DNA of 64,000 nucleotides. Origin: Saprospiraceae bacterium. GTDB lineage: Bacteria > Bacteroidota > Bacteroidia > Chitinophagales > Saprospiraceae. Position 1 is the stretch's first letter; every line of letters starts with the position of its first letter. Positions 1-64,000 of this stretch are shown here, piece after piece. The notes below the pieces were generated by a model. It ran no database searches and was not told where the DNA came from. It was given only the letters and a program-made list of their open reading frames with translations. The stretch is taken from NCBI GenBank assembly GCA_019187225.1, contig JABAQQ010000033.1, positions 63,875 to 127,874 on the forward strand. The letters are read 5' to 3'. Both the position numbers and the translations under genes were made by a program.

Positions 1-1380
1 CGATTTCGTAAAACCCAATGGGTTCGAATCGCTGTTGAGGCAATCCTGCAACAGCTTCGTGCCCGCGGCGGTACCGGTGCTTTTCCAGAGCTCCATCCCG
101 ATAGCGCCATTTTGCGCCGGGAAAACGAGGGTATTGCCAAGGGTCAGCCCATTGTGCGACTTCGATATACCGTCCAATGTCGCGGGGGCAATGTCTGCCA
201 TCAATTTGGTACTGCTTGCAGTCCCCGTTGTGGAATACAGTTCGCGGCCGGTGGCAGCGCTGTTGGCTGAGAAATAAAGACGGGAAGTGCCTGCTGCAAA
301 ATTCAGCGGCGATGAATTGGAAGGCCCCGGTTCGATGTCCTTCACCAGGGCGGTGCCTGCCGCGGTGCCGTTTGTTTTCCAAAGTTCGGAGCCTGTCTCA
401 GGTGTGTAAGCGCTGAAATAGACAGTCCCGTCAACGAACGTCAACCTGGACGGGTATGAACTCTCCGGCCCCGTGAGAATGTCCATGACCAGTTCCGTGC
501 CGGCGGCAGTCCCGTTTGTTCTCCAAAGTTCGTAGCCCGAAATGTCGTTGTATGCTGTAAACAAGACCATGTCATCGCCTAACGCGGCAAAACCAGTCGG
601 CCATGAACCGTACCAACCTGGCCAAATGTCGGACACTAAGACTGTGCCCGCGGTCGTGCCATCGGATTTCCACAGCTCGGCGCCATTGACCCCGTCGTCA
701 GCCGTGAAATACAAATTGCCGTTCCAGGCATATAAGGAGGATGGAGAGCCACTGCCACCACCTGGTAAGATATCCTTTACCAAGGCTGAGGTATAAAAAT
801 ATGGAGACAAGTGTTCCGCTTTGAAAAGTTCGTAGCCATTTACGCCATCGTTCGCCTGAAAATATAAGGCGCCATTGAAATCAGTCAGATAATAGGGGTA
901 GGAACTGCCCCATGGGTTGATCTCAATTTCCTGCGCATAATAACTGTCGCACCAATACAGTTCGCGGTCGCCGCCGCTGTTTCCCGTAAACCACAGGGTG
1001 CCGGCCGAATAGGTGAGATTAAAAATTTCAGTCGCGGGGTATCCATAAAATAATATCTCCCGGGTTCCTTCCGAAGTTCCATCTGTGATCCAGAGATGGG
1101 TTTCGTCCGTGAAATACACCAAACCTTCGCCATACCCGGCCTCTGTGATGGCCTGAACATCGTAAGGCAATACCTTTTTTTGAGTAGTGCCATTGGTTTT
1201 CAGGATATTGTACCACCCCGAAGCGTTCTTGTACTTGAAATACGCATAACCGTCGGCTTTGAAAAGAGCTTTGATTCCGGAGTTGGCAGAATCAATATTG
1301 ATGTCTTTGAGCAGGGACACCTGCGAATTCAGACTGGTTAGCGAGAGGAAAAAACAAAAGACGGTTAAGATGTTTTTCAT
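1..1380 (-). CDS. ELWxxDGT-repeat secreted protein, C-terminus beyond the window
   Basis: The frame is open from the ATG at 1380 down to base 1, so 460 codons are visible and the C-terminus is missing. The N-terminus (MKNILTVFCFFLSLTSL...) is a signal peptide ending near Ser-Gln at residues 19-20. The rest is a series of repeats with the motif ELWK(S/T)(D/N)GT..GT followed by LV.DI.PG and then a 'LYF.A.....G' strand. This is the ELWxxDGT repeat, found in large secreted Bacteroidota and myxobacterial proteins and thought to form a beta-propeller-like array. At least six repeats are visible. Members usually end in a type IX secretion tail, which would lie outside the window. The ligand is unknown. 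The family call is confident; the role as a surface or secreted structural protein is inference. Confidence 0.85.
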   Translation of the reverse strand, partial: MKNILTVFCFFLSLTSLNSQVSLLKDINIDSANSGIKALFKADGYAYFKYKNASGWYNILKTNGTTQKKVLPYDVQAITEAGYGEGLVYFTDETHLWITDGTSEGTREILFYGYPATEIFNLTYSAGTLWFTGNSGGDRELYWCDSYYAQEIEINPWGSSYPYYLTDFNGALYFQANDGVNGYELFKAEHLSPYFYTSALVKDILPGGGSGSPSSLYAWNGNLYFTADDGVNGAELWKSDGTTAGTVLVSDIWPGWYGSWPTGFAALGDDMVLFTAYNDISGYELWRTNGTAAGTELVMDILTGPESSYPSRLTFVDGTVYFSAYTPETGSELWKTNGTAAGTALVKDIEPGPSNSSPLNFAAGTSRLYFSANSAATGRELYSTTGTASSTKLMADIAPATLDGISKSHNGLTLGNTLVFPAQNGAIGMELWKSTGTAAGTKLLQDCLNSDSNPLGFTKS

Positions 1381-1659
1381 CTGGTCAAAAATTTTTGATT
1401 GTTTCAATTAGGTTGAGTTGAATGTGAATGAACGATGTGATTGATTCAATTGCGCCGTAAGGTTTGCCGGGTAGGCAATTTTTAACCTGCGTATTCGAGC
1501 CGGATAGTAGCCTTTTCGAGCAGGAACGTACCTTTTTTGAGGAAGAAACTTTTTTTGGAAAAAACACCGTGCGACGGGCGGTGTCTTTTACGGCACTCAA
1601 TTAAACCGCCCAACGGCTCAATATTCGGGGGGGCGCAATCATACGCTTTTGGAAAAAGC
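1381..1659. other. Intergenic stretch upstream of the ELWxxDGT gene
   Basis: About 280 bp between the start of the ELWxxDGT gene and the TPR remnant. It is A/T-rich near 1381-1420 and presumably holds the promoter of the minus-strand gene. No RNA gene or complete coding sequence was seen. Confidence 0.4.
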
Positions 1660-1848
1660 AATGAAATCGGTGACCGGGCAGGCGAAGGGACCACCTTGAA
1701 CACCATCAGTCAAATACACAAAAAAAGGGGCGATTACGACACGGCCTTGCACAAGCGGGTGGTGCGTTTCAAGTACCGCGCCCTCGTGCTCAGCGCGGGG
1801 CTGTATCTTTTTGCGCTGGGGGTTCTGACGTGGGTGTATTTGCCCTAA
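1660..1848 (+). pseudogene. Remnant: tetratricopeptide-repeat fragment joined to a short TM tail
   Basis: The frame reading EIGDRAGEGTTLNTISQIHK then KRGDYDTAL is a typical piece of the 'EIGDrAGEGTTLNNIsqIy.arGDYdTAL' TPR unit common in Bacteroidota and cyanobacterial TPR proteins. Only about one repeat survives. The frame then continues into an unrelated segment with one hydrophobic helix (ALVLSAGLYLFALGVLTWVY) and stops at 1846-1848. The upstream part of this frame does not look like protein. I read it as scraps of two older plus-strand genes rather than a working gene. A functional small membrane protein starting inside the frame cannot be excluded. Confidence 0.5.
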
Positions 1849-1859
1849 GGATGCCTAAT

Positions 1860-4301
1860 CTACTCTTCCCCGTCGCTTTTTTTACCCTTGCCCACCTGTT
1901 TCGCCTGGTTGATGCGGTAATTGAACGTCAGGTTGATTTGCCGTCTCCGCCATTGAAAATCTCCCCGGTTGTAAAAATTGGCGCCTTCGGTGACAGTGCG
2001 CATGCGGCGGGTATTAAAAATATCTAAGATATTTAAAGTCAGGGTACCTTTCCCGGCGAGCACGTCTTTGCTGGCGGCGAGATCCGCATACCACAAAGCC
2101 CTGCGCTCACCCTGTGCCGTTTTTTGCGGCGCTTCGTAGTTGCCCCTCAGTTGAATGTCGAATTGCCTGGGCAACATGAAACGGGAAGTCTGTCGGGCAA
2201 ACCAACTGTAGGTAGTGGCTTTGTAAGTAGCTTCGATATTACTGCCGTCCACGTCGGCGTGGAAAAAGTTGAAATTAAAATCCAGTTTCCACCATTTGAC
2301 GGGCGTGTAGCCGCTGGCAAATTCGACGCCGAAGGCTTTTTCCGATACCAGGTTTTCCGGGCGTGTCGTAGCGAACCCCTGGTCGTCCACTGCCCTGATG
2401 CGGTCAATTTTGCCGTCGGTATAGCGGTAATAGACAGAAGACGACAGGGAGCCTTTTTCAAAATATTTGACATGACCCAACTCGACCACGTCGCTGAATT
2501 CCGGGTTAAGATCGGGATTACCGCTCCAAAAATTGCGGCTGTCGGAAAACGTCACGAAAGGACTCAGGTCATTGTACACCGGCCTTCTCACCCGGCGGCT
2601 GTAACTCAGTTGAACGGCGTTGTTTTTCGGCAGATCATAAGTGAAATGGGCACTGGGAAACAAATTGAAATAGTTGCGCGGGTTCTCCTCGCCGGTTTCC
2701 CGCAGGATCGTGGTCACAACCGTATATTCGGCCCGCAACCCGGTCTGCCAGGAGAATTTTTTCTTTTTGTTGCCGTAAATGCCATAGACACCATTGATGT
2801 TTTCCTTGTAAATGAAATAGTTGTCCAATCCCGGCAGCGGCTCGAAAATACCGCCTGCGTTTTGTTCGCTAACAACATAGTCATTGACCATATCCCGGAA
2901 ACTGCTCCGCGCGCCGAATTCCATTTTGCCATCTTTGCCAAAAGGTTGAATGTAATCCAACTGGAACAACCATTGGTTTTCATATTCGTCGTTCAGAGAA
3001 TGTTGCACCTCCAATTTTGAAATTTCTTCGGTGCCGTCGGGAAGAAAGGTGTGCTGCGTGAACAACTGATCTGAATGTTCCCAGTAGTTCAGGTATTTCG
3101 CTTCGGCAGTCAGTTCGTGCCCCTCTGCGGCGAATTTTTTCTTGTATACCAGCGAATACTCCGAATTGGGTTCGTCCTCGGTTTCTTCCTGCCGGCGTGT
3201 GGTATAACTGTCGAGATTATTCGTGCTGAACAAATAATCTTCATACCGGATATCGGTTATGCGGTTGGCGTCGCTTCTGCGCCAGAGATAAGCAGCCGTC
3301 AGAATGCTTTTTTCGTCGAAGAAATAATCGAGACCGCCCCGCACGTTGTTGTTGAATCCCCGCATTTTGCCTTCATTGTTTTGCAGGAGGATAAAAGTCG
3401 TGTCGTTTGAATAGCGTTCCTGGTAGAGCGAACCAACGCCGGGCGAGATGCGGTAAGCGAGCCCGTAATTGATAAAAAAGTTGATCTTCCGGTGCCGGTA
3501 GTTGAGGTTGGCGGCGCCGCCGAAATTGGCCGGTTCGCCGGCGATCACTTCAAAAGAGCCGTTGAAACCGCGTCGGTTGTCTTTTTTCAATACGATGTTG
3601 ATGATGCCCGCCGAGCCTTCCGCTTCATAACGGGCGGAAGGGTTGGTGATGATCTCCACCCGGTCAATCATACTCGCCTGCAATTGCTGCAAACCGCTCC
3701 CGCCTTTAAAACTCACCAGGCCGGAGGGCTTTCCGTCGATCAGAATGCGGACGTTGTCGCTGCCCCGCAGTTTGACGTTGCCTTCCGGATCCACAGAGAC
3801 CGAAGGTATGTTGGTCAGAATATCGGTAGCCGACCCGCCTGCGTTCGCGAGGTCTTTGCCCACGTTAAAAATCTTTTTGTCCAAAGCCAGTACCATCGTG
3901 CTTTTTTCGGCCGTGACCACCACTTCGTCCAGGTTGCTGGAAGAAGCAGCGAGCGGTATCGTCCCCAAATCGCGCAGGGCATTTTCTTTGGACAAAGTGA
4001 ATACGCCGGTTTTGTGTAGTTCAAAACCGATGAACTCGATTTCTGCAATGTATGCTCCATAAGGCAGTTCGACAGCGAAGGCGCCGGATTCGTCGGTGAG
4101 TGCGCCGTTGACCAGTTTGTTTTCGGGCATCTGCAGGATGCGAACGCTCGCATAACCCAGTGGTGTACCGGTGGCTGCTTCTGTCAGTTTGCCTTTCACC
4201 AATGTTTTGTTGCCGGGTTGGGCGGCGAGAGGAGCAACAAAAAGCAGTAGGGGCAGAATTAAAGCAGTGGCAACAAGCGCTCGAAGTGTAAATTTGCTCA
4301 T
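1860..4301 (-). CDS. TonB-dependent outer-membrane receptor (outer membrane beta-barrel family)
   Basis: A protein of 813 residues. Signal peptide at residues 1-27 (LRALVATALILPLLLFVAPL, cut near AQP). A carboxypeptidase-regulatory-like beta-sandwich follows at about 30-125 (LVKGKLTEAATGTPLGYASV). The TonB plug covers about 130-240, with IDGKPSGLVSFKGG and RVEIITNPSARYEAEGSAGI. The rest is a large beta-barrel of the 'outer membrane beta-barrel' type found in Bacteroidota, distinct from SusC because there is no SusC signature and no SusD partner. These receptors import unknown ligands, often metals, siderophores or peptides, using TonB energy. It stands alone, so its substrate is not indicated by context. 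Its upstream side abuts an MFS remnant. Confidence 0.88.
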   Translation of the reverse strand: MSKFTLRALVATALILPLLLFVAPLAAQPGNKTLVKGKLTEAATGTPLGYASVRILQMPENKLVNGALTDESGAFAVELPYGAYIAEIEFIGFELHKTGVFTLSKENALRDLGTIPLAASSSNLDEVVVTAEKSTMVLALDKKIFNVGKDLANAGGSATDILTNIPSVSVDPEGNVKLRGSDNVRILIDGKPSGLVSFKGGSGLQQLQASMIDRVEIITNPSARYEAEGSAGIINIVLKKDNRRGFNGSFEVIAGEPANFGGAANLNYRHRKINFFINYGLAYRISPGVGSLYQERYSNDTTFILLQNNEGKMRGFNNNVRGGLDYFFDEKSILTAAYLWRRSDANRITDIRYEDYLFSTNNLDSYTTRRQEETEDEPNSEYSLVYKKKFAAEGHELTAEAKYLNYWEHSDQLFTQHTFLPDGTEEISKLEVQHSLNDEYENQWLFQLDYIQPFGKDGKMEFGARSSFRDMVNDYVVSEQNAGGIFEPLPGLDNYFIYKENINGVYGIYGNKKKKFSWQTGLRAEYTVVTTILRETGEENPRNYFNLFPSAHFTYDLPKNNAVQLSYSRRVRRPVYNDLSPFVTFSDSRNFWSGNPDLNPEFSDVVELGHVKYFEKGSLSSSVYYRYTDGKIDRIRAVDDQGFATTRPENLVSEKAFGVEFASGYTPVKWWKLDFNFNFFHADVDGSNIEATYKATTYSWFARQTSRFMLPRQFDIQLRGNYEAPQKTAQGERRALWYADLAASKDVLAGKGTLTLNILDIFNTRRMRTVTEGANFYNRGDFQWRRRQINLTFNYRINQAKQVGKGKKSDGEE

Positions 4302-4378
4302 CCCTTTTTAGGCGTGAAATATGTCAGAAATGCGAATGCAAAGGAGCGCACGAAAAAATTATCGGACCCGGAGAGTAG

Positions 4379-4972
4379 ATAAAGCCGGAGAATGTGGCGA
4401 CGCTGCCCGTTATCCGGCGCCGCATGGACGGGCGCTTGAAAAATCTGCTGGTTTCCGACATCCTCATCCGCTTCTGCGAGCAGATCCCTTATGTATTCGT
4501 GGTGATATGGTGCATGAACGAGGCCAACATGTCGGCGGGGCAATTCGGTATCCTCACTGCCATCGAAATGACGGTGGCCGCGCTGATCTACATCCTCGTC
4601 GCCCGTTTTTCCGACCGCACGGAACGGAAGCCTTTCGTGGCCATCGCCTTCTTTTTCTTTACGCTTTTTCCAGTGCTGTTGTTTTTCATCAAAAGCTGGG
4701 CGATGCTGATGATTGCCTTTATTGTGCGAGGCTTGAAAGAGTTCGGAGAGCCGACCCGAAAAGCGATGATTGTGGAACTCTCTTCTCCCCAAGCGCAGGC
4801 ATGCACGGTAGGCGTCTATTATTTCACGCGCGATTTCGCAATAGCTTTCGCCGCGTTTTTGGGCGGCTGGCTGTGGCACGTCAGCCCCGCGCTGAATTTG
4901 TGGGCAGCGGCGGGGTTCGGAGTGATAGGGACAGTGATGTTTATGATTTTTGGAAAAGGGACAAAATCATGA
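4379..4972 (+). pseudogene. Remnant: C-terminal half of an MFS transporter
   Basis: From a GTG at 4394 the frame gives 192 residues of a major-facilitator protein: a cytoplasmic loop (RRMDGRLKNLLVSDILIRFC), then about six membrane helices. The segment VARFSDRTERKPFVAIAFFF is a classic MFS inter-helix motif with Asp-Arg and charged residues. MFS proteins have about 400 residues and 12 helices; here only helices 7-12 remain. A stop sits in frame just upstream at 4376-4378, and the adjoining minus-strand receptor starts at 4301, so there is no room for the missing half. The natural C-terminus is intact and ends two bases from the 3' end of the oxidoreductase gene. It is almost certainly a severed gene. 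Confidence 0.75.
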
Positions 4973-4974
4973 CC

Positions 4975-6165
4975 TCACATTGCCCCGTTCAATATCTTAT
5001 TCCAATACAACCACGGCAGGATATAGCGCTTCAATATCCACATCGTCCAGCGTTCTTTCGACTGGTCGAAGGGAAACGTCTCTGTCGGTTTGTTGTCGTA
5101 ATCGAACTCGGCGAGCATGAGTTTGCCGTAACCCGTAACGATGGGGCATGAACTGTAACCGCTGTATTTGGCGGTCGGCATCTGGCCTGCCATCACAGCG
5201 AGCAGGTTTTTTACGAGGACGGGCGCTTCCTTGCGCACGGCGGCGCCGGTTCTGGAATTGGGCAATCCCGCAGCATCTCCCAGCGAAAATATATTCGGGT
5301 ATTTGTTGTGCTGAAGCGTGTATTTATCCACGTCTACCCAGCCGGCTGCGTTGGCGAGCGGGCTGCTGCTGATAAAATCCGGGGCGCTTTGCGGCGGCGT
5401 CACGTGCAACATATCGAAGTGGACGGTTTCTTCCGACACCGAACCGTCGGGCGCGGTTACTTTGAATGTGGCCTTGTGGGCAGGGCCGTTCACCCGGATC
5501 AGGTCGTGTTTGAAATGGGTGTTGATGCCATAGCGTTCCACCACTTTCCGGAGCGTTTTGGCGTATTTTTCAATGCCGAAGATTACGCCTCCGGCCGTCC
5601 AGAATTCCACTTTTACTTTGCCGGCGAGACCGGCACGGCGGAAATAATCTGCTGCCAAATACATGATCTTCTGCGGAGCTCCGCCGCATTTCACCGCGCC
5701 GCTGGGCGCCGTGAAAATAGCTGTGCCTTCTTTCAGATTCTGGAGGCACTCGAACGTGTAGGGTGCGTATTGAAAAGAATAATTGCTGCAAACTCCGTTC
5801 TTCCCCAGCGTTTCGGGCAGGCCTTCCACCTGGCTCCAGTTCAGTTGAATACCGGGACACACAACGAGGTATTCATATCCAATGGTTTTGCCGTCGCGGG
5901 TGGTTACGGTATTTTGCTCCGGCTGAAAAGTCGCGACGGCGTCTTTTATCCATTCGGCGCCTTTCGGGATAAAGTCCGCTTCATTCCGGACGGTATCGGT
6001 GATGTCATATGAGCCACCCCCTACCAGTGTCCATGCAGGTTGGTAGTAGTGTTTGTCAGAAGGTTCTATGATACCGATTTGGAGTTTCGGGTTTTTCCGC
6101 AATAATTTGGCGGCAGTGGAAAGGCCGGCGTTGCCGCCGCCGACGATAAGAATCTGGTATTTCAT
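4975..6165 (-). CDS. sqr: Sulfide:quinone oxidoreductase-like FAD flavoprotein (type II-like)
   Basis: A flavoprotein of 396 residues. The start at 6165 (MKYQILIVGGGNAGLSTAAK) puts the Rossmann FAD motif GGGNAGLS at the N-terminus; the longer upstream frame adds no conserved sequence. Catalytic-type cysteines are visible in the contexts GVCSNYSF and VKCGGAPQKIMYLAADYF; the latter matches the CxGAPQKIMYL motif of mitochondrial-type (type II) sulfide:quinone oxidoreductases. The family oxidises sulfide to sulfane sulfur and reduces membrane quinone at the inner membrane surface. A remnant of a YeeE-like sulfur transporter lies just upstream on the other strand, which fits an older sulfur-detoxification cluster. 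Family assignment is firm; the exact SQR type is from motif memory. Confidence 0.8.
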   Translation of the reverse strand: MKYQILIVGGGNAGLSTAAKLLRKNPKLQIGIIEPSDKHYYQPAWTLVGGGSYDITDTVRNEADFIPKGAEWIKDAVATFQPEQNTVTTRDGKTIGYEYLVVCPGIQLNWSQVEGLPETLGKNGVCSNYSFQYAPYTFECLQNLKEGTAIFTAPSGAVKCGGAPQKIMYLAADYFRRAGLAGKVKVEFWTAGGVIFGIEKYAKTLRKVVERYGINTHFKHDLIRVNGPAHKATFKVTAPDGSVSEETVHFDMLHVTPPQSAPDFISSSPLANAAGWVDVDKYTLQHNKYPNIFSLGDAAGLPNSRTGAAVRKEAPVLVKNLLAVMAGQMPTAKYSGYSSCPIVTGYGKLMLAEFDYDNKPTETFPFDQSKERWTMWILKRYILPWLYWNKILNGAM

Positions 6166-6245
6166 TGAATAGTCGTTTTGTAACAGCGCAAAGCTACGCC
6201 TGTGCCTTGCCTTCATTATTGAACAATTGTCACACAAGGCGATGA

Positions 6246-6401
6246 TAATTATCAGCATCCGGCTGGGCCCTAGCGGGCGCTTGTCCGGCGCCCATGTTTA
6301 TCCTGCTGGGCAGCGGATACACGGTGCTGATTGTGTACCTCGTCTCTGCCATGACGGGCACCTATTTGTACGGGATTTTCCAGAAAAGATTGTCGCATTG
6401 A
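6246..6401 (+). pseudogene. Remnant: C-terminal end of a YeeE/YedE-family (DUF6691-like) transporter
   Basis: The frame from 6246 to the stop at 6399-6401 reads GWALAGACPAPMFILLGSGY followed by a second hydrophobic helix and ends in LYGIFQKRLSH. This matches the last two helices of the small YeeE/YedE sulfur-transport relatives, with the conserved GACP(G/A)P motif. There is an in-frame stop at 6243-6245 and no usable start for a complete protein; about two thirds of the gene is missing. Such genes often sit next to sulfide:quinone oxidoreductase and rhodanese genes in Bacteroidota, so the location beside sqr is meaningful. The frame is too short and unstarted to be predicted by standard gene callers. 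Confidence 0.7.
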
Positions 6402-6430
6402 CGGAGTGGAGTGGGTTCAATTGCCCCCTC

Positions 6431-9400
6431 TCAAGTCGAATGGTTTGATGGGTGAGCGGCGTTGCCGTGCTGTTCCCGCCATTTCAGGGGTGTCAATCCA
6501 AACTCTTGTTTGAATATTTTGCTGAAATAACCAGGATCACTGAAACCGGAATAAAAAGCCACCGCCGTTATGCTTAATTCGGGGTTCAACAGCAGCGATT
6601 TTGCCTTATTCAAACGAACAGAGCGAATGAATTTATTGGCGGAAATGCCGGTCAGGGCGGAAAGTTTGCGGTGTAGTTGAGGATGGCTCAGGCAAACTTC
6701 TTTACAAAGGATTTCCACTGTGAACGAATAATCGTCTAAATGCGCCTCCACCACTGCGCGTACTTTCTGCACGAAAGCGTGTTCAACGTCGCAGGCAGGA
6801 ACGTCGTTTTGAGGGTCGCTTCCTTCTCTCAGGCCTGCCAGAGCGAGGTAATGTTGCTGCAATTGTTGTCGCAATTCCAGCAGTTTTCTGATGCGTATCA
6901 TCAGTTCCTCTTTGTGAAAAGGTTTCATCAGGTAGGCGTCGGCGCCATGCCCCAGGCCTTTTAATTTACTGTCCGCGTCCGCTTTGGCAGTGAGCATGAT
7001 GATGGGGATATGGCTCGTCCTTTCGTCTTTTTTCAACACTTCGCACACTTCGAAGCCGTCTTTGCGCGGCATCATCACATCGGTCACAATAAGGTCGGGG
7101 ATAATGTCGAAAGCCATCGTTTCGCATTCCCGCCCGTCTTTGGCAATGGCGAGGCGATAATCGCCCGACAGACATGAGGCCAGGTAAGCGACCACATCGG
7201 CATTGTCCTCGGCGATGAGCACGAGCGGCTTTTCGGCGGATGCCTGATTGGCAATATATGAAGCGGGACTTACGACCTCAACTTCACCGGATTTCCATTG
7301 CCATTCATTTCCGTTGTCCAATTTCATTTCAGCCGTTTGCAGCACCGGCAGTGTCACTGTAAACTCAGTTCCCTTGCCCGCTGTACTATGGACGCTAATA
7401 CCGCCATCCATCAGTTTGACCAATTCTTTCACCAGCGCCAGACCAATGCCCGTCCCTTCGCCATGCCGGGTATGTGAGTCACCCACCTGGTAAAAGCGGT
7501 CAAAAATATTTGCAAGATGCTCCTCCGGAATGCCGACGCCCGTATCCTTTACTTTTATCACGAGTGTCTGATTGCTCCCGCCTTTGCCACTGTTGCTGTC
7601 GCTGCTCAGTGAAAAGTAAACCTGCCCGCCTTCGGGGGTGAATTTGATGGCGTTCGACAGCAGGTTAGAGACGACCTGCTGCAACCTTTCCGCGTCAAAA
7701 TCCATCGTAAGTGTCTCTATATCATTGAGAAAATGAATCCGGACGTTCTTGCTTTTGGCGAGCGAGTGAAAACTCTCGGCGAGGTATTTCAGAAAATTAA
7801 CCACGTCGCCTTGTTGGGGGTGTAGGGACAATTTGCCGCTTTCTAACTTGCTCAGGTCGAGCATTTGATTCACCAAATTGAGCAGGTTTTGTCCATTGCG
7901 AATGATCATGTCCAACCCATAGCGGAAATGCTCTTTGGGGTTGTCGAGTACTTGCCGCGCCATGCCGAGGATGACGGTCAAGGGGGTACGGAATTCATGC
8001 GTGATGTTGGTGTAAAGACGTGTTTTTACCGCATCGAGTTCTTTGAGGCGTTCCGCTTCGCGGTGTTCCAAATCGAGTTGGGCTTTCAGTTGCCAACGGC
8101 GTTTGCGCCAATTGTAGGCGGCGCGAAGAGCAGCCACTGTCAACGAAAAATACAGAACGTAAGCCCACCAGGTGCGCCACCAAGGGGGCAGCACTTGAAA
8201 GCGCCACTCCAGTGGCAATTCGGCGTAATGGCCGTCGCTGTTCAGGGCCAGCAGTTGGAACGAATACCGCCCCGGTGGAAGTTGGGTGTAGCGAACATAG
8301 CGCCGGTCGGTTTCAGCCCAATTTTCTTCGTAACCTTTTAGCCGGTAGCGGTAAACGATTTTTTTCGGCTCAAAAAAAGCGATGCCGGAAAACTCAAATT
8401 CGACGACGTTTTGGTCGTGTTCGAGCCGAAGCGGGCTTGCCAGGCCGAATGAATTTCCCTCGAACAAAGCCTGTTCGTTCGCTTTCACCGAAATCAAATA
8501 AGGCTTGGGCAATTCGCGGTTTTCCGTCAGGCTGTCGGGGTGGAAAATGGCGAAGCCGTGCCGGTAGCCGAGCAGCATTTCGCCTGTGGTCAGCAACTCG
8601 AGGCAGGAAAGCGAGAGGTTGAAACCGTCGCCGATTTCTTCGTTCATCACCTGCAACCCCACCGCCTCTCCGAAGAGCCTGAACGTGCCTTTTTGGGGGT
8701 CGAACATTTGAAGTCCCGCTTGCGTCACCGCCCAGATGCGCCCCCGGCGGTCTTTTTTCAACGCCCACATTTTGTTGCTCAAAGAGCCGTTTTGCGCCTC
8801 GAAACGCCGGATGACGCCATTTTCAGGATGTTCGGGGTCAACCATCATCAGGCCGCCCACCCGAATATCGGACAGCCAGATGTTGCCCTCGTCGTCTTCC
8901 TCGAAGTCTCGCGGAAAGTCGGCGGTCATGGGTTCGCCGGGGCGATAAGGGACGCGAAAAAGGCTGTCTTTTTGCGGGTAATAGACTGAAAAACCCCTTC
9001 CAGAGAGCCAGAAATTGCCCCGGCTGTCGCAAAATGCGAGCGGCGTGCCGTTGAGATACCGCCCTTTCAAGCAATCGCGGTATTGGCCCGTTTTCACATC
9101 AACTTTGTAAAAACCGTCGAAACGGCTGTTTACCCAGAGATATCCCTCGCGGTCTTGCACGCAAAAACCCAACTGCATTTTTGCGGCAAACAAATCCTCC
9201 AGCAAAGGCAGGTGGACCAGCCGCCCGCCCCGCACTTCGAAAATGCCGCCGTCGCCCGCCGCCAGCAGGCGGCCGTCGTTCAGGCGCATCAGGTTGGCAG
9301 GCGCCCAGCGGCGACTTTTCGGGTGGCGCGGAATGGCCTCGAACCTGCGGCTTGCGCGGTCGTAGTCGTAGATGAACTTGCTGAAAGTAAATCCCAGCCA

Positions 9401-10534
9401 AAAGCGGTTCTTTTCCTCTTTTTCAAGAACGCAGTGCAAAATGTCAGGCGAGCCATCCGCGTCGGGGACGAAATAGTGATTTTCAACGGTATATCTGCGA
9501 AAGTCGTAGAGCAAAAGCCCTTCGGTGCAGCCCAGCCAGAGATGCCCCGGCGCACCCAACAAGTTTTTGGATTCGCTCCCCGTGTTGAAGCGACTGGGAA
9601 AAAAATCCGTCACCGAATCGTTGCGTGTATCAATAGCCACTATGCCATCGTCGGTCGCTCCCCAAATCGTCGTGGGCGAGCGGGGTTGAAAAACTCCCAA
9701 TTTCATCGGGAGATTTGCCCAATGAGGGTTTTTGTAATCTAATGGGCGGAAAGTTCGCTTGGAGATGTCATAAACTGTCCCGCCATCTCGCCAGGTGCTA
9801 CCTAAGTAAACTTTATCCTTTGTCGGGAAAAGCGCCGTGAAATTGAGCGAGACCAGCGTGCCGTCGGGCGGGCGTCGGGCGGGAAAAGTGTATTCGCCCG
9901 TCGCCGTGTTGAAACGTGCCAACCCCAGGTTGAAAGCCAGCCACAGGATGGAGTCTTTCGCAGCGTCCTGATCGATTTGGTAAATCGTCGGGTAGTCGCG
10001 AATCAGGCCATGCCCTGCATCAGGCGGCATCGGAAAATAGTGAAGCGCGGTGTCGAGTTTTACCAGACCGAACCCCATCACGCCGAACCAGACATCGCCC
10101 CGGCGGTCTTTGAAAACAGATTTGCAGATACCGCCTGCCTTGTCCGGCTGGCCTTTTTCCCAGAGGATGTAGTCGGCAAAGGTTTCCGTTTTCAAATCGA
10201 GCCGGCTAGCCCCGGCATGAGTGGCCAGCCAGAGTTCCTCCTTTTCCCTGTCTAAAAAAATATCGCTGATTTGCCCCTCGTCTATCGCCGAAAAAGTAGT
10301 TTTGGCGTACCTTACTTTTCTGAAAAAAGCCCCATCGAAGCAAAACAGCCCCCGGTTGGTGGCGAGCCAGACGAAGCCGTTGTTGTCTTCCTCGATTTTG
10401 AAGATGTACTCGAATTCCTTGCTCTCGAAAAGGATGGGTTGGGGAAAATTCTGCGCGGAATGCTGCCCGCACACAAAAGCGCAGCACCCGGCGAAAAAAA
10501 CGAAAAGCAAAAGGCAGCGGCAAGGGTAAATCAT
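6431..10534 (-). CDS. Hybrid two-component system protein (one-protein sensor kinase and AraC-type regulator)
   Basis: A protein of 1367 residues from the ATG at 10534, chosen because it gives a clean signal/TM sequence (MIYPCRCLLLFVFFAGCCAF). Order: two-component-regulator propeller repeats (for example FVWLATNRGLFCFDG and DVWFGVMGFGLVKL) over about 25-700; a Y_Y_Y sensor domain (YRYRLKGYEENWAETD) about 730-790; a TM helix; HisKA with the phosphoacceptor His846 in ITHEFRTPL; HATPase with N and G boxes (NLLSNAIKFTPEGG, GTGIGLALVKEL); a receiver with phospho-Asp1152 in TDVMMP; and a C-terminal AraC HTH. All catalytic residues are present. In Bacteroides such proteins sense glycan breakdown products in the periplasm and switch on neighbouring utilisation genes. 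Here the nearest SusCD pair is about 20 kb away. It follows the aspartic protease gene on the same strand with a gap of about 60 bp. Confidence 0.93.
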   Translation of the reverse strand: MIYPCRCLLLFVFFAGCCAFVCGQHSAQNFPQPILFESKEFEYIFKIEEDNNGFVWLATNRGLFCFDGAFFRKVRYAKTTFSAIDEGQISDIFLDREKEELWLATHAGASRLDLKTETFADYILWEKGQPDKAGGICKSVFKDRRGDVWFGVMGFGLVKLDTALHYFPMPPDAGHGLIRDYPTIYQIDQDAAKDSILWLAFNLGLARFNTATGEYTFPARRPPDGTLVSLNFTALFPTKDKVYLGSTWRDGGTVYDISKRTFRPLDYKNPHWANLPMKLGVFQPRSPTTIWGATDDGIVAIDTRNDSVTDFFPSRFNTGSESKNLLGAPGHLWLGCTEGLLLYDFRRYTVENHYFVPDADGSPDILHCVLEKEEKNRFWLGFTFSKFIYDYDRASRRFEAIPRHPKSRRWAPANLMRLNDGRLLAAGDGGIFEVRGGRLVHLPLLEDLFAAKMQLGFCVQDREGYLWVNSRFDGFYKVDVKTGQYRDCLKGRYLNGTPLAFCDSRGNFWLSGRGFSVYYPQKDSLFRVPYRPGEPMTADFPRDFEEDDEGNIWLSDIRVGGLMMVDPEHPENGVIRRFEAQNGSLSNKMWALKKDRRGRIWAVTQAGLQMFDPQKGTFRLFGEAVGLQVMNEEIGDGFNLSLSCLELLTTGEMLLGYRHGFAIFHPDSLTENRELPKPYLISVKANEQALFEGNSFGLASPLRLEHDQNVVEFEFSGIAFFEPKKIVYRYRLKGYEENWAETDRRYVRYTQLPPGRYSFQLLALNSDGHYAELPLEWRFQVLPPWWRTWWAYVLYFSLTVAALRAAYNWRKRRWQLKAQLDLEHREAERLKELDAVKTRLYTNITHEFRTPLTVILGMARQVLDNPKEHFRYGLDMIIRNGQNLLNLVNQMLDLSKLESGKLSLHPQQGDVVNFLKYLAESFHSLAKSKNVRIHFLNDIETLTMDFDAERLQQVVSNLLSNAIKFTPEGGQVYFSLSSDSNSGKGGSNQTLVIKVKDTGVGIPEEHLANIFDRFYQVGDSHTRHGEGTGIGLALVKELVKLMDGGISVHSTAGKGTEFTVTLPVLQTAEMKLDNGNEWQWKSGEVEVVSPASYIANQASAEKPLVLIAEDNADVVAYLASCLSGDYRLAIAKDGRECETMAFDIIPDLIVTDVMMPRKDGFEVCEVLKKDERTSHIPIIMLTAKADADSKLKGLGHGADAYLMKPFHKEELMIRIRKLLELRQQLQQHYLALAGLREGSDPQNDVPACDVEHAFVQKVRAVVEAHLDDYSFTVEILCKEVCLSHPQLHRKLSALTGISANKFIRSVRLNKAKSLLLNPELSITAVAFYSGFSDPGYFSKIFKQEFGLTPLKWREQHGNAAHPSNHST

Positions 10535-10594
10535 GGCTTCAAAATGGCTTCCGGCAAATTTAGAAGCCACTCGCCCTGCCAACAATGACTTGCA

Positions 10595-11527
10595 TCACCG
10601 CTTTCCCTGCTTTTGCACGGCCGCCAGTTGCTCCTGCACGTAGGCGGCATCCCAGATGTAAATTTCTTTTTTCCGAAAATTGATGGCTGTGCGGTATTGG
10701 CTCAGAAATTCATAGCCCATGATGCCGTCGAGGTCGGGGCCGGGCAGGTCGCGGTTGAGTTGTTTGAGCGAAATAAAAAGCACGCTCAGCGCCGGACAGC
10801 GAATGTTGCGCACGCGCACGCTGTCGAGTTGCGCGCCCGACGCGACGAGGGTGTCCGTTCCGAAACTTGCCAATGATCTTTTCCCGCCGTTTTTCAGACA
10901 CGATTCGATGTCCGCCTTTTTGTTTTCCTCCAAAACATTCACACCCGCGCCGGAATCAAGCCCCACGCGCAGGTTTTTTTCGCCGACGCGCATTTCGACC
11001 GACGGCATGCAGCCTTTTTTTTCGAAAGACAAAGTGTCGCGCGGCGGGTCGTGCAGCGCCCTGCCTTGAAGCGGCTCGCCGTTTTTATTCAGGCGGTAAA
11101 TGGTAAATTCTCTGAAAACGTAGTCGAACACGACTTCGCAGTCTTCAAAAACCTTGTTGCCGATGGCGCCCAAAATAGGCAGCCCCATGTAAGCTTCGAT
11201 GGCCGTGAAGTCAATTATTTTGGCTTCCGTGTCTTTGACGAAGCCTTCGATGTTCAGCCGGACGAACTTCATCTGCACGTCGAGCGCCTCGGCATTGACG
11301 CCGTAAAAAGTCTTTTCGGAGGTTTCGCCTTGAAAATACAAGTCGTTCAGCGTGAGGTCGGGCGTGCCGGTATCGAGGATGAAAAAGCCTTTTTTCCCGT
11401 CGGCCTCGGCCTGAACTACGGCGAGTTTGTTCACGCAGCCGAAGGGGACGACTGTCACGTCGGGGTCGGCGGCAAGCACAAATTGGAAGGGCATGGCGAG
11501 CGCCATTGCCAGTTCAAGTAATTTCAT
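10595..11527 (-). CDS. Secreted retropepsin-like aspartyl protease family protein
   Basis: A protein of 310 residues with a signal peptide (MKLLELAMALAMPFQFVLAA). Two aspartic-protease-like halves are seen: FILDTGTPDLTLN near residues 50-60 and VGLDSGAGVNVLE near 188-200, each carrying the D-(T/S)-G catalytic triplet. The flanking glycines and the phrase LDGIMGYEFL near 265, matching the 'GlLGydfL' motif, support a two-lobed pepsin/retropepsin-like fold. Homologues in Bacteroidota are annotated as aspartyl protease family proteins and are largely uncharacterised. It lies upstream of the hybrid sensor gene on the same strand and could be cotranscribed with it; a regulatory link is speculation. 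The start at 11527 gives an ideal signal peptide and is preferred. Confidence 0.8.
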   Translation of the reverse strand: MKLLELAMALAMPFQFVLAADPDVTVVPFGCVNKLAVVQAEADGKKGFFILDTGTPDLTLNDLYFQGETSEKTFYGVNAEALDVQMKFVRLNIEGFVKDTEAKIIDFTAIEAYMGLPILGAIGNKVFEDCEVVFDYVFREFTIYRLNKNGEPLQGRALHDPPRDTLSFEKKGCMPSVEMRVGEKNLRVGLDSGAGVNVLEENKKADIESCLKNGGKRSLASFGTDTLVASGAQLDSVRVRNIRCPALSVLFISLKQLNRDLPGPDLDGIMGYEFLSQYRTAINFRKKEIYIWDAAYVQEQLAAVQKQGKR

Positions 11528-11693
11528 GGGTGGAAAAATTTACGTTTTTAGGAAAAAAATTTCGACGGCAGGCTACCAGAGCCGGGGTCATTTTGGGGCG
11601 GATGACCCCGGCGGCTCTATCGTTTTCAATCAGTGATTTCACTCAAAGCAAGGTGGCTTTCGAACGCCCGATTTTTCAATCGAATCCTTCGGT
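11528..11693. other. Intergenic stretch between the lipoprotein and protease genes
   Basis: 166 bp with no coding frame that I can support. It contains the likely promoter of the protease gene and the downstream end of the lipoprotein gene. No clear terminator hairpin was found. Confidence 0.35.
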
Positions 11694-12485
11694 TCAATAC
11701 CACAGCCAGCCCCATGTAAAAATTTTGCCCTCTCCTTCAATAAACATACCCGAAGGGGCGTCGGGTGGCTGGCGTTTGACGTGCAACTGTTGGCGGAGGA
11801 TGCCTTCCGAATCTTCGAAGTCGCCCGTGCTGTAGCTCCAGCATAAGGGGTCGCCATCATTTGCATTACAGACCTTGATATTGTATTCAAGTATCTGGTA
11901 TTCAGGCGTAGATGAAAATGTTGGCACCGAATAGGGACGGTATTGCAAGATATGCTCGTCTTTTTCGTAAGTGCCGTTCCAGCGGTCAAAACCGCCACCG
12001 CAAATGAACCTCAGCCAGGTGTTCCAAATCTGTCCGTATCCCGTCATGTGGCCGTCGCCGCCTCCACCCCTTCTGACCGGCGGAACAATGGGCGAGCCAG
12101 GGGGTATCCCGGGGCAGTCCGCGGGGTTGTAGCATATCTCGGCCGTTGGGGGTGTAGTGCAGTTGGAAAGCACCGGTAGATTATTGGATGTTATGTCGCC
12201 CCAGCCGAAAAACGGCCGCCACTTTTTCGGGCGCTTGCCGTCGTGCCCGCCCGGCTGCGGGTTGGCGGGGTTGTGGGTGGGCTTGCTGGCCCAGAAGGCG
12301 GCAATTTGTTCCGGGGTCAACAATTGTGCGATTTCTTCGGGCATTTCTTCACCGTCCCGCGAGTCAACTTTTTGGTCGGAAAGAGGCGGCGAAGGTTCGT
12401 CATTTTTGCTGCAACTGAATACGAGCAGGGCGGCTGCCAAGCCAAACATGGCCAGGGAGCCGAAGAGAAAAATCTTCTTTTTCAT
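11694..12485 (-). CDS. Hypothetical lipoprotein
   Basis: A protein of 263 residues. The ATG at 12485 gives MKKKIFLFGSLAMFGLAA followed by a lipobox LLVFSC, so the mature protein would begin at that cysteine and sit in the outer membrane or periplasm. The start 75 bp upstream would bury the signal peptide and is rejected. The middle is rich in Pro and Gly with several cysteines (LSNCTTPPTAEICYNPADC), and the C-terminal half is rich in Trp and Tyr. No known domain was recognised. It stands alone, transcribed toward the protease gene. A function cannot be suggested from sequence or context. Confidence 0.7.
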   Translation of the reverse strand: MKKKIFLFGSLAMFGLAAALLVFSCSKNDEPSPPLSDQKVDSRDGEEMPEEIAQLLTPEQIAAFWASKPTHNPANPQPGGHDGKRPKKWRPFFGWGDITSNNLPVLSNCTTPPTAEICYNPADCPGIPPGSPIVPPVRRGGGGDGHMTGYGQIWNTWLRFICGGGFDRWNGTYEKDEHILQYRPYSVPTFSSTPEYQILEYNIKVCNANDGDPLCWSYSTGDFEDSEGILRQQLHVKRQPPDAPSGMFIEGEGKIFTWGWLWY

Positions 12486-12574
12486 GACAAAAACATTGTT
12501 AGTGGTGAATGAATAATTTGATGTGCGTCTGAAACTTTTGCACCCCCCAAAATTCACCACCTTCGTTTCCTTCG

Positions 12575-12623
12575 CGCTCCGACATATCTTTCATTCGATT
12601 CGACATTTATTGCATTTTGCCTC
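12575..12623 (+). repeat. Intergenic repeat, copy 1 (about 49 bp, upstream of the TIR gene)
   Basis: Shares the blocks CGCTCCGACA, ATCTTTCATTC, CGACATTTATT and CATTTT in the same order and spacing with 20638-20685. Only about seven positions differ over about 49. Both copies lie upstream of plus-strand genes. It may be a shared promoter region or the end of a small mobile or recombination element. Confidence 0.5.
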
Positions 12624-12718
12624 GAAAAGCCATGCTGATGCAGGACACGACGACCTGTAACTGTGCACTACGAGAAATAAGGATTAACTTCGCTGCCGGT
12701 AACCAATGCCGAATCAAT

Positions 12719-13774
12719 ATGCAAGCCCCGGTCAAGATATTTGTCGTATATGCCCATGAAGACAAGCCGGTACGCGACAAACTGTTGCGCCAATTGCGAC
12801 CGCTGGCCGAAAAAGGCGAGATCGAACTCTGGAGTGACCATGAAATCAAACCAGGTGCACTTTGGGACGATGAAATCCGCCTGCGCCTTGTCGAATCCGA
12901 AATCATACTGCTGCTTGTCAGCGACGATTTTTTCGCTTCCGACTACATCCGCCGGGTGGAGCTGCAAATGGCGCTCGATCTCCACGCACGCGGCCAAACG
13001 AGGCTTGTGCCCGTCATCGCCCGGCACTGCGGCTGGGCCGATATACCTGCCCTGAACCGCCTGCAGGCGCTCCCACCGGAAGGGCGGCCGGTGCTGTCGA
13101 AGGAATGGGACAGTGCGGATGAGCCATACCTGAAAATTTATGAAGGCGTGAAGGCCGTCGCCCGCGAAATCGGCCAAAAACAGCAAAAAGTTGCAACCAA
13201 CGCGCGCGGGGTTTCCGAAATTCCCGTTCGGCAAAGCAGCCGAAAATGGTGGTTGGTCGGGGTCGCAGCATTGACAATTGCCGTTTGGGGTTTAACAAAA
13301 TGGTTTCCCCCGGAAAATGAGACAGCTGGGCAGCCTCAAAGCGAAATTTCCCAAACGGTTTTGCCAAAAACGGAAAATTCGGCATCGAACCAGCCCTCCG
13401 AAAAACGCGAAATTGCTTCCCCGGGAAAAAAAGGCGAACCGGAGGCTGGAAAAAACGCCCCTGACAAAACCGTAGCCCAACCTGCTTTGCAAAAATCGAA
13501 ACCGCCGCAAGCACCCGTCCGCAAGCCGCCAAAAGATTCGGTTTCGCAAGCCGCGCCCCCGCAGCCTTTGTTCGACCGAAAATTGGAAACCGCCGAAGGC
13601 ATGACCCGAATCGTCAAAGGCAATCAGGTGAGTTTTCTGAATTCGGAGGATAAATGGATTGGCCGTTGGTTCGATTACGCCGAGAATTTTCACGACGGCT
13701 TGGCCTACGTCAAAGCGGGAAAACGGTATTTCTGGATTGATAAATTTGGAAACTGCGTGAAGGACTGCGAGTGA
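12719..13774 (+). CDS. TIR-domain membrane protein with a C-terminal WG-repeat-like region
   Basis: A protein of 351 residues from the ATG at 12719; the first ATG 102 bp upstream adds unconserved sequence. Residues 4-150 form a TIR domain: beta-strand A (KIFVVYAHEDKPV), box-2-like region (IELWSDHEIKPGALWDDEI), strand D (IILLLVSDDFFAS) and YIRRVELQ, where Glu81 matches the catalytic glutamate of NAD-cleaving TIRs. A single TM helix (residues 178-196, WWLVGVAALTIAVWGLTKWF) is followed by a Lys/Pro/Gln linker and, from about 300, a segment like one or two WG repeats (FHDGLAYVKAGKRYFWIDKF). Predicted topology: TIR in the cytoplasm, WG-like region outside. A secreted caspase-like gene follows 82 bp downstream. 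NADase or cyclase activity is plausible but untested. Confidence 0.85.
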   Translation: MQAPVKIFVVYAHEDKPVRDKLLRQLRPLAEKGEIELWSDHEIKPGALWDDEIRLRLVESEIILLLVSDDFFASDYIRRVELQMALDLHARGQTRLVPVIARHCGWADIPALNRLQALPPEGRPVLSKEWDSADEPYLKIYEGVKAVAREIGQKQQKVATNARGVSEIPVRQSSRKWWLVGVAALTIAVWGLTKWFPPENETAGQPQSEISQTVLPKTENSASNQPSEKREIASPGKKGEPEAGKNAPDKTVAQPALQKSKPPQAPVRKPPKDSVSQAAPPQPLFDRKLETAEGMTRIVKGNQVSFLNSEDKWIGRWFDYAENFHDGLAYVKAGKRYFWIDKFGNCVKDCE

Positions 13775-13856
13775 GATTTTAATTTGTTATTGGCCATTAA
13801 ACAATTGGTTGTAAATAATTTATGACCAAATAGCCAATGACTCAACAAATAAAATT

Positions 13857-15122
13857 ATGCGCCACTATCTACTATTGCTCGTTTGCTGCGCCGCAGGGCT
13901 GCTCCCGGCGCAATCCACGGAAAAACGCATCGCCCTCGTCATCGGCAACGCCCGCTACGCGGCCAACCCTTTGACCAATCCGCCGAACGATGCCCGCGAC
14001 GTGGCCGAAACGTTGCGCCGCGCCGGGTTTTCGGTCACCGAAAAACACAACCTCAACTACGTTGACTTCAACAATGCCATCACCGATTTCACCCGAAAGT
14101 TCACTGACCCGAACATTGTGGCGTTGATTTTTTATGCCGGACACGGTGTCCAGGACAACGGCGAGAACTACCTGGTGCCCGTGGATGCCGACAAGCTCGC
14201 CGACGACGAGTTGCTGCATCGCTGCGTCAGTCTTGCGGGTATCGCCTCCAAAATGGCATCGGCGAACAACCACATGAACATCGTCATCTTAGATGCCTGT
14301 CGCAGTTATCCCGTCCAAAGGCGGGTACGCAACGTATTGTCGGGACTTGCCCAATTCGACGAACAAATGCCCGAATCGCTGGTTGCCTATGCGACAGCCC
14401 CGGGGCAAATCGCACTCGATCAAAACAACAAGCCCAACAGCCTTTTTACCGAAAACCTCCTGAAATACATCGTCCAGCCCGGAATGGAGATCAGCGAGGT
14501 GTTTTTCGAAGTTCGCCGCTCCGTCAAGGAACAATCAGACGGCAAGCAAATCCCGACCTTGGATAATCGATTGACGCGGAAGTTTTACTTTTTCAAGGCG
14601 CCGGAGCCCGCCGCGGCGACAACCACGCAGCCCGCCGCCGTGCCGCCCATGAAGTCGAAGCCGCCGAAAAACCCCGAGTCATGGGAGCATTGCGTGGGCA
14701 TCAGTTATTCCCGTTTCGGCCAGGAACCGAATGGAAGTTATCTCAAATCCGCCCATTTCAATGCCTACCAAGCCTACTACATGCTGGTGAAAAGAGCAGG
14801 AGGTTTCGTCTCCCTCGGCGTATATTCCTGTAGTTATGACCTCGCCCAAAGTGGCGGCTACCAATATTCGCGAGCCATGGCTACCATTGGGCCGGGTATC
14901 AGGTTTTGGGGGAAGCCGCCAAGTTTCAGGCTATATGGTTTTGCGGGTGTTGCACTCTTTATGAACAATCCTGATGGGGAGGTATTTGGTAAAAAGGTTT
15001 CCGATATAGGTTTTGAGTTTTTAGTGGTAGGCGCAGTCGGCCAAATGGGCTTTAAAGTGGGGTATTTGAGCGCGTTCGAAGAGGCGAAAGGATTTGCGGT
15101 GGGGATGCAATATTGTTTTTGA
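13857..15122 (+). CDS. Secreted caspase-like (peptidase C14) protein with a C-terminal beta-barrel-like domain
   Basis: A protein of 421 residues. Signal peptide MRHYLLLLVCCAAGLLPAQ. Residues about 21-250 are a caspase/metacaspase catalytic domain: strand 1 RIALVIGNARYAANPL, catalytic His96 in IFYAGHG, and catalytic Cys148 in IVILDACRS. Both catalytic residues are intact. A Pro/Ala/Thr linker (about 255-275) leads to a C-terminal domain of alternating hydrophobic strands ending in a terminal Phe (FAVGMQYCF), which looks like a small outer-membrane beta-barrel. The protease would thus face the periplasm or the cell surface, unlike cytosolic defence caspases. It follows the TIR gene by 82 bp in the same direction. 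The substrate is unknown. Confidence 0.85.
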   Translation: MRHYLLLLVCCAAGLLPAQSTEKRIALVIGNARYAANPLTNPPNDARDVAETLRRAGFSVTEKHNLNYVDFNNAITDFTRKFTDPNIVALIFYAGHGVQDNGENYLVPVDADKLADDELLHRCVSLAGIASKMASANNHMNIVILDACRSYPVQRRVRNVLSGLAQFDEQMPESLVAYATAPGQIALDQNNKPNSLFTENLLKYIVQPGMEISEVFFEVRRSVKEQSDGKQIPTLDNRLTRKFYFFKAPEPAAATTTQPAAVPPMKSKPPKNPESWEHCVGISYSRFGQEPNGSYLKSAHFNAYQAYYMLVKRAGGFVSLGVYSCSYDLAQSGGYQYSRAMATIGPGIRFWGKPPSFRLYGFAGVALFMNNPDGEVFGKKVSDIGFEFLVVGAVGQMGFKVGYLSAFEEAKGFAVGMQYCF

Positions 15123-15131
15123 AGAAGCACA

Positions 15132-15350
15132 ATGGTTGTTTCCCTTGCCCATCACGGCGATCCAGAATTCCTGGGTGACCGGGAATTTGCCGATGTAAAA
15201 ATCGCCCACGGTGACTTGGTGGGCCGGCCCTTCCCAGCCCAGCATTTCCTCGTATTCGTCACTGCCCATGAGAAAGGAGCCGCCTGGGACATGGATCATT
15301 TCCCCGGAGAAGTTGGAGGGTAGGGTGTCGAGGTAGGGGGATTTGGGCAT
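15132..15350 (-). pseudogene. Remnant: N-terminal part of a formylglycine-generating-enzyme (SUMF1)-like gene
   Basis: From the ATG at 15350 the frame reads MIHVPGGSFLMGSDEYE, then HQVTVGDFYIGKFPVTQEFW and AVMGKGNN, the classic N-terminal motif run of SUMF1/FGE-sulfatase-domain proteins. The homology stops about ten bases from the stop codon of the caspase gene; the frame then runs antisense into it without conserved sequence. SUMF1 domains have about 230-260 residues, so about two thirds are missing. SUMF1, TIR and caspase domains are commonly neighbours or fused in Bacteroidota, so this may be part of an older, larger locus. No function is expected. Confidence 0.8.
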
Positions 15351-15455
15351 GCTGGGTATTATTTTTCAATACCGGAACAATAGCGAGTTTGACTCCGCAA
15401 ATTTGTAAAAACGGTTTTTGGTCGGCAGTGATGAGAGTCACCAATAACCCCAATA

Positions 15456-16802
15456 TCAATTGCGGCCAATTTCGCGCCAAGATGCACCATCATAGAACAG
15501 TCGCAGCGATGCACCAGTGGTAAAAGTCTCTTCTGCAGGGGTTCTGAGCTGAATATTTCCATCTCCTACAATAGTGGTGTTGTCATTATCAAACAATAGT
15601 ATCAATTCCTGCGCTTCATGGCCATCTGTAATATGGCGAATAGTAACAGGATATGAAAAAGCCATTCTATATATAGGCTGCTCACCCGCGGTAATTGTAT
15701 TTTCCTCCGAAAGGTGATCCTGAGTGCCGATGATGCCCCTCGTGAGCACGAAAGGGCCTTGTGCGGGAAGCGCTTTCAGTGCCCGGATATAAATATGTTG
15801 TACTCCAGTGCTCGGAACTTGAATAATTTGCTCATTTGCCCCCCATATATTTACGTCTTCCAGGCGTATTTCTCGCGCGCCTTCGTTGATTTTAACGGAA
15901 CAAGAACCTTCAACACCACTGGCAATTGTTCCTCCGATTACCCGAACATTACGAGCAAATTCACCAATGTTAAGCCCAATACCGCCTATGTTGGTAGGGG
16001 ATGAGATTGCAGGCTCTGTTATAAGTACGTTCGAAATGTTTCCAATATCCATTTGTATCGCCGTCGTTTCGCCTTCGAACCCGATACCGTTGAATTGAAT
16101 ATTTCCACCTAAGGCCCCCGAATTGAGTCGGACCCCAAAACCTTCATCGCATACGCCAATACGTGTTCCTATAAAGACCATATTTCCTCCCATCACGTCC
16201 ATCCCATTTGTAACGCTATAATCGATATTCGGTACTTTAAGATTGATTATTGTAACGTGCGATCCTTGGAGGTATAATCCAAGACCTCCTCCGTTCACTC
16301 TAACGCTTTCAAGAACACAATTCAGGAGCCCCTCAAGATGCACATTGGTGGCGCTTCTGCCCACGCAATGACAGTGGACATTTCGCATTCTGAAATCAGT
16401 CAGGCGCATCCAGTCTGTAGGTGACAGATGCCGCAGGACGGGGCCATCATTGGAACGTGCAAGTTTCAAATCTTCAATGCCGAAAAACTGCGCCGGCATA
16501 TCAGGGGCATCATCGAAGGTTATTATTGGAGCATCTTGGGGTAGAGCCCCTGAAGCAGTGATTTCAGCGGCGTACCCGCTGCCGCGCAGGATGAGCGGAG
16601 CAGCGCGCGGCAATCGAATCGATTGATCAATGACGTATTCACCAGGCGGAAAACAGATGATGCCGCCCCGACGCGATGCCACGTCAACGATTGCATCCTG
16701 AATGGCCTCGCTATCTATAGTGTGCGCATCGCCCCTAGCGCCATAGTTTTTTACATTCACACTGCATGTAGCCAGTGGGTTTTGTTTATGGGAGTGTTTC
16801 AT
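15456..16802 (-). CDS. Right-handed beta-helix protein (pectate-lyase-superfamily/Pectate_lyase_3-like)
   Basis: A protein of 448 residues. The N-terminal region VNVKNYGARGDAHTIDSEAI, followed by FPPGEYVIDQSIRLP, is the hallmark of the Pectate_lyase_3/glycosyl-hydrolase-28-like beta-helix. It continues with short repeated strands of Asn/Gly-rich sequence (for example GLGLYLQGSHVTIINLKV), consistent with helix rungs. The last part (SLRLFYDGASWREIGRN) resembles the tail of phage tail-spike or baseplate-associated beta-helices. No signal peptide is visible, so export by a non-Sec route, or use within a particle, is possible. It is the last gene of a three-gene minus-strand unit, 49 bp after the 1083-residue protein gene. 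The block appears lower in GC than its neighbours. Carbohydrate cleavage is unproven. Confidence 0.72.
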   Translation of the reverse strand: MKHSHKQNPLATCSVNVKNYGARGDAHTIDSEAIQDAIVDVASRRGGIICFPPGEYVIDQSIRLPRAAPLILRGSGYAAEITASGALPQDAPIITFDDAPDMPAQFFGIEDLKLARSNDGPVLRHLSPTDWMRLTDFRMRNVHCHCVGRSATNVHLEGLLNCVLESVRVNGGGLGLYLQGSHVTIINLKVPNIDYSVTNGMDVMGGNMVFIGTRIGVCDEGFGVRLNSGALGGNIQFNGIGFEGETTAIQMDIGNISNVLITEPAISSPTNIGGIGLNIGEFARNVRVIGGTIASGVEGSCSVKINEGAREIRLEDVNIWGANEQIIQVPSTGVQHIYIRALKALPAQGPFVLTRGIIGTQDHLSEENTITAGEQPIYRMAFSYPVTIRHITDGHEAQELILLFDNDNTTIVGDGNIQLRTPAEETFTTGASLRLFYDGASWREIGRN

Positions 16803-16851
16803 AATCGATGGAACTTTGAGTCGTTAGATAATATTGAATATGCTTTTGTTC

Positions 16852-19800
16852 TCAAACCTGGCCGCGTTTCTGCCGAAGTTTTGCCTGATCCACCTTGTTT
16901 GGGCGGATTCGCATAACCCGGACACCCCGCTGATCCCCGGTCAATATCAGGAAGTGTTTTTTGTATTTAGAAAACCTGCCGGACAAGGGGATGAATTCGC
17001 TCATCCACGCCTCTAAGTTCCATTTGCCAGTGACCTCAAAATTCCCGGCCTTAGAAATATCTACCGACTCCACGTGTTTATTGTCGTATATTAATATTGC
17101 AGAGGTCATGGTAAGGAATGCATTTTGTATTTCCTTCCTCGCGGGATAGCATCCAACCGTTTTGGGTTGTTCGGGCTTCGACAGGTCCAGCACTTCCATG
17201 CCACGCTTGCCAAACAGGTACAGGTTATTCCCTTTTTGCAAAGCTTGATTCGCCTTAACCCGGATAGAAATGCTGTTGCGCTTTTTAGGGTGTTCCGGAT
17301 CAGCGAGGTCGAGAATATGGATACGGTTGCCTATGCCATAAACTATGCTGCCACGATTATTGGCAGTATGAAACGTCCTGATCCCGGCAGGAAGAGATAA
17401 TTTTCCAATTATCGAGGGTTTTGCCGGATTGGTCAGCCCATATACGAACAATCCATTCTTGTTGACCAGGAGATATTTCCCAAAAGCGGCCACAGTGGTC
17501 GCTCCGGCCGCACTGCGCACCAGGGCCACTCGTTTAGGCTTTTTCAAATGATTCAAACTAATGACCTCCATTCCTTCGGGTCCGACCGCATAAGCGTGCT
17601 CGCCAACGACTGCCAGTTCGCCGAGGCGCTGGCGGGAGACGTACAGGCCATCTTGCTGAACGAGCCAGCGGCGCATGGTGACCCTGGACGTTGTTGCCCC
17701 GATAACCGATCGTGGCATCTTAGCATGCAAGGAATATTCATTTTCTTCCCTTATGGGCGTCAACAGCGTTCGAGTTGGGGAATGCGAAAGATTGGTTGCA
17801 ATAAGCTGACTATTTACACCCCTTACTTCGAATCTCACGTCAAATGGAACGTCAAGGAAGTCGATCTCCCAGAGATCGACGCACCGGCACGCCGGACTAT
17901 GCAGGGGCGGACAGCAATCTTCGCCACCCAGAAAGGGAAGTAGCCGTTCTACTTCATGAACATCTAAAATGCGCCCATCCGTATCCTCGACCCTGTCCCA
18001 GTCCGCGTCTGCGCAAGCTTTATCCCTATCGAAGCCCATATGGTGTACTACCCCCCAAGGGTCATCTTCGTGGGTAGTCACTTGGCCTGAGATGCGTATT
18101 TGCTGCTCTTCACCGCCATTGGTCACCATGCGCATGGTACCATTGTATACCCGATTCTTACCCCAAGGCGGTGAAAAGGTCACGCTGACGATGGCCGTGC
18201 CGGCGGCAAAGATGCCAGGATTCGAAGCCTTGAAAACGTCCCCCAAATCTTCCGATAACTCAATTGAACAAATCTCCATGTGCCCAGGCCCCTCGTTAAC
18301 GATTTCAAGATCAAGAACAACAGATCGATCGGGAGGATGACTACATCCTGACCATTCATATTCAATGTGCCCAAAATCGAGCTCCTCGGCTGTAGGTCCG
18401 AGCGCTACGGGATTAAAGTTCGCGTCGAGGGTGACCGATTTATTCTGAGCGTCATTTGGGATGTCCAGCAAAGCAAGATAAACACTGCCAGGATCTCTGC
18501 TGCATTCTATTTCAATATCGATCTGTCTGTTGGGACGGAGCACCTGACCGGTTCCATCGTCCAGGAGCTGATTTGGGGAGATGACTCTAAAGAAGCCGGC
18601 GTCTTCTGCACCGCCATCCGGGTGCTTGCGAATACTTACAGGACAGAGATGTAGGTTTTTACTACCTGTATTGCGAACCTGAAATCGACTTATAGAAGGC
18701 CGTTGAGGGTCAAAACAACCTGTGGCGAATAACAACGTGTCCGGAGCGCTGATAGAGCGCTCGGCGGGCCGAACACTGCTTGATCCACGCAAGACAAGTC
18801 CTTCGGGTCGGATCTCTACCGCTTCCGCCACCAGCCTTCCCAGAGGATCGTCGCGCTCTCCAAAACGGGTAGGGAAATCTTCTGGATCGAGACTGCCAAT
18901 TGCCGGAATCTCTACATCAAACAAGTCCATTAAAGCTTCAGTAGGATCGGGATCGGCAACATGCAGCAAGGGTATACTTATGTCCGTGATGGTATATTGC
19001 CCCTCCAAACGGCCGTTTTCAATTCTCATTGTTATATCAGCTTCAAACTCAATTTCATAAAAATCATTTGGAATAAAAAATAACTCATCGGGTGTGCATA
19101 TGTAGATCGCCCCGCTGCCCCGCACGTTTATCACATTGTTCCGCAGCGCTTCCAGCTTAAGACAAAAAGATCTCCGGGCATCCTTGTATTCGCAATCTTC
19201 CGTCCCTTCGCCCTCTTTGTTAATGCCTGTGGAGGGTCGGCCCCGTAATACCGCATCTATAACATGCGCATCTAAGGCAATAGCCCAGTCGCTCCCGTCC
19301 AGAAAAACCTCCTCATAGTCGGCTTGGAAGGCATTTAGGTCTACCGCAGGTTGGCTTGGCAGGCCACACCGGTGAGGAATGAGGTTTTCGGGGCCGGCAA
19401 CCAGGGGGTCCGCATCTTGATCGACCTCCGGGCCAAATACCATAAGGTCTTCATCCTGAGATAATTGTACATCCAGACCCATGACAAGGCAGTTTTCCCC
19501 TAATGCTTTGACCTCGGGATTGCCATTAATTGTCAGGGCCAATATCGTATTGGTACGGCTAATCCCGGCTTCGTCCTGAAATACCTGCACCTTGTTGAGA
19601 AAATTTATTGGAAACGAGAAGCCGTCGCCTATAATGCCGCCAATTTCGGGTGGAAGTGAAGAAGTGTCCACACTGATCACGATCTGATCAAGGTCATCAT
19701 TGACTGAAACGAGCAATGGAAGTGGATCAATGGAAAATGAATGGAATTCCTCATAAAGCGTGCCAGGGGGAAGGTCGCGGCTCTCTTCCGCCTCCAATTC

Positions 19801-20103
19801 CAATTCACCAAGGCTCTTCCAACTACCCAATATATCAACTTGGGCATAAAGTAACCGCAGGTCCAGATTGATAAATACGGGTTCAGAAGGGGAATGCTCA
19901 AACGAGACATCTTCGATGAATATTCCTGCTCTTCTCACAGCCACGGGAATCTTCTCCTCCGGGTCGGAAGGATTAGGAATCAAGACTTCATTTGCCGCGA
20001 AGCAGCCCTGATCAATATCAATCAGCCTTTTGCGGAAGACTCTTAAAATGAAATCGGAGGATATCTCGATGAGGATATCCATTCCGGAGTTAAGTGCACT
20101 CAT
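16852..20103 (-). CDS. Large uncharacterised protein with Hydin/ASH-like and LVIVD beta-propeller repeats
   Basis: A protein of 1083 residues with no signal peptide. Residues about 1-480 are beta-rich and unrecognised. From about 480 to 720 there are ASPM/SPD-2/Hydin- or DUF1573-like Ig modules (LDFGHIEYEWSG, VNEGPGHMEICSIELSEDLG, VTFSPPWG). A short Cys-rich stretch (CCPPLHSPACRCVDLWE) follows. The C-terminal 300 residues carry LVIVD-type repeats (GMEVISLNHLKKPKRVALV, IHILDLADPEHPKK, MEVLDLSKPEQPKTVGCYP), expected to form a beta-propeller. It is nine bases downstream of the SpvB/TcB N-terminal fragment and upstream of the beta-helix gene. This suggests co-expression and possibly a role in a particle or toxin-like assembly. 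That role is inference. Confidence 0.6.
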   Translation of the reverse strand: MSALNSGMDILIEISSDFILRVFRKRLIDIDQGCFAANEVLIPNPSDPEEKIPVAVRRAGIFIEDVSFEHSPSEPVFINLDLRLLYAQVDILGSWKSLGELELEAEESRDLPPGTLYEEFHSFSIDPLPLLVSVNDDLDQIVISVDTSSLPPEIGGIIGDGFSFPINFLNKVQVFQDEAGISRTNTILALTINGNPEVKALGENCLVMGLDVQLSQDEDLMVFGPEVDQDADPLVAGPENLIPHRCGLPSQPAVDLNAFQADYEEVFLDGSDWAIALDAHVIDAVLRGRPSTGINKEGEGTEDCEYKDARRSFCLKLEALRNNVINVRGSGAIYICTPDELFFIPNDFYEIEFEADITMRIENGRLEGQYTITDISIPLLHVADPDPTEALMDLFDVEIPAIGSLDPEDFPTRFGERDDPLGRLVAEAVEIRPEGLVLRGSSSVRPAERSISAPDTLLFATGCFDPQRPSISRFQVRNTGSKNLHLCPVSIRKHPDGGAEDAGFFRVISPNQLLDDGTGQVLRPNRQIDIEIECSRDPGSVYLALLDIPNDAQNKSVTLDANFNPVALGPTAEELDFGHIEYEWSGCSHPPDRSVVLDLEIVNEGPGHMEICSIELSEDLGDVFKASNPGIFAAGTAIVSVTFSPPWGKNRVYNGTMRMVTNGGEEQQIRISGQVTTHEDDPWGVVHHMGFDRDKACADADWDRVEDTDGRILDVHEVERLLPFLGGEDCCPPLHSPACRCVDLWEIDFLDVPFDVRFEVRGVNSQLIATNLSHSPTRTLLTPIREENEYSLHAKMPRSVIGATTSRVTMRRWLVQQDGLYVSRQRLGELAVVGEHAYAVGPEGMEVISLNHLKKPKRVALVRSAAGATTVAAFGKYLLVNKNGLFVYGLTNPAKPSIIGKLSLPAGIRTFHTANNRGSIVYGIGNRIHILDLADPEHPKKRNSISIRVKANQALQKGNNLYLFGKRGMEVLDLSKPEQPKTVGCYPARKEIQNAFLTMTSAILIYDNKHVESVDISKAGNFEVTGKWNLEAWMSEFIPLSGRFSKYKKHFLILTGDQRGVRVMRIRPNKVDQAKLRQKRGQV

Positions 20104-20112
20104 AGATTTTAT

Positions 20113-20454
20113 TTATTGATTATCAATTAAATATGAACCAAGGATGCCGAAATCCCCACCCAATTCAAATAACCCATTGCCACCGCCCGAATTATACCCC
20201 AACCCAATCGCCGGCATAAACCCGTTCCGCCCTTGCAAAAACGGCAACGGCAAGCTCAGCGAAGCCGTGCCATTCGCAGCATTTACCTGAAATTTCTCGT
20301 CAATGCCTTTGATGGCGCCGCCGCCTTTGGGCAGGGATATCTGCGGAATTTGGATGGAAAAAGAATTGGTATTTTCCTCCCCTTTGAAAGAGGCGGAGAA
20401 TCCGGCGGTCTTAGAACTTCCGGCAGAAGGCTTATTTTCATTGGTCTGCTGCAT
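20113..20454 (-). pseudogene. Severed N-terminus of an SpvB/TcaC (Tc-toxin B component)-like gene
   Basis: 113 codons. The sequence ISLPKGGGAIKGIDEKF, then NGTASLSLPLPF, GRNGFMPAIGLGYNSGGGNG, reproduces the first 90 or so residues of SpvB/TcB proteins (IsLPkGGGAIkgigEKF... GTgslsiPi... GRsGfgPqLsLsYdSGsGNGpFG). Those proteins run to well over 1000 residues; here the frame ends shortly after GNG with an unrelated tail (LGSYLIDNQ). A nine-base gap separates it from the next gene, as in an operon. It could be translated as a short stand-alone piece, but the cut in the middle of a conserved block makes a broken gene more likely. Confidence 0.7.
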
Positions 20455-20724
20455 AAACGTCTGAATTAAACAGAAAAATCAGCATTAAGGGCTCTTGGCA
20501 TTTTTTGTCTTTCAAAGGTAGCATGATAATTTTTCGGAATAAGAATGATCGCCGTCATATACATAAATGATTTTCATCAATATTGCCATCAATAAGCTCT
20601 CGCTCGTTACAAAATTGCTATCAAGCGCCCCCCTCCCCGCTCCGACAAATCTTTCATTCTACCCGACATTTATTTCATTTTCCTCCAACTTGCCAAAAAT
20701 TCCGAACTTTCGCAGCGTTTTTAA
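20455..20724. other. Divergent intergenic region with repeat copy 2
   Basis: About 270 bp between the SpvB-like fragment and the DUF1501 fragment, which are transcribed away from each other. The left part is A/T-rich; the right part holds the 48-bp repeat at 20638-20685. No RNA gene was recognised. Confidence 0.4.
20638..20685 (+). repeat. Intergenic repeat, copy 2 (about 48 bp, upstream of the DUF1501 fragment)
   Basis: Partner of the copy at 12575-12623, in the same orientation relative to the downstream gene. Identical blocks: CGCTCCGACA, ATCTTTCATTC, CGACATTTATT, CATTTT. Confidence 0.5.
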
Positions 20725-20973
20725 ATGCCCGACATGACGAATCCTCTCTTCGAACATCATCTCCACCTCAACCGCCGCACCTTCCTCCACCGCGCAGCCA
20801 TCGGCGTCGGAAGCCTGGCGCTGGGGTCGTTGCTCGGCTGCGACCAAAATGAAAAAGTGACAGATTTTCAAAATTTGTCACTTCTAAAATTGCCCCACTT
20901 CGCGCCGAAAGCTAAGCGCGTCATTTATTTGTTCCAAAGCGGCGCGTCCTCGCAAGCAGCCTTCAAGGAGTGA
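20725..20973 (+). pseudogene. Broken duplicate of the DUF1501 gene 5' end
   Basis: 82 codons. From the internal ATG at 20734 the protein is nearly identical for about 70 residues to the N-terminus of the full DUF1501 gene starting at 22290: NRRTFLHRAAIGVGSLALGS, LLGCD, LSLLKLPHFAPKAKRVIYLF. Homology ends after QSGASSQ, and a stop follows seven codons later. The two DNA copies differ at scattered, mostly third-codon positions, so the duplication is not fresh. The fragment carries its own version of the in-gene palindrome (20855-20883). The complete AAA/DUF4143 gene separates the fragment from the intact gene. Confidence 0.8.
20855..20883. repeat. In-gene palindrome, degenerate copy
   Basis: Arms of 14 nt (AAGTGACAGATTTT and AAAATTTGTCACTT) around one central C. 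One arm position differs from perfect symmetry. It lies in frame in the DUF1501 fragment, directly after the lipobox region, at the same place as the perfect copy at 22409-22441. Confidence 0.65.
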
Positions 20974-21017
20974 CTCCGTGTACCGGCTTGTCTGCGCTAA
21001 GCAATTAAAAAAATGTC

Positions 21018-21052
21018 TTTGCATGAGTTATCGCATATAATATGTAATTTTG
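21018..21052 (+). promoter_or_regulatory. Candidate Bacteroidota promoter of the AAA/DUF4143 gene
   Basis: A TAATTTTG box at 21045-21052 fits the TAnnTTTG -7 consensus. A TTTG at 21018-21021 lies 23 nt upstream, slightly longer than the usual spacing. The predicted transcript would start about 25 nt before the ATG at 21082. Confidence 0.45.
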
Positions 21053-21081
21053 GCATTTAAAATTCCTTTTTTGCTACAAAA

Positions 21082-22242
21082 ATGGAAACATACATTCCAA
21101 GATTTCTACTATTGCCTGACCAAAACTGTTTCCTTTTCGGCCCTCGCGGGACTGGAAAATCTACTTTTTTGCGCCACCACCTCCCTGACGCGCTATGGAT
21201 TGATTTGCTCAAGCCTGAAAATTACCGGAATTTCAAAGCCTGGCCCGAGCGCCTCGAAGAACTTGTTTTGGGTAACCCCCAACAAAAAGACGTTGTCATT
21301 GACGAAGTGCAGCGCGTACCCGAATTGCTGCCATTGGTACATCGAATTGTTGAAATGAAACTGGGGCACAGATTTGTTTTGACCGGATCGAGTGCCCGCA
21401 AATTGAAAACTGCCGACATTGACCTCCTTGGCGGCAGGGCAATTCGCAAGTCCATGTACCCTTTTATGCTTTCGGAATTACTGCACCCCGCTGATTTTGA
21501 AGACATGCTTCGATTTGGGCTTCTACCGGTGGCGTTTTCGTCGAATGACAAAGCTGCCACACTTGATGCTTACATTTCGCTATATATGCAACAGGAAGTC
21601 TATCAGGAAGCCTTGGTGCGTAATATCGGCGATTTTGCCCGTTTTCTGGAGGCAATCAGTTTTTCACACGGGTCAGTTTTGAATGTGAGCAATGTTGCGC
21701 GGGAATGCGGTGTAGGAAGAAAAACGGTAGAAGGGTTCATCCAAATCCTGTACGATATTTTGTTGGCGTTCCAAATCCCGGTATTTGCAAAAAAAGCATC
21801 AAGAATGATGTCTTCGCACCCGAAATTTTACTTTTTCGATACCGGCGTTTTTCAGGCGCTTCGACCCAAAGGTGTTTTGGACAGGCCGGAGGAAATCGGA
21901 GGAAGCGCGCTCGAAGGTTTGGTGGCACAGCATTTTCAAGCCTGGATTTCCTATTGCACCGAACCTTTCCAACTTTCTTTCTGGCGCTCACTAAGAGGGA
22001 TCGAAGTGGACTTTGTCCTGTATGGCAGCTCCGGTTTTTATGCTTTTGAAGTAAAAAACAGCCATCGTATTCGCCCCTCCGACTTGACGGGATTGATCGA
22101 ATTTGGAAAAGATTATCCTGAAAGCCGCCGGATTTTACTTTATCGGGGAACTGACCGCCTGCTGAAAGGCGATATCCTTTGCCTGCCTGTGCACGATTTT
22201 TTGAAACGACTCAAGCCAAATGAGTCTTTGGATTCCATTTGA
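21082..22242 (+). CDS. AAA_14/DUF4143 family ATPase
   Basis: A protein of 386 residues. N-terminal AAA domain with Walker A GPRGTGKST (about residues 19-27), Walker B-like DVVIDEVQRVPEL, and sensor-type VLTGSSARKL. The C-terminal DUF4143 domain begins near 185 and ends with an ExK-containing nuclease-like strand (GIEVDFVLYGSSGFYAFEVK). This is the widespread single-gene AAA_14-DUF4143 family, found in bacteria and archaea as patchy, frequently exchanged genes. Its role is not established; links to DNA or conflict biology have been proposed from the PD-(D/E)xK-like fold. It lies between a broken and an intact copy of the DUF1501 5' end and has its own promoter-like box. Confidence 0.9.
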   Translation: METYIPRFLLLPDQNCFLFGPRGTGKSTFLRHHLPDALWIDLLKPENYRNFKAWPERLEELVLGNPQQKDVVIDEVQRVPELLPLVHRIVEMKLGHRFVLTGSSARKLKTADIDLLGGRAIRKSMYPFMLSELLHPADFEDMLRFGLLPVAFSSNDKAATLDAYISLYMQQEVYQEALVRNIGDFARFLEAISFSHGSVLNVSNVARECGVGRKTVEGFIQILYDILLAFQIPVFAKKASRMMSSHPKFYFFDTGVFQALRPKGVLDRPEEIGGSALEGLVAQHFQAWISYCTEPFQLSFWRSLRGIEVDFVLYGSSGFYAFEVKNSHRIRPSDLTGLIEFGKDYPESRRILLYRGTDRLLKGDILCLPVHDFLKRLKPNESLDSI

Positions 22243-22289
22243 AATAATTGATTCGGTTTATTCCTTCTTTTGCAAAAGGATCAACAACT

Positions 22290-23738
22290 ATGACGAATCC
22301 TATCTTCGAACATCACCTCCAACTCAACCGCCGCACCTTCCTCCACCGGGCAGCCATCGGCGTCGGCAGCCTGGCATTGGGCTCGCTGCTGGGCTGCGAT
22401 AAGCGGCAAGAAGTGACAGATTTTGAAAATCTGTCACTTCTAAAACTGCCCCACTTCGCCCCCAAAGCCAAACGCGTCATTTATCTTTTCCAGAGCGGCG
22501 CACCCTCGCAACTCGAATTGTTCGACTGGAAGCCCCTGCTCCGCAAGATGGACGGCCAGGAACTGCCCGAATCGGTGCGCAAAGGCCAGCGACTCACCGG
22601 CATGACCGCCAACCAGAAAAAATTCCCGCTCAAGGGGGCGCTCGTGGAGTTTAAACAACACGGCCAAAGCGGCGCCTGGTTGAGCGACTTGTTGCCGCAC
22701 ACCGCCAAAGTGGTGGACGACCTGTGCATCATCAAAACCATGCACACCGAGGCCATCAACCACGACCCGGCGGTGACATTTTTTCAAACGGGCAACCAGC
22801 AACCGGGGCGACCCAGCGTGGGCTCCTGGCTGAGTTATGGCTTAGGCAGCGAAAATGCCAATCTGCCGGCCTATGTCGTGCTGTTGTCGCGGGGACAGGG
22901 CAATGTGCAACCCTTGGCCTCAAGGGTATGGGGAAGCGCTTTCCTGCCCAGTGTGCACCAGGGCGTACAGTTCCGCATGGGCAAAGACCCGGTGCTCTAT
23001 CTCCGCGATCCCGAGGGACTCGATTCACTCAGCCGCCGCGCCATGCTCGACAAAATTGCCGAACTCAACCGGCTGCATCTCGAAGAATTCGGCGATCCCG
23101 AGACCGCTACCCGCATTGCCCAGTACGAAATGGCGTACCGGATGCAGACCGCCGTACCCGAACTGCTCGACCTGTCCGACGAACCCGAATCCACGTTCCG
23201 GCTCTACGGCGCGGATGCGATGATGCCCGGTACCTACGCCGCCAATGCACTGATGGCGAGGCGTTTGTCCGAACGCGGCGTGCGTTTTGTGCAATTGTAT
23301 CACATGGGTTGGGATGCACACAATGATGTGCTGGGCATGACCGGCCGTCTCGCCAAAGACGTGGACCAGGCCAGCGCGGCGCTCATTACCGACCTGAAGC
23401 AGCGGGGATTGCTGGACGAAACACTGGTCATCTGGGGCGGCGAGTTTGGCCGCACCAATTATTCCCAGGGTCTCGACGCGGGTTTCGGGCGCGACCACCA
23501 CCCGCGCTGTTTCACGATCTGGATGGCGGGCGGCGGGGTAAAACCCGGCATCGTTTATGGTGAAACGGACGAATTCGGTTACAACATCATCGAAAAACCC
23601 GTCCACGTCCACGATTTCCAGGCGACGCTGCTGCACCTGATGGGTATTGACCACGAGCGGTTCACATATCAATACCAGGGAAGAAGATTCCGGCTGACGG
23701 ATGTCGCGGGAGAAGTGGTGAGGGATATTCTGGCTTAG
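22290..23738 (+). CDS. DUF1501 (sulfatase-like) secreted protein
   Basis: A protein of 482 residues. The start at 22290 is chosen because it matches the duplicated copy and has an AAAGGA-type site 11 bp upstream. The N-terminus has a Tat-like signal (LNRRTFLHRAAIGVGSLALG) followed by LLGC, so it may be a Tat-exported lipoprotein. The rest is a DUF1501 alkaline-phosphatase/sulfatase-superfamily domain: KRVIYLFQSGAPSQLELFDW, QPGRPSVGSWLSYGLGS, WDAHNDVLG, LVIWGGEFGRTNYSQG, GRDHHPRCFTIWMAGGGVKP. Such genes normally follow a DUF1553/cytochrome-like partner; none is present here, and the ATPase gene occupies that place. The first 80 residues contain an unusual insert encoded by a perfect palindrome. 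Confidence 0.9.
   Translation: MTNPIFEHHLQLNRRTFLHRAAIGVGSLALGSLLGCDKRQEVTDFENLSLLKLPHFAPKAKRVIYLFQSGAPSQLELFDWKPLLRKMDGQELPESVRKGQRLTGMTANQKKFPLKGALVEFKQHGQSGAWLSDLLPHTAKVVDDLCIIKTMHTEAINHDPAVTFFQTGNQQPGRPSVGSWLSYGLGSENANLPAYVVLLSRGQGNVQPLASRVWGSAFLPSVHQGVQFRMGKDPVLYLRDPEGLDSLSRRAMLDKIAELNRLHLEEFGDPETATRIAQYEMAYRMQTAVPELLDLSDEPESTFRLYGADAMMPGTYAANALMARRLSERGVRFVQLYHMGWDAHNDVLGMTGRLAKDVDQASAALITDLKQRGLLDETLVIWGGEFGRTNYSQGLDAGFGRDHHPRCFTIWMAGGGVKPGIVYGETDEFGYNIIEKPVHVHDFQATLLHLMGIDHERFTYQYQGRRFRLTDVAGEVVRDILA
22409..22441. repeat. Perfect 33-bp palindrome inside the DUF1501 coding sequence
   Basis: Two 16-nt arms (AGAAGTGACAGATTTT and its exact complement) around a single central G. It encodes EVTDFENLSLL in frame, between the lipobox cysteine and the start of the conserved domain. 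Its architecture (14-16 nt arms, one-base centre, T-run before and A-run after the centre) resembles the palindrome at 27620-27648. Confidence 0.75.
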
Positions 23739-23829
23739 CTAAGCATGTGAACAGAATCAGTTACACTAACACTCTTCTTAATATCCTGAAAATGAAGCAT
23801 CTGGACGGAAAAGATTTCCGTGCTGCCAC

Positions 23830-24783
23830 TTATATTTCCTGCACGATAAAAAATCCGTCCGATCCTTTCGGCTGGTACAACGGCATCAGCATCAGACCGT
23901 CGTCGGGAGAAAGAATGGGGCCGGTCACATCGTCCGCTACGGGTTCGTCTTTTTGTACGGGTTGGAAATTGACATAACCCGGCCGCATCCGAAAATCGTC
24001 GCCGGGGCGGATGTGGTGCACGTAGCGCAGGCGGGTCACTTTTGGAAGCCTGTTGCTGTATTCCTGCAGCACTGCTTCGTACGGATTGGGCAAATCTTCC
24101 GGCTGGATGCAGCCTGTGGCCCGGAGACAGTTGATGATGGCAGCGATCGAGCGGCTTACGGAAAGCGGTTCGTCGTGCTGACCGGCCTCGAAGGCCGCGC
24201 CAAAAGCCAGTTTTGGGAAACCTCCGGTCTGGAGGTGCCCATCGGCTGCGAAACGCAGGAGCGTACCTTCGACCCCTTCAAAAAGATTGAGTATTACCGG
24301 CGCGTACAGCTGTTTGGCCAGGCGGAGGCTCGCTTTTTCATCGGTCGGGATGCAGAAAATACCACCGCCCGCCGACGTTGTATGCATATCGAGCAATACG
24401 AGCACTTCGGGACGAAGCGCTGTAATTTCGATGTGAATAGCCGACATGAGTTCGGCGATTTCGAGATCTTCAGCAGCAAGGCCGACTGTTTCGTTGTGCT
24501 GGATTCGGCGAATATTGTCATTCGTCCACTGCCGGTTGAGGTCTTTTTCGATGAATCGCTGACCGGCAGCAAAAGCCTGGCGATTGCCCAGAACGCCAAC
24601 CAGTTTTCCGTAAAAACGAAAGTTTGGATTGTCTGCCGCTTCGCGTTCCAGCATTTGAAAAATTGCTCCCAGGGCCCGCACACCCGCCGGTTCGTTGCCA
24701 TGCAACGCGCCGAACACCAGCACCATTGCGCCGGGTTGTGTGCCGCCAAAACTACCGATGATGCGATCCATACTGACAGGCAA
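23830..24783 (-). CDS. Succinylglutamate desuccinylase/aspartoacylase family zinc hydrolase
   Basis: A protein of 317 residues. Zinc-site motifs of the M14-like AstE/AspA family are visible: GALHGNEPAG (His and Glu ligands, about residues 26-35), KDLNRQW (about 83-89) and LLDMHTTSAGG (third ligand His, about 131-141). The C-terminal part (YVHHIRPGDDFRMRPGYVNF) is the beta-domain typical of the family. These enzymes remove an acyl group from N-acyl amino acids; the substrate here is not defined. It is monocistronic, convergent with the DUF1501 gene and downstream of the DinB gene on the same strand. The start at 24783 gives a compact N-terminus close to the first conserved strand. Confidence 0.85.
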   Translation of the reverse strand: MPVSMDRIIGSFGGTQPGAMVLVFGALHGNEPAGVRALGAIFQMLEREAADNPNFRFYGKLVGVLGNRQAFAAGQRFIEKDLNRQWTNDNIRRIQHNETVGLAAEDLEIAELMSAIHIEITALRPEVLVLLDMHTTSAGGGIFCIPTDEKASLRLAKQLYAPVILNLFEGVEGTLLRFAADGHLQTGGFPKLAFGAAFEAGQHDEPLSVSRSIAAIINCLRATGCIQPEDLPNPYEAVLQEYSNRLPKVTRLRYVHHIRPGDDFRMRPGYVNFQPVQKDEPVADDVTGPILSPDDGLMLMPLYQPKGSDGFFIVQEI

Positions 24784-24840
24784 AAAAAAGGCTTCCGAAG
24801 GATCAATCCCCGGAAGCCGTGATCATTTATTTCTCAACGC

Positions 24841-26703
24841 TTATTTTTTCTTACCGCGCATGGCTCTGATTTCCGCCATACGCTCCGGACTTAAACCCTT
24901 GCGCTTGGTCTCGCCGGCTGGTTTGGCCGCTTTTTGAGCACCAGGTTTTGCCTTTGGTGCTGCTGGTACTTTACCGGTATTCTTGGCGGCACGGGCAGCA
25001 CGTGCCTTTTCGAGAATTTCGGCGCGTGTCAGTTTGGGTCCTTCGGCTTTGGCTGCTTTAGCGGCTTTTTTCGGTGCGGCGGCAGGTGCTCCCTGTTTGG
25101 CGGCGCGTGCGGCGCGGGCTTTGGCGAGTATTTCGGCGCGCGTCGGTTTTGGCCCTTCGGCTTTGGCTGCTTTAGCGGCTTTTTTCGGTGCGGCGGCAGG
25201 TGCTCCCTGTTTGGCGGCGCGTGCGGCGCGGGCTTTGGCGAGTATTTCAGCGCGCGTCGGTTTTGGCCCTTCGGCTTTGGCTGCTTTAGCGGCTTTTTTC
25301 GGTGCGCCGGCAGGTGCTCCCTGTTTGGCGGCGCGTGCGGCGCGGGCTTTGGCGAGTATTTCGGCGCGCGTCGGTTTTGGCCCTTCGGCTTTGGCTGCTT
25401 TAGCGGCTTTTTTCGGTGCGGCGGCGGGTGCTCCCTGTTTGGCGGCGCGTGCGGCGCGGGCTTTGGCGAGAATTTCGGCGCGTGTCAGTTTGGGTCCTTC
25501 GGCTTTGGCTGCTTTAGCGGCTTTTTTCGGTGCGGCGGCGCGTGCGCCCTGTTTGGCGGCGCGTGCGGCGCGGGCTTTGGCGAGTATTTCGGCGCGTGTC
25601 AGTTTTGGTCCTTCGGCTTTGGCTGCTTTAGCGGCTTTTTTCGGTGCGGCGGCGGGTGCGCCTTGTTTGGCGGCGCGTGCGGCGCGGGCTTTGGCGAGTA
25701 TTTCGGCGCGTGTCAGTTTGGGTCCTTCGGCTTTGGCTGCTTTAGCGGCTTTTTTCGGTGCGGCGGCGGGTGCGCCTTGTTTGGCAGCGCGTGCAGCGCG
25801 TGCTTTGGCGAGAATTTCGGCGCGTGTCAGTTTGGGTCCTTCGGCTTTGGCTGCATTAGCGGCTTTTTTCGGTGCGGCGGCGGGTGCGCCTTGTTTGGCA
25901 GCGCGTGCAGCGCGTGCTTTGGCGAGAATTTCGGCGCGTGTCAGTTTTGGCCCTTCTGCTTTGGCTGTTTTAGCGGCTTTTTTGGCCTTCGGTGCGGCGG
26001 CGGGTGCTCCTTCTTTGGCGGCACGTGCGGCGCGTGCTTTAGCGAGTATTTCGGCGCGTGTCAGTTTGGGGCCTTCCGCTTTGGCTGCTTTTTCAGCGGC
26101 GACCTCTTCACTGCTGCGACGGAGGCGCCTGCGGCCCGGGGCAGCAGCGGGTTTTTCGGTTTCTTCTTGTTTCGGTTTCCCCTGCGCGATCAGGCGAATG
26201 TGGGCCACATGGTGTTGCCCATGCCAGGCATAGAGTGCAATGGCTTCCGGGAGGGGGATGACCCTTTGTTGTTCGGGATGGAAATAGCCGCGTTCGAGGT
26301 CTTCTTCGGAGAGCGATTCGAGGAACATGACCCAGCGTTTGTGCAGGGGCGCAAGTATTCGGAGCGATAATTTGACAGGGGCATTTTTGGCGTCTTCCGT
26401 TTTTGCCCAATCGGCTTCTTCATAGGGTTTGATGATCGGTGTGGTTTCGGTCACGGCAAGTTTCATGCGCACATAGGCGTTCATATGGCTGTCGGCCAGG
26501 TGGTGTACAACCTGACGCGCCGTCCAACCGCCGCGGCGGTACGGAGTATCCAATTCTCCGCCTTTCAATTTTTTGAGTACCTTTTTGAGTTCTTTTGGCA
26601 ACCTCGCGATGGCTTTGATGTTGCGGCGCGTGTCATCGAGTGACCACACTTTGCCATATTCGAACTTGCCAATAGGGTATCTCAGACTTTCCTGTGATTT
26701 CAT
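24841..26703 (-). CDS. DinB/YfiT-like protein fused to a long Lys/Ala-rich histone-like repeat tail
   Basis: A protein of 620 residues. Residues 1-175 are a DinB/YfiT four-helix domain: GGWTARQVVHHLADSHMNAY with His68, and YAWHGQHHVAHIRLI with His161-165, which together form the metal site. From about 205 to 577 there are ten tandem 38-residue units of the form AEGPK(L/P)TRAEILAKARAARAAK then QGAPAAAPKKAAKAAK. A related degenerate tail ends in GLSPERMAEIRAMRGKKK. The tail is strongly basic, and each unit is expected to form an amphipathic helix. DinB-family enzymes transfer or hydrolyse thiol conjugates; a histone H1-like tail would tether it to DNA or RNA. This fusion is unusual to me. Repeat number may vary between strains because the DNA units are nearly identical. 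Confidence 0.85.
   Translation of the reverse strand: MKSQESLRYPIGKFEYGKVWSLDDTRRNIKAIARLPKELKKVLKKLKGGELDTPYRRGGWTARQVVHHLADSHMNAYVRMKLAVTETTPIIKPYEEADWAKTEDAKNAPVKLSLRILAPLHKRWVMFLESLSEEDLERGYFHPEQQRVIPLPEAIALYAWHGQHHVAHIRLIAQGKPKQEETEKPAAAPGRRRLRRSSEEVAAEKAAKAEGPKLTRAEILAKARAARAAKEGAPAAAPKAKKAAKTAKAEGPKLTRAEILAKARAARAAKQGAPAAAPKKAANAAKAEGPKLTRAEILAKARAARAAKQGAPAAAPKKAAKAAKAEGPKLTRAEILAKARAARAAKQGAPAAAPKKAAKAAKAEGPKLTRAEILAKARAARAAKQGARAAAPKKAAKAAKAEGPKLTRAEILAKARAARAAKQGAPAAAPKKAAKAAKAEGPKPTRAEILAKARAARAAKQGAPAGAPKKAAKAAKAEGPKPTRAEILAKARAARAAKQGAPAAAPKKAAKAAKAEGPKPTRAEILAKARAARAAKQGAPAAAPKKAAKAAKAEGPKLTRAEILEKARAARAAKNTGKVPAAPKAKPGAQKAAKPAGETKRKGLSPERMAEIRAMRGKKK
24973..26082 (-). repeat. 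Ten in-frame 114-bp tandem repeats in the DinB-fusion gene
   Basis: Units of 114 bp (38 codons), most differing at only a few bases. First and last units diverge more (KEGAPAAAPKAKK and NTGKV variants). Because the composition is repetitive, both other-strand frames are also open here; these are not genes. Confidence 0.9.
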
Positions 26704-26778
26704 TGTTTGCTGCTGTTTTTGATTTTGAATGATAGAATAATCCGCGGATAAGCAATATATTTGTCTGCGCGGATGGTT

Positions 26779-27393
26779 TTAGGATGAAACTGCGTTGTCT
26801 TTCCACCGCCACAAATAGCGGCTCGCTATGGTGCGGTAAGGGCGCCAGGGTTCGGCGAGTTCTATCATTTGTTGTTTGAGATTTTTATCTTTTTCATCGA
26901 GTCCATAAAGCCGCGTCATTGCCTGTTGGATACCGAGATCGTCAACTGGAAAAATATCAGGTCGGCCGATAGTAAACATCAGGATCATTTGCGCCGTCCA
27001 TTTCCCGACGCCTTTGATTCGTGTCAGAAAATCAATGATCTCTTCATCGCTCATGAATTTCCATTGATGGTTTTCAAGATCGTATTGAAGGGAAAATGCG
27101 GCTACGTTCTGAAGATAGGATGCTTTTTGATTGGATAATCCGGCGCTGCGCAAAATTGGAATTTCTATTGCAGAAAGTAATTCGGGATGCGGGTAATTAT
27201 CGGGAAACAAAGCGCAGAAACGGTTAAAAATCGTAGAAGCAGCTTTGACGCTCAGTTGCTGGGAAACAATGGATTCCAGCAAATCGTAATAAACTCTTCC
27301 GGAAGGTGAAAAATCAGGAATGTTTATAGTCTCAACCAATAAACGGATCTTGTCGTGTTGTTTTAAATGCGCTATTGCAGCCTCTGGATTCAT
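26779..27393 (-). CDS. AlkA-type DNA-3-methyladenine glycosylase (HhH-GPD)
   Basis: A protein of 204 residues. HhH-GPD fold: IVSQQLSVKAASTIFNRF near residues 38-55, the helix-hairpin-helix LTRIKGVGKWTAQMILMF near 118-135, then PDIFPVDDLGI with the catalytic Asp, and the C-terminal WRPYRTIASRYLWRW typical of AlkA/MAG2. It excises alkylated purines in base-excision repair in the cytoplasm. It lacks the N-terminal AlkA domain, as is usual for the short bacterial form. It is monocistronic; its upstream region (27394-27922) contains the MITE-like element. The start codon at 27393 is the only one upstream of the conserved first helix. Confidence 0.92.
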   Translation of the reverse strand: MNPEAAIAHLKQHDKIRLLVETINIPDFSPSGRVYYDLLESIVSQQLSVKAASTIFNRFCALFPDNYPHPELLSAIEIPILRSAGLSNQKASYLQNVAAFSLQYDLENHQWKFMSDEEIIDFLTRIKGVGKWTAQMILMFTIGRPDIFPVDDLGIQQAMTRLYGLDEKDKNLKQQMIELAEPWRPYRTIASRYLWRWKDNAVSS

Positions 27394-27577
27394 ACGGCAA
27401 AGTAAATTGACTTACAACCACTTAAACAAGTTTTTATGCAATAGTTTTTCAGGATCGCTTCTTTTTAACAATGAGCAGGGCGATTTTTTAGTATAGTACA
27501 ACTATTTTTTAAAATATATGAAATAAAAAATAAATAATAATTATTTGATAATCAATGATTTAATAATTTATCTGTTG

Positions 27578-27694
27578 TATGCCTCGCGCCGTCAGGTTTT
27601 GTGCATCGGCATTAGTAACGTTTACTAAACTTTCAAAGTTTAGTAAACATATTTTCCCGCTATCCATGCACAAATCCTGGCGGCGCGAGGTATA
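27578..27694. mobile_element. MITE-like 117-bp element with 29-bp terminal inverted repeats
   Basis: Left arm 27578-27606 and right arm 27666-27694 are inverted repeats matching at 26 of 29 positions (core CTCGCGCCG and TTTGTGCAT). The ends begin with TAT, compatible with a TA target. A second, perfect palindrome is nested inside at 27620-27648. There is no coding capacity. It may be a non-autonomous element, or a regulatory or structured RNA hairpin between the two divergent genes. Confidence 0.6.
27620..27648. repeat. Perfect 29-bp palindrome with one-base centre
   Basis: Arms GTTTACTAAACTTT and its complement around one C. It is nested inside the MITE-like element and has the same design as the in-gene palindrome at 22409-22441. 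Confidence 0.75.
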
Positions 27695-27922
27695 AATATA
27701 AAAGCCAGGTCACAAACGACGGTATTCTCTTTCCGTATATAGCGATAGGGCATGATATAGTTAAAGGAAAGGCAGATGAGGGAGAATAGCCACCCGGGTT
27801 GTCATTCCCGGTGCATGATTCGTTTTAATCTTCGACCCCAAAACATCTTTTGCCTATCTGGTTTAAAAGAAATAATATTGCCCTGCCGGATTTCATCCAC
27901 AACCGCCCCGGCTTTTCAAATT

Positions 27923-29851
27923 ATGGGATTTCAAAAAGTAAACACGATCGACAGCAAAAACGAAATGCTGCACTTTGTACGCAGTCTCCTGGACGACGTT
28001 CAGGCATTTGAATATATGCTTGAAAATGATTGGTTTGAATCGAACATCGTGCGGATCGGCGCGGAGCAGGAAATGTGCCTCGTTCAAAATAAAACGTTCA
28101 AACCTGCGACGATAAACATGGAGGTGCTGGCCAAACTCGGCGATGACAAACCCTGGTGCGTCACCGAACTGGCCAAATTCAATCTGGAAACGAACCTCAG
28201 TCCGCGCGAATTTACCGGCGACTGCCTCAGTCAACTGGAAGCGGAGAACCTGAGCTATCTGAATATTATTCAAAAGGTACTGGACGAGTTCGATGCCTCT
28301 ATTATTTTATGCGGAATATTGCCCACTTTGCGCAAACACGATCTGGAAATGCAAAACCTGACTCCTAAAGACCGCTATTATGCGCTGATGGCGGCTATAC
28401 AGAAGCATCTTCTGGGCACTGCATTCGAATTACGTGTAGAGGGAGTGGATGAATTATTGGTGAAACATGATTCCCCTTTGCTGGAAGCCTGTAATACCAG
28501 TTTTCAGGTGCATTTGCAGGTCGCTCCGAAGGATTTTGTAAAAATGTACAACATCGCACAGGTGCTCGCCGGTCCGGTCATTGCCATTTCCGCCAATTCG
28601 CCACTCGTTTTTGGCCGCCGGCTGTGGCACGAAACGCGGATCGCGCTTTTCCAGCAAAGTCTCGATACCCGCACCACCCACGACCACATGCGCGAACGCC
28701 TGCCCCGCGTCAATTTCGGTTCCGGCTGGCTGCGCGGCGATATCACGGAGATCTATAAAGAAGACATCAGCCGTTTCAGGGTGCTGCTCGCAGGGGCGAT
28801 AGAAGAAGACTCGATTGCCATGGTACACGCGGGCAAGACCCCAAAATTGCGCGCCCTTCAAATCCACAATTCCACCGTCTATCGCTGGAACCGCCCCTGT
28901 TATGGCATTTCCCCCAATGGCAAACCCCATCTGCGCATCGAAAACCGCGTGATGCCGGCCGGCCCGACACCCGTAGACGAAACGGCAAATGCCGCATTTT
29001 GGCTCGGCTGTATGGTCGCTATGGGAAATCAATTTGACGACATCACCAAACACATTGACTTTGCGGATGCACGCGACAATTTTTTGAAATCGGCTAAATT
29101 CGGAATTGACACTACTTTTACCTGGATGAAGGACAAAAAAGTGCCGGTCACCGAATTGATCCTCAAGGAATTGTTGCCTATGGCCAGAGAAGGTTTGAAA
29201 ATGCGCAAGGTAAAATCCGCCGATAGTGCCAAATATCTGGACATCATAGAAGCCCGGGCCCGGGAACACAAAACCGGCGCCCGCTGGGCTTTACGCACTT
29301 TTACTGCCTTGAAAAAAGAAGTCACCAACGACGAAGCCGTTACGGCTGTCACCGCCGCCACTGTGAAAAATCAAAAAGAAAATAAACCCGTTCATACCTG
29401 GAAAGAAGGCACCGCCGCCGATCTTGCAGATTGGCATCCGGGTAAGATCAAGGTGGAAGAATTTATGTCCACCGATCTCTTCACCGTTCAAAAAGACGAC
29501 CTCATAGAGATTGTGGCGGAAATAATGGATTGGCGGCGAATCCGGTACATGCCGGTAGAAAACAGCAAAGGTGAATTGATCGGCCTCATCTCGAGCCGGA
29601 TGCTGTTGCGCCATTTTGCCCGGTGCAGCAAAATGGATAAACAGAACGTCGCCACGATTGTAAAAGACATAATGATAGAAAAGCCCGTTACTGTGACACC
29701 GGAAACGACCATCATGGATGCAATGCATAAAATGCAGCAGCACCGCATCGGATGCCTGCCCGTAGTTAAAGGCAAAGAATTGGTCGGTATTATCACGGAA
29801 ATGGACTTTCTTCGCATTACTTCCCGGCTGATGGAACGGCTGGAGAAATAG
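27923..29851 (+). CDS. GCS2-type glutamate-cysteine-ligase-like protein fused to a CBS-domain pair
   Basis: A protein of 642 residues from the ATG at 27923; the frame is open further upstream but that part looks non-coding. Residues about 1-480 are a GCS2/carboxylate-amine-ligase-like domain: RIGAEQEMCLV (active-site strand), ELAKFNLETNLSPREFTG, NTSFQVHLQV, RIENRVMPAGPTPVDE. A hinge rich in Lys and Ala leads to two CBS motifs (FMSTDLFTVQKDDLIEIV and VKDIMIEKPVTVTPETTIMD) that end with GIITEMDFLRIT. CBS pairs bind adenosyl ligands and usually regulate the linked enzyme. The GCS2 part would join glutamate to an amine; the real substrate is not known. It is monocistronic. Confidence 0.85.
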   Translation: MGFQKVNTIDSKNEMLHFVRSLLDDVQAFEYMLENDWFESNIVRIGAEQEMCLVQNKTFKPATINMEVLAKLGDDKPWCVTELAKFNLETNLSPREFTGDCLSQLEAENLSYLNIIQKVLDEFDASIILCGILPTLRKHDLEMQNLTPKDRYYALMAAIQKHLLGTAFELRVEGVDELLVKHDSPLLEACNTSFQVHLQVAPKDFVKMYNIAQVLAGPVIAISANSPLVFGRRLWHETRIALFQQSLDTRTTHDHMRERLPRVNFGSGWLRGDITEIYKEDISRFRVLLAGAIEEDSIAMVHAGKTPKLRALQIHNSTVYRWNRPCYGISPNGKPHLRIENRVMPAGPTPVDETANAAFWLGCMVAMGNQFDDITKHIDFADARDNFLKSAKFGIDTTFTWMKDKKVPVTELILKELLPMAREGLKMRKVKSADSAKYLDIIEARAREHKTGARWALRTFTALKKEVTNDEAVTAVTAATVKNQKENKPVHTWKEGTAADLADWHPGKIKVEEFMSTDLFTVQKDDLIEIVAEIMDWRRIRYMPVENSKGELIGLISSRMLLRHFARCSKMDKQNVATIVKDIMIEKPVTVTPETTIMDAMHKMQQHRIGCLPVVKGKELVGIITEMDFLRITSRLMERLEK

Positions 29852-29876
29852 AACGCCGGGTAAACTTTGGATTACC

Positions 29877-29946
29877 GGACGTTGGACATCGGACTGAATA
29901 GTAGGATATCATTGTCCCATGTCAAGGAGTCCAACATCTAACGTCC
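29877..29946. repeat. Imperfect inverted repeat of GGAC(G)TTGGAC-type phrases
   Basis: Left arm 29877-29894 and right arm 29929-29946 match in inverted orientation at 14 of 18 positions, and every mismatch is a transition. It lies just downstream of the GCS2-CBS gene and shares word content with 37711-37770. There is no T-run, so it is not a standard terminator. Confidence 0.5.
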
Positions 29947-30011
29947 AGCCCCCGGCTACTTAACAGACTGTTTTTAATCCTTTATTTGTCAACCATTTCA
30001 AACTTTTTTGT

Positions 30012-33000
30012 ATGAAGCGATTACTTCTTACCCTCGTAATCGCCCTGACGGCTGTAGTTGCCTTTGCGCAACGCAACGTAACAGGGCGGGTCACTGACCG
30101 CGCAAGCGGCGAAGCGCTTATCGGTGCTACCATCACTGTAAAAGGCGGCAATACCGGCGCCATTACCGACACCGACGGCAATTTTGCCATTACCGTGCCG
30201 AACGACGAGGCAGTCTTGCTGGTAGCCTATACCGGCTATGAATCCGCCGAAGTCGCCGTGGGCGCCCAATCCCGTGTGGATGTGATGCTGGATGCGGGCA
30301 GCACGCTTGTGGACGAAGTCGTGGTCATTGGCTACGGCAAACAGATCAAATCCACCCTCACCGGTAATGTCGCCAAAATCGGCGGCGAAAATCTGAAATC
30401 CATGCCCGTCGTGTCGGTCGAACAAGCCATGCAAGGCCAGGCTGCCGGCGTGTTTGTGGAAAGTGTGAACGGTAAAGTCGGCGGCGCCATGCGCGTACGG
30501 GTCCGCGGCGTCGGCTCCATCAACGCCGGCACGGAGCCGCTCTACGTCATTGACGGCATTCCGATTGCCAAAGACGCCCGCAATACTTCCGGAGCGCCAC
30601 TCAATCCCATCGCCGACTTGAACTTCAACGACATCGAATCCATCGAAGTGTTAAAGGATGCTTCGGCAAAAGCCATCTACGGAGCGCGCGGCTCCAACGG
30701 GGTGGTCATCATCACCACCAAATCGGGCAAAAGTGGCCGGCCGCGCATCGAACTGGACGTACAGGGCGGCGCGAGCATGCCTACCGGCAAACGCGAATTT
30801 TTGAATGCCGCCGAATACATCGAATTGTTCACGGAAGCGGCCAACAACTCGGACGATATAGACGGATTGCCTTACGACGATCCCGATTCCTGGACGGAAT
30901 TTACGCTGGGTCGTTTCAGCCGCTATTCGGGTTTCAATGACAGCTGGATGGAAAAAGTGGACCGCACCGATTGGCAGGAAGAAGCGCTCCGTACCGGCAG
31001 CGTATTCAATTCCAATCTTTCATTTTCGGGTGGAAATGATAAAGTCCGTTATTATGCCAGCGGCAACTGGGGCAACACCGAAGGTATCCTTGTCAGCAAT
31101 GACCTGGAAAAAATGGGAGGCCGTCTCAATCTCGATTTCGATGCAACCAGCCGCCTCAAAGTGGGCGTTAATCTGAACCTCGCCCGTACCCTCACCCACC
31201 AGGTGTCGAACGACAACGCATTTTCCACTCCGATGCAACTTGTGGCATTGTCACCTATTACGCCCAAGCGCGACGAAAACGGAGAACTTTACGACCGCCC
31301 TGTAACTATTTATTACAATGGCCTGATTGACGTGGAAGACGGCTCCCGCGAAGTGTTTACCTTCCGCACCATTGCCAATGTCTACGGAGACTATTCCTTT
31401 ACCGAACACCTCGGATTGCGCGTGGAAGGCGCCGGTAATTTTTACAACGTGCGCGATGACGCCAAATTCGGCGAGCGCACCGACAACGGCAACGACAGCC
31501 GCGGTTACGGCTATTCGGCTTTCGCAGGCGCTACCGACTGGAATACCAACGCCGTGCTTCACTGGGACCGCGACTTCGACCGCCATGCGCTCGGTTTTGA
31601 CCTCGGCACGGAATTATTCACAAGCGAATACACCCGTACCTACGTAGAAGGCGAACAATTCCCCAGCGACGATTTCAAGACACTCGAAGCGGCAGCCAGT
31701 ATAACGGACGCTACTTCCACGCTTACCAATTATAGTTTCCTGTCTTATTTCGGTCGCGCGCGATACAATTTTGACCGGAAATACCTGGTCAACATCAGCG
31801 GCCGTGTGGACGGTTCATCGCGTTTTGGTAAGGACAATCGCTATGCGTTTTTCCCCGCCGCTTCCGCCGGCTGGGTGCTGAGCGAAGAGGATTTTCTGAA
31901 AAACAACAGTACGCTCAGTTTTCTGAAATTGCGCGCCTCCTGGGGCGTTAGCGGCAATGCCGACATCGGCAACTTCCTGTCGCTCGGGCTTTTCCAGGCG
32001 GGCAATTATAACGGCAACAGCACACTCAATCCGGAGCAGATCGCCAATCCGGGCCTGACATGGGAAAGAAGTACCGAAACCGACTTCGGTATCGACTTCG
32101 GCTTGTTCAAAAACCGCCTGACGGGTGAAATTGACTACTACATTAAAAACACAACCGACCTCCTCCTCGAAGTGCCGGTGCCCGCTACTTCCGGTTTTAG
32201 CACCCAATTCCAGAACATCGGCGAATTGCAAAACAAGGGGATCGAATTCACCCTCAACTCCAACAACTTCGTGGGTAAATTCTCCTGGACGACTTCTTTC
32301 AACATCGCAGCCAATAAAAATGAGGTGAAGTCTCTGGCCAGCGGCCAAACCCTCATAGACGACGGCAGCAACACGAATGTTGTGAAAGTAGGGGAGCCCA
32401 TCGGCGTATTTTACGGCCCCGATTACGCAGGCGTAGACCCTGAAAACGGTGACGCGCTCTGGTACGTCAACGAAACCGACGACAACGGCAATATCATCAA
32501 TCCCGGCGCTACGACCAACACCTACGACGAAGCCAATTTTGTTGTGCTCGGCTCGCCGCTACCCGATGTCATCTACGGCCTCGACAATACTTTATCATAT
32601 GCGGGCGTGACGCTCAACTTCCGTTTTCAGGGCCAGGCAGGCAATGAGATTCAGAACGGCGCCGGCAACTTCATGTCCTGCGGCGCTTGCTGGTTCGACA
32701 ACCAGACCCGCGACCAACTCGACCGCTGGCAGCAGGCGGGCGACATCACCGACGTGCCGGAAGCCCGTCTCGGATATGGCAACGGCGAACAGGTGCGCAG
32801 CAGCCGCTACCTCAGCGACGGCTCCTACCTCCGCCTGAAGAACGTGACGCTGGCCTATGACTTCCCTTCGAAGATTTTTGGTAAAACAGGCTTACGCGAC
32901 CTGAGGATATATGTCACCGGTACCAACCTGCTCACCTTCACCAAGTATGAAGGATGGGATCCCGAAGTGACGACCGACTTCCTCGCCAGCAACATTATTT

Positions 33001-33068
33001 ACGGCGTGGACTTTTATGCGGCGCCTCAGCCGAAAACCATTGTGGCGGGATTCCGCGTGGGATTCTGA
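30012..33068 (+). CDS. SusC/RagA-family TonB-linked outer-membrane transporter
   Basis: A protein of 1018 residues. Signal peptide MKRLLLTLVIALTAVVAFAQ. Carboxypeptidase-like N-terminal domain (GRVTDRASGEALIGATI) about 22-100. The SusC signature appears in the plug at 115-240: DEVVVIGYGKQIKSTLTG, RVRGVGSINAGTEPLYVIDG, and EVLKDASAKAIYGARGSNGV. The remainder is a 22-strand barrel ending in ...TIVAGFRVGF. With its SusD partner it would bind and import oligosaccharides or peptides using TonB. No glycoside hydrolase lies nearby, so the substrate is not indicated. It is followed by susD after 86 bp that include a hairpin. Confidence 0.95.
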   Translation: MKRLLLTLVIALTAVVAFAQRNVTGRVTDRASGEALIGATITVKGGNTGAITDTDGNFAITVPNDEAVLLVAYTGYESAEVAVGAQSRVDVMLDAGSTLVDEVVVIGYGKQIKSTLTGNVAKIGGENLKSMPVVSVEQAMQGQAAGVFVESVNGKVGGAMRVRVRGVGSINAGTEPLYVIDGIPIAKDARNTSGAPLNPIADLNFNDIESIEVLKDASAKAIYGARGSNGVVIITTKSGKSGRPRIELDVQGGASMPTGKREFLNAAEYIELFTEAANNSDDIDGLPYDDPDSWTEFTLGRFSRYSGFNDSWMEKVDRTDWQEEALRTGSVFNSNLSFSGGNDKVRYYASGNWGNTEGILVSNDLEKMGGRLNLDFDATSRLKVGVNLNLARTLTHQVSNDNAFSTPMQLVALSPITPKRDENGELYDRPVTIYYNGLIDVEDGSREVFTFRTIANVYGDYSFTEHLGLRVEGAGNFYNVRDDAKFGERTDNGNDSRGYGYSAFAGATDWNTNAVLHWDRDFDRHALGFDLGTELFTSEYTRTYVEGEQFPSDDFKTLEAAASITDATSTLTNYSFLSYFGRARYNFDRKYLVNISGRVDGSSRFGKDNRYAFFPAASAGWVLSEEDFLKNNSTLSFLKLRASWGVSGNADIGNFLSLGLFQAGNYNGNSTLNPEQIANPGLTWERSTETDFGIDFGLFKNRLTGEIDYYIKNTTDLLLEVPVPATSGFSTQFQNIGELQNKGIEFTLNSNNFVGKFSWTTSFNIAANKNEVKSLASGQTLIDDGSNTNVVKVGEPIGVFYGPDYAGVDPENGDALWYVNETDDNGNIINPGATTNTYDEANFVVLGSPLPDVIYGLDNTLSYAGVTLNFRFQGQAGNEIQNGAGNFMSCGACWFDNQTRDQLDRWQQAGDITDVPEARLGYGNGEQVRSSRYLSDGSYLRLKNVTLAYDFPSKIFGKTGLRDLRIYVTGTNLLTFTKYEGWDPEVTTDFLASNIIYGVDFYAAPQPKTIVAGFRVGF

Positions 33069-33077
33069 GCCAGGCAT

Positions 33078-33096
33078 TGCGGAACGGAGTTCCGCA
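33078..33096 (+). promoter_or_regulatory. Hairpin between susC and susD
   Basis: A perfect 8-bp stem (TGCGGAAC/GTTCCGCA) with a GGA loop. It is not followed by a T-run. It lies ten bases after the susC stop and could stabilise or partly terminate the transcript so that the two genes are expressed at different levels. This is inference. Confidence 0.45.
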
Positions 33097-33154
33097 GCTT
33101 TCCGGAGCAGTGTTCCGGGATACATCATTTTGAAAATTAAAAAATCGCAACATC

Positions 33155-34495
33155 ATGAAATTCAATAAATATTGGCTACCGGTACTCTTCATGCTCAGCC
33201 TGGCAGCCTGCGACAAAGAACTCGACCTCGACCCCGCTCAAAGCATCAGCGAGGACCTCGCGCTCAGCACCGACGCCAACGTCAAATCCGTGCTGCTCGG
33301 CGCTTACGACGGTCTGGCGCTCGATGGTATGTTCGGCGGCAACACCATGCGCGACGCCGAACTCATGGGCGCCGACGGCGAGATTCGCTGGGTCGGAACC
33401 TTCGAAGGGCCGCGTTTCGTATTTTTCCACCAGCAAATTGCCAACAACTTCGAAGCCGAAAACATGTGGGTGGATGCCTACTATACCATCAACATCTGCA
33501 ACAATGTGCTGGATGCCCTCGATGTGGTGAACGAAGCCGACCGCGCCCAGGTAGAAGGCGAAGCCCGCTGGATACGGGCTATGGCATACTTCCAGTTGGT
33601 GCGCTTCTACGGCCAGGCCTATGAGCCGGGTGGCAACAATTCGCAATTGGGTGTGCCTATCGTGTTGCGCCCCACCCGCCAGATAGACGAGGCCAGTTTC
33701 GTTACCCGCAATACGGTGGAAGAAACTTATGCTCAAATTCTGGACGACCTGACAAAAGCGAAGACCTTGCTGCCGGAAGAAAACGGCGTGCAGGCCAACA
33801 AGCACATGGCGGCTGCAACGCTGGCGCGCGTATACCTGCAAATGGGCCGCTACGCCGATGCCCGCGACAATGCCAGTGAAGTCATCGAATCGGGCGCGTA
33901 TCAGTTGGTATCGGACTATGCCGCCGAGTGGAACAATGACGACAACAGCAGCGAAGACATCTATGCCGTGCAAGTTTCCTCCCAGGATTTTCTTGAGTCA
34001 ACACTCGTGGTGTACTACTCGATCCCTGCGTTCGGCGGTCGCGACGGCGACATCGAGATTTTGCAAAAGCACCTCGATCTGTACGATCCGAATGACGCAC
34101 GCCTTGCCTTCCACTATGAAGGCGCAGGCGCCATGCGTACCGGCAAATGGCGCGATCAGTACCGCAACCAACCCGTCATCCGCTTAGCCGAGATGTACCT
34201 GATCCGCGCCGAATGCAATGTCCGGCTCGGCACCTCCGTCGGCGCGCCGGTGGACGACGACTACAACGCGACCCACACCCGCGCCGGTTTACCCGCCGCC
34301 TCCGGTGTCACCCTCGACGATATCCTGCTCGAACGCCGCCTCGAACTGGCGCACGAAGGCCACCGCCTGCACGACATCAAACGCCTCAAAGGCTCTGCCG
34401 ACGGCCTGAACTGGGATGACAATAAATTGCTGTACCCGATCCCGGCGCGGGAGATCGAAGCCAACCCGAAACTCCAGCAAAACCCGGGTTATTGA
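33155..34495 (+). CDS. SusD/RagB-family nutrient-binding lipoprotein
   Basis: A protein of 446 residues. Lipoprotein signal MKFNKYWLPVLFMLSLAAC. SusD N-terminal helices with TPR-like packing (DANVKSVLLGAYDGLALDGM, INICNNVLDALDVV, GEARWIRAMAYFQLVRFYGQ), and the C-terminal motif YLIRAEC..., LLERRLELAHEGHRLHDIKR and NPGY. It is outer-membrane-anchored and forms the lid of the upstream SusC barrel. The short inter-gene gap and shared direction indicate one operon, ended by a terminator at 34546-34579. Confidence 0.95.
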   Translation: MKFNKYWLPVLFMLSLAACDKELDLDPAQSISEDLALSTDANVKSVLLGAYDGLALDGMFGGNTMRDAELMGADGEIRWVGTFEGPRFVFFHQQIANNFEAENMWVDAYYTINICNNVLDALDVVNEADRAQVEGEARWIRAMAYFQLVRFYGQAYEPGGNNSQLGVPIVLRPTRQIDEASFVTRNTVEETYAQILDDLTKAKTLLPEENGVQANKHMAAATLARVYLQMGRYADARDNASEVIESGAYQLVSDYAAEWNNDDNSSEDIYAVQVSSQDFLESTLVVYYSIPAFGGRDGDIEILQKHLDLYDPNDARLAFHYEGAGAMRTGKWRDQYRNQPVIRLAEMYLIRAECNVRLGTSVGAPVDDDYNATHTRAGLPAASGVTLDDILLERRLELAHEGHRLHDIKRLKGSADGLNWDDNKLLYPIPAREIEANPKLQQNPGY

Positions 34496-34545
34496 TGGGA
34501 TTCAATCGTTCAGTATAACCGAGCAAGGATTTGATGAATAAAAAT

Positions 34546-34579
34546 GCCGTCGGACATCATCGTCCGGCGGCTATTTTTT
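34546..34579 (+). terminator. Rho-independent-type terminator of the SusCD operon
   Basis: A ten-base stem with one mismatch (GCCGTCGGAC and GTCCGGCGGC), a six-base loop, then TATTTTTT. It lies 50 bp after the susD stop. Confidence 0.75.
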
Positions 34580-34662
34580 ACTGAAAAAATTCTGAACAAT
34601 AAAAGCAACCTGTGAAGAAGCTGAACTGCCATTTAGTGCATCTTTCACAAAATATTTTCCAG

Positions 34663-35316
34663 ATGATCCACAAAGTAATCTTTCTTGCCAGCCTTCTTTT
34701 TGTAACTAAAATGTTGTCAGCGCAATCATTTTCTGTCGGTTTTCGTGCGGGGTACACGCTTGCAGATGTTGACTTCAGGGAGGTGAAAGATGTAGGTATT
34801 CTTTTCGAGGCGCCGAACAAAAAGGTATTGAACGGTTTTCATGCCGGCCTGGATGGTCGTATTGAATTCAATGAGCGTTGGGCTGTTTTGACAGGTATGC
34901 AATTTAACCGGAAGGGATATCGGTCCGAACTCTATTGGCCATCCGGGCCAGCGGTTGCAAACTATTTTTTTCAATACCTGACCATCCCGGTTGTCGGCGA
35001 TTTCAGGATATGGCGGGGACTCTCCGTACAAGCAGGAATGGAAGCTGGAATATTACTTGACGCCCGCCTGAAGTCGGCGGGTGAAAACGTCGACCTTGAG
35101 GACAACGGAATATACACTAACTTCGACAGCGGCGTGGTGGCAGGATTGGAATACCAGGTACATAATTTCTTTATTGGAGCGCGATACACTTTAGGGCTTA
35201 TCAATCTTTTTAAGGACATAAGATTTACTGACCACGACGGCAATGAGATTCACACTGGCGCGCACAACCGGGCGGCACAATTTTCGGCGGGTTACCGTTA
35301 TCCTTTCGGAAAATGA
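34663..35316 (+). CDS. Small outer-membrane beta-barrel protein (PorT-like family)
   Basis: A protein of 217 residues. The ATG at 34663 gives a signal peptide MIHKVIFLASLLFVTKMLSA; the start 51 bp upstream would place 17 extra residues before it and is rejected. The mature part has alternating strands (SVGFRAGYTLADVDF, LDGRIEFNERWAVLTGMQFN) and ends in an aromatic-rich strand (RAAQFSAGYRYPFGK), as in the porin-family/PorT-like outer-membrane beta-barrels common in Bacteroidota. About eight strands are expected. No partner gene is adjacent; the role is unknown. Confidence 0.8.
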   Translation: MIHKVIFLASLLFVTKMLSAQSFSVGFRAGYTLADVDFREVKDVGILFEAPNKKVLNGFHAGLDGRIEFNERWAVLTGMQFNRKGYRSELYWPSGPAVANYFFQYLTIPVVGDFRIWRGLSVQAGMEAGILLDARLKSAGENVDLEDNGIYTNFDSGVVAGLEYQVHNFFIGARYTLGLINLFKDIRFTDHDGNEIHTGAHNRAAQFSAGYRYPFGK

Positions 35317-35495
35317 AAAGAGGCTGCCCCGCAAGTCTGTTTATTCGTTTATTTGTAGATTTGGTTATTGCGTTACCCCCCTCATAATCAGGTTTTTTTT
35401 CAAATAAACAAATCACTATAAACAAATCACCAACTTGAGAGGCAACCTCCTTCAATGAGAGGGTATGTGGTCACAATCCGACGGTTGTCAACAAA

Positions 35496-37295
35496 TCAAA
35501 AACACCAGCCGTTGGCTTTGCGCACGGCTTCTGCCACGAGGCGGCGTTTCTCTTTTACATTCACGGGCGGATATTTTGCGAAGCGTTTCACGCCCATAAG
35601 GAAAGTTTTCAGCAAATCGCCCTCGGCAAATGAGGCAATTGCATCGGTGGCATTCTTGACGATCCGCGCCGAAGCATCGTGGAAAAACACCTGCAGCATT
35701 GCGTCGTATACTTCCTGCGGTTGCTCTTTTTGCATGCCTGCCAGTTTTTGAACCCGCAGCAGCATGGATTCGGCGGCGAAAAGATCGATCATCATGTCGG
35801 CGCAATTCATCAGCAACTCCTGTTCTTCTTTCAGGTCGAGTTTGCCGTCCATCTGCATCTTGGCGGCGCCGCCGGCCGTCATCAGAATGATTTTTTTGAA
35901 ATCGGCGACCGCCTTGTGCTCTTCGGCGTAGGCGCCTTCCACTTTTTCAAAGGAAGGCATAGACGCCAGTTCTTTCTGCACCGCCCAGGCGGGGCCGACA
36001 ATATCCAACTGGCCTTTCAGGGCGCGTTTGAACAATTGATCCACCATCAGCATCCGGTTGATCTCATTGGTGCCTTCGTAGATGCGGTTGATGCGACTGT
36101 CGCGGTAGGCCTGCGCAGCCCGGTATTCCTCGCTGAAACCGATGCCTCCGTGTATTTGGACGTTCTCATCCACGCAATAGTCCGTCACCTCCGAGCCCAG
36201 TACCTTCAGAATGGAACACTCGATGGCGTATTCTTCAGCGGCCTCCAGCATAGCCCGTCCGAATGACTTGCCCTCCTCTTCCGATGCCGCTTTTTTGTCC
36301 TGCATCAATTGGGAAGTGCGGTAAGCTGCGCTTTCGGCGGCGAAGTTGCGAATCGCCATTTCCGCCAGTTTGTACTGAATGGCGCCGAACGAGCCGATGG
36401 GCTGACCGAACTGATGGCGTTCGTTGGCATAGCGGGTGGCCATGTCGAGGACTACCTTGTTGCCGCCGATGCACATGACACCGAGTTTGAAACGACCGAT
36501 GTTCAGCGCATTGAATGCGATCAGGTGGCCTTTGCCAATCTCTCCCAACACGTTTTCAGCGGGTACTTTGGCATTTTCAAAAAATACCTGCCGGGTAGAG
36601 GAGCCTTTGATGCCAAGTTTGTCTTCTTCCTCGCCCAGAGTGATACCCGGCGTATCGCGTTCCACGATAAATCCGGTGAATTTTTCACCTCCGATTTTGG
36701 CAAAGACGATAAAAAGATTGGCAAAACCGGCATTGGTGATCCACATTTTCTGGCCATTGATCAGGTAGTGGCTGCCGTCGGCGCTCAGGTCGGCACGGGT
36801 TTTTGCATTCAGCGCGTCGGAGCCGCTGCCGGGTTCGGTCAGGCAATAGGCTGCCTTCATTTCTCCGGAGATGAGTTTGGGCAGGTATTTCTCCTTTTGG
36901 GCTTCCGTGCCGAAATAAAGAATGGGCAACATGCCGATGCCGGTATGGGCAGCGATGGACGTGGCAAACGATCCCGAAGGGCCCAATACATCGGCAATAA
37001 CAGTATTGGTATTGGTGTCCAGTTCCGTACCGCCATATTGAGCGGGCATGTGCGCGCCAAGCAATCCCAATTCGCCCGCTTTTTCCAGCAGCCGCTCCGT
37101 CAAACCCGGCTCCTTTTTTTCAATTTTCGCGTGATTGGGAACAATCTCATTTTTAATAAAATCCGCGGCCATCTGGCTGACCATGAGCTGTTCTTCGTTG
37201 AGTTCTTCGGGTATAAAGGTGTCTTCGGGGCGGCTTTCGCGAATGAGGAACTCACCGCCTTGGAGAACGTCTGTTTTAATTAAAGTGTCTGTCAT
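35496..37295 (-). CDS. Acyl-CoA dehydrogenase (long form, about 600 residues)
   Basis: A protein of 599 residues from the ATG at 37295 (MTDTLIKTDVLQGGEFLIRE). Motifs: CLTEPGSGSDALNAKTRA (FAD/substrate loop), GEKFTGFIVERDTPGITLGE, and QIHGGIGFSEEYRAAQAYRD. The catalytic Glu is in RINRIYEGTNEINRMLM. The extra C-terminal domain of about 150 residues is typical of the very-long-chain/Bacteroidota form. It oxidises acyl-CoA to trans-2-enoyl-CoA using electron-transfer flavoprotein in beta-oxidation. It is monocistronic; no other beta-oxidation gene lies next to it. The upstream start 51 bp earlier adds an unconserved leader. Confidence 0.93.
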   Translation of the reverse strand: MTDTLIKTDVLQGGEFLIRESRPEDTFIPEELNEEQLMVSQMAADFIKNEIVPNHAKIEKKEPGLTERLLEKAGELGLLGAHMPAQYGGTELDTNTNTVIADVLGPSGSFATSIAAHTGIGMLPILYFGTEAQKEKYLPKLISGEMKAAYCLTEPGSGSDALNAKTRADLSADGSHYLINGQKMWITNAGFANLFIVFAKIGGEKFTGFIVERDTPGITLGEEEDKLGIKGSSTRQVFFENAKVPAENVLGEIGKGHLIAFNALNIGRFKLGVMCIGGNKVVLDMATRYANERHQFGQPIGSFGAIQYKLAEMAIRNFAAESAAYRTSQLMQDKKAASEEEGKSFGRAMLEAAEEYAIECSILKVLGSEVTDYCVDENVQIHGGIGFSEEYRAAQAYRDSRINRIYEGTNEINRMLMVDQLFKRALKGQLDIVGPAWAVQKELASMPSFEKVEGAYAEEHKAVADFKKIILMTAGGAAKMQMDGKLDLKEEQELLMNCADMMIDLFAAESMLLRVQKLAGMQKEQPQEVYDAMLQVFFHDASARIVKNATDAIASFAEGDLLKTFLMGVKRFAKYPPVNVKEKRRLVAEAVRKANGWCF

Positions 37296-37848
37296 ACTTA
37301 TAGCAAGAGAAATGAGTGAATGGAAATGAGCGAATTTTCGCTGCAAATTTATTCCCTAATTTCAAACAATTCAAAGGGTAGTCCGGCACATTTGCAAAAT
37401 ATTTTCATTCCGGTCGTTTTGAGCCTCCAAACAATGTGTGTCGGCAGCGCGGCGTAAACGCCGCCCCGGCAGAGGGCGTTTATGACCGTAATGGGCCATA
37501 ATCGGCCAAAAATAGCCATGACCGGAGCCGCATGAATGCTGCGCTACCCATAACAGGCACAACATTTGTTTGTCCTTGTATAAGCTTTTGTAAATTTTTT
37601 TCCCTGAACATTCCACAGTTTCACCTGTTTCACTGACTTTTGAGCTTGCATTCATCCGCTTGGCCGTTTTATTTTATATTTTTCAGTAAGTACATGGACA
37701 ATGGATTTTTGACATTGGACATTTGACCAAATGATTGGTTGTCAGGGTCAAACGTCCAAAGTCCAATGTCGATTTATTTTGTCCGCTTACTTAAATCGGA
37801 AGATTAACACCAAACGGCGAAGCGGGAGAACGACAGTTTGAGCGGAAA
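37296..37848. other. Intergenic region between acyl-CoA dehydrogenase and MerR genes
   Basis: About 550 bp, divergent. The left half contains G/C-rich patches and a GCGGCG/CGCCGC hairpin near 37447-37462. The right half holds the large inverted-repeat region at 37687-37791. No protein-like frame or RNA gene was recognised. Confidence 0.4.
37687..37791. repeat. Nested inverted repeats of GACATTGGAC-type phrases
   Basis: Inner arms 37711-37728 (GACATTGGACATTTGACC) and 37746-37770 are inverted relatives. Outer arms (GTAAG...GGACAA and TTGTCC.CTTAC) also pair. The region could fold into one long hairpin about 60 bp upstream of the MerR-like gene. Confidence 0.5.
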
Positions 37849-38799
37849 ATGGCGATTTACTCTATCCGGGATTTGGAAAAACTGACGGGCATCAAGGCCC
37901 ACACCATACGCATCTGGGAACAGCGCTACGGGATGGTGAAGCCTGCCCGGACGGATACGAACATCCGCTACTATACCGATGAAAACCTGCGTTTGTTGTT
38001 CAATATTGCCTTACTCAACCGGCATGGTTACAAGATCAGCAAACTGGCGAAAATGACCCCTGAAGAGATCGCAGCCAGAGTTGCCGATATTGCGGAGAAC
38101 AATGGCAGCCAGAACGCCCAGATTGACGCGCTTACACTGGCGATGATTGACCTCGACGAGGCGACGTTCGACCGCATTTTTTCCACCTACACCCTCGAGA
38201 ACGGTTTCGAGCGAACCATGGTGGAATTGGTGTATCCCTTTCTCGACAAACTGAATGTCTTGTGGTTGACGAACAGCGTCAGTCCGGCGCATGAGAAATT
38301 TATCGGTCATCTGATCCGGCGCAAGCTGATGTGTGCCATTGACAATGAACCTGCAGAAACTTCGCGCGAATCCGCCACTTTTCTGCTGTACCTGCCGGAC
38401 GACGAATCCCAGGAGTTGACCCTCCTCTTTATGCACTACCTTCTGCGCAACCGCCACCAGCGGGTGGTATACCTGGGCCACCGGATATCTTTGAGCGATC
38501 TCGAAGATGCAACCCAGCCTTTGCGTCCGGATTTTGTATTCACTATCTTGCAGGAGCCGATCCCGCGACACCCGATACAGGGTTACCTGGATTCCGTTGC
38601 AAAGGTGGTCTTCCCTTCACAACTCCTGTTGACCGGAGCCCAACTGTTCGTCAATCCGGTAAAACTACCTTCCAATGCGCGGGTACTCAACGGTTTGCAG
38701 GACACCATTCAATTCCTCGATGCCCTTACACTCAGGCAACGCGGCAGTAAAACCACTTCAGTGGGCGACTTACAAAGTGCAGTGGGCAGCGCACAGTGA
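37849..38799 (+). CDS. MerR-family regulator with a B12-binding-like C-terminal part
   Basis: A protein of 316 residues. N-terminal MerR winged helix (YSIRDLEKLTGIKAHTIRIW, EQRYGMVKPARTDTNIRYYT), residues 2-70. A helical region (about 90-175) contains VLWLTNSVSPAHEKFIGHLI, which aligns with the cap helix of CarH/LitR B12-sensing regulators. The last part (TFLLYLPDDESQELTLL, VVYLGHRISLSDLED) looks like their cobalamin-binding Rossmann domain. However, the DxHxxG-type lower-ligand histidine is absent: the position reads DESQEL. It may sense something other than B12, or act without a ligand. It is monocistronic; the last 12 or so residues are degenerate repeats. Confidence 0.82.
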   Translation: MAIYSIRDLEKLTGIKAHTIRIWEQRYGMVKPARTDTNIRYYTDENLRLLFNIALLNRHGYKISKLAKMTPEEIAARVADIAENNGSQNAQIDALTLAMIDLDEATFDRIFSTYTLENGFERTMVELVYPFLDKLNVLWLTNSVSPAHEKFIGHLIRRKLMCAIDNEPAETSRESATFLLYLPDDESQELTLLFMHYLLRNRHQRVVYLGHRISLSDLEDATQPLRPDFVFTILQEPIPRHPIQGYLDSVAKVVFPSQLLLTGAQLFVNPVKLPSNARVLNGLQDTIQFLDALTLRQRGSKTTSVGDLQSAVGSAQ

Positions 38800-38879
38800 A
38801 AACGTTATTAGCGTCATTGGGGGGATTTTAAGGTAGGGTGGCAGAAAGAATGGGGAGAGAGCATTCGCGCCGGAGATTT

Positions 38880-39791
38880 CTATTGCCCTGCCTGTTGTTG
38901 GTCCAACCATGCCGACATGGCCGTTTCCTGATCGTCTTTTTCGCGGATACGCCCCATCCAGCGCTTTGCAAATGCCCATTTTTTATTGCCGACCGCTATC
39001 ATGGTGCACAGGGAAAACACAGCATCCTGCAAATCGCGTGTGGGTTGGACGGCGGTGATATCGCGGAAGGTTTTGAAGGGCCCGCTGAAGGTCACATTGT
39101 CTTCTCCCAGGAATCTGAAACCCATTTTTACGCGGATAGAATCTTTTTCGTAACCCTGATATTGGCCGAAAATAACCAGATCGGCCCCGCACTCTTTTGC
39201 CAGGCGTTCGGCGTCCTGCGCGTTGGCGCCGTCCTTTGCATCGCGTTGGCCAATTTTCACCTCCGACGGTATTCCTGCTTTTTGTGTCAATTCCTGAATG
39301 GCATCCTGAATGCGCAACGCTGGTCTTGATTCGGGGCCGCCGAGCCGGTCGAACGGCAGGATCATCACGTGCAAAGCCTTCTTCTGTTCAAATTTCGGGC
39401 AGGCAGCATTGCCCCTCCGCAAAAACCAGAACGCCAGTACGCCCAGCAAAATGGCGCCGCCAATGCCTGCCCACAACCATTTGCGGCGATTACCGGACGC
39501 CGGAACCACCATAGCAGGCACACGCCCCGATTCGAAATCGTCGAGCACGGCCAGCAAAGTGTCATTTATTTTATTGTACTCCCGCTGGGCTTCCTGGAAC
39601 GACAGGATGCCTTTGAGTTCCTGCTGGCGGGTGGCATTGAAGTTGGCTTCTGCCACGCGCAGGGCGCGCAAGAGATTGTCTTTGAAGCGGGTATCTTTTT
39701 CAAGTAAGGCGATGAGCAGTTGAACCGCTTTGGCAGTATCACCCTGGCTGAGCAGGGCGCGGATCGTTCCGATTTCAGCATTGTTTTCCAT
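38880..39791 (-). CDS. Effector-associated-domain (EAD11-like) membrane protein
   Basis: A protein of 303 residues from the ATG at 39791. Residues 1-88 match the pattern of effector-associated domain 11: IRALLSQGDTAKAVQLLIAL, then NFNATRQQELKGILSFQEAQ and INDTLLAVLDDF. A TM helix at about 104-124 (KWLWAGIGGAILLGVLAFWF) follows. The C-terminal part (VMILPFDRLGG, IQDAIQELTQKAGI, CGADLVIFGQY) resembles TolB-N/CsgG-like nucleoside or peptide-sensing modules in Bacteroidota sensor proteins. EADs are adaptor domains in conflict/signalling systems that recruit partner effectors carrying the same EAD. No partner with EAD11 is visible in this window. It is divergent from the aconitase gene. Confidence 0.65.
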   Translation of the reverse strand: MENNAEIGTIRALLSQGDTAKAVQLLIALLEKDTRFKDNLLRALRVAEANFNATRQQELKGILSFQEAQREYNKINDTLLAVLDDFESGRVPAMVVPASGNRRKWLWAGIGGAILLGVLAFWFLRRGNAACPKFEQKKALHVMILPFDRLGGPESRPALRIQDAIQELTQKAGIPSEVKIGQRDAKDGANAQDAERLAKECGADLVIFGQYQGYEKDSIRVKMGFRFLGEDNVTFSGPFKTFRDITAVQPTRDLQDAVFSLCTMIAVGNKKWAFAKRWMGRIREKDDQETAMSAWLDQQQAGQ

Positions 39792-39892
39792 TGGCAAAAT
39801 ATTTTCTGCGCTGCAAATTGACAAAATTTTATACAGTTCTTTTCGCAAACTTTTTACCGGTACCATCGTTCCATTTTCGTACGCATTTATCC

Positions 39893-39900
39893 TACATTTG
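39893..39900 (+). promoter_or_regulatory. Candidate -7 box of the aconitase gene
   Basis: TACATTTG matches TAnnTTTG. It lies about 78 bp upstream of the ATG. No clear TTG -33 box was seen at the expected spacing, so it is only a suggestion. Confidence 0.35.
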
Positions 39901-39977
39901 CGCGCTTTTTTATTAAAAACAACTGGTTTGTGGCACTGCCGTTATCCGTAGTCCGTCAACCGTCAACCGTTTTTTCC

Positions 39978-42248
39978 ATGATTTTTGACCTGAAAATGAT
40001 CCGGGAGTTTTACAAAAACTTCCCTGACCGCGTAGACGCCGCCAAAGCGAAATTAAAACGCCCGCTCACCCTCTCTGAAAAAATAATCTTCGCACACCTT
40101 CACTCCGACAGCCCGCTGGCCGATTACAAACGCGGCTCGGACTATGTCTTTTTTCAGGTGGACCGCGTGGCGATGCAGGATGCGACAGCGCAAATGGCTT
40201 TGCTCCAGTTCATGACCTGTGGGCGCAAAAAAGTCGCTGTACCCTCTACTGTTCACTGCGATCACCTCATCACCGCCGAAGTGGGCGCTGCGAAGGACAT
40301 GGCGGTGGCCCTCGACAAAAACAAAGAAGTATTCGACTTCCTCAGCACCGTGAGCCAGAAATACGGCATCGGTTTCTGGAAACCCGGCGCAGGTATTATC
40401 CACCAGATCGTCCTGGAAAACTACGCTTTCCCCGGCGGCCTGATGATCGGCACGGATTCGCACACGGTAAATGCCGGCGGTCTCGGCATGGTGGCCATCG
40501 GTGTAGGCGGCGCCGACGCGGTGGACGCTATGAGCGGTATGGCCTGGGAATTGCAAATGCCGAAGCTGATCGGCGTGAAACTCACCGGCAAACTGCGCGG
40601 CTGGGCTTCTCCGAAAGATGTGATCCTGAAAGTGGCGGGTATCCTCACCGTGAAAGGCGGCACGGGCGCCATCGTCGAATATTTCGGCCCCGGCGCGCAG
40701 AGCATGAGCGCTACCGGCAAAGGTACCATTTGCAACATGGGCGCTGAAATCGGCGCCACAACCTCCACTTTCGGCTACGACAAAAGTATGGCGCGTTACC
40801 TCAAGGCGACGGGTCGCTCGAAAGTGGCTTCGATGTGCAACAAGATCGCCCCATACCTCACGGGCGACGCCGAATGCTACGCCAACCCGGAAAAATACTT
40901 CGACCAGGTGATCGAAATTGACCTGAGCAAACTCGAACCGCACATCAACGGCCCCTTTACGCCGGACCTCGCGTGGCCGCTCAGCAAGTTTGCCGCCGCC
41001 GTGAAAAAGAACAAATACCCGGCAAAACTCGAAGTGGGCCTCATCGGTTCCTGCACCAATTCCTCTTACGAAGACCTCACCCGCGCAGCTTCTGTGGCGC
41101 GCCAGGCGCGGGAGAAAAACATTGAAGTGCGTGCGGAATTCACCATCACGCCGGGTTCGGAACAGATCCGGTACACCGCCGAGCGCGACGGCTTGCTGAA
41201 AGAATTTGAAAAGATCGGTGGCGTGGTGCTTGCCAATGCCTGCGGCCCCTGCATCGGCCAGTGGGCGCGCCACATGGACGATATGAAGCGTCCGAACTCG
41301 ATCATGACTTCCTTCAACCGCAACTTCACCTCGCGCAACGACGGCAACCCGAACACCCACGCTTTTGTGGCATCGCCCGAAATCGTGACGGCGTTCGCTA
41401 TCGCAGGAGACCTTACGTTCAACCCGAAAAAAGGCGTCCTGATCAACAAAAAAGGCGAGGCTGTCAAACTCGACCCGCCCAAAGGCATCGAACTGCCCAA
41501 AGCGGGCTTCGCGGTAGAAGATGCGGGCTACATCGCTCCGGCCAAAAAAGGCGGCAGCATCAAAGTCGCAGTGGACAAAAAATCGGAGCGTCTGCAATTG
41601 CTCAAACCCTTCGCGCCCATCGCCAACGATGAACTCCAAAATATGCGCGTCCTTATCAAGGCCAAGGGCAAATGCACGACCGACCATATCTCGATGGCCG
41701 GCCCCTGGCTCAAATATCGCGGCCACCTGGAGAATATCTCCAACAACTGCTATATCGGCGCCACCAACGCTTTCAACGACGAGCGCAACAAAGTGCTGAA
41801 CGTGGAAAAAGGCGAGTATATGGAAGTGCCCGCATCGGCGCGCCTCTATCAGAAAAAAGGCATCGGCACCATCATCTTCGGCGAAGAAAACCTCGGCGAA
41901 GGCAGCAGCCGCGAACACGCCGCCATGGAACCGCGTTACCTCGGCGTAAAAGCTGTGGTGGTCAAATCCTTCGCCCGCATCCACCAGACCAACCTGAAAA
42001 AACAGGGCATGCTCGCGCTCACTTTCGTCAATCCGGCCGACTACGACAAAGTCCGCCAGGATGACAAAGTAAGCATTCTCGGTTTCGACAAATTCGCACC
42101 CGGCAAGCCGCTGCAGATCCGCCTTGACCACGCCGACGGCACTTCCGACACTTTCAACGTGAACCACACCTACAACGAGCAACAGATCGAGTGGGTGAAA
42201 GCGGGGAGCGCATTGAATAAGATCAGAAAGGATTTTGGAGTGAAGTAA
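39978..42248 (+). CDS. acnA: Aconitate hydratase
   Basis: A protein of 756 residues from the ATG at 39978 ([15 protein letters not shown]). It is of the mitochondrial-type size class. The [4Fe-4S] cysteine ligands are in [14 protein letters not shown] and [11 protein letters not shown]. Other conserved motifs: [45 protein letters not shown] and [17 protein letters not shown] (swivel domain with active-site residues). It isomerises citrate to isocitrate in the TCA cycle, in the cytoplasm. It is monocistronic, ended by the terminator at 42277-42320. The symbol follows family use; Bacteroidota annotations vary. Confidence 0.97.
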
Positions 42249-42276
42249 ACTGTAAGACGGGACGGCGTTCCGGCAT

Positions 42277-42320
42277 AAACCGGCTGTTCGTGCATTTTAG
42301 ACGAATAGCCGGTTTTTTTG
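42277..42320 (+). terminator. Rho-independent terminator after aconitase
   Basis: A 15-nt stem with one mismatch (AAACCGGCTGTTCGT and ACGAATAGCCGGTTT), a nine-base loop and a run of seven T. It sits 28 bp after the stop codon. Confidence 0.85.
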
Positions 42321-42348
42321 TTAATGAGGCTCGTTTTATGTAATTTTG
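42317..42348 (+). promoter_or_regulatory. Candidate Bacteroidota promoter of the AlbA_2 gene
   Basis: TTTG at 42317-42320 and TAATTTTG at 42341-42348 with a 20-nt spacer fit the -33/-7 consensus well. The same TAATTTTG box, with ATG just before it, precedes the AAA/DUF4143 gene. The TTTG overlaps the terminator of the preceding gene. Confidence 0.55.
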
Positions 42349-42364
42349 CCAATCCTGGTGAAAA

Positions 42365-44230
42365 ATGAAAGAAGTTAACAACATACTTTCCAAATTAGAA
42401 TCCCACATAAAAATTGGGACGTTTGAGCAGTTGGAGTCTGACAAAATTGAACTAAAGAGCCTTGCAGATGGTAGTGACTGGAACGAGCTATATAAGTCTG
42501 TGTGTGCGTTTTTAAATACTGAAGGAGGGATAGTGATTGTAGGAATTCGGGAAAAAAATCGAACCTATTCATTTTCAGGCTACAAAGGAGAGCAAAATGA
42601 AGAAGAGAAGATTAAATCTTTATCCACAATATTCACTGACGAGAATGGTGAAAGATTGATCTTAAATGAGCAGTTCCCACAAATTGAGATAGTACCCTTT
42701 TTGGATGGCCGGGTTTGTGTTATCTACATCGAAAAACTTCCTGAAGATAAGAAGTATGTATTTTTAAAAGGAGAGGCCTATTGCCGGAAAATGACCGGCG
42801 ATCATAAAATTACACCACAACAAATCCAGGCCCATCGCGAGTACAAGGAAGAATTAGCTTCCGCCTATGAGTTGAATCCTGTAAAAGGCACGACAATAAA
42901 TGATTTAGATGTTGATAAACTCAACGATTACATCATCAGATTGAATCGCGAAGTAAAAGTGGAAACTTTAAAAGCCGACATTCCTTCAGCCATATCTTTT
43001 TTAACCCGTAAAGGCTTCGTGCGTGATGGACAACCAACACTACTGGGTATGCTTGTTTGTGGGACAAATGTATTCGACTGGGTGGGCGGACGTTGCCAAG
43101 TTGATGCTTATGTAGATTCACTTCTTCAGGTAGCTCAAAATAAGCAAGTGATAAAGGACAATATTTTCCAATTGATGGAAAATGCGGTAGGATTTGTCTA
43201 TAAAAATATTCAAGTTGGAGTAAGTTACGAAAAAGGAGGTTCACAACTTCCCGAGTATCCCGAAAAACTGATTCGGGAAACGGTCAACAATGCACTCGCT
43301 CACCGTGATTACAGTTCGGACGGCTTCGTTAATCTAATTATTAAACCTAATCATAGTATTGAAATTCGTAATCCAGGGCGCTTTCGGCAAAAACAATTGC
43401 TCCAATTGGCTGACAAAGGCCAAGGTATTCGTTTAAATCGGATTATTCCAATTGCCAAAGCCCGCAACCCTAAAATAGCAGACATACTAAAAACTTACGA
43501 TCGTTGGGAGGGCCGAGGTATTGGTATGGCATCACTTACTAACGCCTGTTTAGAAAACCAAATTGATGTCCCTTACTTTATTCTCAGGCCCGAAAATGTT
43601 AGTCTCTTTATTCCTAAGGGAAAGGTTTTGGACGATATTGCCGAGATGTGGTTGGATAGTTTTGACGGATATATTCGTCAAAAAAACAATGGGCGGAAAC
43701 TAACCGACGAAGAGCGCATTGTGATGTCATATTTTTATAAATCGGAAAAACTTAATCGAGAAGAGAAATTCACAGTTTTACTTACCCCTGATAACAATCA
43801 CTTTTCGGTAATCACCAATCTTGAAGAAAAAGATCTTATCTTTAGACTCCCTCAAGATTCTGATTATCCAATTTTCTTAATTGATAAACAACTGCATCAA
43901 ACAGATTTCTCAGACGAACTGCGGGCATTCTTCGGTCCAGCATATGATGGACTTGGCCTTGAATACCAGGATGTGTTAAATGTAGTGTGGTTATTTACTA
44001 AATTTAGCAGCCAGGAAAAACAGGTGAGCGCTAATCTAATTGGAGCGTATTTATTTTTCAAAAAATCTACATATATTTCAGATGCCAGAGAATATGACAA
44101 TTTTAGAAGAAAAGTAAGAAATATCATTAATAGGTTAGAGGAGTATTCATTTTTAATTAGAAAACAGGGCAATAAACCTGACTTCACCGTTAATCCGAAA
44201 TTTATTGAAACTTCGCTGTCTAAAGGATAG
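42365..44230 (+). CDS. AlbA_2 (Schlafen-like) domain protein with a GHKL-type ATP-binding domain
   Basis: A protein of 621 residues. Residues about 15-150 are an AlbA_2/Schlafen-type domain: DKIELKSLADGSDWNELYKS, CAFLNTEGGIVIVGI, YIEKLPEDKKYVFLKGEAYC. A HATPase_c_4 domain follows (EKLIRETVNNALAHRDYSSD, HSIEIRNPGRFRQ). The C-terminal 200 residues are helical and unassigned. These COG2865-type proteins are called putative transcriptional regulators or DNA/RNA-binding ATPases, and some belong to defence-type gene sets. The gene is clearly more A/T-rich than its neighbours and has its own promoter, so recent acquisition is likely. It is upstream of the nuclease-helicase gene by 135 bp. Confidence 0.88.
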   Translation: MKEVNNILSKLESHIKIGTFEQLESDKIELKSLADGSDWNELYKSVCAFLNTEGGIVIVGIREKNRTYSFSGYKGEQNEEEKIKSLSTIFTDENGERLILNEQFPQIEIVPFLDGRVCVIYIEKLPEDKKYVFLKGEAYCRKMTGDHKITPQQIQAHREYKEELASAYELNPVKGTTINDLDVDKLNDYIIRLNREVKVETLKADIPSAISFLTRKGFVRDGQPTLLGMLVCGTNVFDWVGGRCQVDAYVDSLLQVAQNKQVIKDNIFQLMENAVGFVYKNIQVGVSYEKGGSQLPEYPEKLIRETVNNALAHRDYSSDGFVNLIIKPNHSIEIRNPGRFRQKQLLQLADKGQGIRLNRIIPIAKARNPKIADILKTYDRWEGRGIGMASLTNACLENQIDVPYFILRPENVSLFIPKGKVLDDIAEMWLDSFDGYIRQKNNGRKLTDEERIVMSYFYKSEKLNREEKFTVLLTPDNNHFSVITNLEEKDLIFRLPQDSDYPIFLIDKQLHQTDFSDELRAFFGPAYDGLGLEYQDVLNVVWLFTKFSSQEKQVSANLIGAYLFFKKSTYISDAREYDNFRRKVRNIINRLEEYSFLIRKQGNKPDFTVNPKFIETSLSKG

Positions 44231-44365
44231 TCAAAGTAGCTTGTCGTCCATATTTTCCAAATGAACCGAACACAAGTATCGCTTCAGGAAGTCATGACGC
44301 CTGCTTACTAGACGTTCTCCATGCAACATGAGGGTAATTTTCAGTAATACTTAGACCTTTGCCCC

Positions 44366-47300
44366 ATGCTCCCATCCGAATCCGCTCCATTGTTGTACCG
44401 CGAACTGGCCAGGATCACGACCCATGCCGGTTGGTCGCCCAAAGAACAAGTGCTGGCATTGGCCGGCTTGATGGAGCGCATTTTTTTTGAAGCAACCAGA
44501 CAGGAGCAGATCGCGTTCAGCACCCTGTTTGCCCGCATCAGCTATGCAGGGCATAAATTCCTCTTTGGAGAGAATACCCTGCGCACGATCCACCGCTTTC
44601 GATTGGCCGCCAAATGGGTGCGCAACAGCAACCCCGCCAATGAGCAAACCGTACAGTTGGGCCTCCGCGCCGTAGCCGAAGCGGTGCTGGTTTTGACGGG
44701 CGCAGCGATACCGCAGGAGCTGATTGAATTGCTGGGCGAGGCCCGGCCAGATACCGGATCCATTTATAAGGAAGGTGAACTGACCTTTGCCGCAGTAATC
44801 CGCGTGGTAGCGCTCGAAGACAGCCCCGAAGACAATTGCTTTATTGCCAATGACGAAGACAATCCCGAACGCCGTGTCCGGGTTCGCTACGGGCTGCCGG
44901 ACCGCAATGAGAACTTCATGCCCACCATTCAGGTCATCCGCAAAGTGTTCGGATTTCCGGTGACGCTCAATCTGTTGGACGTAGACATTGATGTCAGCGG
45001 TGACTACCGTCCCCGCGCTTTTGTGGTGGAACCGGATTATCTGGTGGATGTGTCGGCCATTGCAGAGTGTTTTAAAGATACAGGGGCGGAACCGTATTCC
45101 TATTTGGTACGGAAATTTCTGCCCATCGAGACAACTGAGCCCAAATTGCTGGGAAATATCGCCAACTTTTTCCTCGACCGGCTGCTGAACGAACCCGATG
45201 CCGAATGGGCAACGGTTTTCCGGGAAACATTCCAATTATTCCCTTTCATCTACGCGCCCATGACCGATGCGCAGGTGAAGTCCGTTTCCGGCAAAGCCCA
45301 AAAGCATTTTTTGAACCTGAAAAATATGGTGATCTCCGGGTTGGCCAAAGAGGGCATCGAGCCGGAAAATTGCTTTCTCGAACCCGCTTTTTTCAGCGAG
45401 AAATACGGCATCCAGGGGCGTCTCGATTTGTTTTACCGCACGGAAGAAAAATCCGCTATTGTGGAATTGAAAAGCGGAACACCCTTCAAACCAAACAGTT
45501 ACGGCATCCAACGCAGTCATTTCACCCAAACGTTGCTCTACGATCTGCTGGTTCGCTCGGTATATGGCCGCTCGTTGGATCCCGCCAAATACATCCTGTA
45601 TTCCGGAGCAGATATGAACCATCTGCGTTTCGCGCCCACTATTGCTCCGGAGCAATGGGAAGCCTTGCAAGTCCGCAATCAATTGGTCGCACTCGAACGG
45701 CTCCTGACCAGGATACAGCCCGGCGACGAAGCTGTACCGGCGTTTGGCCGCCTCCGGGCCGCTTACGGCAAGGGTTTCACCGAACGCGATTTCGCCCGGT
45801 TCGAGGCAGCCTATTCGGGGCTGAGCACTTTGGAAAAAAAGTACTTCAATGCCTTCACCGGCTTTATTGCCCGCGAGCACTGGCTGGCAAAAGTGGGTGA
45901 AGAAACTTCGGATTCATCCAATGGCCACGCCGCGCGCTGGCGCAGCAGTTTTGAAGACAAACAACAGAATTTCAGCATATTAAGCCATCTTGAAATTCTT
46001 GAAAACCACGCTGATCAGCCAGAGCCGTACATCGTTTTTCAAAAAACGGATCACACCAACCCGCTTGCCAATTTCAGGGTAGGCGACATCGCGGTGCTTT
46101 ACCCGGCTGTTGAAGAGACGGACACCGTCATGCACCACCAGGTGATCAAATGCACCATCACCGAACTCAGTAAGGACCGGGTAACGATCCAGCTTCGTTT
46201 CAGGCAGCACAACCTCAAGCCATTTCACACCCGGGGCCAGTGGCGGCTGGAACCCGACCTGATGGACACGGGTTTCGCAGCCATGTACCGGGGATTGCTG
46301 GAGTGGGCGGAAGCGGGGCGGGAAAAAAGGGAATTGTTGCTGGGATTGGCGCCGCCGGGTCGCCCCACCCAATCCCAAAACTACTTCCTCCTCTGGGGGC
46401 CTCCCGGCACCGGTAAAACCAGCGTTATGTTGCGCGACCTTGCAGCGCAAATACTGAACGAAAGCGCCGACAACCTGCTCCTGCTCGCTTACACCAACCG
46501 CGCTGTGGACGAAATCTGCGAAGCGCTCGACAGCATTGGGGGCGATATCCGGAGCAAATACCTGCGCATCGGAGCGAGATACTCGACGGCGGAACCCTAT
46601 CGTCCTCAACTGCTGAACGCCCAAATCGCAGGAGTAAAAAACCGCGCCGGCTTGCGGGCGGTGATCGAAAGCCGACGCATATTTGTCAGCACAGTGGCTT
46701 CTTTCAGTCAGAATGAAGGACTCCTGAAGATCAAAAAATTTCAGCGACTCATCGTGGACGAAGCATCTCAGATCCTTGAACCTCATTTGATCGGACTGCT
46801 GACGCGCTTCGATCATTTTACACTGATCGGCGACCACCGCCAACTGCCAGCTGTCACCACCCAACGGGAAGAAACGACCGCCGTGCGGGATACCGATTTG
46901 AATGGCATCGGCCTGACTGATCTTCGTGATTCTTACTTCGAACGGCTCTACCGGCGTTGCGTGGAACAGGGCTGGCATTGGGCGTACGGCCAACTCGACC
47001 GGCAGGGTCGGATGCACACGGAGATCATGGCATTTCCCAACCTTCATTTTTACGGTGGGAAGCTCCGTACTTTATCAGAAGATGCGGCACACGCTCAATG
47101 TCGTACTCTGGCTTATACCACCCCCGGTTTCGACCCGGCTTTTGAAAAAATATTGTCCGGAAAACGCGTTGTTTTTATTCCTGCAGCCCCGGAAGAAATG
47201 TCGCCGCATCAAAAAACCAGCCGGGTCGAAGCTGAAATTACCACCCGTATCGTACTGTATTTCAAAAAGTTATGGGAAAAGAACGGTAAAGCCTGGTATG

Positions 47301-47638
47301 CTGCCAAAACGCTCGGCATCATTACGCCGTGGCGGGCACAGATCGCCCAGATCCGCGAAAGCCTGTCTGCTGCCGGCCTCGACCCCGATGAGATCACTAT
47401 TGATACCGTAGAGCGTTACCAGGGCGGTGCGCGCGAGATCATTGTCGTTTCCACCTGTGTTCATTCGGAATTTCAGCTGGCAAGCCTTGTCAACCTCAGC
47501 GGCGAAGGTGTGGACCGCAAAATGAATGTTGCGCTGACACGCGCCCGCGAACATTTGATCCTGCTCGGAAACGAGGAAATATTGCAAAAGGACGCGCGAT
47601 ACCGGGCTTTTATCGAACAGTATAAAATTGAGCCATGA
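44366..47638 (+). CDS. Dna2-like PD-(D/E)xK nuclease-SF1 helicase fusion
   Basis: A protein of 1090 residues. Residues about 300-400 form a PD-(D/E)xK nuclease: GRLDLFYRTEEKSAIVELKS, with Asp354, Glu367 and Lys369 as the active-site triad, followed by the QTLLYDLL helix. The SF1B (Dna2/Nam7/Upf1-like) helicase occupies about 670-1085: Walker A GPPGTGKTS with Lys684, Walker B VDEASQ with Asp798/Glu799, motif III LIGDHRQLPAV, motif V VERYQGGAREIIVVSTC and motif VI VALTRAREHLILLGN. All key residues are present. No Cys cluster like that of Dna2 was seen. It probably processes DNA ends or flaps, in repair or in anti-phage defence. GC content is like the host, in contrast to the AlbA_2 gene before it. 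Confidence 0.9.
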   Translation: MLPSESAPLLYRELARITTHAGWSPKEQVLALAGLMERIFFEATRQEQIAFSTLFARISYAGHKFLFGENTLRTIHRFRLAAKWVRNSNPANEQTVQLGLRAVAEAVLVLTGAAIPQELIELLGEARPDTGSIYKEGELTFAAVIRVVALEDSPEDNCFIANDEDNPERRVRVRYGLPDRNENFMPTIQVIRKVFGFPVTLNLLDVDIDVSGDYRPRAFVVEPDYLVDVSAIAECFKDTGAEPYSYLVRKFLPIETTEPKLLGNIANFFLDRLLNEPDAEWATVFRETFQLFPFIYAPMTDAQVKSVSGKAQKHFLNLKNMVISGLAKEGIEPENCFLEPAFFSEKYGIQGRLDLFYRTEEKSAIVELKSGTPFKPNSYGIQRSHFTQTLLYDLLVRSVYGRSLDPAKYILYSGADMNHLRFAPTIAPEQWEALQVRNQLVALERLLTRIQPGDEAVPAFGRLRAAYGKGFTERDFARFEAAYSGLSTLEKKYFNAFTGFIAREHWLAKVGEETSDSSNGHAARWRSSFEDKQQNFSILSHLEILENHADQPEPYIVFQKTDHTNPLANFRVGDIAVLYPAVEETDTVMHHQVIKCTITELSKDRVTIQLRFRQHNLKPFHTRGQWRLEPDLMDTGFAAMYRGLLEWAEAGREKRELLLGLAPPGRPTQSQNYFLLWGPPGTGKTSVMLRDLAAQILNESADNLLLLAYTNRAVDEICEALDSIGGDIRSKYLRIGARYSTAEPYRPQLLNAQIAGVKNRAGLRAVIESRRIFVSTVASFSQNEGLLKIKKFQRLIVDEASQILEPHLIGLLTRFDHFTLIGDHRQLPAVTTQREETTAVRDTDLNGIGLTDLRDSYFERLYRRCVEQGWHWAYGQLDRQGRMHTEIMAFPNLHFYGGKLRTLSEDAAHAQCRTLAYTTPGFDPAFEKILSGKRVVFIPAAPEEMSPHQKTSRVEAEITTRIVLYFKKLWEKNGKAWYAAKTLGIITPWRAQIAQIRESLSAAGLDPDEITIDTVERYQGGAREIIVVSTCVHSEFQLASLVNLSGEGVDRKMNVALTRAREHLILLGNEEILQKDARYRAFIEQYKIEP

Positions 47639-47790
47639 TCTTATAACCGGCGCAATTTGGCTTGCCACAACATGCGTCCGTAAAATAGCGGCTTTTAACA
47701 ATTTCAAACCACTCGAACCACTTTCAAACGACTTTATCCGCCGCATTCCGCGAGGTTCAGCCGTTCTTGTAACTTCGCCGCTTCAAATAC

Positions 47791-49506
47791 ATGGAATTCG
47801 TCATCGCCATTTCCCGAAAATTCGCACTGGCCGCCTGCGCCGCTGCTCTTTTTTTCGCCTGCGCCCGGCAAGGTTCGCCCGCGGGCGGCCCGAAGGATAC
47901 GGAACCGCCCAAGGTGGACACGACGGTGAGCACCCGCAATTTCAGCACCCGTTTTTCTGCAAAACGCATCGAACTGGCCTTCGATGAATGGGTTACACTG
48001 AGCGACGTCGGCACACAGGTCGTCATATCGCCGCCCCTGGCGAAGCGCCCGGAGATCGTCCTGAAAGGTAAAAAGGTACTCGTCGAATTTGATGAAAAGG
48101 ACACCCTCCGCTCCAATACAACTTACACCATCAATTTCGGCACGGCTGTAAAAGACCTGCACGAAGGCAACCCGGCCAAAGACCTGCGTTTCGTATTTTC
48201 CACCGGCGATTTCCTCGACAGCCTCGTCGTGGTCGGCAACGTGGCGGATGCTTTCACGGGCGATCCGGTCGAAAACGTGTCGGTGATGCTCTACGACAAC
48301 CTGAGCGACAGCGTGGTGCGCAAGGAAAAACCCTACTACTTTGCACGGACCGACAAATCCGGCCAATTCGACCTTCGCAACGTCCGCGCCGGCGTTTTTA
48401 AAATGGCAGCCATCGAAGACGCCTCCGGCGACCTGAAATGGGACGGCCAGAATGAGCGTATCGCTTTCCCCGACAGCCTGATCCGGCTCACCGATTCCAC
48501 AAAAGGTTCGATCCGGTTGAGGCTGTTCAGAAACCAGTCCAGATTTCGCCTGTTCGACAGCAAAACGCTGCGCTTCGGTTTGGTGAAATTGGCGTACACC
48601 GCTTCGCCCGATTCAGTCGTCATCCGCACCGAAGCGCCCGATATCCGCTTTTTTACCGAAAAAATGCAGGATACCCTCTTCGTCTGGTACGACATGACCC
48701 AACCCGCTGCCTGGCAATTGCTGGCCGGCGCCGATACGGTGCAGGTGCGCAACCTCCCGCGTGAGGATTTTTTTAAAAATTACAAATTTCGTCCTGCGGA
48801 CACCGGTACCGGAGGAGGCGGCGCTCCGCGCAAACGCATCGGCCAACCCACTGAACCTGCCGCCGGCGCGCCCAGAATTGTAAAAACTGTCAACCAGCAT
48901 CCCTCGAAACCTGCCCTGATCCCATTCAATGCGCCCGTCGCGGCGGTGGACACTTCGAAGTGGGTATTGACGCACGACAGCACCAACGTGCGGAATTTTT
49001 CAGCCATACCCGATTCGGCAGCGCCGCGGCAGTTGAAGATCAATACCTCATGGAAGCCCGGGAAAAGTTATAAACTCACGCTCCTGCCCGGCGCTGTGAC
49101 GGATTTTTACGGTGTGGCCAATGCAGATACCCTGGAGCGAATCCTTGGCGTTCTCACGGAAAAACAACTCGGAGGGCTCAATCTGACGGTGCAAAATCTG
49201 ACGCCGGGAGGCGGTTACGTACTGCAACTGCTCAATGGCTCAGTAGTCGAAGAGGAACGGCTTTTTACGGCAGACACTGCCGGTGCGAAATTGATCTTCA
49301 AAAACCTGATTGCAGCCACCTATACCGCACGGCTTATCGAAGACCGCAACCGCAACGGTCGCTGGGACACAGGCGACTATTTCGCCCACCGCCAGCCGGA
49401 AGCGGTTACTACAAAAAAATTAGACGCCCTGCGGGCAAACTGGGAACTCGAAGCGGTAATAAGGGCGGGCATGCCGGAGGAGATAAAAGAAAAGAAGAAG
49501 AAATAG
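47791..49506 (+). CDS. Ig-like (SbsA-type) domain lipoprotein
   Basis: A protein of 571 residues. Signal peptide and lipobox (FALAACAAALFFACARQG). The N-terminal 120 residues are the Bacteroidota Ig-like/SbsA domain: GGPKDTEPPKVDTTVSTRNF, IELAFDEWVTL, VEFDEKDTLRSNTTYTINFG. A carboxypeptidase-like module follows (VVGNVADAFTGDPVENVSVM). The middle is Pro/Ala-rich and the C-terminal half is beta-sandwich-like. It is probably anchored in the outer membrane. Similar genes are conserved in Bacteroidota but have no assigned function. It overlaps no neighbour; the 2OG-oxygenase gene ends at the next base on the opposite strand. Confidence 0.85.
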   Translation: MEFVIAISRKFALAACAAALFFACARQGSPAGGPKDTEPPKVDTTVSTRNFSTRFSAKRIELAFDEWVTLSDVGTQVVISPPLAKRPEIVLKGKKVLVEFDEKDTLRSNTTYTINFGTAVKDLHEGNPAKDLRFVFSTGDFLDSLVVVGNVADAFTGDPVENVSVMLYDNLSDSVVRKEKPYYFARTDKSGQFDLRNVRAGVFKMAAIEDASGDLKWDGQNERIAFPDSLIRLTDSTKGSIRLRLFRNQSRFRLFDSKTLRFGLVKLAYTASPDSVVIRTEAPDIRFFTEKMQDTLFVWYDMTQPAAWQLLAGADTVQVRNLPREDFFKNYKFRPADTGTGGGGAPRKRIGQPTEPAAGAPRIVKTVNQHPSKPALIPFNAPVAAVDTSKWVLTHDSTNVRNFSAIPDSAAPRQLKINTSWKPGKSYKLTLLPGAVTDFYGVANADTLERILGVLTEKQLGGLNLTVQNLTPGGGYVLQLLNGSVVEEERLFTADTAGAKLIFKNLIAATYTARLIEDRNRNGRWDTGDYFAHRQPEAVTTKKLDALRANWELEAVIRAGMPEEIKEKKKK

Positions 49507-50460
49507 TTACTTCTTCAGTCCAATCTCTCTCAATCTTTCATCCAGATACTCCCCGGCCGAAATCGGCGCGTAGTACAGCGGATTGTCTTTCGTGACGCAC
49601 GAAGGCAGGCAATCGAGCCGCATTTCGCTGACCGGGTGCAGGAAAAACGGGATGCTCAGGCGCGGCAGGTGCCATTCGGAGCGGGGCGGGTTCACCACGC
49701 GGTGGGTGGTGCTTTTCAGGTAGTTGTTGGTAAGCCGCTGGAGCATATCGCCCACGTTGATGACGATCTCGTCGGCTTCAGGCATGATGGGAATCCATTG
49801 ATCTTCAGAGTTCAGCAGCTCCAGGCCGCCCGCGCTGGCGCCTACCAGCAGGGTGATGAGGTTGATGTCCTCATGTTGCTCGGCGCGGATGGCGCTGGCG
49901 GGCTCTTCGGTAATGGGAGGGTAGTGGATGCTGCGCAGAATGGAATTGCCGTACCGTATCTGGCGGTTGAAATAATCCTTGTCGAGGCCGAGGTGGGCGG
50001 CGATGGCTTCGAGCAGGAGTCCGCCCGCTTTTTCAAACGCCTGGTACAATTCACGGCCCAATTGGGCGAACTCGGGCGCTTCAGCCACCTGCACATTATC
50101 GGGATATTCGGATTTGCGCGGGTGGTCGGCGGGCACTTCCTGGCCGATCTGGAAAAACTCCTTGAGGTCGGCGACTTTCGACTGCTTGGCGTGTTCCTTG
50201 CCGAACGAAGTATAGCCGCGCTGACCTGCGAGTCCGGGCACTTCGTATTTTTTTTTCACTTCTTCCGGCAGGGCAAAAAAAGCCTTCGACGCGGCATAAA
50301 AGCGGTCAATCAATTCTTTCGGGACGCCGTGGTTCACGACGGCCACAAAACCTACCTCATGGAATGCCTTGCCGAGCGCGCGGACAAAGGCTTCTTTTTC
50401 AGCCGGGCTGCCGGCGGAAAATTTGGAGAGGTCAACGGTCGGGATGCCTTTTTCTTTCAT
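49507..50460 (-). CDS. 2OG-Fe(II) oxygenase of the isopenicillin-N-synthase family
   Basis: A protein of 317 residues from the ATG at 50460 (MKEKGIPTVDLSKFSAG). N-terminal DIOX_N domain (FHEVGFVAVVNHGVPKELID) and C-terminal 2OG-FeII_Oxy domain. Iron ligands: His196-x-Asp198 in AEQHEDINLITLL and His253 in STTHRVVNPP. The 2-oxoglutarate-binding Arg267-x-Ser269 is in PRLSIPFFLHP. It would hydroxylate, desaturate or cyclise a small molecule using O2; the substrate is unknown. It is convergent with the Ig-like lipoprotein gene. The start 27 bp upstream gives a less conserved leader. Confidence 0.9.
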   Translation of the reverse strand: MKEKGIPTVDLSKFSAGSPAEKEAFVRALGKAFHEVGFVAVVNHGVPKELIDRFYAASKAFFALPEEVKKKYEVPGLAGQRGYTSFGKEHAKQSKVADLKEFFQIGQEVPADHPRKSEYPDNVQVAEAPEFAQLGRELYQAFEKAGGLLLEAIAAHLGLDKDYFNRQIRYGNSILRSIHYPPITEEPASAIRAEQHEDINLITLLVGASAGGLELLNSEDQWIPIMPEADEIVINVGDMLQRLTNNYLKSTTHRVVNPPRSEWHLPRLSIPFFLHPVSEMRLDCLPSCVTKDNPLYYAPISAGEYLDERLREIGLKK

Positions 50461-50591
50461 CGGAAATGAATGTGATAATGTGGTCAATGTGTTAATGTGG
50501 TCAATTGGTCAATAGGACAGGGAAAAAATCGAAATTTCAGAGTATCCGAACCAGTGAACTTGCCGGCCATGGAAATGCGCAACGGCATGCC

Positions 50592-52328
50592 TTAGTTCGC
50601 AAATACCATCTGCCGCGTATCCACTACCTGCCCGTCTATGACGAGCGCATAAGCAAATGTCCCGCGAACGCCATATCCGTGGGTGTATAGGGTTTCGTTC
50701 AGTCCCTGTTTGAGTTCAACAGGGAGTTGAGCAATCAATTTTCCTTGTAAATCAACAATTTGAATAAACGCTTCGCGGTAAGTCGGCACTTCATTTATCC
50801 AGAATGAAATCCACGTCGCTTCGTCGAAAGGATTGGGGCGGTTTTGGAACAGGCGGATGTTGCGCTCCGCTTCGGCGTCCGGCTCGTTTGCAGAAACGAC
50901 GGTGCTGACGAGTTTTTCTCCTGAAAAGAGGCTTTCCGCTCCTTGTGCATCCACCCCCGCCACGCTCAGGAACAAGGCGCCGGTGGGATTACAGGGAAAA
51001 ACGCCCGTAGTAGCGCCCGTGAGCGTGTATACAGTATCCCAGTCGGTCGTTGTTGTGCGCAGGGCAACGCGGTAAACGCCCGTATTGGCCGGGTCGGTGA
51101 TAGCCACCGAGAGTTGCCCGCCCGTACGCGTACCGGTGAAATCCGTCGGCGTTGGCACATTCCGGGCGGCAATGGCAGCCGCATTGGCGTTGATGACGGC
51201 ATTGCGGGCTAAGTAGTTGAAATCCACAAAAAATGAGTCCACTGCGCCGTCACCGTCGGTGTCTGCGCCGAGGACGTCGCCGGAGGTGTGTTGGCGGTCT
51301 GTATAGCCGGGGACAATCTTGGCGTCGCCGTGTTCGTTGGCTGAAGTGAAGCGCATGGCAGCGAAATTGCGCTCGCGGAAAGGGATGTGGTCGCCCCCGC
51401 GCCCGGTGCGGTCTTCGGGACTCATGACGCGTACGTTCATCGGTACGAGTGCCTGCGGCAGGATGTTTTCCCGGTATTCGAGTTTGATAAACCGGGCGAG
51501 TTGTTTGTGTTTGGAATTGAAACTTCCGAAAGAAAACAGCCGGACACTTGTGGAATCAATGTTGTCCAGGCCGGGGCAGGAGGGTGGTGACGAGGTTTGC
51601 CCGCAAATGATGCCGCCGATCACGTCGTTGTTCAGAACCGCCCGCAACGGGATGTTTTTTTGCTGGCAATAAATGGCGAATGCCTCCGCGCCGAACAGGC
51701 CCTGCTCTTCCCCGATGGTCGCCATAAAAACGATGGTATTTTCAAAAGTATAGGCCGACATCACGCGGGCGAGTTCCATCACGAGCGCCGTGCCGGTGGC
51801 GTTGTCCTCTATGCCTTCGGCCACGCAGGAGGTATCGCACAACACGTCGCAGCGGCTGTCGAGGTGGCCTTCCACGAGTATGACACCGTTGTTCGCCGGA
51901 TTGGCCCCGGGCAGGATGGCCATGATGTTGCGAAATTGTCCCAACCCGCAGGTTGACTGGTGATCGAACTGCAGGTAAGTGACTACGAGGCGGTTTTCAT
52001 TCTGGTTGTCAAATTCTTCAAATTTCCGGTATACCCAGCGCCGCGCCGCGCCGATGCCGGTGACGGGAGAAAGAGTATCCGAGTGCGTGTTGCGGGTTTT
52101 GAACGTACTCATTTTCAAAATGTATGACTTCAGACTGTCGGGTGCGATGCGGCTGTTCAGCCCGGCAGAAATGGCAGCCGGATCGGTCACGACCGTCGAA
52201 GCGGCGTACTCGGCGGGGTTGTAATTGCCGAGCAAGATCTGCTCGGCGAGGGGGTTGGTAGTCAGGAAGTTGGTTTGGGCTAAGGCATAAAAGGGGAGGG
52301 CGAGGAAACATATGAGCAAACGAGCCAT
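50592..52328 (-). CDS. Secreted M28-family metallopeptidase with a type IX secretion tail
   Basis: A protein of 578 residues from the ATG at 52328, which gives a clean signal peptide (MARLLICFLALPFYALAQ); earlier starts are rejected. M28 zinc-site motifs: ILVEGHLDSRCD (His, Asp), EGIEDNATG (Asp), ATIGEEQGLFG (Glu-Glu), NNDVIGG and a final His in the DHIPFRERNFAAMRF region. The C-terminus (RLFQNRPNPFDEATWISFWI, LQGKLIAQL) is a T9SS type A sorting domain. It is expected to act as an aminopeptidase or carboxypeptidase on extracellular peptides. It is transcribed alone; the polysaccharide operon lies upstream on the same strand. Confidence 0.92.
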   Translation of the reverse strand: MARLLICFLALPFYALAQTNFLTTNPLAEQILLGNYNPAEYAASTVVTDPAAISAGLNSRIAPDSLKSYILKMSTFKTRNTHSDTLSPVTGIGAARRWVYRKFEEFDNQNENRLVVTYLQFDHQSTCGLGQFRNIMAILPGANPANNGVILVEGHLDSRCDVLCDTSCVAEGIEDNATGTALVMELARVMSAYTFENTIVFMATIGEEQGLFGAEAFAIYCQQKNIPLRAVLNNDVIGGIICGQTSSPPSCPGLDNIDSTSVRLFSFGSFNSKHKQLARFIKLEYRENILPQALVPMNVRVMSPEDRTGRGGDHIPFRERNFAAMRFTSANEHGDAKIVPGYTDRQHTSGDVLGADTDGDGAVDSFFVDFNYLARNAVINANAAAIAARNVPTPTDFTGTRTGGQLSVAITDPANTGVYRVALRTTTTDWDTVYTLTGATTGVFPCNPTGALFLSVAGVDAQGAESLFSGEKLVSTVVSANEPDAEAERNIRLFQNRPNPFDEATWISFWINEVPTYREAFIQIVDLQGKLIAQLPVELKQGLNETLYTHGYGVRGTFAYALVIDGQVVDTRQMVFAN

Positions 52329-52506
52329 AATTGCAAACGCGGTTATGATATGACAAATGTAGGCAATTGGCCGCTGAAGGCGTAGTTTTTGCGAAAATTG
52401 TATTGACTGCATGGCTGCAGATACCCAGAGTGACGGTGGGGCGGCATCGGAACAAGCGATCGCTGCGTTCCGTTTCCGCATTGGGTGCGCCGGCGGGAGA
52501 CAGGAG

Positions 52507-53196
52507 CTACCGGCAGAATTTTAAATAAGAAGGAGCCGCCGGTCCGGTATTGAAAAGCAGGTCGAGAATGGATACGAAGTGGTTGAACGGACCAAAAAGC
52601 TGGGGATATTCCGGGTAGTTGGAGTAGTCCATCCACAGAACATCTATCCCGTTTTGCCGGAAAATATCTTCCTGAAGATAGCCTTGGGCGGAAGGTCCGC
52701 TGATATAATGAGTGGCCTGCAGATCTTTGCAAATATGGAGCAGCTTTTCACTTTTATCTCCTCGCAGCGCGAACTCGGATGACCAGCGAATATGGGTATT
52801 GATGCCCAGCATACCGGCAATGGCTTTCAGAAAGCGGTAGTTTATCTGGCTGAGGTGCTGTTCGGTTGCTGATTGATACAGCGCTTCGAAGCGGGGGCCG
52901 TATACAGGAAAGAACGGCGCTTTCCGGTAGTTGTTAACGATGCATTGCCAGTGGTTCAGGGGCCAGTCCTGATCGGCAACCTCGGTTTCATTGATCTTCT
53001 GGAAGTATTTTCCTTTGACCTTAACCGGGATACTCAGCCACTGCAACCCGTTCGGCGTTTTGATCTGGTTGCGGTTGCGCCAGTCCCTTTTGGTGTATTG
53101 CATGTCGTCGTACAGGACAAAAACATCGGCTCGCTGGATGGCATCAAAATAGCCTTTCCAGGGGATATAGTTGGATTGAGAGATAAAAACCTTCAT
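52507..53196 (-). CDS. WbqC-family protein, last gene of the polysaccharide operon
   Basis: A protein of 229 residues. N-terminal motif VFISQSNYIPWKGYFDAI, then VFVLYDDMQYTKRDWRNRNQ, is the hallmark of WbqC-like proteins, often found in O-antigen or surface-sugar clusters. The biochemical role of the family is not well established; acyl or aminoacyl decoration of amino sugars has been suggested. It is the sixth gene of the unit and follows the acyltransferase gene by about 57 bp on the same strand. Confidence 0.88.
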   Translation of the reverse strand: MKVFISQSNYIPWKGYFDAIQRADVFVLYDDMQYTKRDWRNRNQIKTPNGLQWLSIPVKVKGKYFQKINETEVADQDWPLNHWQCIVNNYRKAPFFPVYGPRFEALYQSATEQHLSQINYRFLKAIAGMLGINTHIRWSSEFALRGDKSEKLLHICKDLQATHYISGPSAQGYLQEDIFRQNGIDVLWMDYSNYPEYPQLFGPFNHFVSILDLLFNTGPAAPSYLKFCR

Positions 53197-53253
53197 TTCA
53201 AAGGGTGGGCAAAAAATGGCGCTGCAATTTTACATTGTTGGTTTGTTACAACG

Positions 53254-53919
53254 TTATTTGGAGGCAACCTCCCGGACAACCTTGCAGGGGCTGCCGTATG
53301 CGACCACGCCGGGAGGGATAGACCGTGTCACCACACTGCCGGCCCCGATAAAGGAGTCCGCTCCAATTTCGATCCCGTCAAGCAGGACTGCACCGATCCC
53401 GATGGTAACCCGGTCGCCGATCCGCACTTTCCCTCCGATATTGGCTCCCGGATTGATGCTCACGAAATCGCCAATAATACCGTGGTGACCGATGTTCACA
53501 CCGCGGCGGATATTGACGCCGAAGCCGATGGTTGTATGGGAAGAAATGACTGAAAGTGGTTCCATAATAAGACCGCCGCTTGTGCTGACCGTTCTGGAAA
53601 CAAAACAAGTCGGATGGATCAGATCCGGATAATATTCCCGCTGAAAGTCGCCGAATTGTTGAAACTCCTGGAAGACCTTTTGTTTCGATACCGGTTGCAC
53701 CACGGAAAATGCCACCTTTTCTCCGCCACTTATCGCCCAATCGGTTTTCCGGACGAGGTCAAAATGCACCCCTGGAACATCAATGCGGCTGTGCCCTTTT
53801 TCTACCTCCATGTTTTCGATGATCTGAAAACGCGGGGCATAACCGCAATCGAGGGCGATCTCCGCCAGGATAGGGATCATTTCTTCGCAGTAAGCCAGGA
53901 TATGAAGTTCCGGTAACAT
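53254..53919 (-). CDS. NeuD/PglD-like sugar O- or N-acyltransferase
   Basis: A protein of 221 residues. The C-terminal half is a left-handed beta-helix of hexapeptide repeats (IGFGVNIRRGVNIGHHGIIG, VRIGDRVTIGIGAVLLDGIE) with the end cap VAYGSPCKVVR. His145 in NIGHHGIIGDF aligns with the catalytic His of PglD/NeuD. The N-terminal half is a short Rossmann-like region. It would transfer an acyl group from acyl-CoA to the amino sugar made by the upstream aminotransferase. It sits only four bases after the BKACE gene, suggesting coupled translation. Confidence 0.85.
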   Translation of the reverse strand: MLPELHILAYCEEMIPILAEIALDCGYAPRFQIIENMEVEKGHSRIDVPGVHFDLVRKTDWAISGGEKVAFSVVQPVSKQKVFQEFQQFGDFQREYYPDLIHPTCFVSRTVSTSGGLIMEPLSVISSHTTIGFGVNIRRGVNIGHHGIIGDFVSINPGANIGGKVRIGDRVTIGIGAVLLDGIEIGADSFIGAGSVVTRSIPPGVVAYGSPCKVVREVASK

Positions 53920-53922
53920 AGG

Positions 53923-54762
53923 CTATTGAATTACCTCTAACTTTTGCTTGTTGTAAAATCCCATTTTACCGAGTTGCCCGGGCGGCATCAGGATTTCTTC
54001 ATGGATTTCCATCAGTTGGTGTACGCGGCGCACCAGTTCGATATTGGTGGCGAGGCGGGTTCGCTGCTGATCCAGCCAGATGTTATCTTCGATACCGATG
54101 CGCACACCCACGCCCAGGCTGATCGCTATCGCCGCGACCTGAAGCTGACTGCTTCCTATTCCGGCAAAAGCCAGATAGTGATTGGATGGGATCTCAGTCA
54201 TCGCTATCCCTATCTGGGAAGGCGTAGCCTGCAGCCCGGCAATATTGCCGAAGAGGACATTCCAGTAACAGGGCCCTTCGATCAGGTTTTTACTGATTAA
54301 ATATTTCCCATAATTGATCATACCCAGATCAAAACATTCCAACTCCGGATTGACGCCGTATTCCCTCATTTTCATCGCCAGCCTCGCGATGATATCCGGG
54401 GGATTGACAGAGGCTTCCTTCGCGAAATTCAGCGAACTCAGGGTCAGCGAGGCCATGTCGGGTTGCAACTCGATCAGGGCGGAGCGCTTTTCAAATTCAG
54501 GGAAGGTCCGGCCCGAAGTGCTGCCACAAATCAGTAACTCCGGGCAGTAGACGCGCACCCCTTCAAATATCCGGGCGTAAATATCTTTTTTCCAGGTAGG
54601 CACCCCGGTTTCATCCCGGGCGTGCAAATGGGCAATGGTGATCCCCAATTCATACGCTTCGTGCACCTGTTCGATGATCTCCGCGGGAGATTCGGGAACA
54701 TACGGGGTCATTGCCTTGGTAGGCACCATTCCGGTAGGGCAAAAATTGATGATAATAGCCAT
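53923..54762 (-). CDS. BKACE (beta-keto acid cleavage enzyme) family protein
   Basis: A protein of 279 residues, the usual BKACE (DUF849) size. N-terminal NFCPTGMVPTKAMTPYVPES, metal ligands His45 and His47 in AHLHARDETG, and Glu225 in VGVRIGIEDNIWL are all present. The family condenses a beta-keto acid with acetyl-CoA to give acetoacetate and a new acyl-CoA. It is embedded in the surface-polysaccharide operon between a glycosyltransferase and an acyltransferase, an unusual place. I infer that it supplies the acyl-CoA used by the NeuD/PglD-like enzyme to decorate a 4-amino sugar. This would need testing. Confidence 0.85.
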   Translation of the reverse strand: MAIIINFCPTGMVPTKAMTPYVPESPAEIIEQVHEAYELGITIAHLHARDETGVPTWKKDIYARIFEGVRVYCPELLICGSTSGRTFPEFEKRSALIELQPDMASLTLSSLNFAKEASVNPPDIIARLAMKMREYGVNPELECFDLGMINYGKYLISKNLIEGPCYWNVLFGNIAGLQATPSQIGIAMTEIPSNHYLAFAGIGSSQLQVAAIAISLGVGVRIGIEDNIWLDQQRTRLATNIELVRRVHQLMEIHEEILMPPGQLGKMGFYNKQKLEVIQ

Positions 54763-54774
54763 GGCATTTGATTT

Positions 54775-55716
54775 TTAGTACGAATAAATACGCTGTTGTA
54801 TCAGGTAGGGCTTTTTTTGCTCTGCCACGGCTTCTGTTCGGGTAAAAACGATGCCCAGGAATCCCAGCGTGATCAATAAAAAACCATTGATCATAAGGAT
54901 AACAAGTCCCAGGAACAGCCAACCCGGAACATCTTTGCGAAAAAGGTGCCAGGTTGAAAAGCCCAGGAGCGATACGAGGCTCAGCATAAAAAGCACGCCG
55001 CCGCTCCAGGCGACGAATTGAAAAATTGGCCTGGAATTATTCACCAGCAGGCGACTGAACAGCCGTATCAACTTGATCAGTGAATAACCACTTTCCCCTT
55101 CCTGGCGGGGGCTGTGGCTGACGGGCGCTCCAACAACGTCGCTGGTCACGTAAAAAATGAGGGACGATAACAATGGGCGGGGCATACAGGCAATGTTCAG
55201 CATCTTTTGGGCAATACTGCGGCGGATCAGGCAGAAAGTAGATATGCGCAGGTTCCGGGGTTTTCCCGAAAGCACCCGATCGAAGTAAGCTTTGGTATTA
55301 CTGAACAGATTTCTACTCCACGAATGTTGCTTCACAAGAAATTGACCGATCACGACGTCGTGTTCTTGTAAGCTGATCAGCGCGGGAATGTCTTCCGGCG
55401 CGTGTTGCAGGTCGTCGTCCATCGTAATGATATACTCCCCCTTTGCATGAGCCAGGCCGCATAGTATAGCAGCGTGCTGCCCAAAATTACGGGCCAATTG
55501 GATGGCGCAAACGTTTTGCCCTGACCGTGCCAGCGCCTCGACCACCGGCCAGGTTTCAGGGTTGGGAGACTTGTCGTCCACCAGGATAATTTCATAGGAT
55601 TGCCGGATATGGGAAGCAAAGGTCTGCTCGATCCGTTGAAGCAATTGCCCGAGAACCCAGGTGGTGTTGTACACCGGAATGACAATGGAATAAGATGTAA
55701 AAGCGGCTGTTTCCAT
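54775..55716 (-). CDS. Family-2 glycosyltransferase with two C-terminal TM helices
   Basis: A protein of 313 residues. GT2 domain: SIVIPVYNTTWVLGQLLQRI near residue 10, VDDKSPNPETWPV near 46, and MDDDLQHAPEDIPAL (the nucleotide-sugar and metal-binding DDD) near 97. The last 90 residues have two hydrophobic helices (WSGGVLFMLSLVSLLGFSTW and LFLGLVILMINGFLLITLGF). This layout matches polyprenyl-phosphate glycosyltransferases of the ArnC/DPM type. It would load a sugar onto undecaprenyl phosphate at the inner membrane. It overlaps the upstream membrane-protein gene by one base (55716), indicating tight coupling. Confidence 0.88.
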   Translation of the reverse strand: METAAFTSYSIVIPVYNTTWVLGQLLQRIEQTFASHIRQSYEIILVDDKSPNPETWPVVEALARSGQNVCAIQLARNFGQHAAILCGLAHAKGEYIITMDDDLQHAPEDIPALISLQEHDVVIGQFLVKQHSWSRNLFSNTKAYFDRVLSGKPRNLRISTFCLIRRSIAQKMLNIACMPRPLLSSLIFYVTSDVVGAPVSHSPRQEGESGYSLIKLIRLFSRLLVNNSRPIFQFVAWSGGVLFMLSLVSLLGFSTWHLFRKDVPGWLFLGLVILMINGFLLITLGFLGIVFTRTEAVAEQKKPYLIQQRIYSY

Positions 55717-57152
55717 TATTGGACAGCTGTTTGATGCCGATGCCGGGGGGGGCGAAACCTAAGGGTTAACCGATGCACGATCTGTGTAATATAATATACG
55801 AATAAACCGAAAATGAAAGGCTCGGCGGGAAATTTGAACCGGTTGGCATCAACTGCCGTGACGAAAGCAAAATTGATCCCCCAGAAAGAAAAAACGACAA
55901 AAAACATGGTCAGCAGCGTAAAATCAAAATTCCAGCCATTACGGATGCTGCTTGCGATAAAATAGAAAAAAGCGAAAAACACGAACAGGGAAATACCCAC
56001 AAAAGCAAGCCCGTATATTTTAAAAAAGAAACCGGGCAGTATATTCAGGTTTATTTTCCCGAATTCAGCGGGTAACAAGCCGCTTTCAGAAACCTTGAAA
56101 CTATATAACAGGGAAATAAACCGGAATTTTAGGACAAAAGCCTGGTTTTGCTTAGAAATCTCCTGGTAAAAGCCAGACAACTTTTGGGATAGTTCATACT
56201 CCCCAGCTGACGCCGGCAAACCGAAGTGCCTGCGCAGATCGGGGACCGCCACCAGGTAGATATTATACCCCCCGTAAAAGTCAGCCGAAATACCAAATTT
56301 ATCCATTTTTGAATTCACCGGGCTTTCCTTCAGATAGTTTTCTCTGGCCTTTAAGAATATTGCCAAAACGGGTTTGTTTTCTTCCGATACCTGATACTCC
56401 GGGCGGATTGATGCTACCGTAATATTCCTGGAAACCGTTTGTCCGCTACTGCGGGGAAACAAGCCATAAAAACCGAAGTGATTTTTATTGTAGAGGCACC
56501 AGGCATTGACCAGTAAAAGATACGGTACAAAAAACGTTCCGATTGAAAATACCCATTCCCTCGCCGGTGCTTTTTGCCGAAGCAAGACAATGAGCAGCAA
56601 TACGAAGAAGGTGAAAACTATTGGCACCGCACTGAAACGCGCCAGGGAAATCAGGCCCACCACAACTCCAAGCGCAAAGTATTGTCCGCGTTTGCCAAAA
56701 TCATCAATTTTCACCAGGATGACGAGTGACAAGACAACCAGAAAAACGGTCAGGATCTCCGTTTGAATTAAGTTGGCAAAAGTTATTGTCGCAAAAGACA
56801 CATTGAAAAGTACGGCGGTAAGCATAGCCAGCCACTTGGCTGAAAACACCCTTTGGAATAACCGGTAAACCATCCAGGAAGTAAAAGCGATCAGTACATA
56901 GTGAATACACACCATGACTTTATACAGCATCGGCGGCTTCAGCAGCAGCATGAGTCCTGCCAAAATAATCGAGAACAATGGTGAGCGATGCGCCAGGTTG
57001 ACATCAGTGGCCTGTCCGAGGAAAGACTTGCTAAGAAGTATGTACTCTGTAGGATCGAACCGGTCTGTTATTGGTGTTGCGTATACCGCCAGCGCTCCAT
57101 TCAAAATAGCCAGCAGCACCATAAAGTTTCTGTTGTTCGATGAGCGTTTCAA
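55716..57152 (-). CDS. Polytopic glycosyltransferase-like membrane protein (GT39/ArnT-like)
   Basis: About 478 residues. I choose the TTG at 57152, which overlaps the upstream stop (TTGA) and gives MKRSSNNRNFMVLLAILNGA; an ATG at 57122 is the alternative. There are about ten hydrophobic helices. The first large loop has TDRFDPTEYILLSKSFLGQA followed by NLAHRSPLFSIILAG, which resembles the acidic motif and substrate-binding loop of GT-C-fold transferases such as ArnT and PMT. It probably transfers a sugar from a polyprenyl-phosphate donor (made by the adjacent GT2 enzyme) to the polysaccharide outside the membrane. The family match is weaker than for the neighbours. Confidence 0.7.
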   Translation of the reverse strand: MKRSSNNRNFMVLLAILNGALAVYATPITDRFDPTEYILLSKSFLGQATDVNLAHRSPLFSIILAGLMLLLKPPMLYKVMVCIHYVLIAFTSWMVYRLFQRVFSAKWLAMLTAVLFNVSFATITFANLIQTEILTVFLVVLSLVILVKIDDFGKRGQYFALGVVVGLISLARFSAVPIVFTFFVLLLIVLLRQKAPAREWVFSIGTFFVPYLLLVNAWCLYNKNHFGFYGLFPRSSGQTVSRNITVASIRPEYQVSEENKPVLAIFLKARENYLKESPVNSKMDKFGISADFYGGYNIYLVAVPDLRRHFGLPASAGEYELSQKLSGFYQEISKQNQAFVLKFRFISLLYSFKVSESGLLPAEFGKINLNILPGFFFKIYGLAFVGISLFVFFAFFYFIASSIRNGWNFDFTLLTMFFVVFSFWGINFAFVTAVDANRFKFPAEPFIFGLFVYYITQIVHRLTLRFRPPRHRHQTAVQ

Positions 57153-58279
57153 TATGATAGAGCGATTAGTTTGGCAATAACATCCTTTGTGTCGAGTTCG
57201 AAGAACATTGGCAAGCGGAAAAGGCAATCTGAATACCGGTCCGATTCGGGCAACACCCGCCCATCGTGTTTATTCCGGTAATAGGGACTATTGTGCAAGC
57301 CCAGATAATGAAAAACAGCGTGCACCCCATTTTCGTTAAGCGTCTGTAATATCTCCGTTCTTTGCTGTAAGGAACGGCAAACCATATAAAACATGTGGGC
57401 ATTATTGGTGGCAAACTCCGGGATCAGCGGAAGCTGAATACCTGACCGGTTAGCCCATTCCTGCAATCCCTCACAATAAGCAGTCCAGTGCCGGGTCCGT
57501 TGCTGTTGAATGGCGTCGAGGTTTTCCAACTGCGCCCAGAGAAAGGCCGCGCTTATCTCTGACGGCAGGAAAGAACTGCCGACGTCAATCCAGCCGTATT
57601 TATCTACTTCTCCTCTGAAAAATGCCGATCGGTTGGTTCCTTTTTCCCAGATAATTTCAGCACGGGCCTGCAACCGCTTTTCATTGACTACCAGCATTCC
57701 CCCTTCTCCGGACGTAATGTTTTTGGTCTCATGGAAGGAAAAAGCGGCCAAATGGCCTATGGAACCCAGCGCCCTTTTTATTCCATTCTTGTCGGTATAA
57801 AAACTCTCAACCGCCTGAGCCGCATCTTCTACCACCCAAAGCCCGTATTTCCGGGCCAGGGCCATGATCTTATCCATATCGCAAGCGACGCCTGCGTAAT
57901 GGACTGGCACAATGACTTTGGTTCTTTCATTGATCAGTGCCTCTATAGCGTCTTCGTCTATCCCGGGGCGATCCCGGTGACTATCCGCAAAAACAATTTT
58001 AGCGCCACGCAATACAAAGGCATTGGCTGTGGAAACAAATGTATAAGCAGGCATGATCACTTCGTCGCCGGCTCTGACTTCACACAACAGGGCTGCCATT
58101 TCCAGCGCTGCGGTGCAAGAGGTTGTCAAAAAACTTTTGCCAAAACCATATCGTTCCTCGAAGAAATGCTGGCATTTTTTAGTGAAGTACCCATTACCGG
58201 AAAGATGCCCCGAACACGCCGCCTGGTAGAGGTAATGGGCTTCTTTGCCCGTAAGATAGGGCTTGTTAAAAGGGACCAT
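57149..58279 (-). CDS. wecE: dTDP-4-amino-4,6-dideoxygalactose transaminase (DegT/DnrJ/EryC1 family)
   Basis: A protein of 376 residues. PLP-dependent sugar aminotransferase of the WecE/RffA type: NKPYLTGKEAHYLYQAACSG, CTAALEMAALLCEVRAGDEV, MPAYTFVSTANAFVLRGAKI, VPVHYAGVACDMDKI, and SFHETKNITSGEGGMLV with the PLP lysine Lys186. WecE converts dTDP-4-keto-6-deoxyglucose to dTDP-Fuc4N with glutamate. It is the first gene of the six-gene operon. The dTDP-sugar synthesis genes (rmlA/B) are elsewhere. It is only four bases from overlapping the membrane-protein gene. No clear promoter was seen before it. Confidence 0.92.
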   Translation of the reverse strand: MVPFNKPYLTGKEAHYLYQAACSGHLSGNGYFTKKCQHFFEERYGFGKSFLTTSCTAALEMAALLCEVRAGDEVIMPAYTFVSTANAFVLRGAKIVFADSHRDRPGIDEDAIEALINERTKVIVPVHYAGVACDMDKIMALARKYGLWVVEDAAQAVESFYTDKNGIKRALGSIGHLAAFSFHETKNITSGEGGMLVVNEKRLQARAEIIWEKGTNRSAFFRGEVDKYGWIDVGSSFLPSEISAAFLWAQLENLDAIQQQRTRHWTAYCEGLQEWANRSGIQLPLIPEFATNNAHMFYMVCRSLQQRTEILQTLNENGVHAVFHYLGLHNSPYYRNKHDGRVLPESDRYSDCLFRLPMFFELDTKDVIAKLIALSY

Positions 58280-58627
58280 GAGCGATGATATTTAAACTAA
58301 CACGATCCGGGTGTTGCCGGGTCTGGACAATACTTAAAAAACGATGCATCCGGCGCACATGAATGACAACCCTTTTAAACTGGATGGTATCTACCGACAA
58401 GGAAATTTTCCTTTAACTTTGTCAAAAAACCTTATTATCAGGCATTTTTAACTAAAATTGTGCCAAATGTTCGAGGGTGTTAAGCCGAAAACAGGGAGAA
58501 TGAGGAATATGAATGGCAATCATGCCATCGCGAAAAGAAGTGAGAGATATGGCAGCTATAATGCCCGTTCGGGGTATAATTTTTGGAGAAAATCGCTTTG
58601 ATTTACACGCTCAAATATTCCCGGATA
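58280..58627. other. Divergent intergenic region between the polysaccharide operon and the M43 protease gene
   Basis: About 350 bp. The middle is A/T-rich. A TAACTTTG box at 58414-58421 fits the -7 consensus on the plus strand, about 205 bp before the protease ATG; no convincing -33 box was found. No RNA gene was recognised. Confidence 0.4.
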
Positions 58628-61600
58628 ATGAAACACAAAACCGCCTTTCACTTGTTGGCTTGTATGCTGGTCGTGCGCGCGGCACATACCCAAACCGACC
58701 TTCCCTGCGCGACCGGTGCGCTGCACCAACGGGCGCTGCAACAAGCGGCTGATTTTCAAAAACATCAGCAATTGGAACAGGAAGCCTACGATTTCTATTC
58801 CCGCCACATCGTCACCGGTCGCGGCAGCCAGGCGCTGACGGTGCCCGTTGTCGTCCACATCGTCCATGACAACGGCCCGGAAAACATCTCCGACGCCGCC
58901 GTGCAACAAGCCGTCCAATGGCTCAACCAGGCATTCGCCAACCAGGGTTACTTCGACCAGGGCAGCGGCGCCGATGCGGGCATACAATTCTGCCTCGCCC
59001 AACGCACGCCCGACGGCCAGCCGACCGACGGCATCACCCGCGACCAGAACGCGCTGACCGTGTTCACCGCCGAGACGCAGGAATTGACGATGAAAAACAT
59101 CAACCGCTGGAAACCGAAGGATTACATCAACATCTGGGTGGTGCGCGACATCTGTTCGACGACCTACGGCTGCGGCATCGTGGCGTATGCCTACTATCCT
59201 TCTTTTCATGGCAGCAACATAGACGGCATCGTCATCGAGGCGAATTTTCTCAATTCGGCGAGCAATGTGAGCGTGCTGGCGCACGAGATGGGGCATTATT
59301 TCGGCCTGTACCACACCTTCGAAGGCGGTTGCACGAACAACGACTGTCTGCTCGACGGCGACCGCGTGTGCGACACACCGCCCGACCAAAGCACCGCCGC
59401 CGTGCCCTGCGACCAAGCGGTGAACACCTGCTCCACTGACGCGCAGTCGGGCTTTTCGACCGACCAGCCGGACATGCTGCAAAACCACATGGACTACGGT
59501 CACATTGACTGCAAACACGATTTCACGCCGGGCCAGGCGGACCGGATGAATTATTTTCTGAACGGCACGCGCAAGAGCCTGCTCGACTCGAAAGGCTGCC
59601 TGCCGCCCTGTCCCTTGCCGACGCTGGCGGCGTTCACGCCGGGCGACACGACGATCAATGCCGGCCAGACGCTGTTTTTCGACAACACCAGCCAGAACGC
59701 GGTGATCTTTTCGTGGACTTTGAACGGCGTTCCGTTCGGCGGGCAGCAGAACGCGTCGTACCTGTTCGATTCGGCGGGGGTGTTTACGGTGAAGTTGGTG
59801 GCGCAACCGCTGAACGAGCAGTTGTGTGAGGCGGATTCTGTGCAGGCGATAGTGCAGGTGGTATGCCCCGTTACCGCCGGTTTTACGCTGAGTAACCTGA
59901 CACCGGAAGAGGGGGAAACGGTATTTATCACCAACACCAGCCAGAATGCCATGCAATATGAATGGTTTGTCAACGGCGTCAGCCAGGGAGCAGTACTGGA
60001 TTCCATTGTATTCAGCGAATCGGGCAGTTACGACATTCGCCTGGTGGCCAAAGGCAGTTTTTGCAAGAGCAGCGCAACGGAAGCGGTGTTCGTAAGGGAT
60101 TCGTGTACGGGCAAGACCTTTGCTTTGTATAATAACACACCTGAAATAGGACCAACATCGCCATCGCGGGAAAACCAAGCTGCGGCTGTTTTAACCGACG
60201 GAAACCTGATATATGCGGGTTTTGGAACCTTGCCGAACACATTCCAAAAGGCGTTTTTTTTTAAACTGAAACCTGACGGAACCTTGCTCTGGACAAAGCT
60301 TGTCGGACAGGATTCTATCGGTTCCTTGTCTTGCCCTGCCGTAACCGCCACGCCCGATGGAGGGTTTGCAGCCCTCATTTATCAGGCTTTTTATTCGTCT
60401 ACACTTTTACCGAATAAGCTGGATATGGTCAAATTTTCACCGGACGGAGATATAGAGTGGACTCGAAAACTGTACGAGGACAGTACTTTCTCATGGAATC
60501 CGCTGTTAGGGGACTTAATAGTGATGCAGGACGGCAATATACTGGTGGGAAACAGGCTCAAATTCGATTTGTCGGGCAATCTTTTATGGTACAATACGCA
60601 ACCCCTGACGGACGCTTTAAAAACAGCCGCTATGCCTGACGGCGGTTTCGTGACGGCCGGCTGTGATAATTGCGGAACTGGTTCCTATTCTGTTGCACGT
60701 TACGATGCTGCGGGCAATCTGCTTTGGGGAAAATTGATCGAAGTATCGGGAGGATATATAATGGATGTTGCAGCAGATACAAACGGCAACATTTTTTTAT
60801 TGGGCAGGAAAAACCACCTGGCCATTGTTCTGGGGCACACGTTAATGATCAAAATGGCGCCAACCGGTGAAATACTGTGGTCGAGGAGGTATTTCCGTCA
60901 GTTGGCCACCGGTTTTGATCCGGGCGCTATTGTTGCCACGCCTGACGGGATCACCATCGGTGCCCGGGCAGACGTTTGGATTTCTCCGGGCAATACGAAA
61001 GAGTACGACGTGTTGATGCATACGGACAATGATGGGAATATTAAATGGGTGCGACACTATGAGAGTGACTTCTTTTTCAACAGTTTGTCCGTTGTGCCCG
61101 GCGGAGGTTATTTGCTGACAGATCATATGATTAAAGCAGACGCCTTGGGCTATATCGGTGAATGCCCGGATGCGCAATGGGAGGTGCAATACGAAGATTT
61201 GTCGTTAAGCATCAATGACCTGACTGTCGGTGTTTCACCTGCAACGGATTATCCTTTAGACTCTTTGCCGGTTTCCGACTACCTGATTGCGCTCGACACC
61301 ATCTGCGCTCCCGCTTGTCCGCGCGGCGTCGAAATCTGCAACAACAACCTCGACGACGACGAAGATGGCTTGTTCGACTGCCTCGATCCCGATTGTAACT
61401 GCCCGGAAGACGTATGCGCGCCCAGGCAGGCAAACGTCTGGTACTTCGGCGACCACGCGGGGCTGGATTTCAGCACGGAGCCGCCGACGGTGCTGACGGA
61501 TGGGCAAATGGATAATTTTTTTGGGTCAGCCACGGTATGTGACTTACTCGGCCACCTGCTTTTTTACACAGATGGGGACACGGTGTACAACAGGTTTCAT

Positions 61601-64000
61601 CAACCTATGCCCAATGGGATGAATCTGGTAGATATAAGCGGCAATATAAATCATCATTCTCATGCCATTGTGGTGCCTAATCCAGCTGATAAGGCACAGT
61701 ATTATCTTTTCAATTTGGGACCGGGCCTTTATAGTTCATTTATATCTTATTCACTGATAGATATGCGCTTGGAGAACGGACAGGGCGATGTGGTTCCCGG
61801 GCAAAAAAGTGTTCCATTTCATCCGACAACGGTTGAAACCGAATTTACCGCTGTTCGTTCCTGTTCGTTCAATGGATACTGGCTTTTGATACGCGACCGC
61901 CCTGCCAATAATTTTTATGCCTATAAGATCGGCCAGAATGGTTTGGATACGAACCCTGTATTCAGCCCGGGCGGAACGGGCCCTTCTGTTTACGGGCAAA
62001 TGAAATTTTCGCCGGATGGTAAACGTGTAGCCCGCAACGGTGACGGAGGTGTGATAGAAATTTATGATTTCGACTTATCTGCCGGACTTGTAACCAATCC
62101 TGTCCTGATAAATCTGCCGGGTACCTACCTGACACTGGGCATTGAATTTTCTCCCAACGGACGATACCTATACTTTTCAGCCTTTGATTCTCATAAATAC
62201 ATGTTGTATCAGATAGACCTGGAGGCGGGAACTCCTGACCAAGTCTTCAATTCACTGACTTTACTGGCAATTGAACCTAATAGCAGCAATGTACATTTCG
62301 GCACTTTACAACTCGCGCCGAATGGCAAAATTTACGTTTCCCCCACCGGGATATTGGTTTCCTCTGCTGACGCAGCTTTACACATTGTTCATCAGCCCGA
62401 CCTGGCCGGCACTGCCTGCCAGTTTCAGAAAGATGGACAGTCTTTAGCGCCGATACCCCTGGTAAGTTACGGCATGGTCAACGTCGTACAAAGCCTCTTC
62501 GCCCAACCCGCCATCGCTTTCTCCAAATCTGCACCCGATACCATCTGCATCCTCGACAGCCTCTACACCTATACGGCAGAAAAATCGGGCTGCTTCGCTG
62601 CCGACTCCTTCGCCTGGAAACTGGAAGGTCTAACGGGAACGCTGAACCACGACCACGCTTACGGCTGGGCGAAATTCGACGCCCCCGGCTCCGGCCGTAT
62701 CATCGTCACCGCCCATACCGAATGCGGCATAGTCTCCGACACCCTCCCCATCGTCGTCGCCGAACCCTTCGACAAAACCCTCGACCTCGGCCCCGACCGC
62801 GTGGTGTGCGACAACGGTGTGTTCACTTTCAACGCCGGCGGCGGCTTCGCCCGCTACCGCTGGCAAAACGGCTCGCCCGACTCCGTGCTCACCACCCTGC
62901 TGCCCGGCCAATACTGGGTGGAGGTGTGGGACGCCTGCGGCAACCGCCAAACCGATACCGTCACCGTCAGCATCGCTCCGGCTACTGTGCTCGACCTGGG
63001 CGACGACCGCGAGGGTTGCGACGACCTCACGGCTTCATTCGAGCGTCCCGACTTTTTTTCGCATTGGCAGTGGACACCGGGCAATTTTACCTCCTGCGAC
63101 ACCTGCGCCAGCGTCACCGTTTCACCCGCTGCCACCACCTCCTGGGTCGTGGTCGCTCAAACCGACGACGGCTGCATTTCGGTGGATACCCTGACATTCT
63201 TGATTCGCGACACTTTATTTTTTCAACTCGATACGAGCGTTTGTTCCGGCCAAGTGATTGATCTGTTCGGTATCTCGTTGCCGGCGGATACGACTGCGCA
63301 CTTCTTCTTCCCGGCTGAAGGCCCCGGCTGCGATACTTTGCTGACCGTGAATGTGTTGGGGTTGGACGCGCCGCTGTCGGAACTGGAAGCAACGGTATGT
63401 CCCGGCGCATTTTTCGACTTTAACGGAACGCTGTTGCCGGCCGATACGACGGCTGTTTTTCTGTTTTCCGCTGCGGGCAATGTCTGCGACTCGGTTGTCA
63501 CTGTCACCGTCTCCGCCTGGCCGCCGCTGACACTGACACTGCCGCCCGACACGACGCTGCGTGTGGGCGCGACGCTGGTCCTGAACGCCGAAACTACCGG
63601 CACGGGGCCGTTTTCCTTTGCCTGGTCGCCTGCGGGCAGTTTAAGTTGTGCGGACTGCCCCGATCCGCTGTCGGCGCCGCTGGAAACGACGCTGTACACC
63701 CTCGCTGCGACCGATGCCAACGGCTGTTCGGCACAGGACTCGGTGCTCGTTACGGTTGACCGAGCCTGCGTGGTCGTCATACCCAATGCTTTCACGCCCA
63801 ACGGCGACGGGGTGAACGACCGTTTTTACCCCAGAACCGACCCTTGCGTGCGCGCGGTGCGCACGTGGCGGGTGGTGAGCCGCTGGGGCGAGCCGGTGTT
63901 TGAGCGGTTCAACCTGCCGCCCGACGACCCGGCGCTGGGTTGGGACGGCAACCGGCCGGACGGCGAGCCGTTCCCCTCCGATGTGCTCGTGTGGTATGTG
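58628..64000 (+). CDS. Giant secreted M43 (pappalysin-type) metalloprotease with PKD, propeller and CHU_C sorting domains; runs off the window
   Basis: 1791 codons are visible from the ATG at 58628 and the frame is open at 64000. Signal peptide MKHKTAFHLLACMLVVRAAH. The M43 catalytic domain covers about 60-330, with zinc motif HEMGHYFGLYH near residue 219 and the Met-turn MDYGHIDCKHDF. PKD-type domains follow (FTPGDTTINAGQTLFFDNTS, FTLSNLTPEEGETVFITNTS), then a segment of delta-60/propeller-like repeats, a GVEICNNNLDDDEDGLFDC calcium-binding-like motif, and a WYFGDHAGLDF propeller. Two further PKD-like domains lead to a gliding-motility-associated CHU_C (T9SS type B) sorting domain (PNAFTPNGDGVNDRF). 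It should be exported through type IX secretion to the surface or medium. Only a few C-terminal residues are missing. Confidence 0.93.
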   Translation, partial: MKHKTAFHLLACMLVVRAAHTQTDLPCATGALHQRALQQAADFQKHQQLEQEAYDFYSRHIVTGRGSQALTVPVVVHIVHDNGPENISDAAVQQAVQWLNQAFANQGYFDQGSGADAGIQFCLAQRTPDGQPTDGITRDQNALTVFTAETQELTMKNINRWKPKDYINIWVVRDICSTTYGCGIVAYAYYPSFHGSNIDGIVIEANFLNSASNVSVLAHEMGHYFGLYHTFEGGCTNNDCLLDGDRVCDTPPDQSTAAVPCDQAVNTCSTDAQSGFSTDQPDMLQNHMDYGHIDCKHDFTPGQADRMNYFLNGTRKSLLDSKGCLPPCPLPTLAAFTPGDTTINAGQTLFFDNTSQNAVIFSWTLNGVPFGGQQNASYLFDSAGVFTVKLVAQPLNEQLCEADSVQAIVQVVCPVTAGFTLSNLTPEEGETVFITNTSQNAMQYEWFVNGVSQGAVLDSIVFSESGSYDIRLVAKGSFCKSSATEAVFVRDSCTGKTFALYNNTPEIGPTSPSRENQAAAVLTDGNLIYAGFGTLPNTFQKAFFFKLKPDGTLLWTKLVGQDSIGSLSCPAVTATPDGGFAALIYQAFYSSTLLPNKLDMVKFSPDGDIEWTRKLYEDSTFSWNPLLGDLIVMQDGNILVGNRLKFDLSGNLLWYNTQPLTDALKTAAMPDGGFVTAGCDNCGTGSYSVARYDAAGNLLWGKLIEVSGGYIMDVAADTNGNIFLLGRKNHLAIVLGHTLMIKMAPTGEILWSRRYFRQLATGFDPGAIVATPDGITIGARADVWISPGNTKEYDVLMHTDNDGNIKWVRHYESDFFFNSLSVVPGGGYLLTDHMIKADALGYIGECPDAQWEVQYEDLSLSINDLTVGVSPATDYPLDSLPVSDYLIALDTICAPACPRGVEICNNNLDDDEDGLFDCLDPDCNCPEDVCAPRQANVWYFGDHAGLDFSTEPPTVLTDGQMDNFFGSATVCDLLGHLLFYTDGDTVYNRFHQPMPNGMNLVDISGNINHHSHAIVVPNPADKAQYYLFNLGPGLYSSFISYSLIDMRLENGQGDVVPGQKSVPFHPTTVETEFTAVRSCSFNGYWLLIRDRPANNFYAYKIGQNGLDTNPVFSPGGTGPSVYGQMKFSPDGKRVARNGDGGVIEIYDFDLSAGLVTNPVLINLPGTYLTLGIEFSPNGRYLYFSAFDSHKYMLYQIDLEAGTPDQVFNSLTLLAIEPNSSNVHFGTLQLAPNGKIYVSPTGILVSSADAALHIVHQPDLAGTACQFQKDGQSLAPIPLVSYGMVNVVQSLFAQPAIAFSKSAPDTICILDSLYTYTAEKSGCFAADSFAWKLEGLTGTLNHDHAYGWAKFDAPGSGRIIVTAHTECGIVSDTLPIVVAEPFDKTLDLGPDRVVCDNGVFTFNAGGGFARYRWQNGSPDSVLTTLLPGQYWVEVWDACGNRQTDTVTVSIAPATVLDLGDDREGCDDLTASFERPDFFSHWQWTPGNFTSCDTCASVTVSPAATTSWVVVAQTDDGCISVDTLTFLIRDTLFFQLDTSVCSGQVIDLFGISLPADTTAHFFFPAEGPGCDTLLTVNVLGLDAPLSELEATVCPGAFFDFNGTLLPADTTAVFLFSAAGNVCDSVVTVTVSAWPPLTLTLPPDTTLRVGATLVLNAETTGTGPFSFAWSPAGSLSCADCPDPLSAPLETTLYTLAATDANGCSAQDSVLVTVDRACVVVIPNAFTPNGDGVNDRFYPRTDPCVRAVRTWRVVSRWGEPVFERFNLPPDDPALGWDGNRPDGEPFPSDVLVWYV

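Follow-up and report, generated by a model that had tools for sequence, protein, structure and literature searches.

Several bacterial conflict systems are built around the same kinds of domains as the locus described here, although none has quite its layout. In the parts of the literature cited here, TIR is treated as an effector domain and EADs as proposed recruiting adaptors (PMC8195603, PMC7159879), which are proposed to bring effector or signaling domains to core components through homotypic contacts (PMC7159879). According to the same source, EACC1 systems consist of two adjacent genes, one for a component with a single transmembrane (TM) segment that protrudes from both faces of the membrane, the other for a caspase with a variable C terminus (PMC7159879); the cited sections add that EAD1 or EAD2 can be fused to the TM component (PMC7159879, PMC8195603). 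Type IV Thoeris, as outlined in the portion cited, links a TIR protein to a caspase-like protease by a small-molecule signal within the cell (PMC12847820); ThsA, the effector of Thoeris, is a SIR2- or macro-domain protein. Periplasmic sensing has been proposed, again in the part cited, for the DGR-diversified CLec/FGE sensors of conflict systems (PMC10907252).

In the current study, we analyzed a 64,000-nucleotide stretch of a Saprospiraceae genome (hereafter the window; contig JABAQQ010000033.1, positions 63,875 to 127,874), in which a TIR gene lies directly upstream of a gene for an apparently exported caspase. The coordinates given for both genes and for a truncated third gene in a preliminary description proved correct when checked against the open reading frames and the sequence. 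The features are as follows.

12719..13774, + strand: gene for a TIR-TM-linker-WG protein, 351 aa
12737..13066, + strand: TIR domain (PF13676), residues 7 to 116, predicted to be cytosolic
12959..12961, + strand: codon for Glu81, from reading of the sequence
13247..13306, + strand: single TM segment, about residues 177 to 196, N terminus predicted inside (basic residues on the N-terminal side); recognized by eye and aligning with the TM segments of EAD11-TM-WG proteins
13559..13771, + strand: WG-like tail, putative ectodomain, by homology to the tails of EAD11-TM-WG proteins
13775..13856, + strand: 82-base intergenic stretch with an AT-rich hairpin that extends to the caspase start codon, from folding against shuffles
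13857..15122, + strand: gene for a signal peptide-caspase-barrel protein, 421 aa
13857..13910, + strand: putative signal peptide, residues 1 to 18, predicted cut before Gln19 (by eye, alignment and Q-rule)
13923..14588, + strand: paracaspase-like peptidase domain, residues 23 to 244, with His96 at 14142-14144 and Cys148 at 14298-14300
14670..15119, + strand: predicted C-terminal 8-strand OmpA/OmpX-like barrel, residues 272 to 421, ending in GMQYCF
15135..15350, - strand: 5' remnant of an FGE/SUMF1-type gene (PF03781), about 72 residues

Apart from the WG tail, the domain matches of these genes are far above chance. In the first product, TIR_2 (PF13676) matches residues 7 to 116 in Pfam (4.4e-14; 53.5 bits, above the cut-off of 28), and the protein also matches the PADLOC model ThsB1|ThsB (6.4e-34). 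Glu81, within SDDFFASDYIRRVEL, is retained, as the preliminary description had noted, and occupies what we take to be the position of the usual TIR NADase catalytic glutamate. The TM segment, KWWLVGVAALTIAVWGLTKWF, was recognized by eye, carried no flag in a hydropathy scan at a threshold of 1.6, and is followed by a Pro/Lys-rich linker. The tail matches WG_beta_rep (PF14903) at E 0.0015 and 18.9 bits, under the cut-off of 25.6, so that we call it "WG-like" only; taken by itself, this match is weak. The tail does, however, resemble the last repeat of two WG-repeat proteins (L129 and L131; 6e-10 and 1.2e-8, respectively) whose N-terminal starts appear lipoprotein-like by eye, and it is therefore probably extracytosolic. 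The TIR-TM-WG-like architecture attributed to this protein thus stands.

The second product carries a Pfam caspase domain (PF00656; 4.1e-40) over residues 23 to 244, which is intact and MALT1-like. An alignment of 22 rows (one of them an M48 protein and two of them pieces of a single interrupted caspase from the related genome G010) shows almost no variation at His96 and Cys148, so that both the caspase fold and the intact His/Cys pair claimed earlier are present. The alignment also indicates that the caspase retains the acidic residues Asp45 and Asp146, whose equivalents in MALT1-like enzymes select basic P1 residues. The putative signal peptide noted previously was again seen by eye, ending in LLPA before Q19, a residue that is nearly invariant in the same alignment and consistent with the Bacteroidetes Q-rule as given in the part of the source cited (PMC5837995). 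The C-terminal domain has no Pfam match. Modeled alone with AlphaFold2 from three sequences, it was predicted to form an OmpA/OmpX-like barrel of 8 strands (pLDDT 73.9, pTM 0.69), in line with the barrel-like C terminus suggested before; the barrel part of the full-length model was unusable, and the alternation of hydrophobic residues on the putative lipid face was nonsignificant (1631 of 5000 shuffles attained at least the observed value). The same type of barrel lies at the C terminus of a secreted M48-like protease in the genome G033, as would be expected of an anchor for exported peptidases. The topology and the barrel are thus supported by prediction.

The two genes are separated by 82 bases that fold into a hairpin of -19.5 kcal/mol (z -3.13; none of 200 shuffles was as stable). 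This hairpin may uncouple the expression of the two genes, and its position at the caspase start could limit translation of the caspase. Promoter and terminator scores were within those of shuffles, with two overlapping promoter-like sites inside the intergenic stretch, and a search for a Bacteroidota promoter pattern gave no match. The stretch has no second copy in the genome, where only 14 weak partial matches of 14 to 27 bases were found, and we therefore rejected the possibility that it is a repeat of a mobile element.

How often the two genes occur together was assessed in related genomes. At E 1e-20, the caspase was found in 17 of 149 relatives' genomes (own genome counted), and in none of the 16 others did a TIR_2 match adjoin it; the nearest TIR lay 2.7 kb away, with one gene in between (G044, contig C41). 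Conservation of a direct TIR/caspase pairing thus finds no support in these 16 genomes. In a larger set of 398 family genomes, a related caspase was present at the same threshold in at least 45. Only the G010 caspase (locus L103) matches that of the window over nearly its full length, and it adjoins, on the same strand, a gene for an EAD11-TM-linker-WG protein. In this partner, EAD11 (PF19964; 4.7e-13; 49.3 bits, above the cut-off of 26) replaces TIR; its TM segment and linker, as well as its WG tail, are homologous to those of the window protein (BLASTP 9e-8 for the tail alone and 5e-13 from the TM segment to the end), and the two barrels are likewise homologous (5e-11). An in-frame stop separates the His half of the G010 caspase from the Cys half. 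Gene order is also reversed in G010, with the caspase first and a gap of 386 bases, whereas in the window the TIR gene comes first. Because gene order and N-terminal module both differ between the pairs, the pairing appears to be more than an unbroken inherited stretch. The expectation that the genes would be neighbors elsewhere therefore failed for TIR proper and held for the TM-WG partner.

Both components of the pair are rare. The barrel was reported in at least 2 of the 398 family genomes, both times on a caspase, by a scan that did not report the G033 barrel, which came from a separate search; G033 either fell outside the genomes sampled by that scan or was lost to its limit on candidates per genome. 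Among 198 relatives, no clear barrel match appeared beyond G000, G010 and G033, and four weak ones (E 0.006-0.04) were taken as chance. In both of the genomes found here to encode a barrel-caspase (2/2), a TM-WG gene is its immediate same-strand neighbor. A tail-profile search of open reading frames, together with a listing of neighbors, placed a TM-WG partner at 1 of 20 enlarged caspase loci (L103 to L122), namely, L103, and at 0 of the other 19 inspected. These loci represent 20 of the 22 non-own caspase matches, with L063, L064 and the loci first found in the 398-genome search outside the set; at 5 or more of them (L104, L109, L110, L121 and L122) the caspase lies near a contig end, with one side partly or wholly unseen, and two (L117 and L120) encode caspases without a signal peptide, as judged by eye. 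The full TM-WG part occurs in at least 4 of 51 genomes with any match (G000, G010, G012 and G021), the remaining rows being matches to the tail end. In G012 and G021, the protein is an EAD11-TM-WG protein (EAD11 having been assigned by alignment with the G010 partner) without an adjacent caspase, and neither genome has a match to the window caspase at E 1e-20; given also the interrupted caspase of G010, the TM-WG protein seems in places to be independent of the caspase. A scan for the tail in a contig collection covering 84,980 species returned three loci, which are the G010, G012 and G021 contigs (JALHPW010000159.1, JAFLBO010000011.1 and JAAFJN010000007.1, respectively), all from Saprospiraceae or Chitinophagales MAGs. 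Rare modules are perhaps undercounted, since the 398 genomes are a draw from a larger family and the best 9 (barrel), 8 (tail) and 4 (caspase) candidates per genome were considered. Matches were found in 269 plasmid records, each extending over less than 80% of the query; among the matches listed, the ten genera (there are 28 further) belong to the Proteobacteria.

Each gene also belongs to a wider class. Among relatives' TIR proteins near the window TIR, a TM segment was flagged outside the TIR domain in 8 of 28; five of these 8 are TIR-TM-FGE proteins (L068, L074, L076, L083 and L094), and another, L091, is a TIR-TM protein with a different C-terminal part. As TIR needs the cytosol to meet NAD+, the FGE parts would be expected to lie outside. 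With TIR-TM-FGE proteins recurrent in relatives, the window protein can be viewed as a variant with a WG-tailed ectodomain and the G010 protein as its EAD11 version. Similarly, relatives repeatedly encode caspases that begin with a signal-peptide-like stretch, as judged by eye, and that carry MORN-like, TSP3 or FGE parts. DGR-like variable repeats, which point to a task in recognition, are present in two secreted caspase-FGE genes of relatives; no template or variable repeats were found in the window between 10000 and 20000.

The third gene had been interpreted as a severed SUMF1-type component of the original locus. The remnant is genuine (PF03781, 3.4e-12, profile positions 4 to 77 of 255), yet it is no proof of a lost third component. 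Its homology stops at residue 68 to 82 by match, or residue 72 by eye, and the cut point lies on the opposite strand, some 13 bases beyond the end of the caspase gene. FGE matches are abundant in the genome (n = 22, with none other on this contig), and no intact arrangement was found in relatives; for these reasons, the proposal was not upheld. Once self-matches from the window region are set aside, L083, a TIR-TM-FGE protein, is the closest match to the remnant among the open reading frames compared. FGE recurs both in TIR-TM proteins and in secreted caspases of relatives.

The domains themselves, the TM-WG pairing in two genomes and the exchange of TIR for EAD11 follow directly from computation, and the pairing and topology of the two products are moderately supported. 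On this basis, we propose, with a probability of roughly 0.42, that the genes form a two-gene trans-envelope module in which a signal most likely passes from the outside in, with TIR as its output. The first product would be a single-pass inner-membrane receptor with TIR in the cytosol and the WG-like tail in the periplasm, and the second a paracaspase-like peptidase that is exported and held at the outer membrane through the OmpA-like barrel at its C terminus. A periplasmic trigger, such as an infecting phage, damage to the envelope or a protein arriving from outside, might activate the tethered caspase or expose the tail; cleavage of the WG tail or the linker, probably by the tethered caspase, or binding to either would then cause receptors to cluster, whereupon the clustered TIR domains would cleave NAD+ and the cell would be shut down or killed. 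In relatives, EAD11 on the same membrane part would recruit other cytosolic effectors. The interaction, its direction, trigger and outcome, and the function of the pair are inferred. The outside-in direction is favored because TIR and EAD11 are exchangeable on the inside while the TM-WG part, which adjoins an exported caspase in two genomes, stays constant. Since the linker is Lys-rich and the caspase has kept Asp45 and Asp146, the linker may be cleaved. Counted against a module are the finding of two pairs only, one with an interrupted caspase, with no TIR version elsewhere, together with the EAD11-TM-WG proteins that lack a caspase (G012 and G021) and the intergenic hairpin.

Other explanations deserve consideration. 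A common TIR-TM protein and a common secreted caspase may simply be ordinary neighbors with no functional link, which we regard as possible though somewhat unlikely. The genome is certainly rich in both domains (25 TIR_2 matches at E 0.001, 23 of them over the cut-off, and 11 caspase matches), a related caspase occurs in 45 or more of the 398 family genomes, adjacent TIR_2 is absent from the 16 other caspase-bearing genomes, and two genomes have the TM-WG protein without the caspase. Chance adjacency would nevertheless have to account for a TM-WG partner, itself rare, next to each of the two rare barrel-caspases and next to none of the 19 other caspase loci inspected, and for pairs that differ in gene order and N-terminal module. 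A nonimmune role in envelope physiology, with the tethered caspase processing surface proteins and the TM-WG protein serving as an inner-membrane regulator or scaffold, would fit the recurrence of signal-peptide-like caspases with MORN-like, TSP3 and FGE parts, as well as the barrel on the M48-like protease. We consider it unlikely, as the DGR-like variable repeats in two secreted caspase-FGE genes argue against it and TIR and EADs are, in the parts of the papers cited, typical of conflict systems (PMC8195603, PMC7159879).

It is also conceivable that the genes no longer work and are what is left of an older conflict locus after the rearrangement that truncated the FGE gene. The cut near 15135, the lack of a further FGE match on the contig and the interruption of the G010 caspase are what such decay would leave behind, but in the window neither reading frame is interrupted and the catalytic residues of both proteins are kept, which makes this very unlikely. 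Least probable of all, and indeed hardly credible, is a type IV Thoeris-like mechanism in which a TIR-made nucleotide activates the caspase directly; the original description of type IV Thoeris is reportedly that of Rousset in 2025. Although the TIR gene adjoins a caspase-type protease gene and its product matches ThsB1|ThsB, a cytosolic product is unlikely to reach a caspase that starts with a signal peptide and ends in a predicted barrel, and no further Pfam domain able to bind a nucleotide was found in this one. The argument of the preliminary description that the cytosolic TIR-to-caspase scheme cannot apply directly is borne out by the same two features, and the link across the envelope that it raised has gained support from the EAD11-TM-WG gene that adjoins a caspase gene of this kind in G010; overall, its interpretation of the locus is partly supported, FGE as a third component being the part that found no support.

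The pair is thus a variant of the membrane-associated conflict module, with few examples and a putative function. An extension of the trans-envelope module, which we advance tentatively and with considerable doubt, is that it represents a bacterial counterpart of Toll-type transmembrane receptors, in which a periplasmic, outer-membrane-tethered caspase would act on the ectodomain to switch on cytosolic TIR or EAD11-recruited effectors. If this is true, a threat would be answered from the outside in, across the envelope; through a TIR-TM-ectodomain protein that has an exported caspase as its partner and an exchangeable cytosolic module, sensing at the envelope would be linked to TIR output. Outside-in TIR signaling in bacteria would then become directly testable with two genes.

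Among the titles and abstract openings returned by our literature search, none dealt with an exported barrel caspase that neighbors a TIR-TM protein, and a search for EAD11 returned unrelated subjects only. EAD11 does not occur by name in the main text of PMC7159879 or PMC8195603, so its adaptor role is extrapolated from other EADs. In G010, G012 and G021, the TM-WG proteins with EAD11 in the place of TIR resemble EAD-coupled effector systems but differ from them in carrying the EAD on a TM segment that leads to a putative outer tail. The FGE parts on TIR-TM and caspase proteins of this lineage recall the DGR-diversified CLec/FGE sensors, whereas in the window pair the tail is WG-like and no variable or template repeat was found at 10000 to 20000. 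Its putative signal peptide and predicted barrel distinguish the window caspase from MALT1 paracaspase and the orthocaspases. The adjacency of TIR and caspase-type protease genes is shared with type IV Thoeris; the predicted export of the caspase sets the two apart, since the predicted topology would put it beyond the reach of a cytosolic nucleotide and direct activation is not expected. ThsA likewise has no candidate by Pfam at E 0.01 among the seven proteins encoded at 10595 to 20103 (the pair included), leaving the ThsB model match alone. As judged from the parts of the papers cited, the two-gene EACC1 membrane system is the nearest description, with the EACC2 two-gene conflict systems named alongside it as a close comparison (PMC7159879, PMC8195603). 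The caspase scores 60.7 bits against the EACC1-associated NCBIfam model NF047832, below its cut-off of 140, and an EACC1 domain gave no match in Pfam (window proteins and G010 partner) or in NCBIfam, libraries that may lack an EACC1 model. Like EACC1, the window pair combines a TM protein with a caspase that bears an additional C-terminal domain; unlike EACC1, its caspase carries a putative signal peptide and a predicted barrel of the outer-membrane type.

Among relatives of the window's own genome, one secreted caspase-FGE gene (FGE being the SUMF1-type domain, PF03781) looks, from its sequence, like a DGR target. This gene and a second of its kind lie in two loci, L122 (G086:C55) and L118 (G129:C18), which also have a small accessory-like gene in common:

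L122, 306-1961: secreted caspase-FGE gene
L122, 1830-1964: repeat at the FGE end
L122, 2603-3328: reverse transcriptase downstream of the caspase-FGE gene (PF00078, 1.4e-15)
L122, 3351-3485: template repeat
L118, 10093-11715: second secreted caspase-FGE gene
L118, 11593-11708 and 12312-12427: variable/template repeat pair

When the repeats were extended under a rule that admitted only mismatches at template adenines, the FGE end of L122 differed from its template repeat at 22 positions (22/22 at template adenines), and the L118 pair differed at 13 (13/13). In L122, 80-base windows, scored separately from this rule, also gave 87-100% for mismatches at template adenines. A tblastn search of the 16 kb fetched around L118 found no reverse transcriptase.

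In the window itself, the space between the TIR and caspase genes (13775-13856) is filled by an AT-rich hairpin (z -3.13), of which a genome-wide search found no second copy. Two further genes lie near or beyond the pair:

15456-16802, minus: pectate-lyase-like protein adjoining the TIR/caspase locus, with a weak C-terminal phage-depolymerase match (PF25692, 24.6 bits against a cut-off of 25)
24841-26703, minus: repeat protein with about 10 near-identical KAEGPKLTRAEILAKARAARAAK-type repeats after an N-terminal region that we take to be DinB-like

The barrel of the window caspase recurs in G033, a relative, on an unrelated peptidase:

L150 (G033:C288), 1969-3495: secreted M48-like protease-TSP3-barrel protein

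Elsewhere in the window's own genome, L177 (G000:C11:82000-97000) carries a caspase gene with WD40-like repeats (recognized by eye), a gene with a TIR match at its C-terminus and an FGE gene that appears NTPase-like by eye; the cluster resembles another conflict locus. The same genome also holds a DGR-like locus, L181 (G000:C21:38000-48000):

3323-4375, minus: reverse transcriptase (PF00078, 1.2e-19)
5390-8338, minus: protein that matches TIR at its N-terminus and finishes in an FGE part

The 3′ end of this TIR/FGE gene forms a variable repeat with 19 mismatches, 19/19 at template adenines under the same extension rule.
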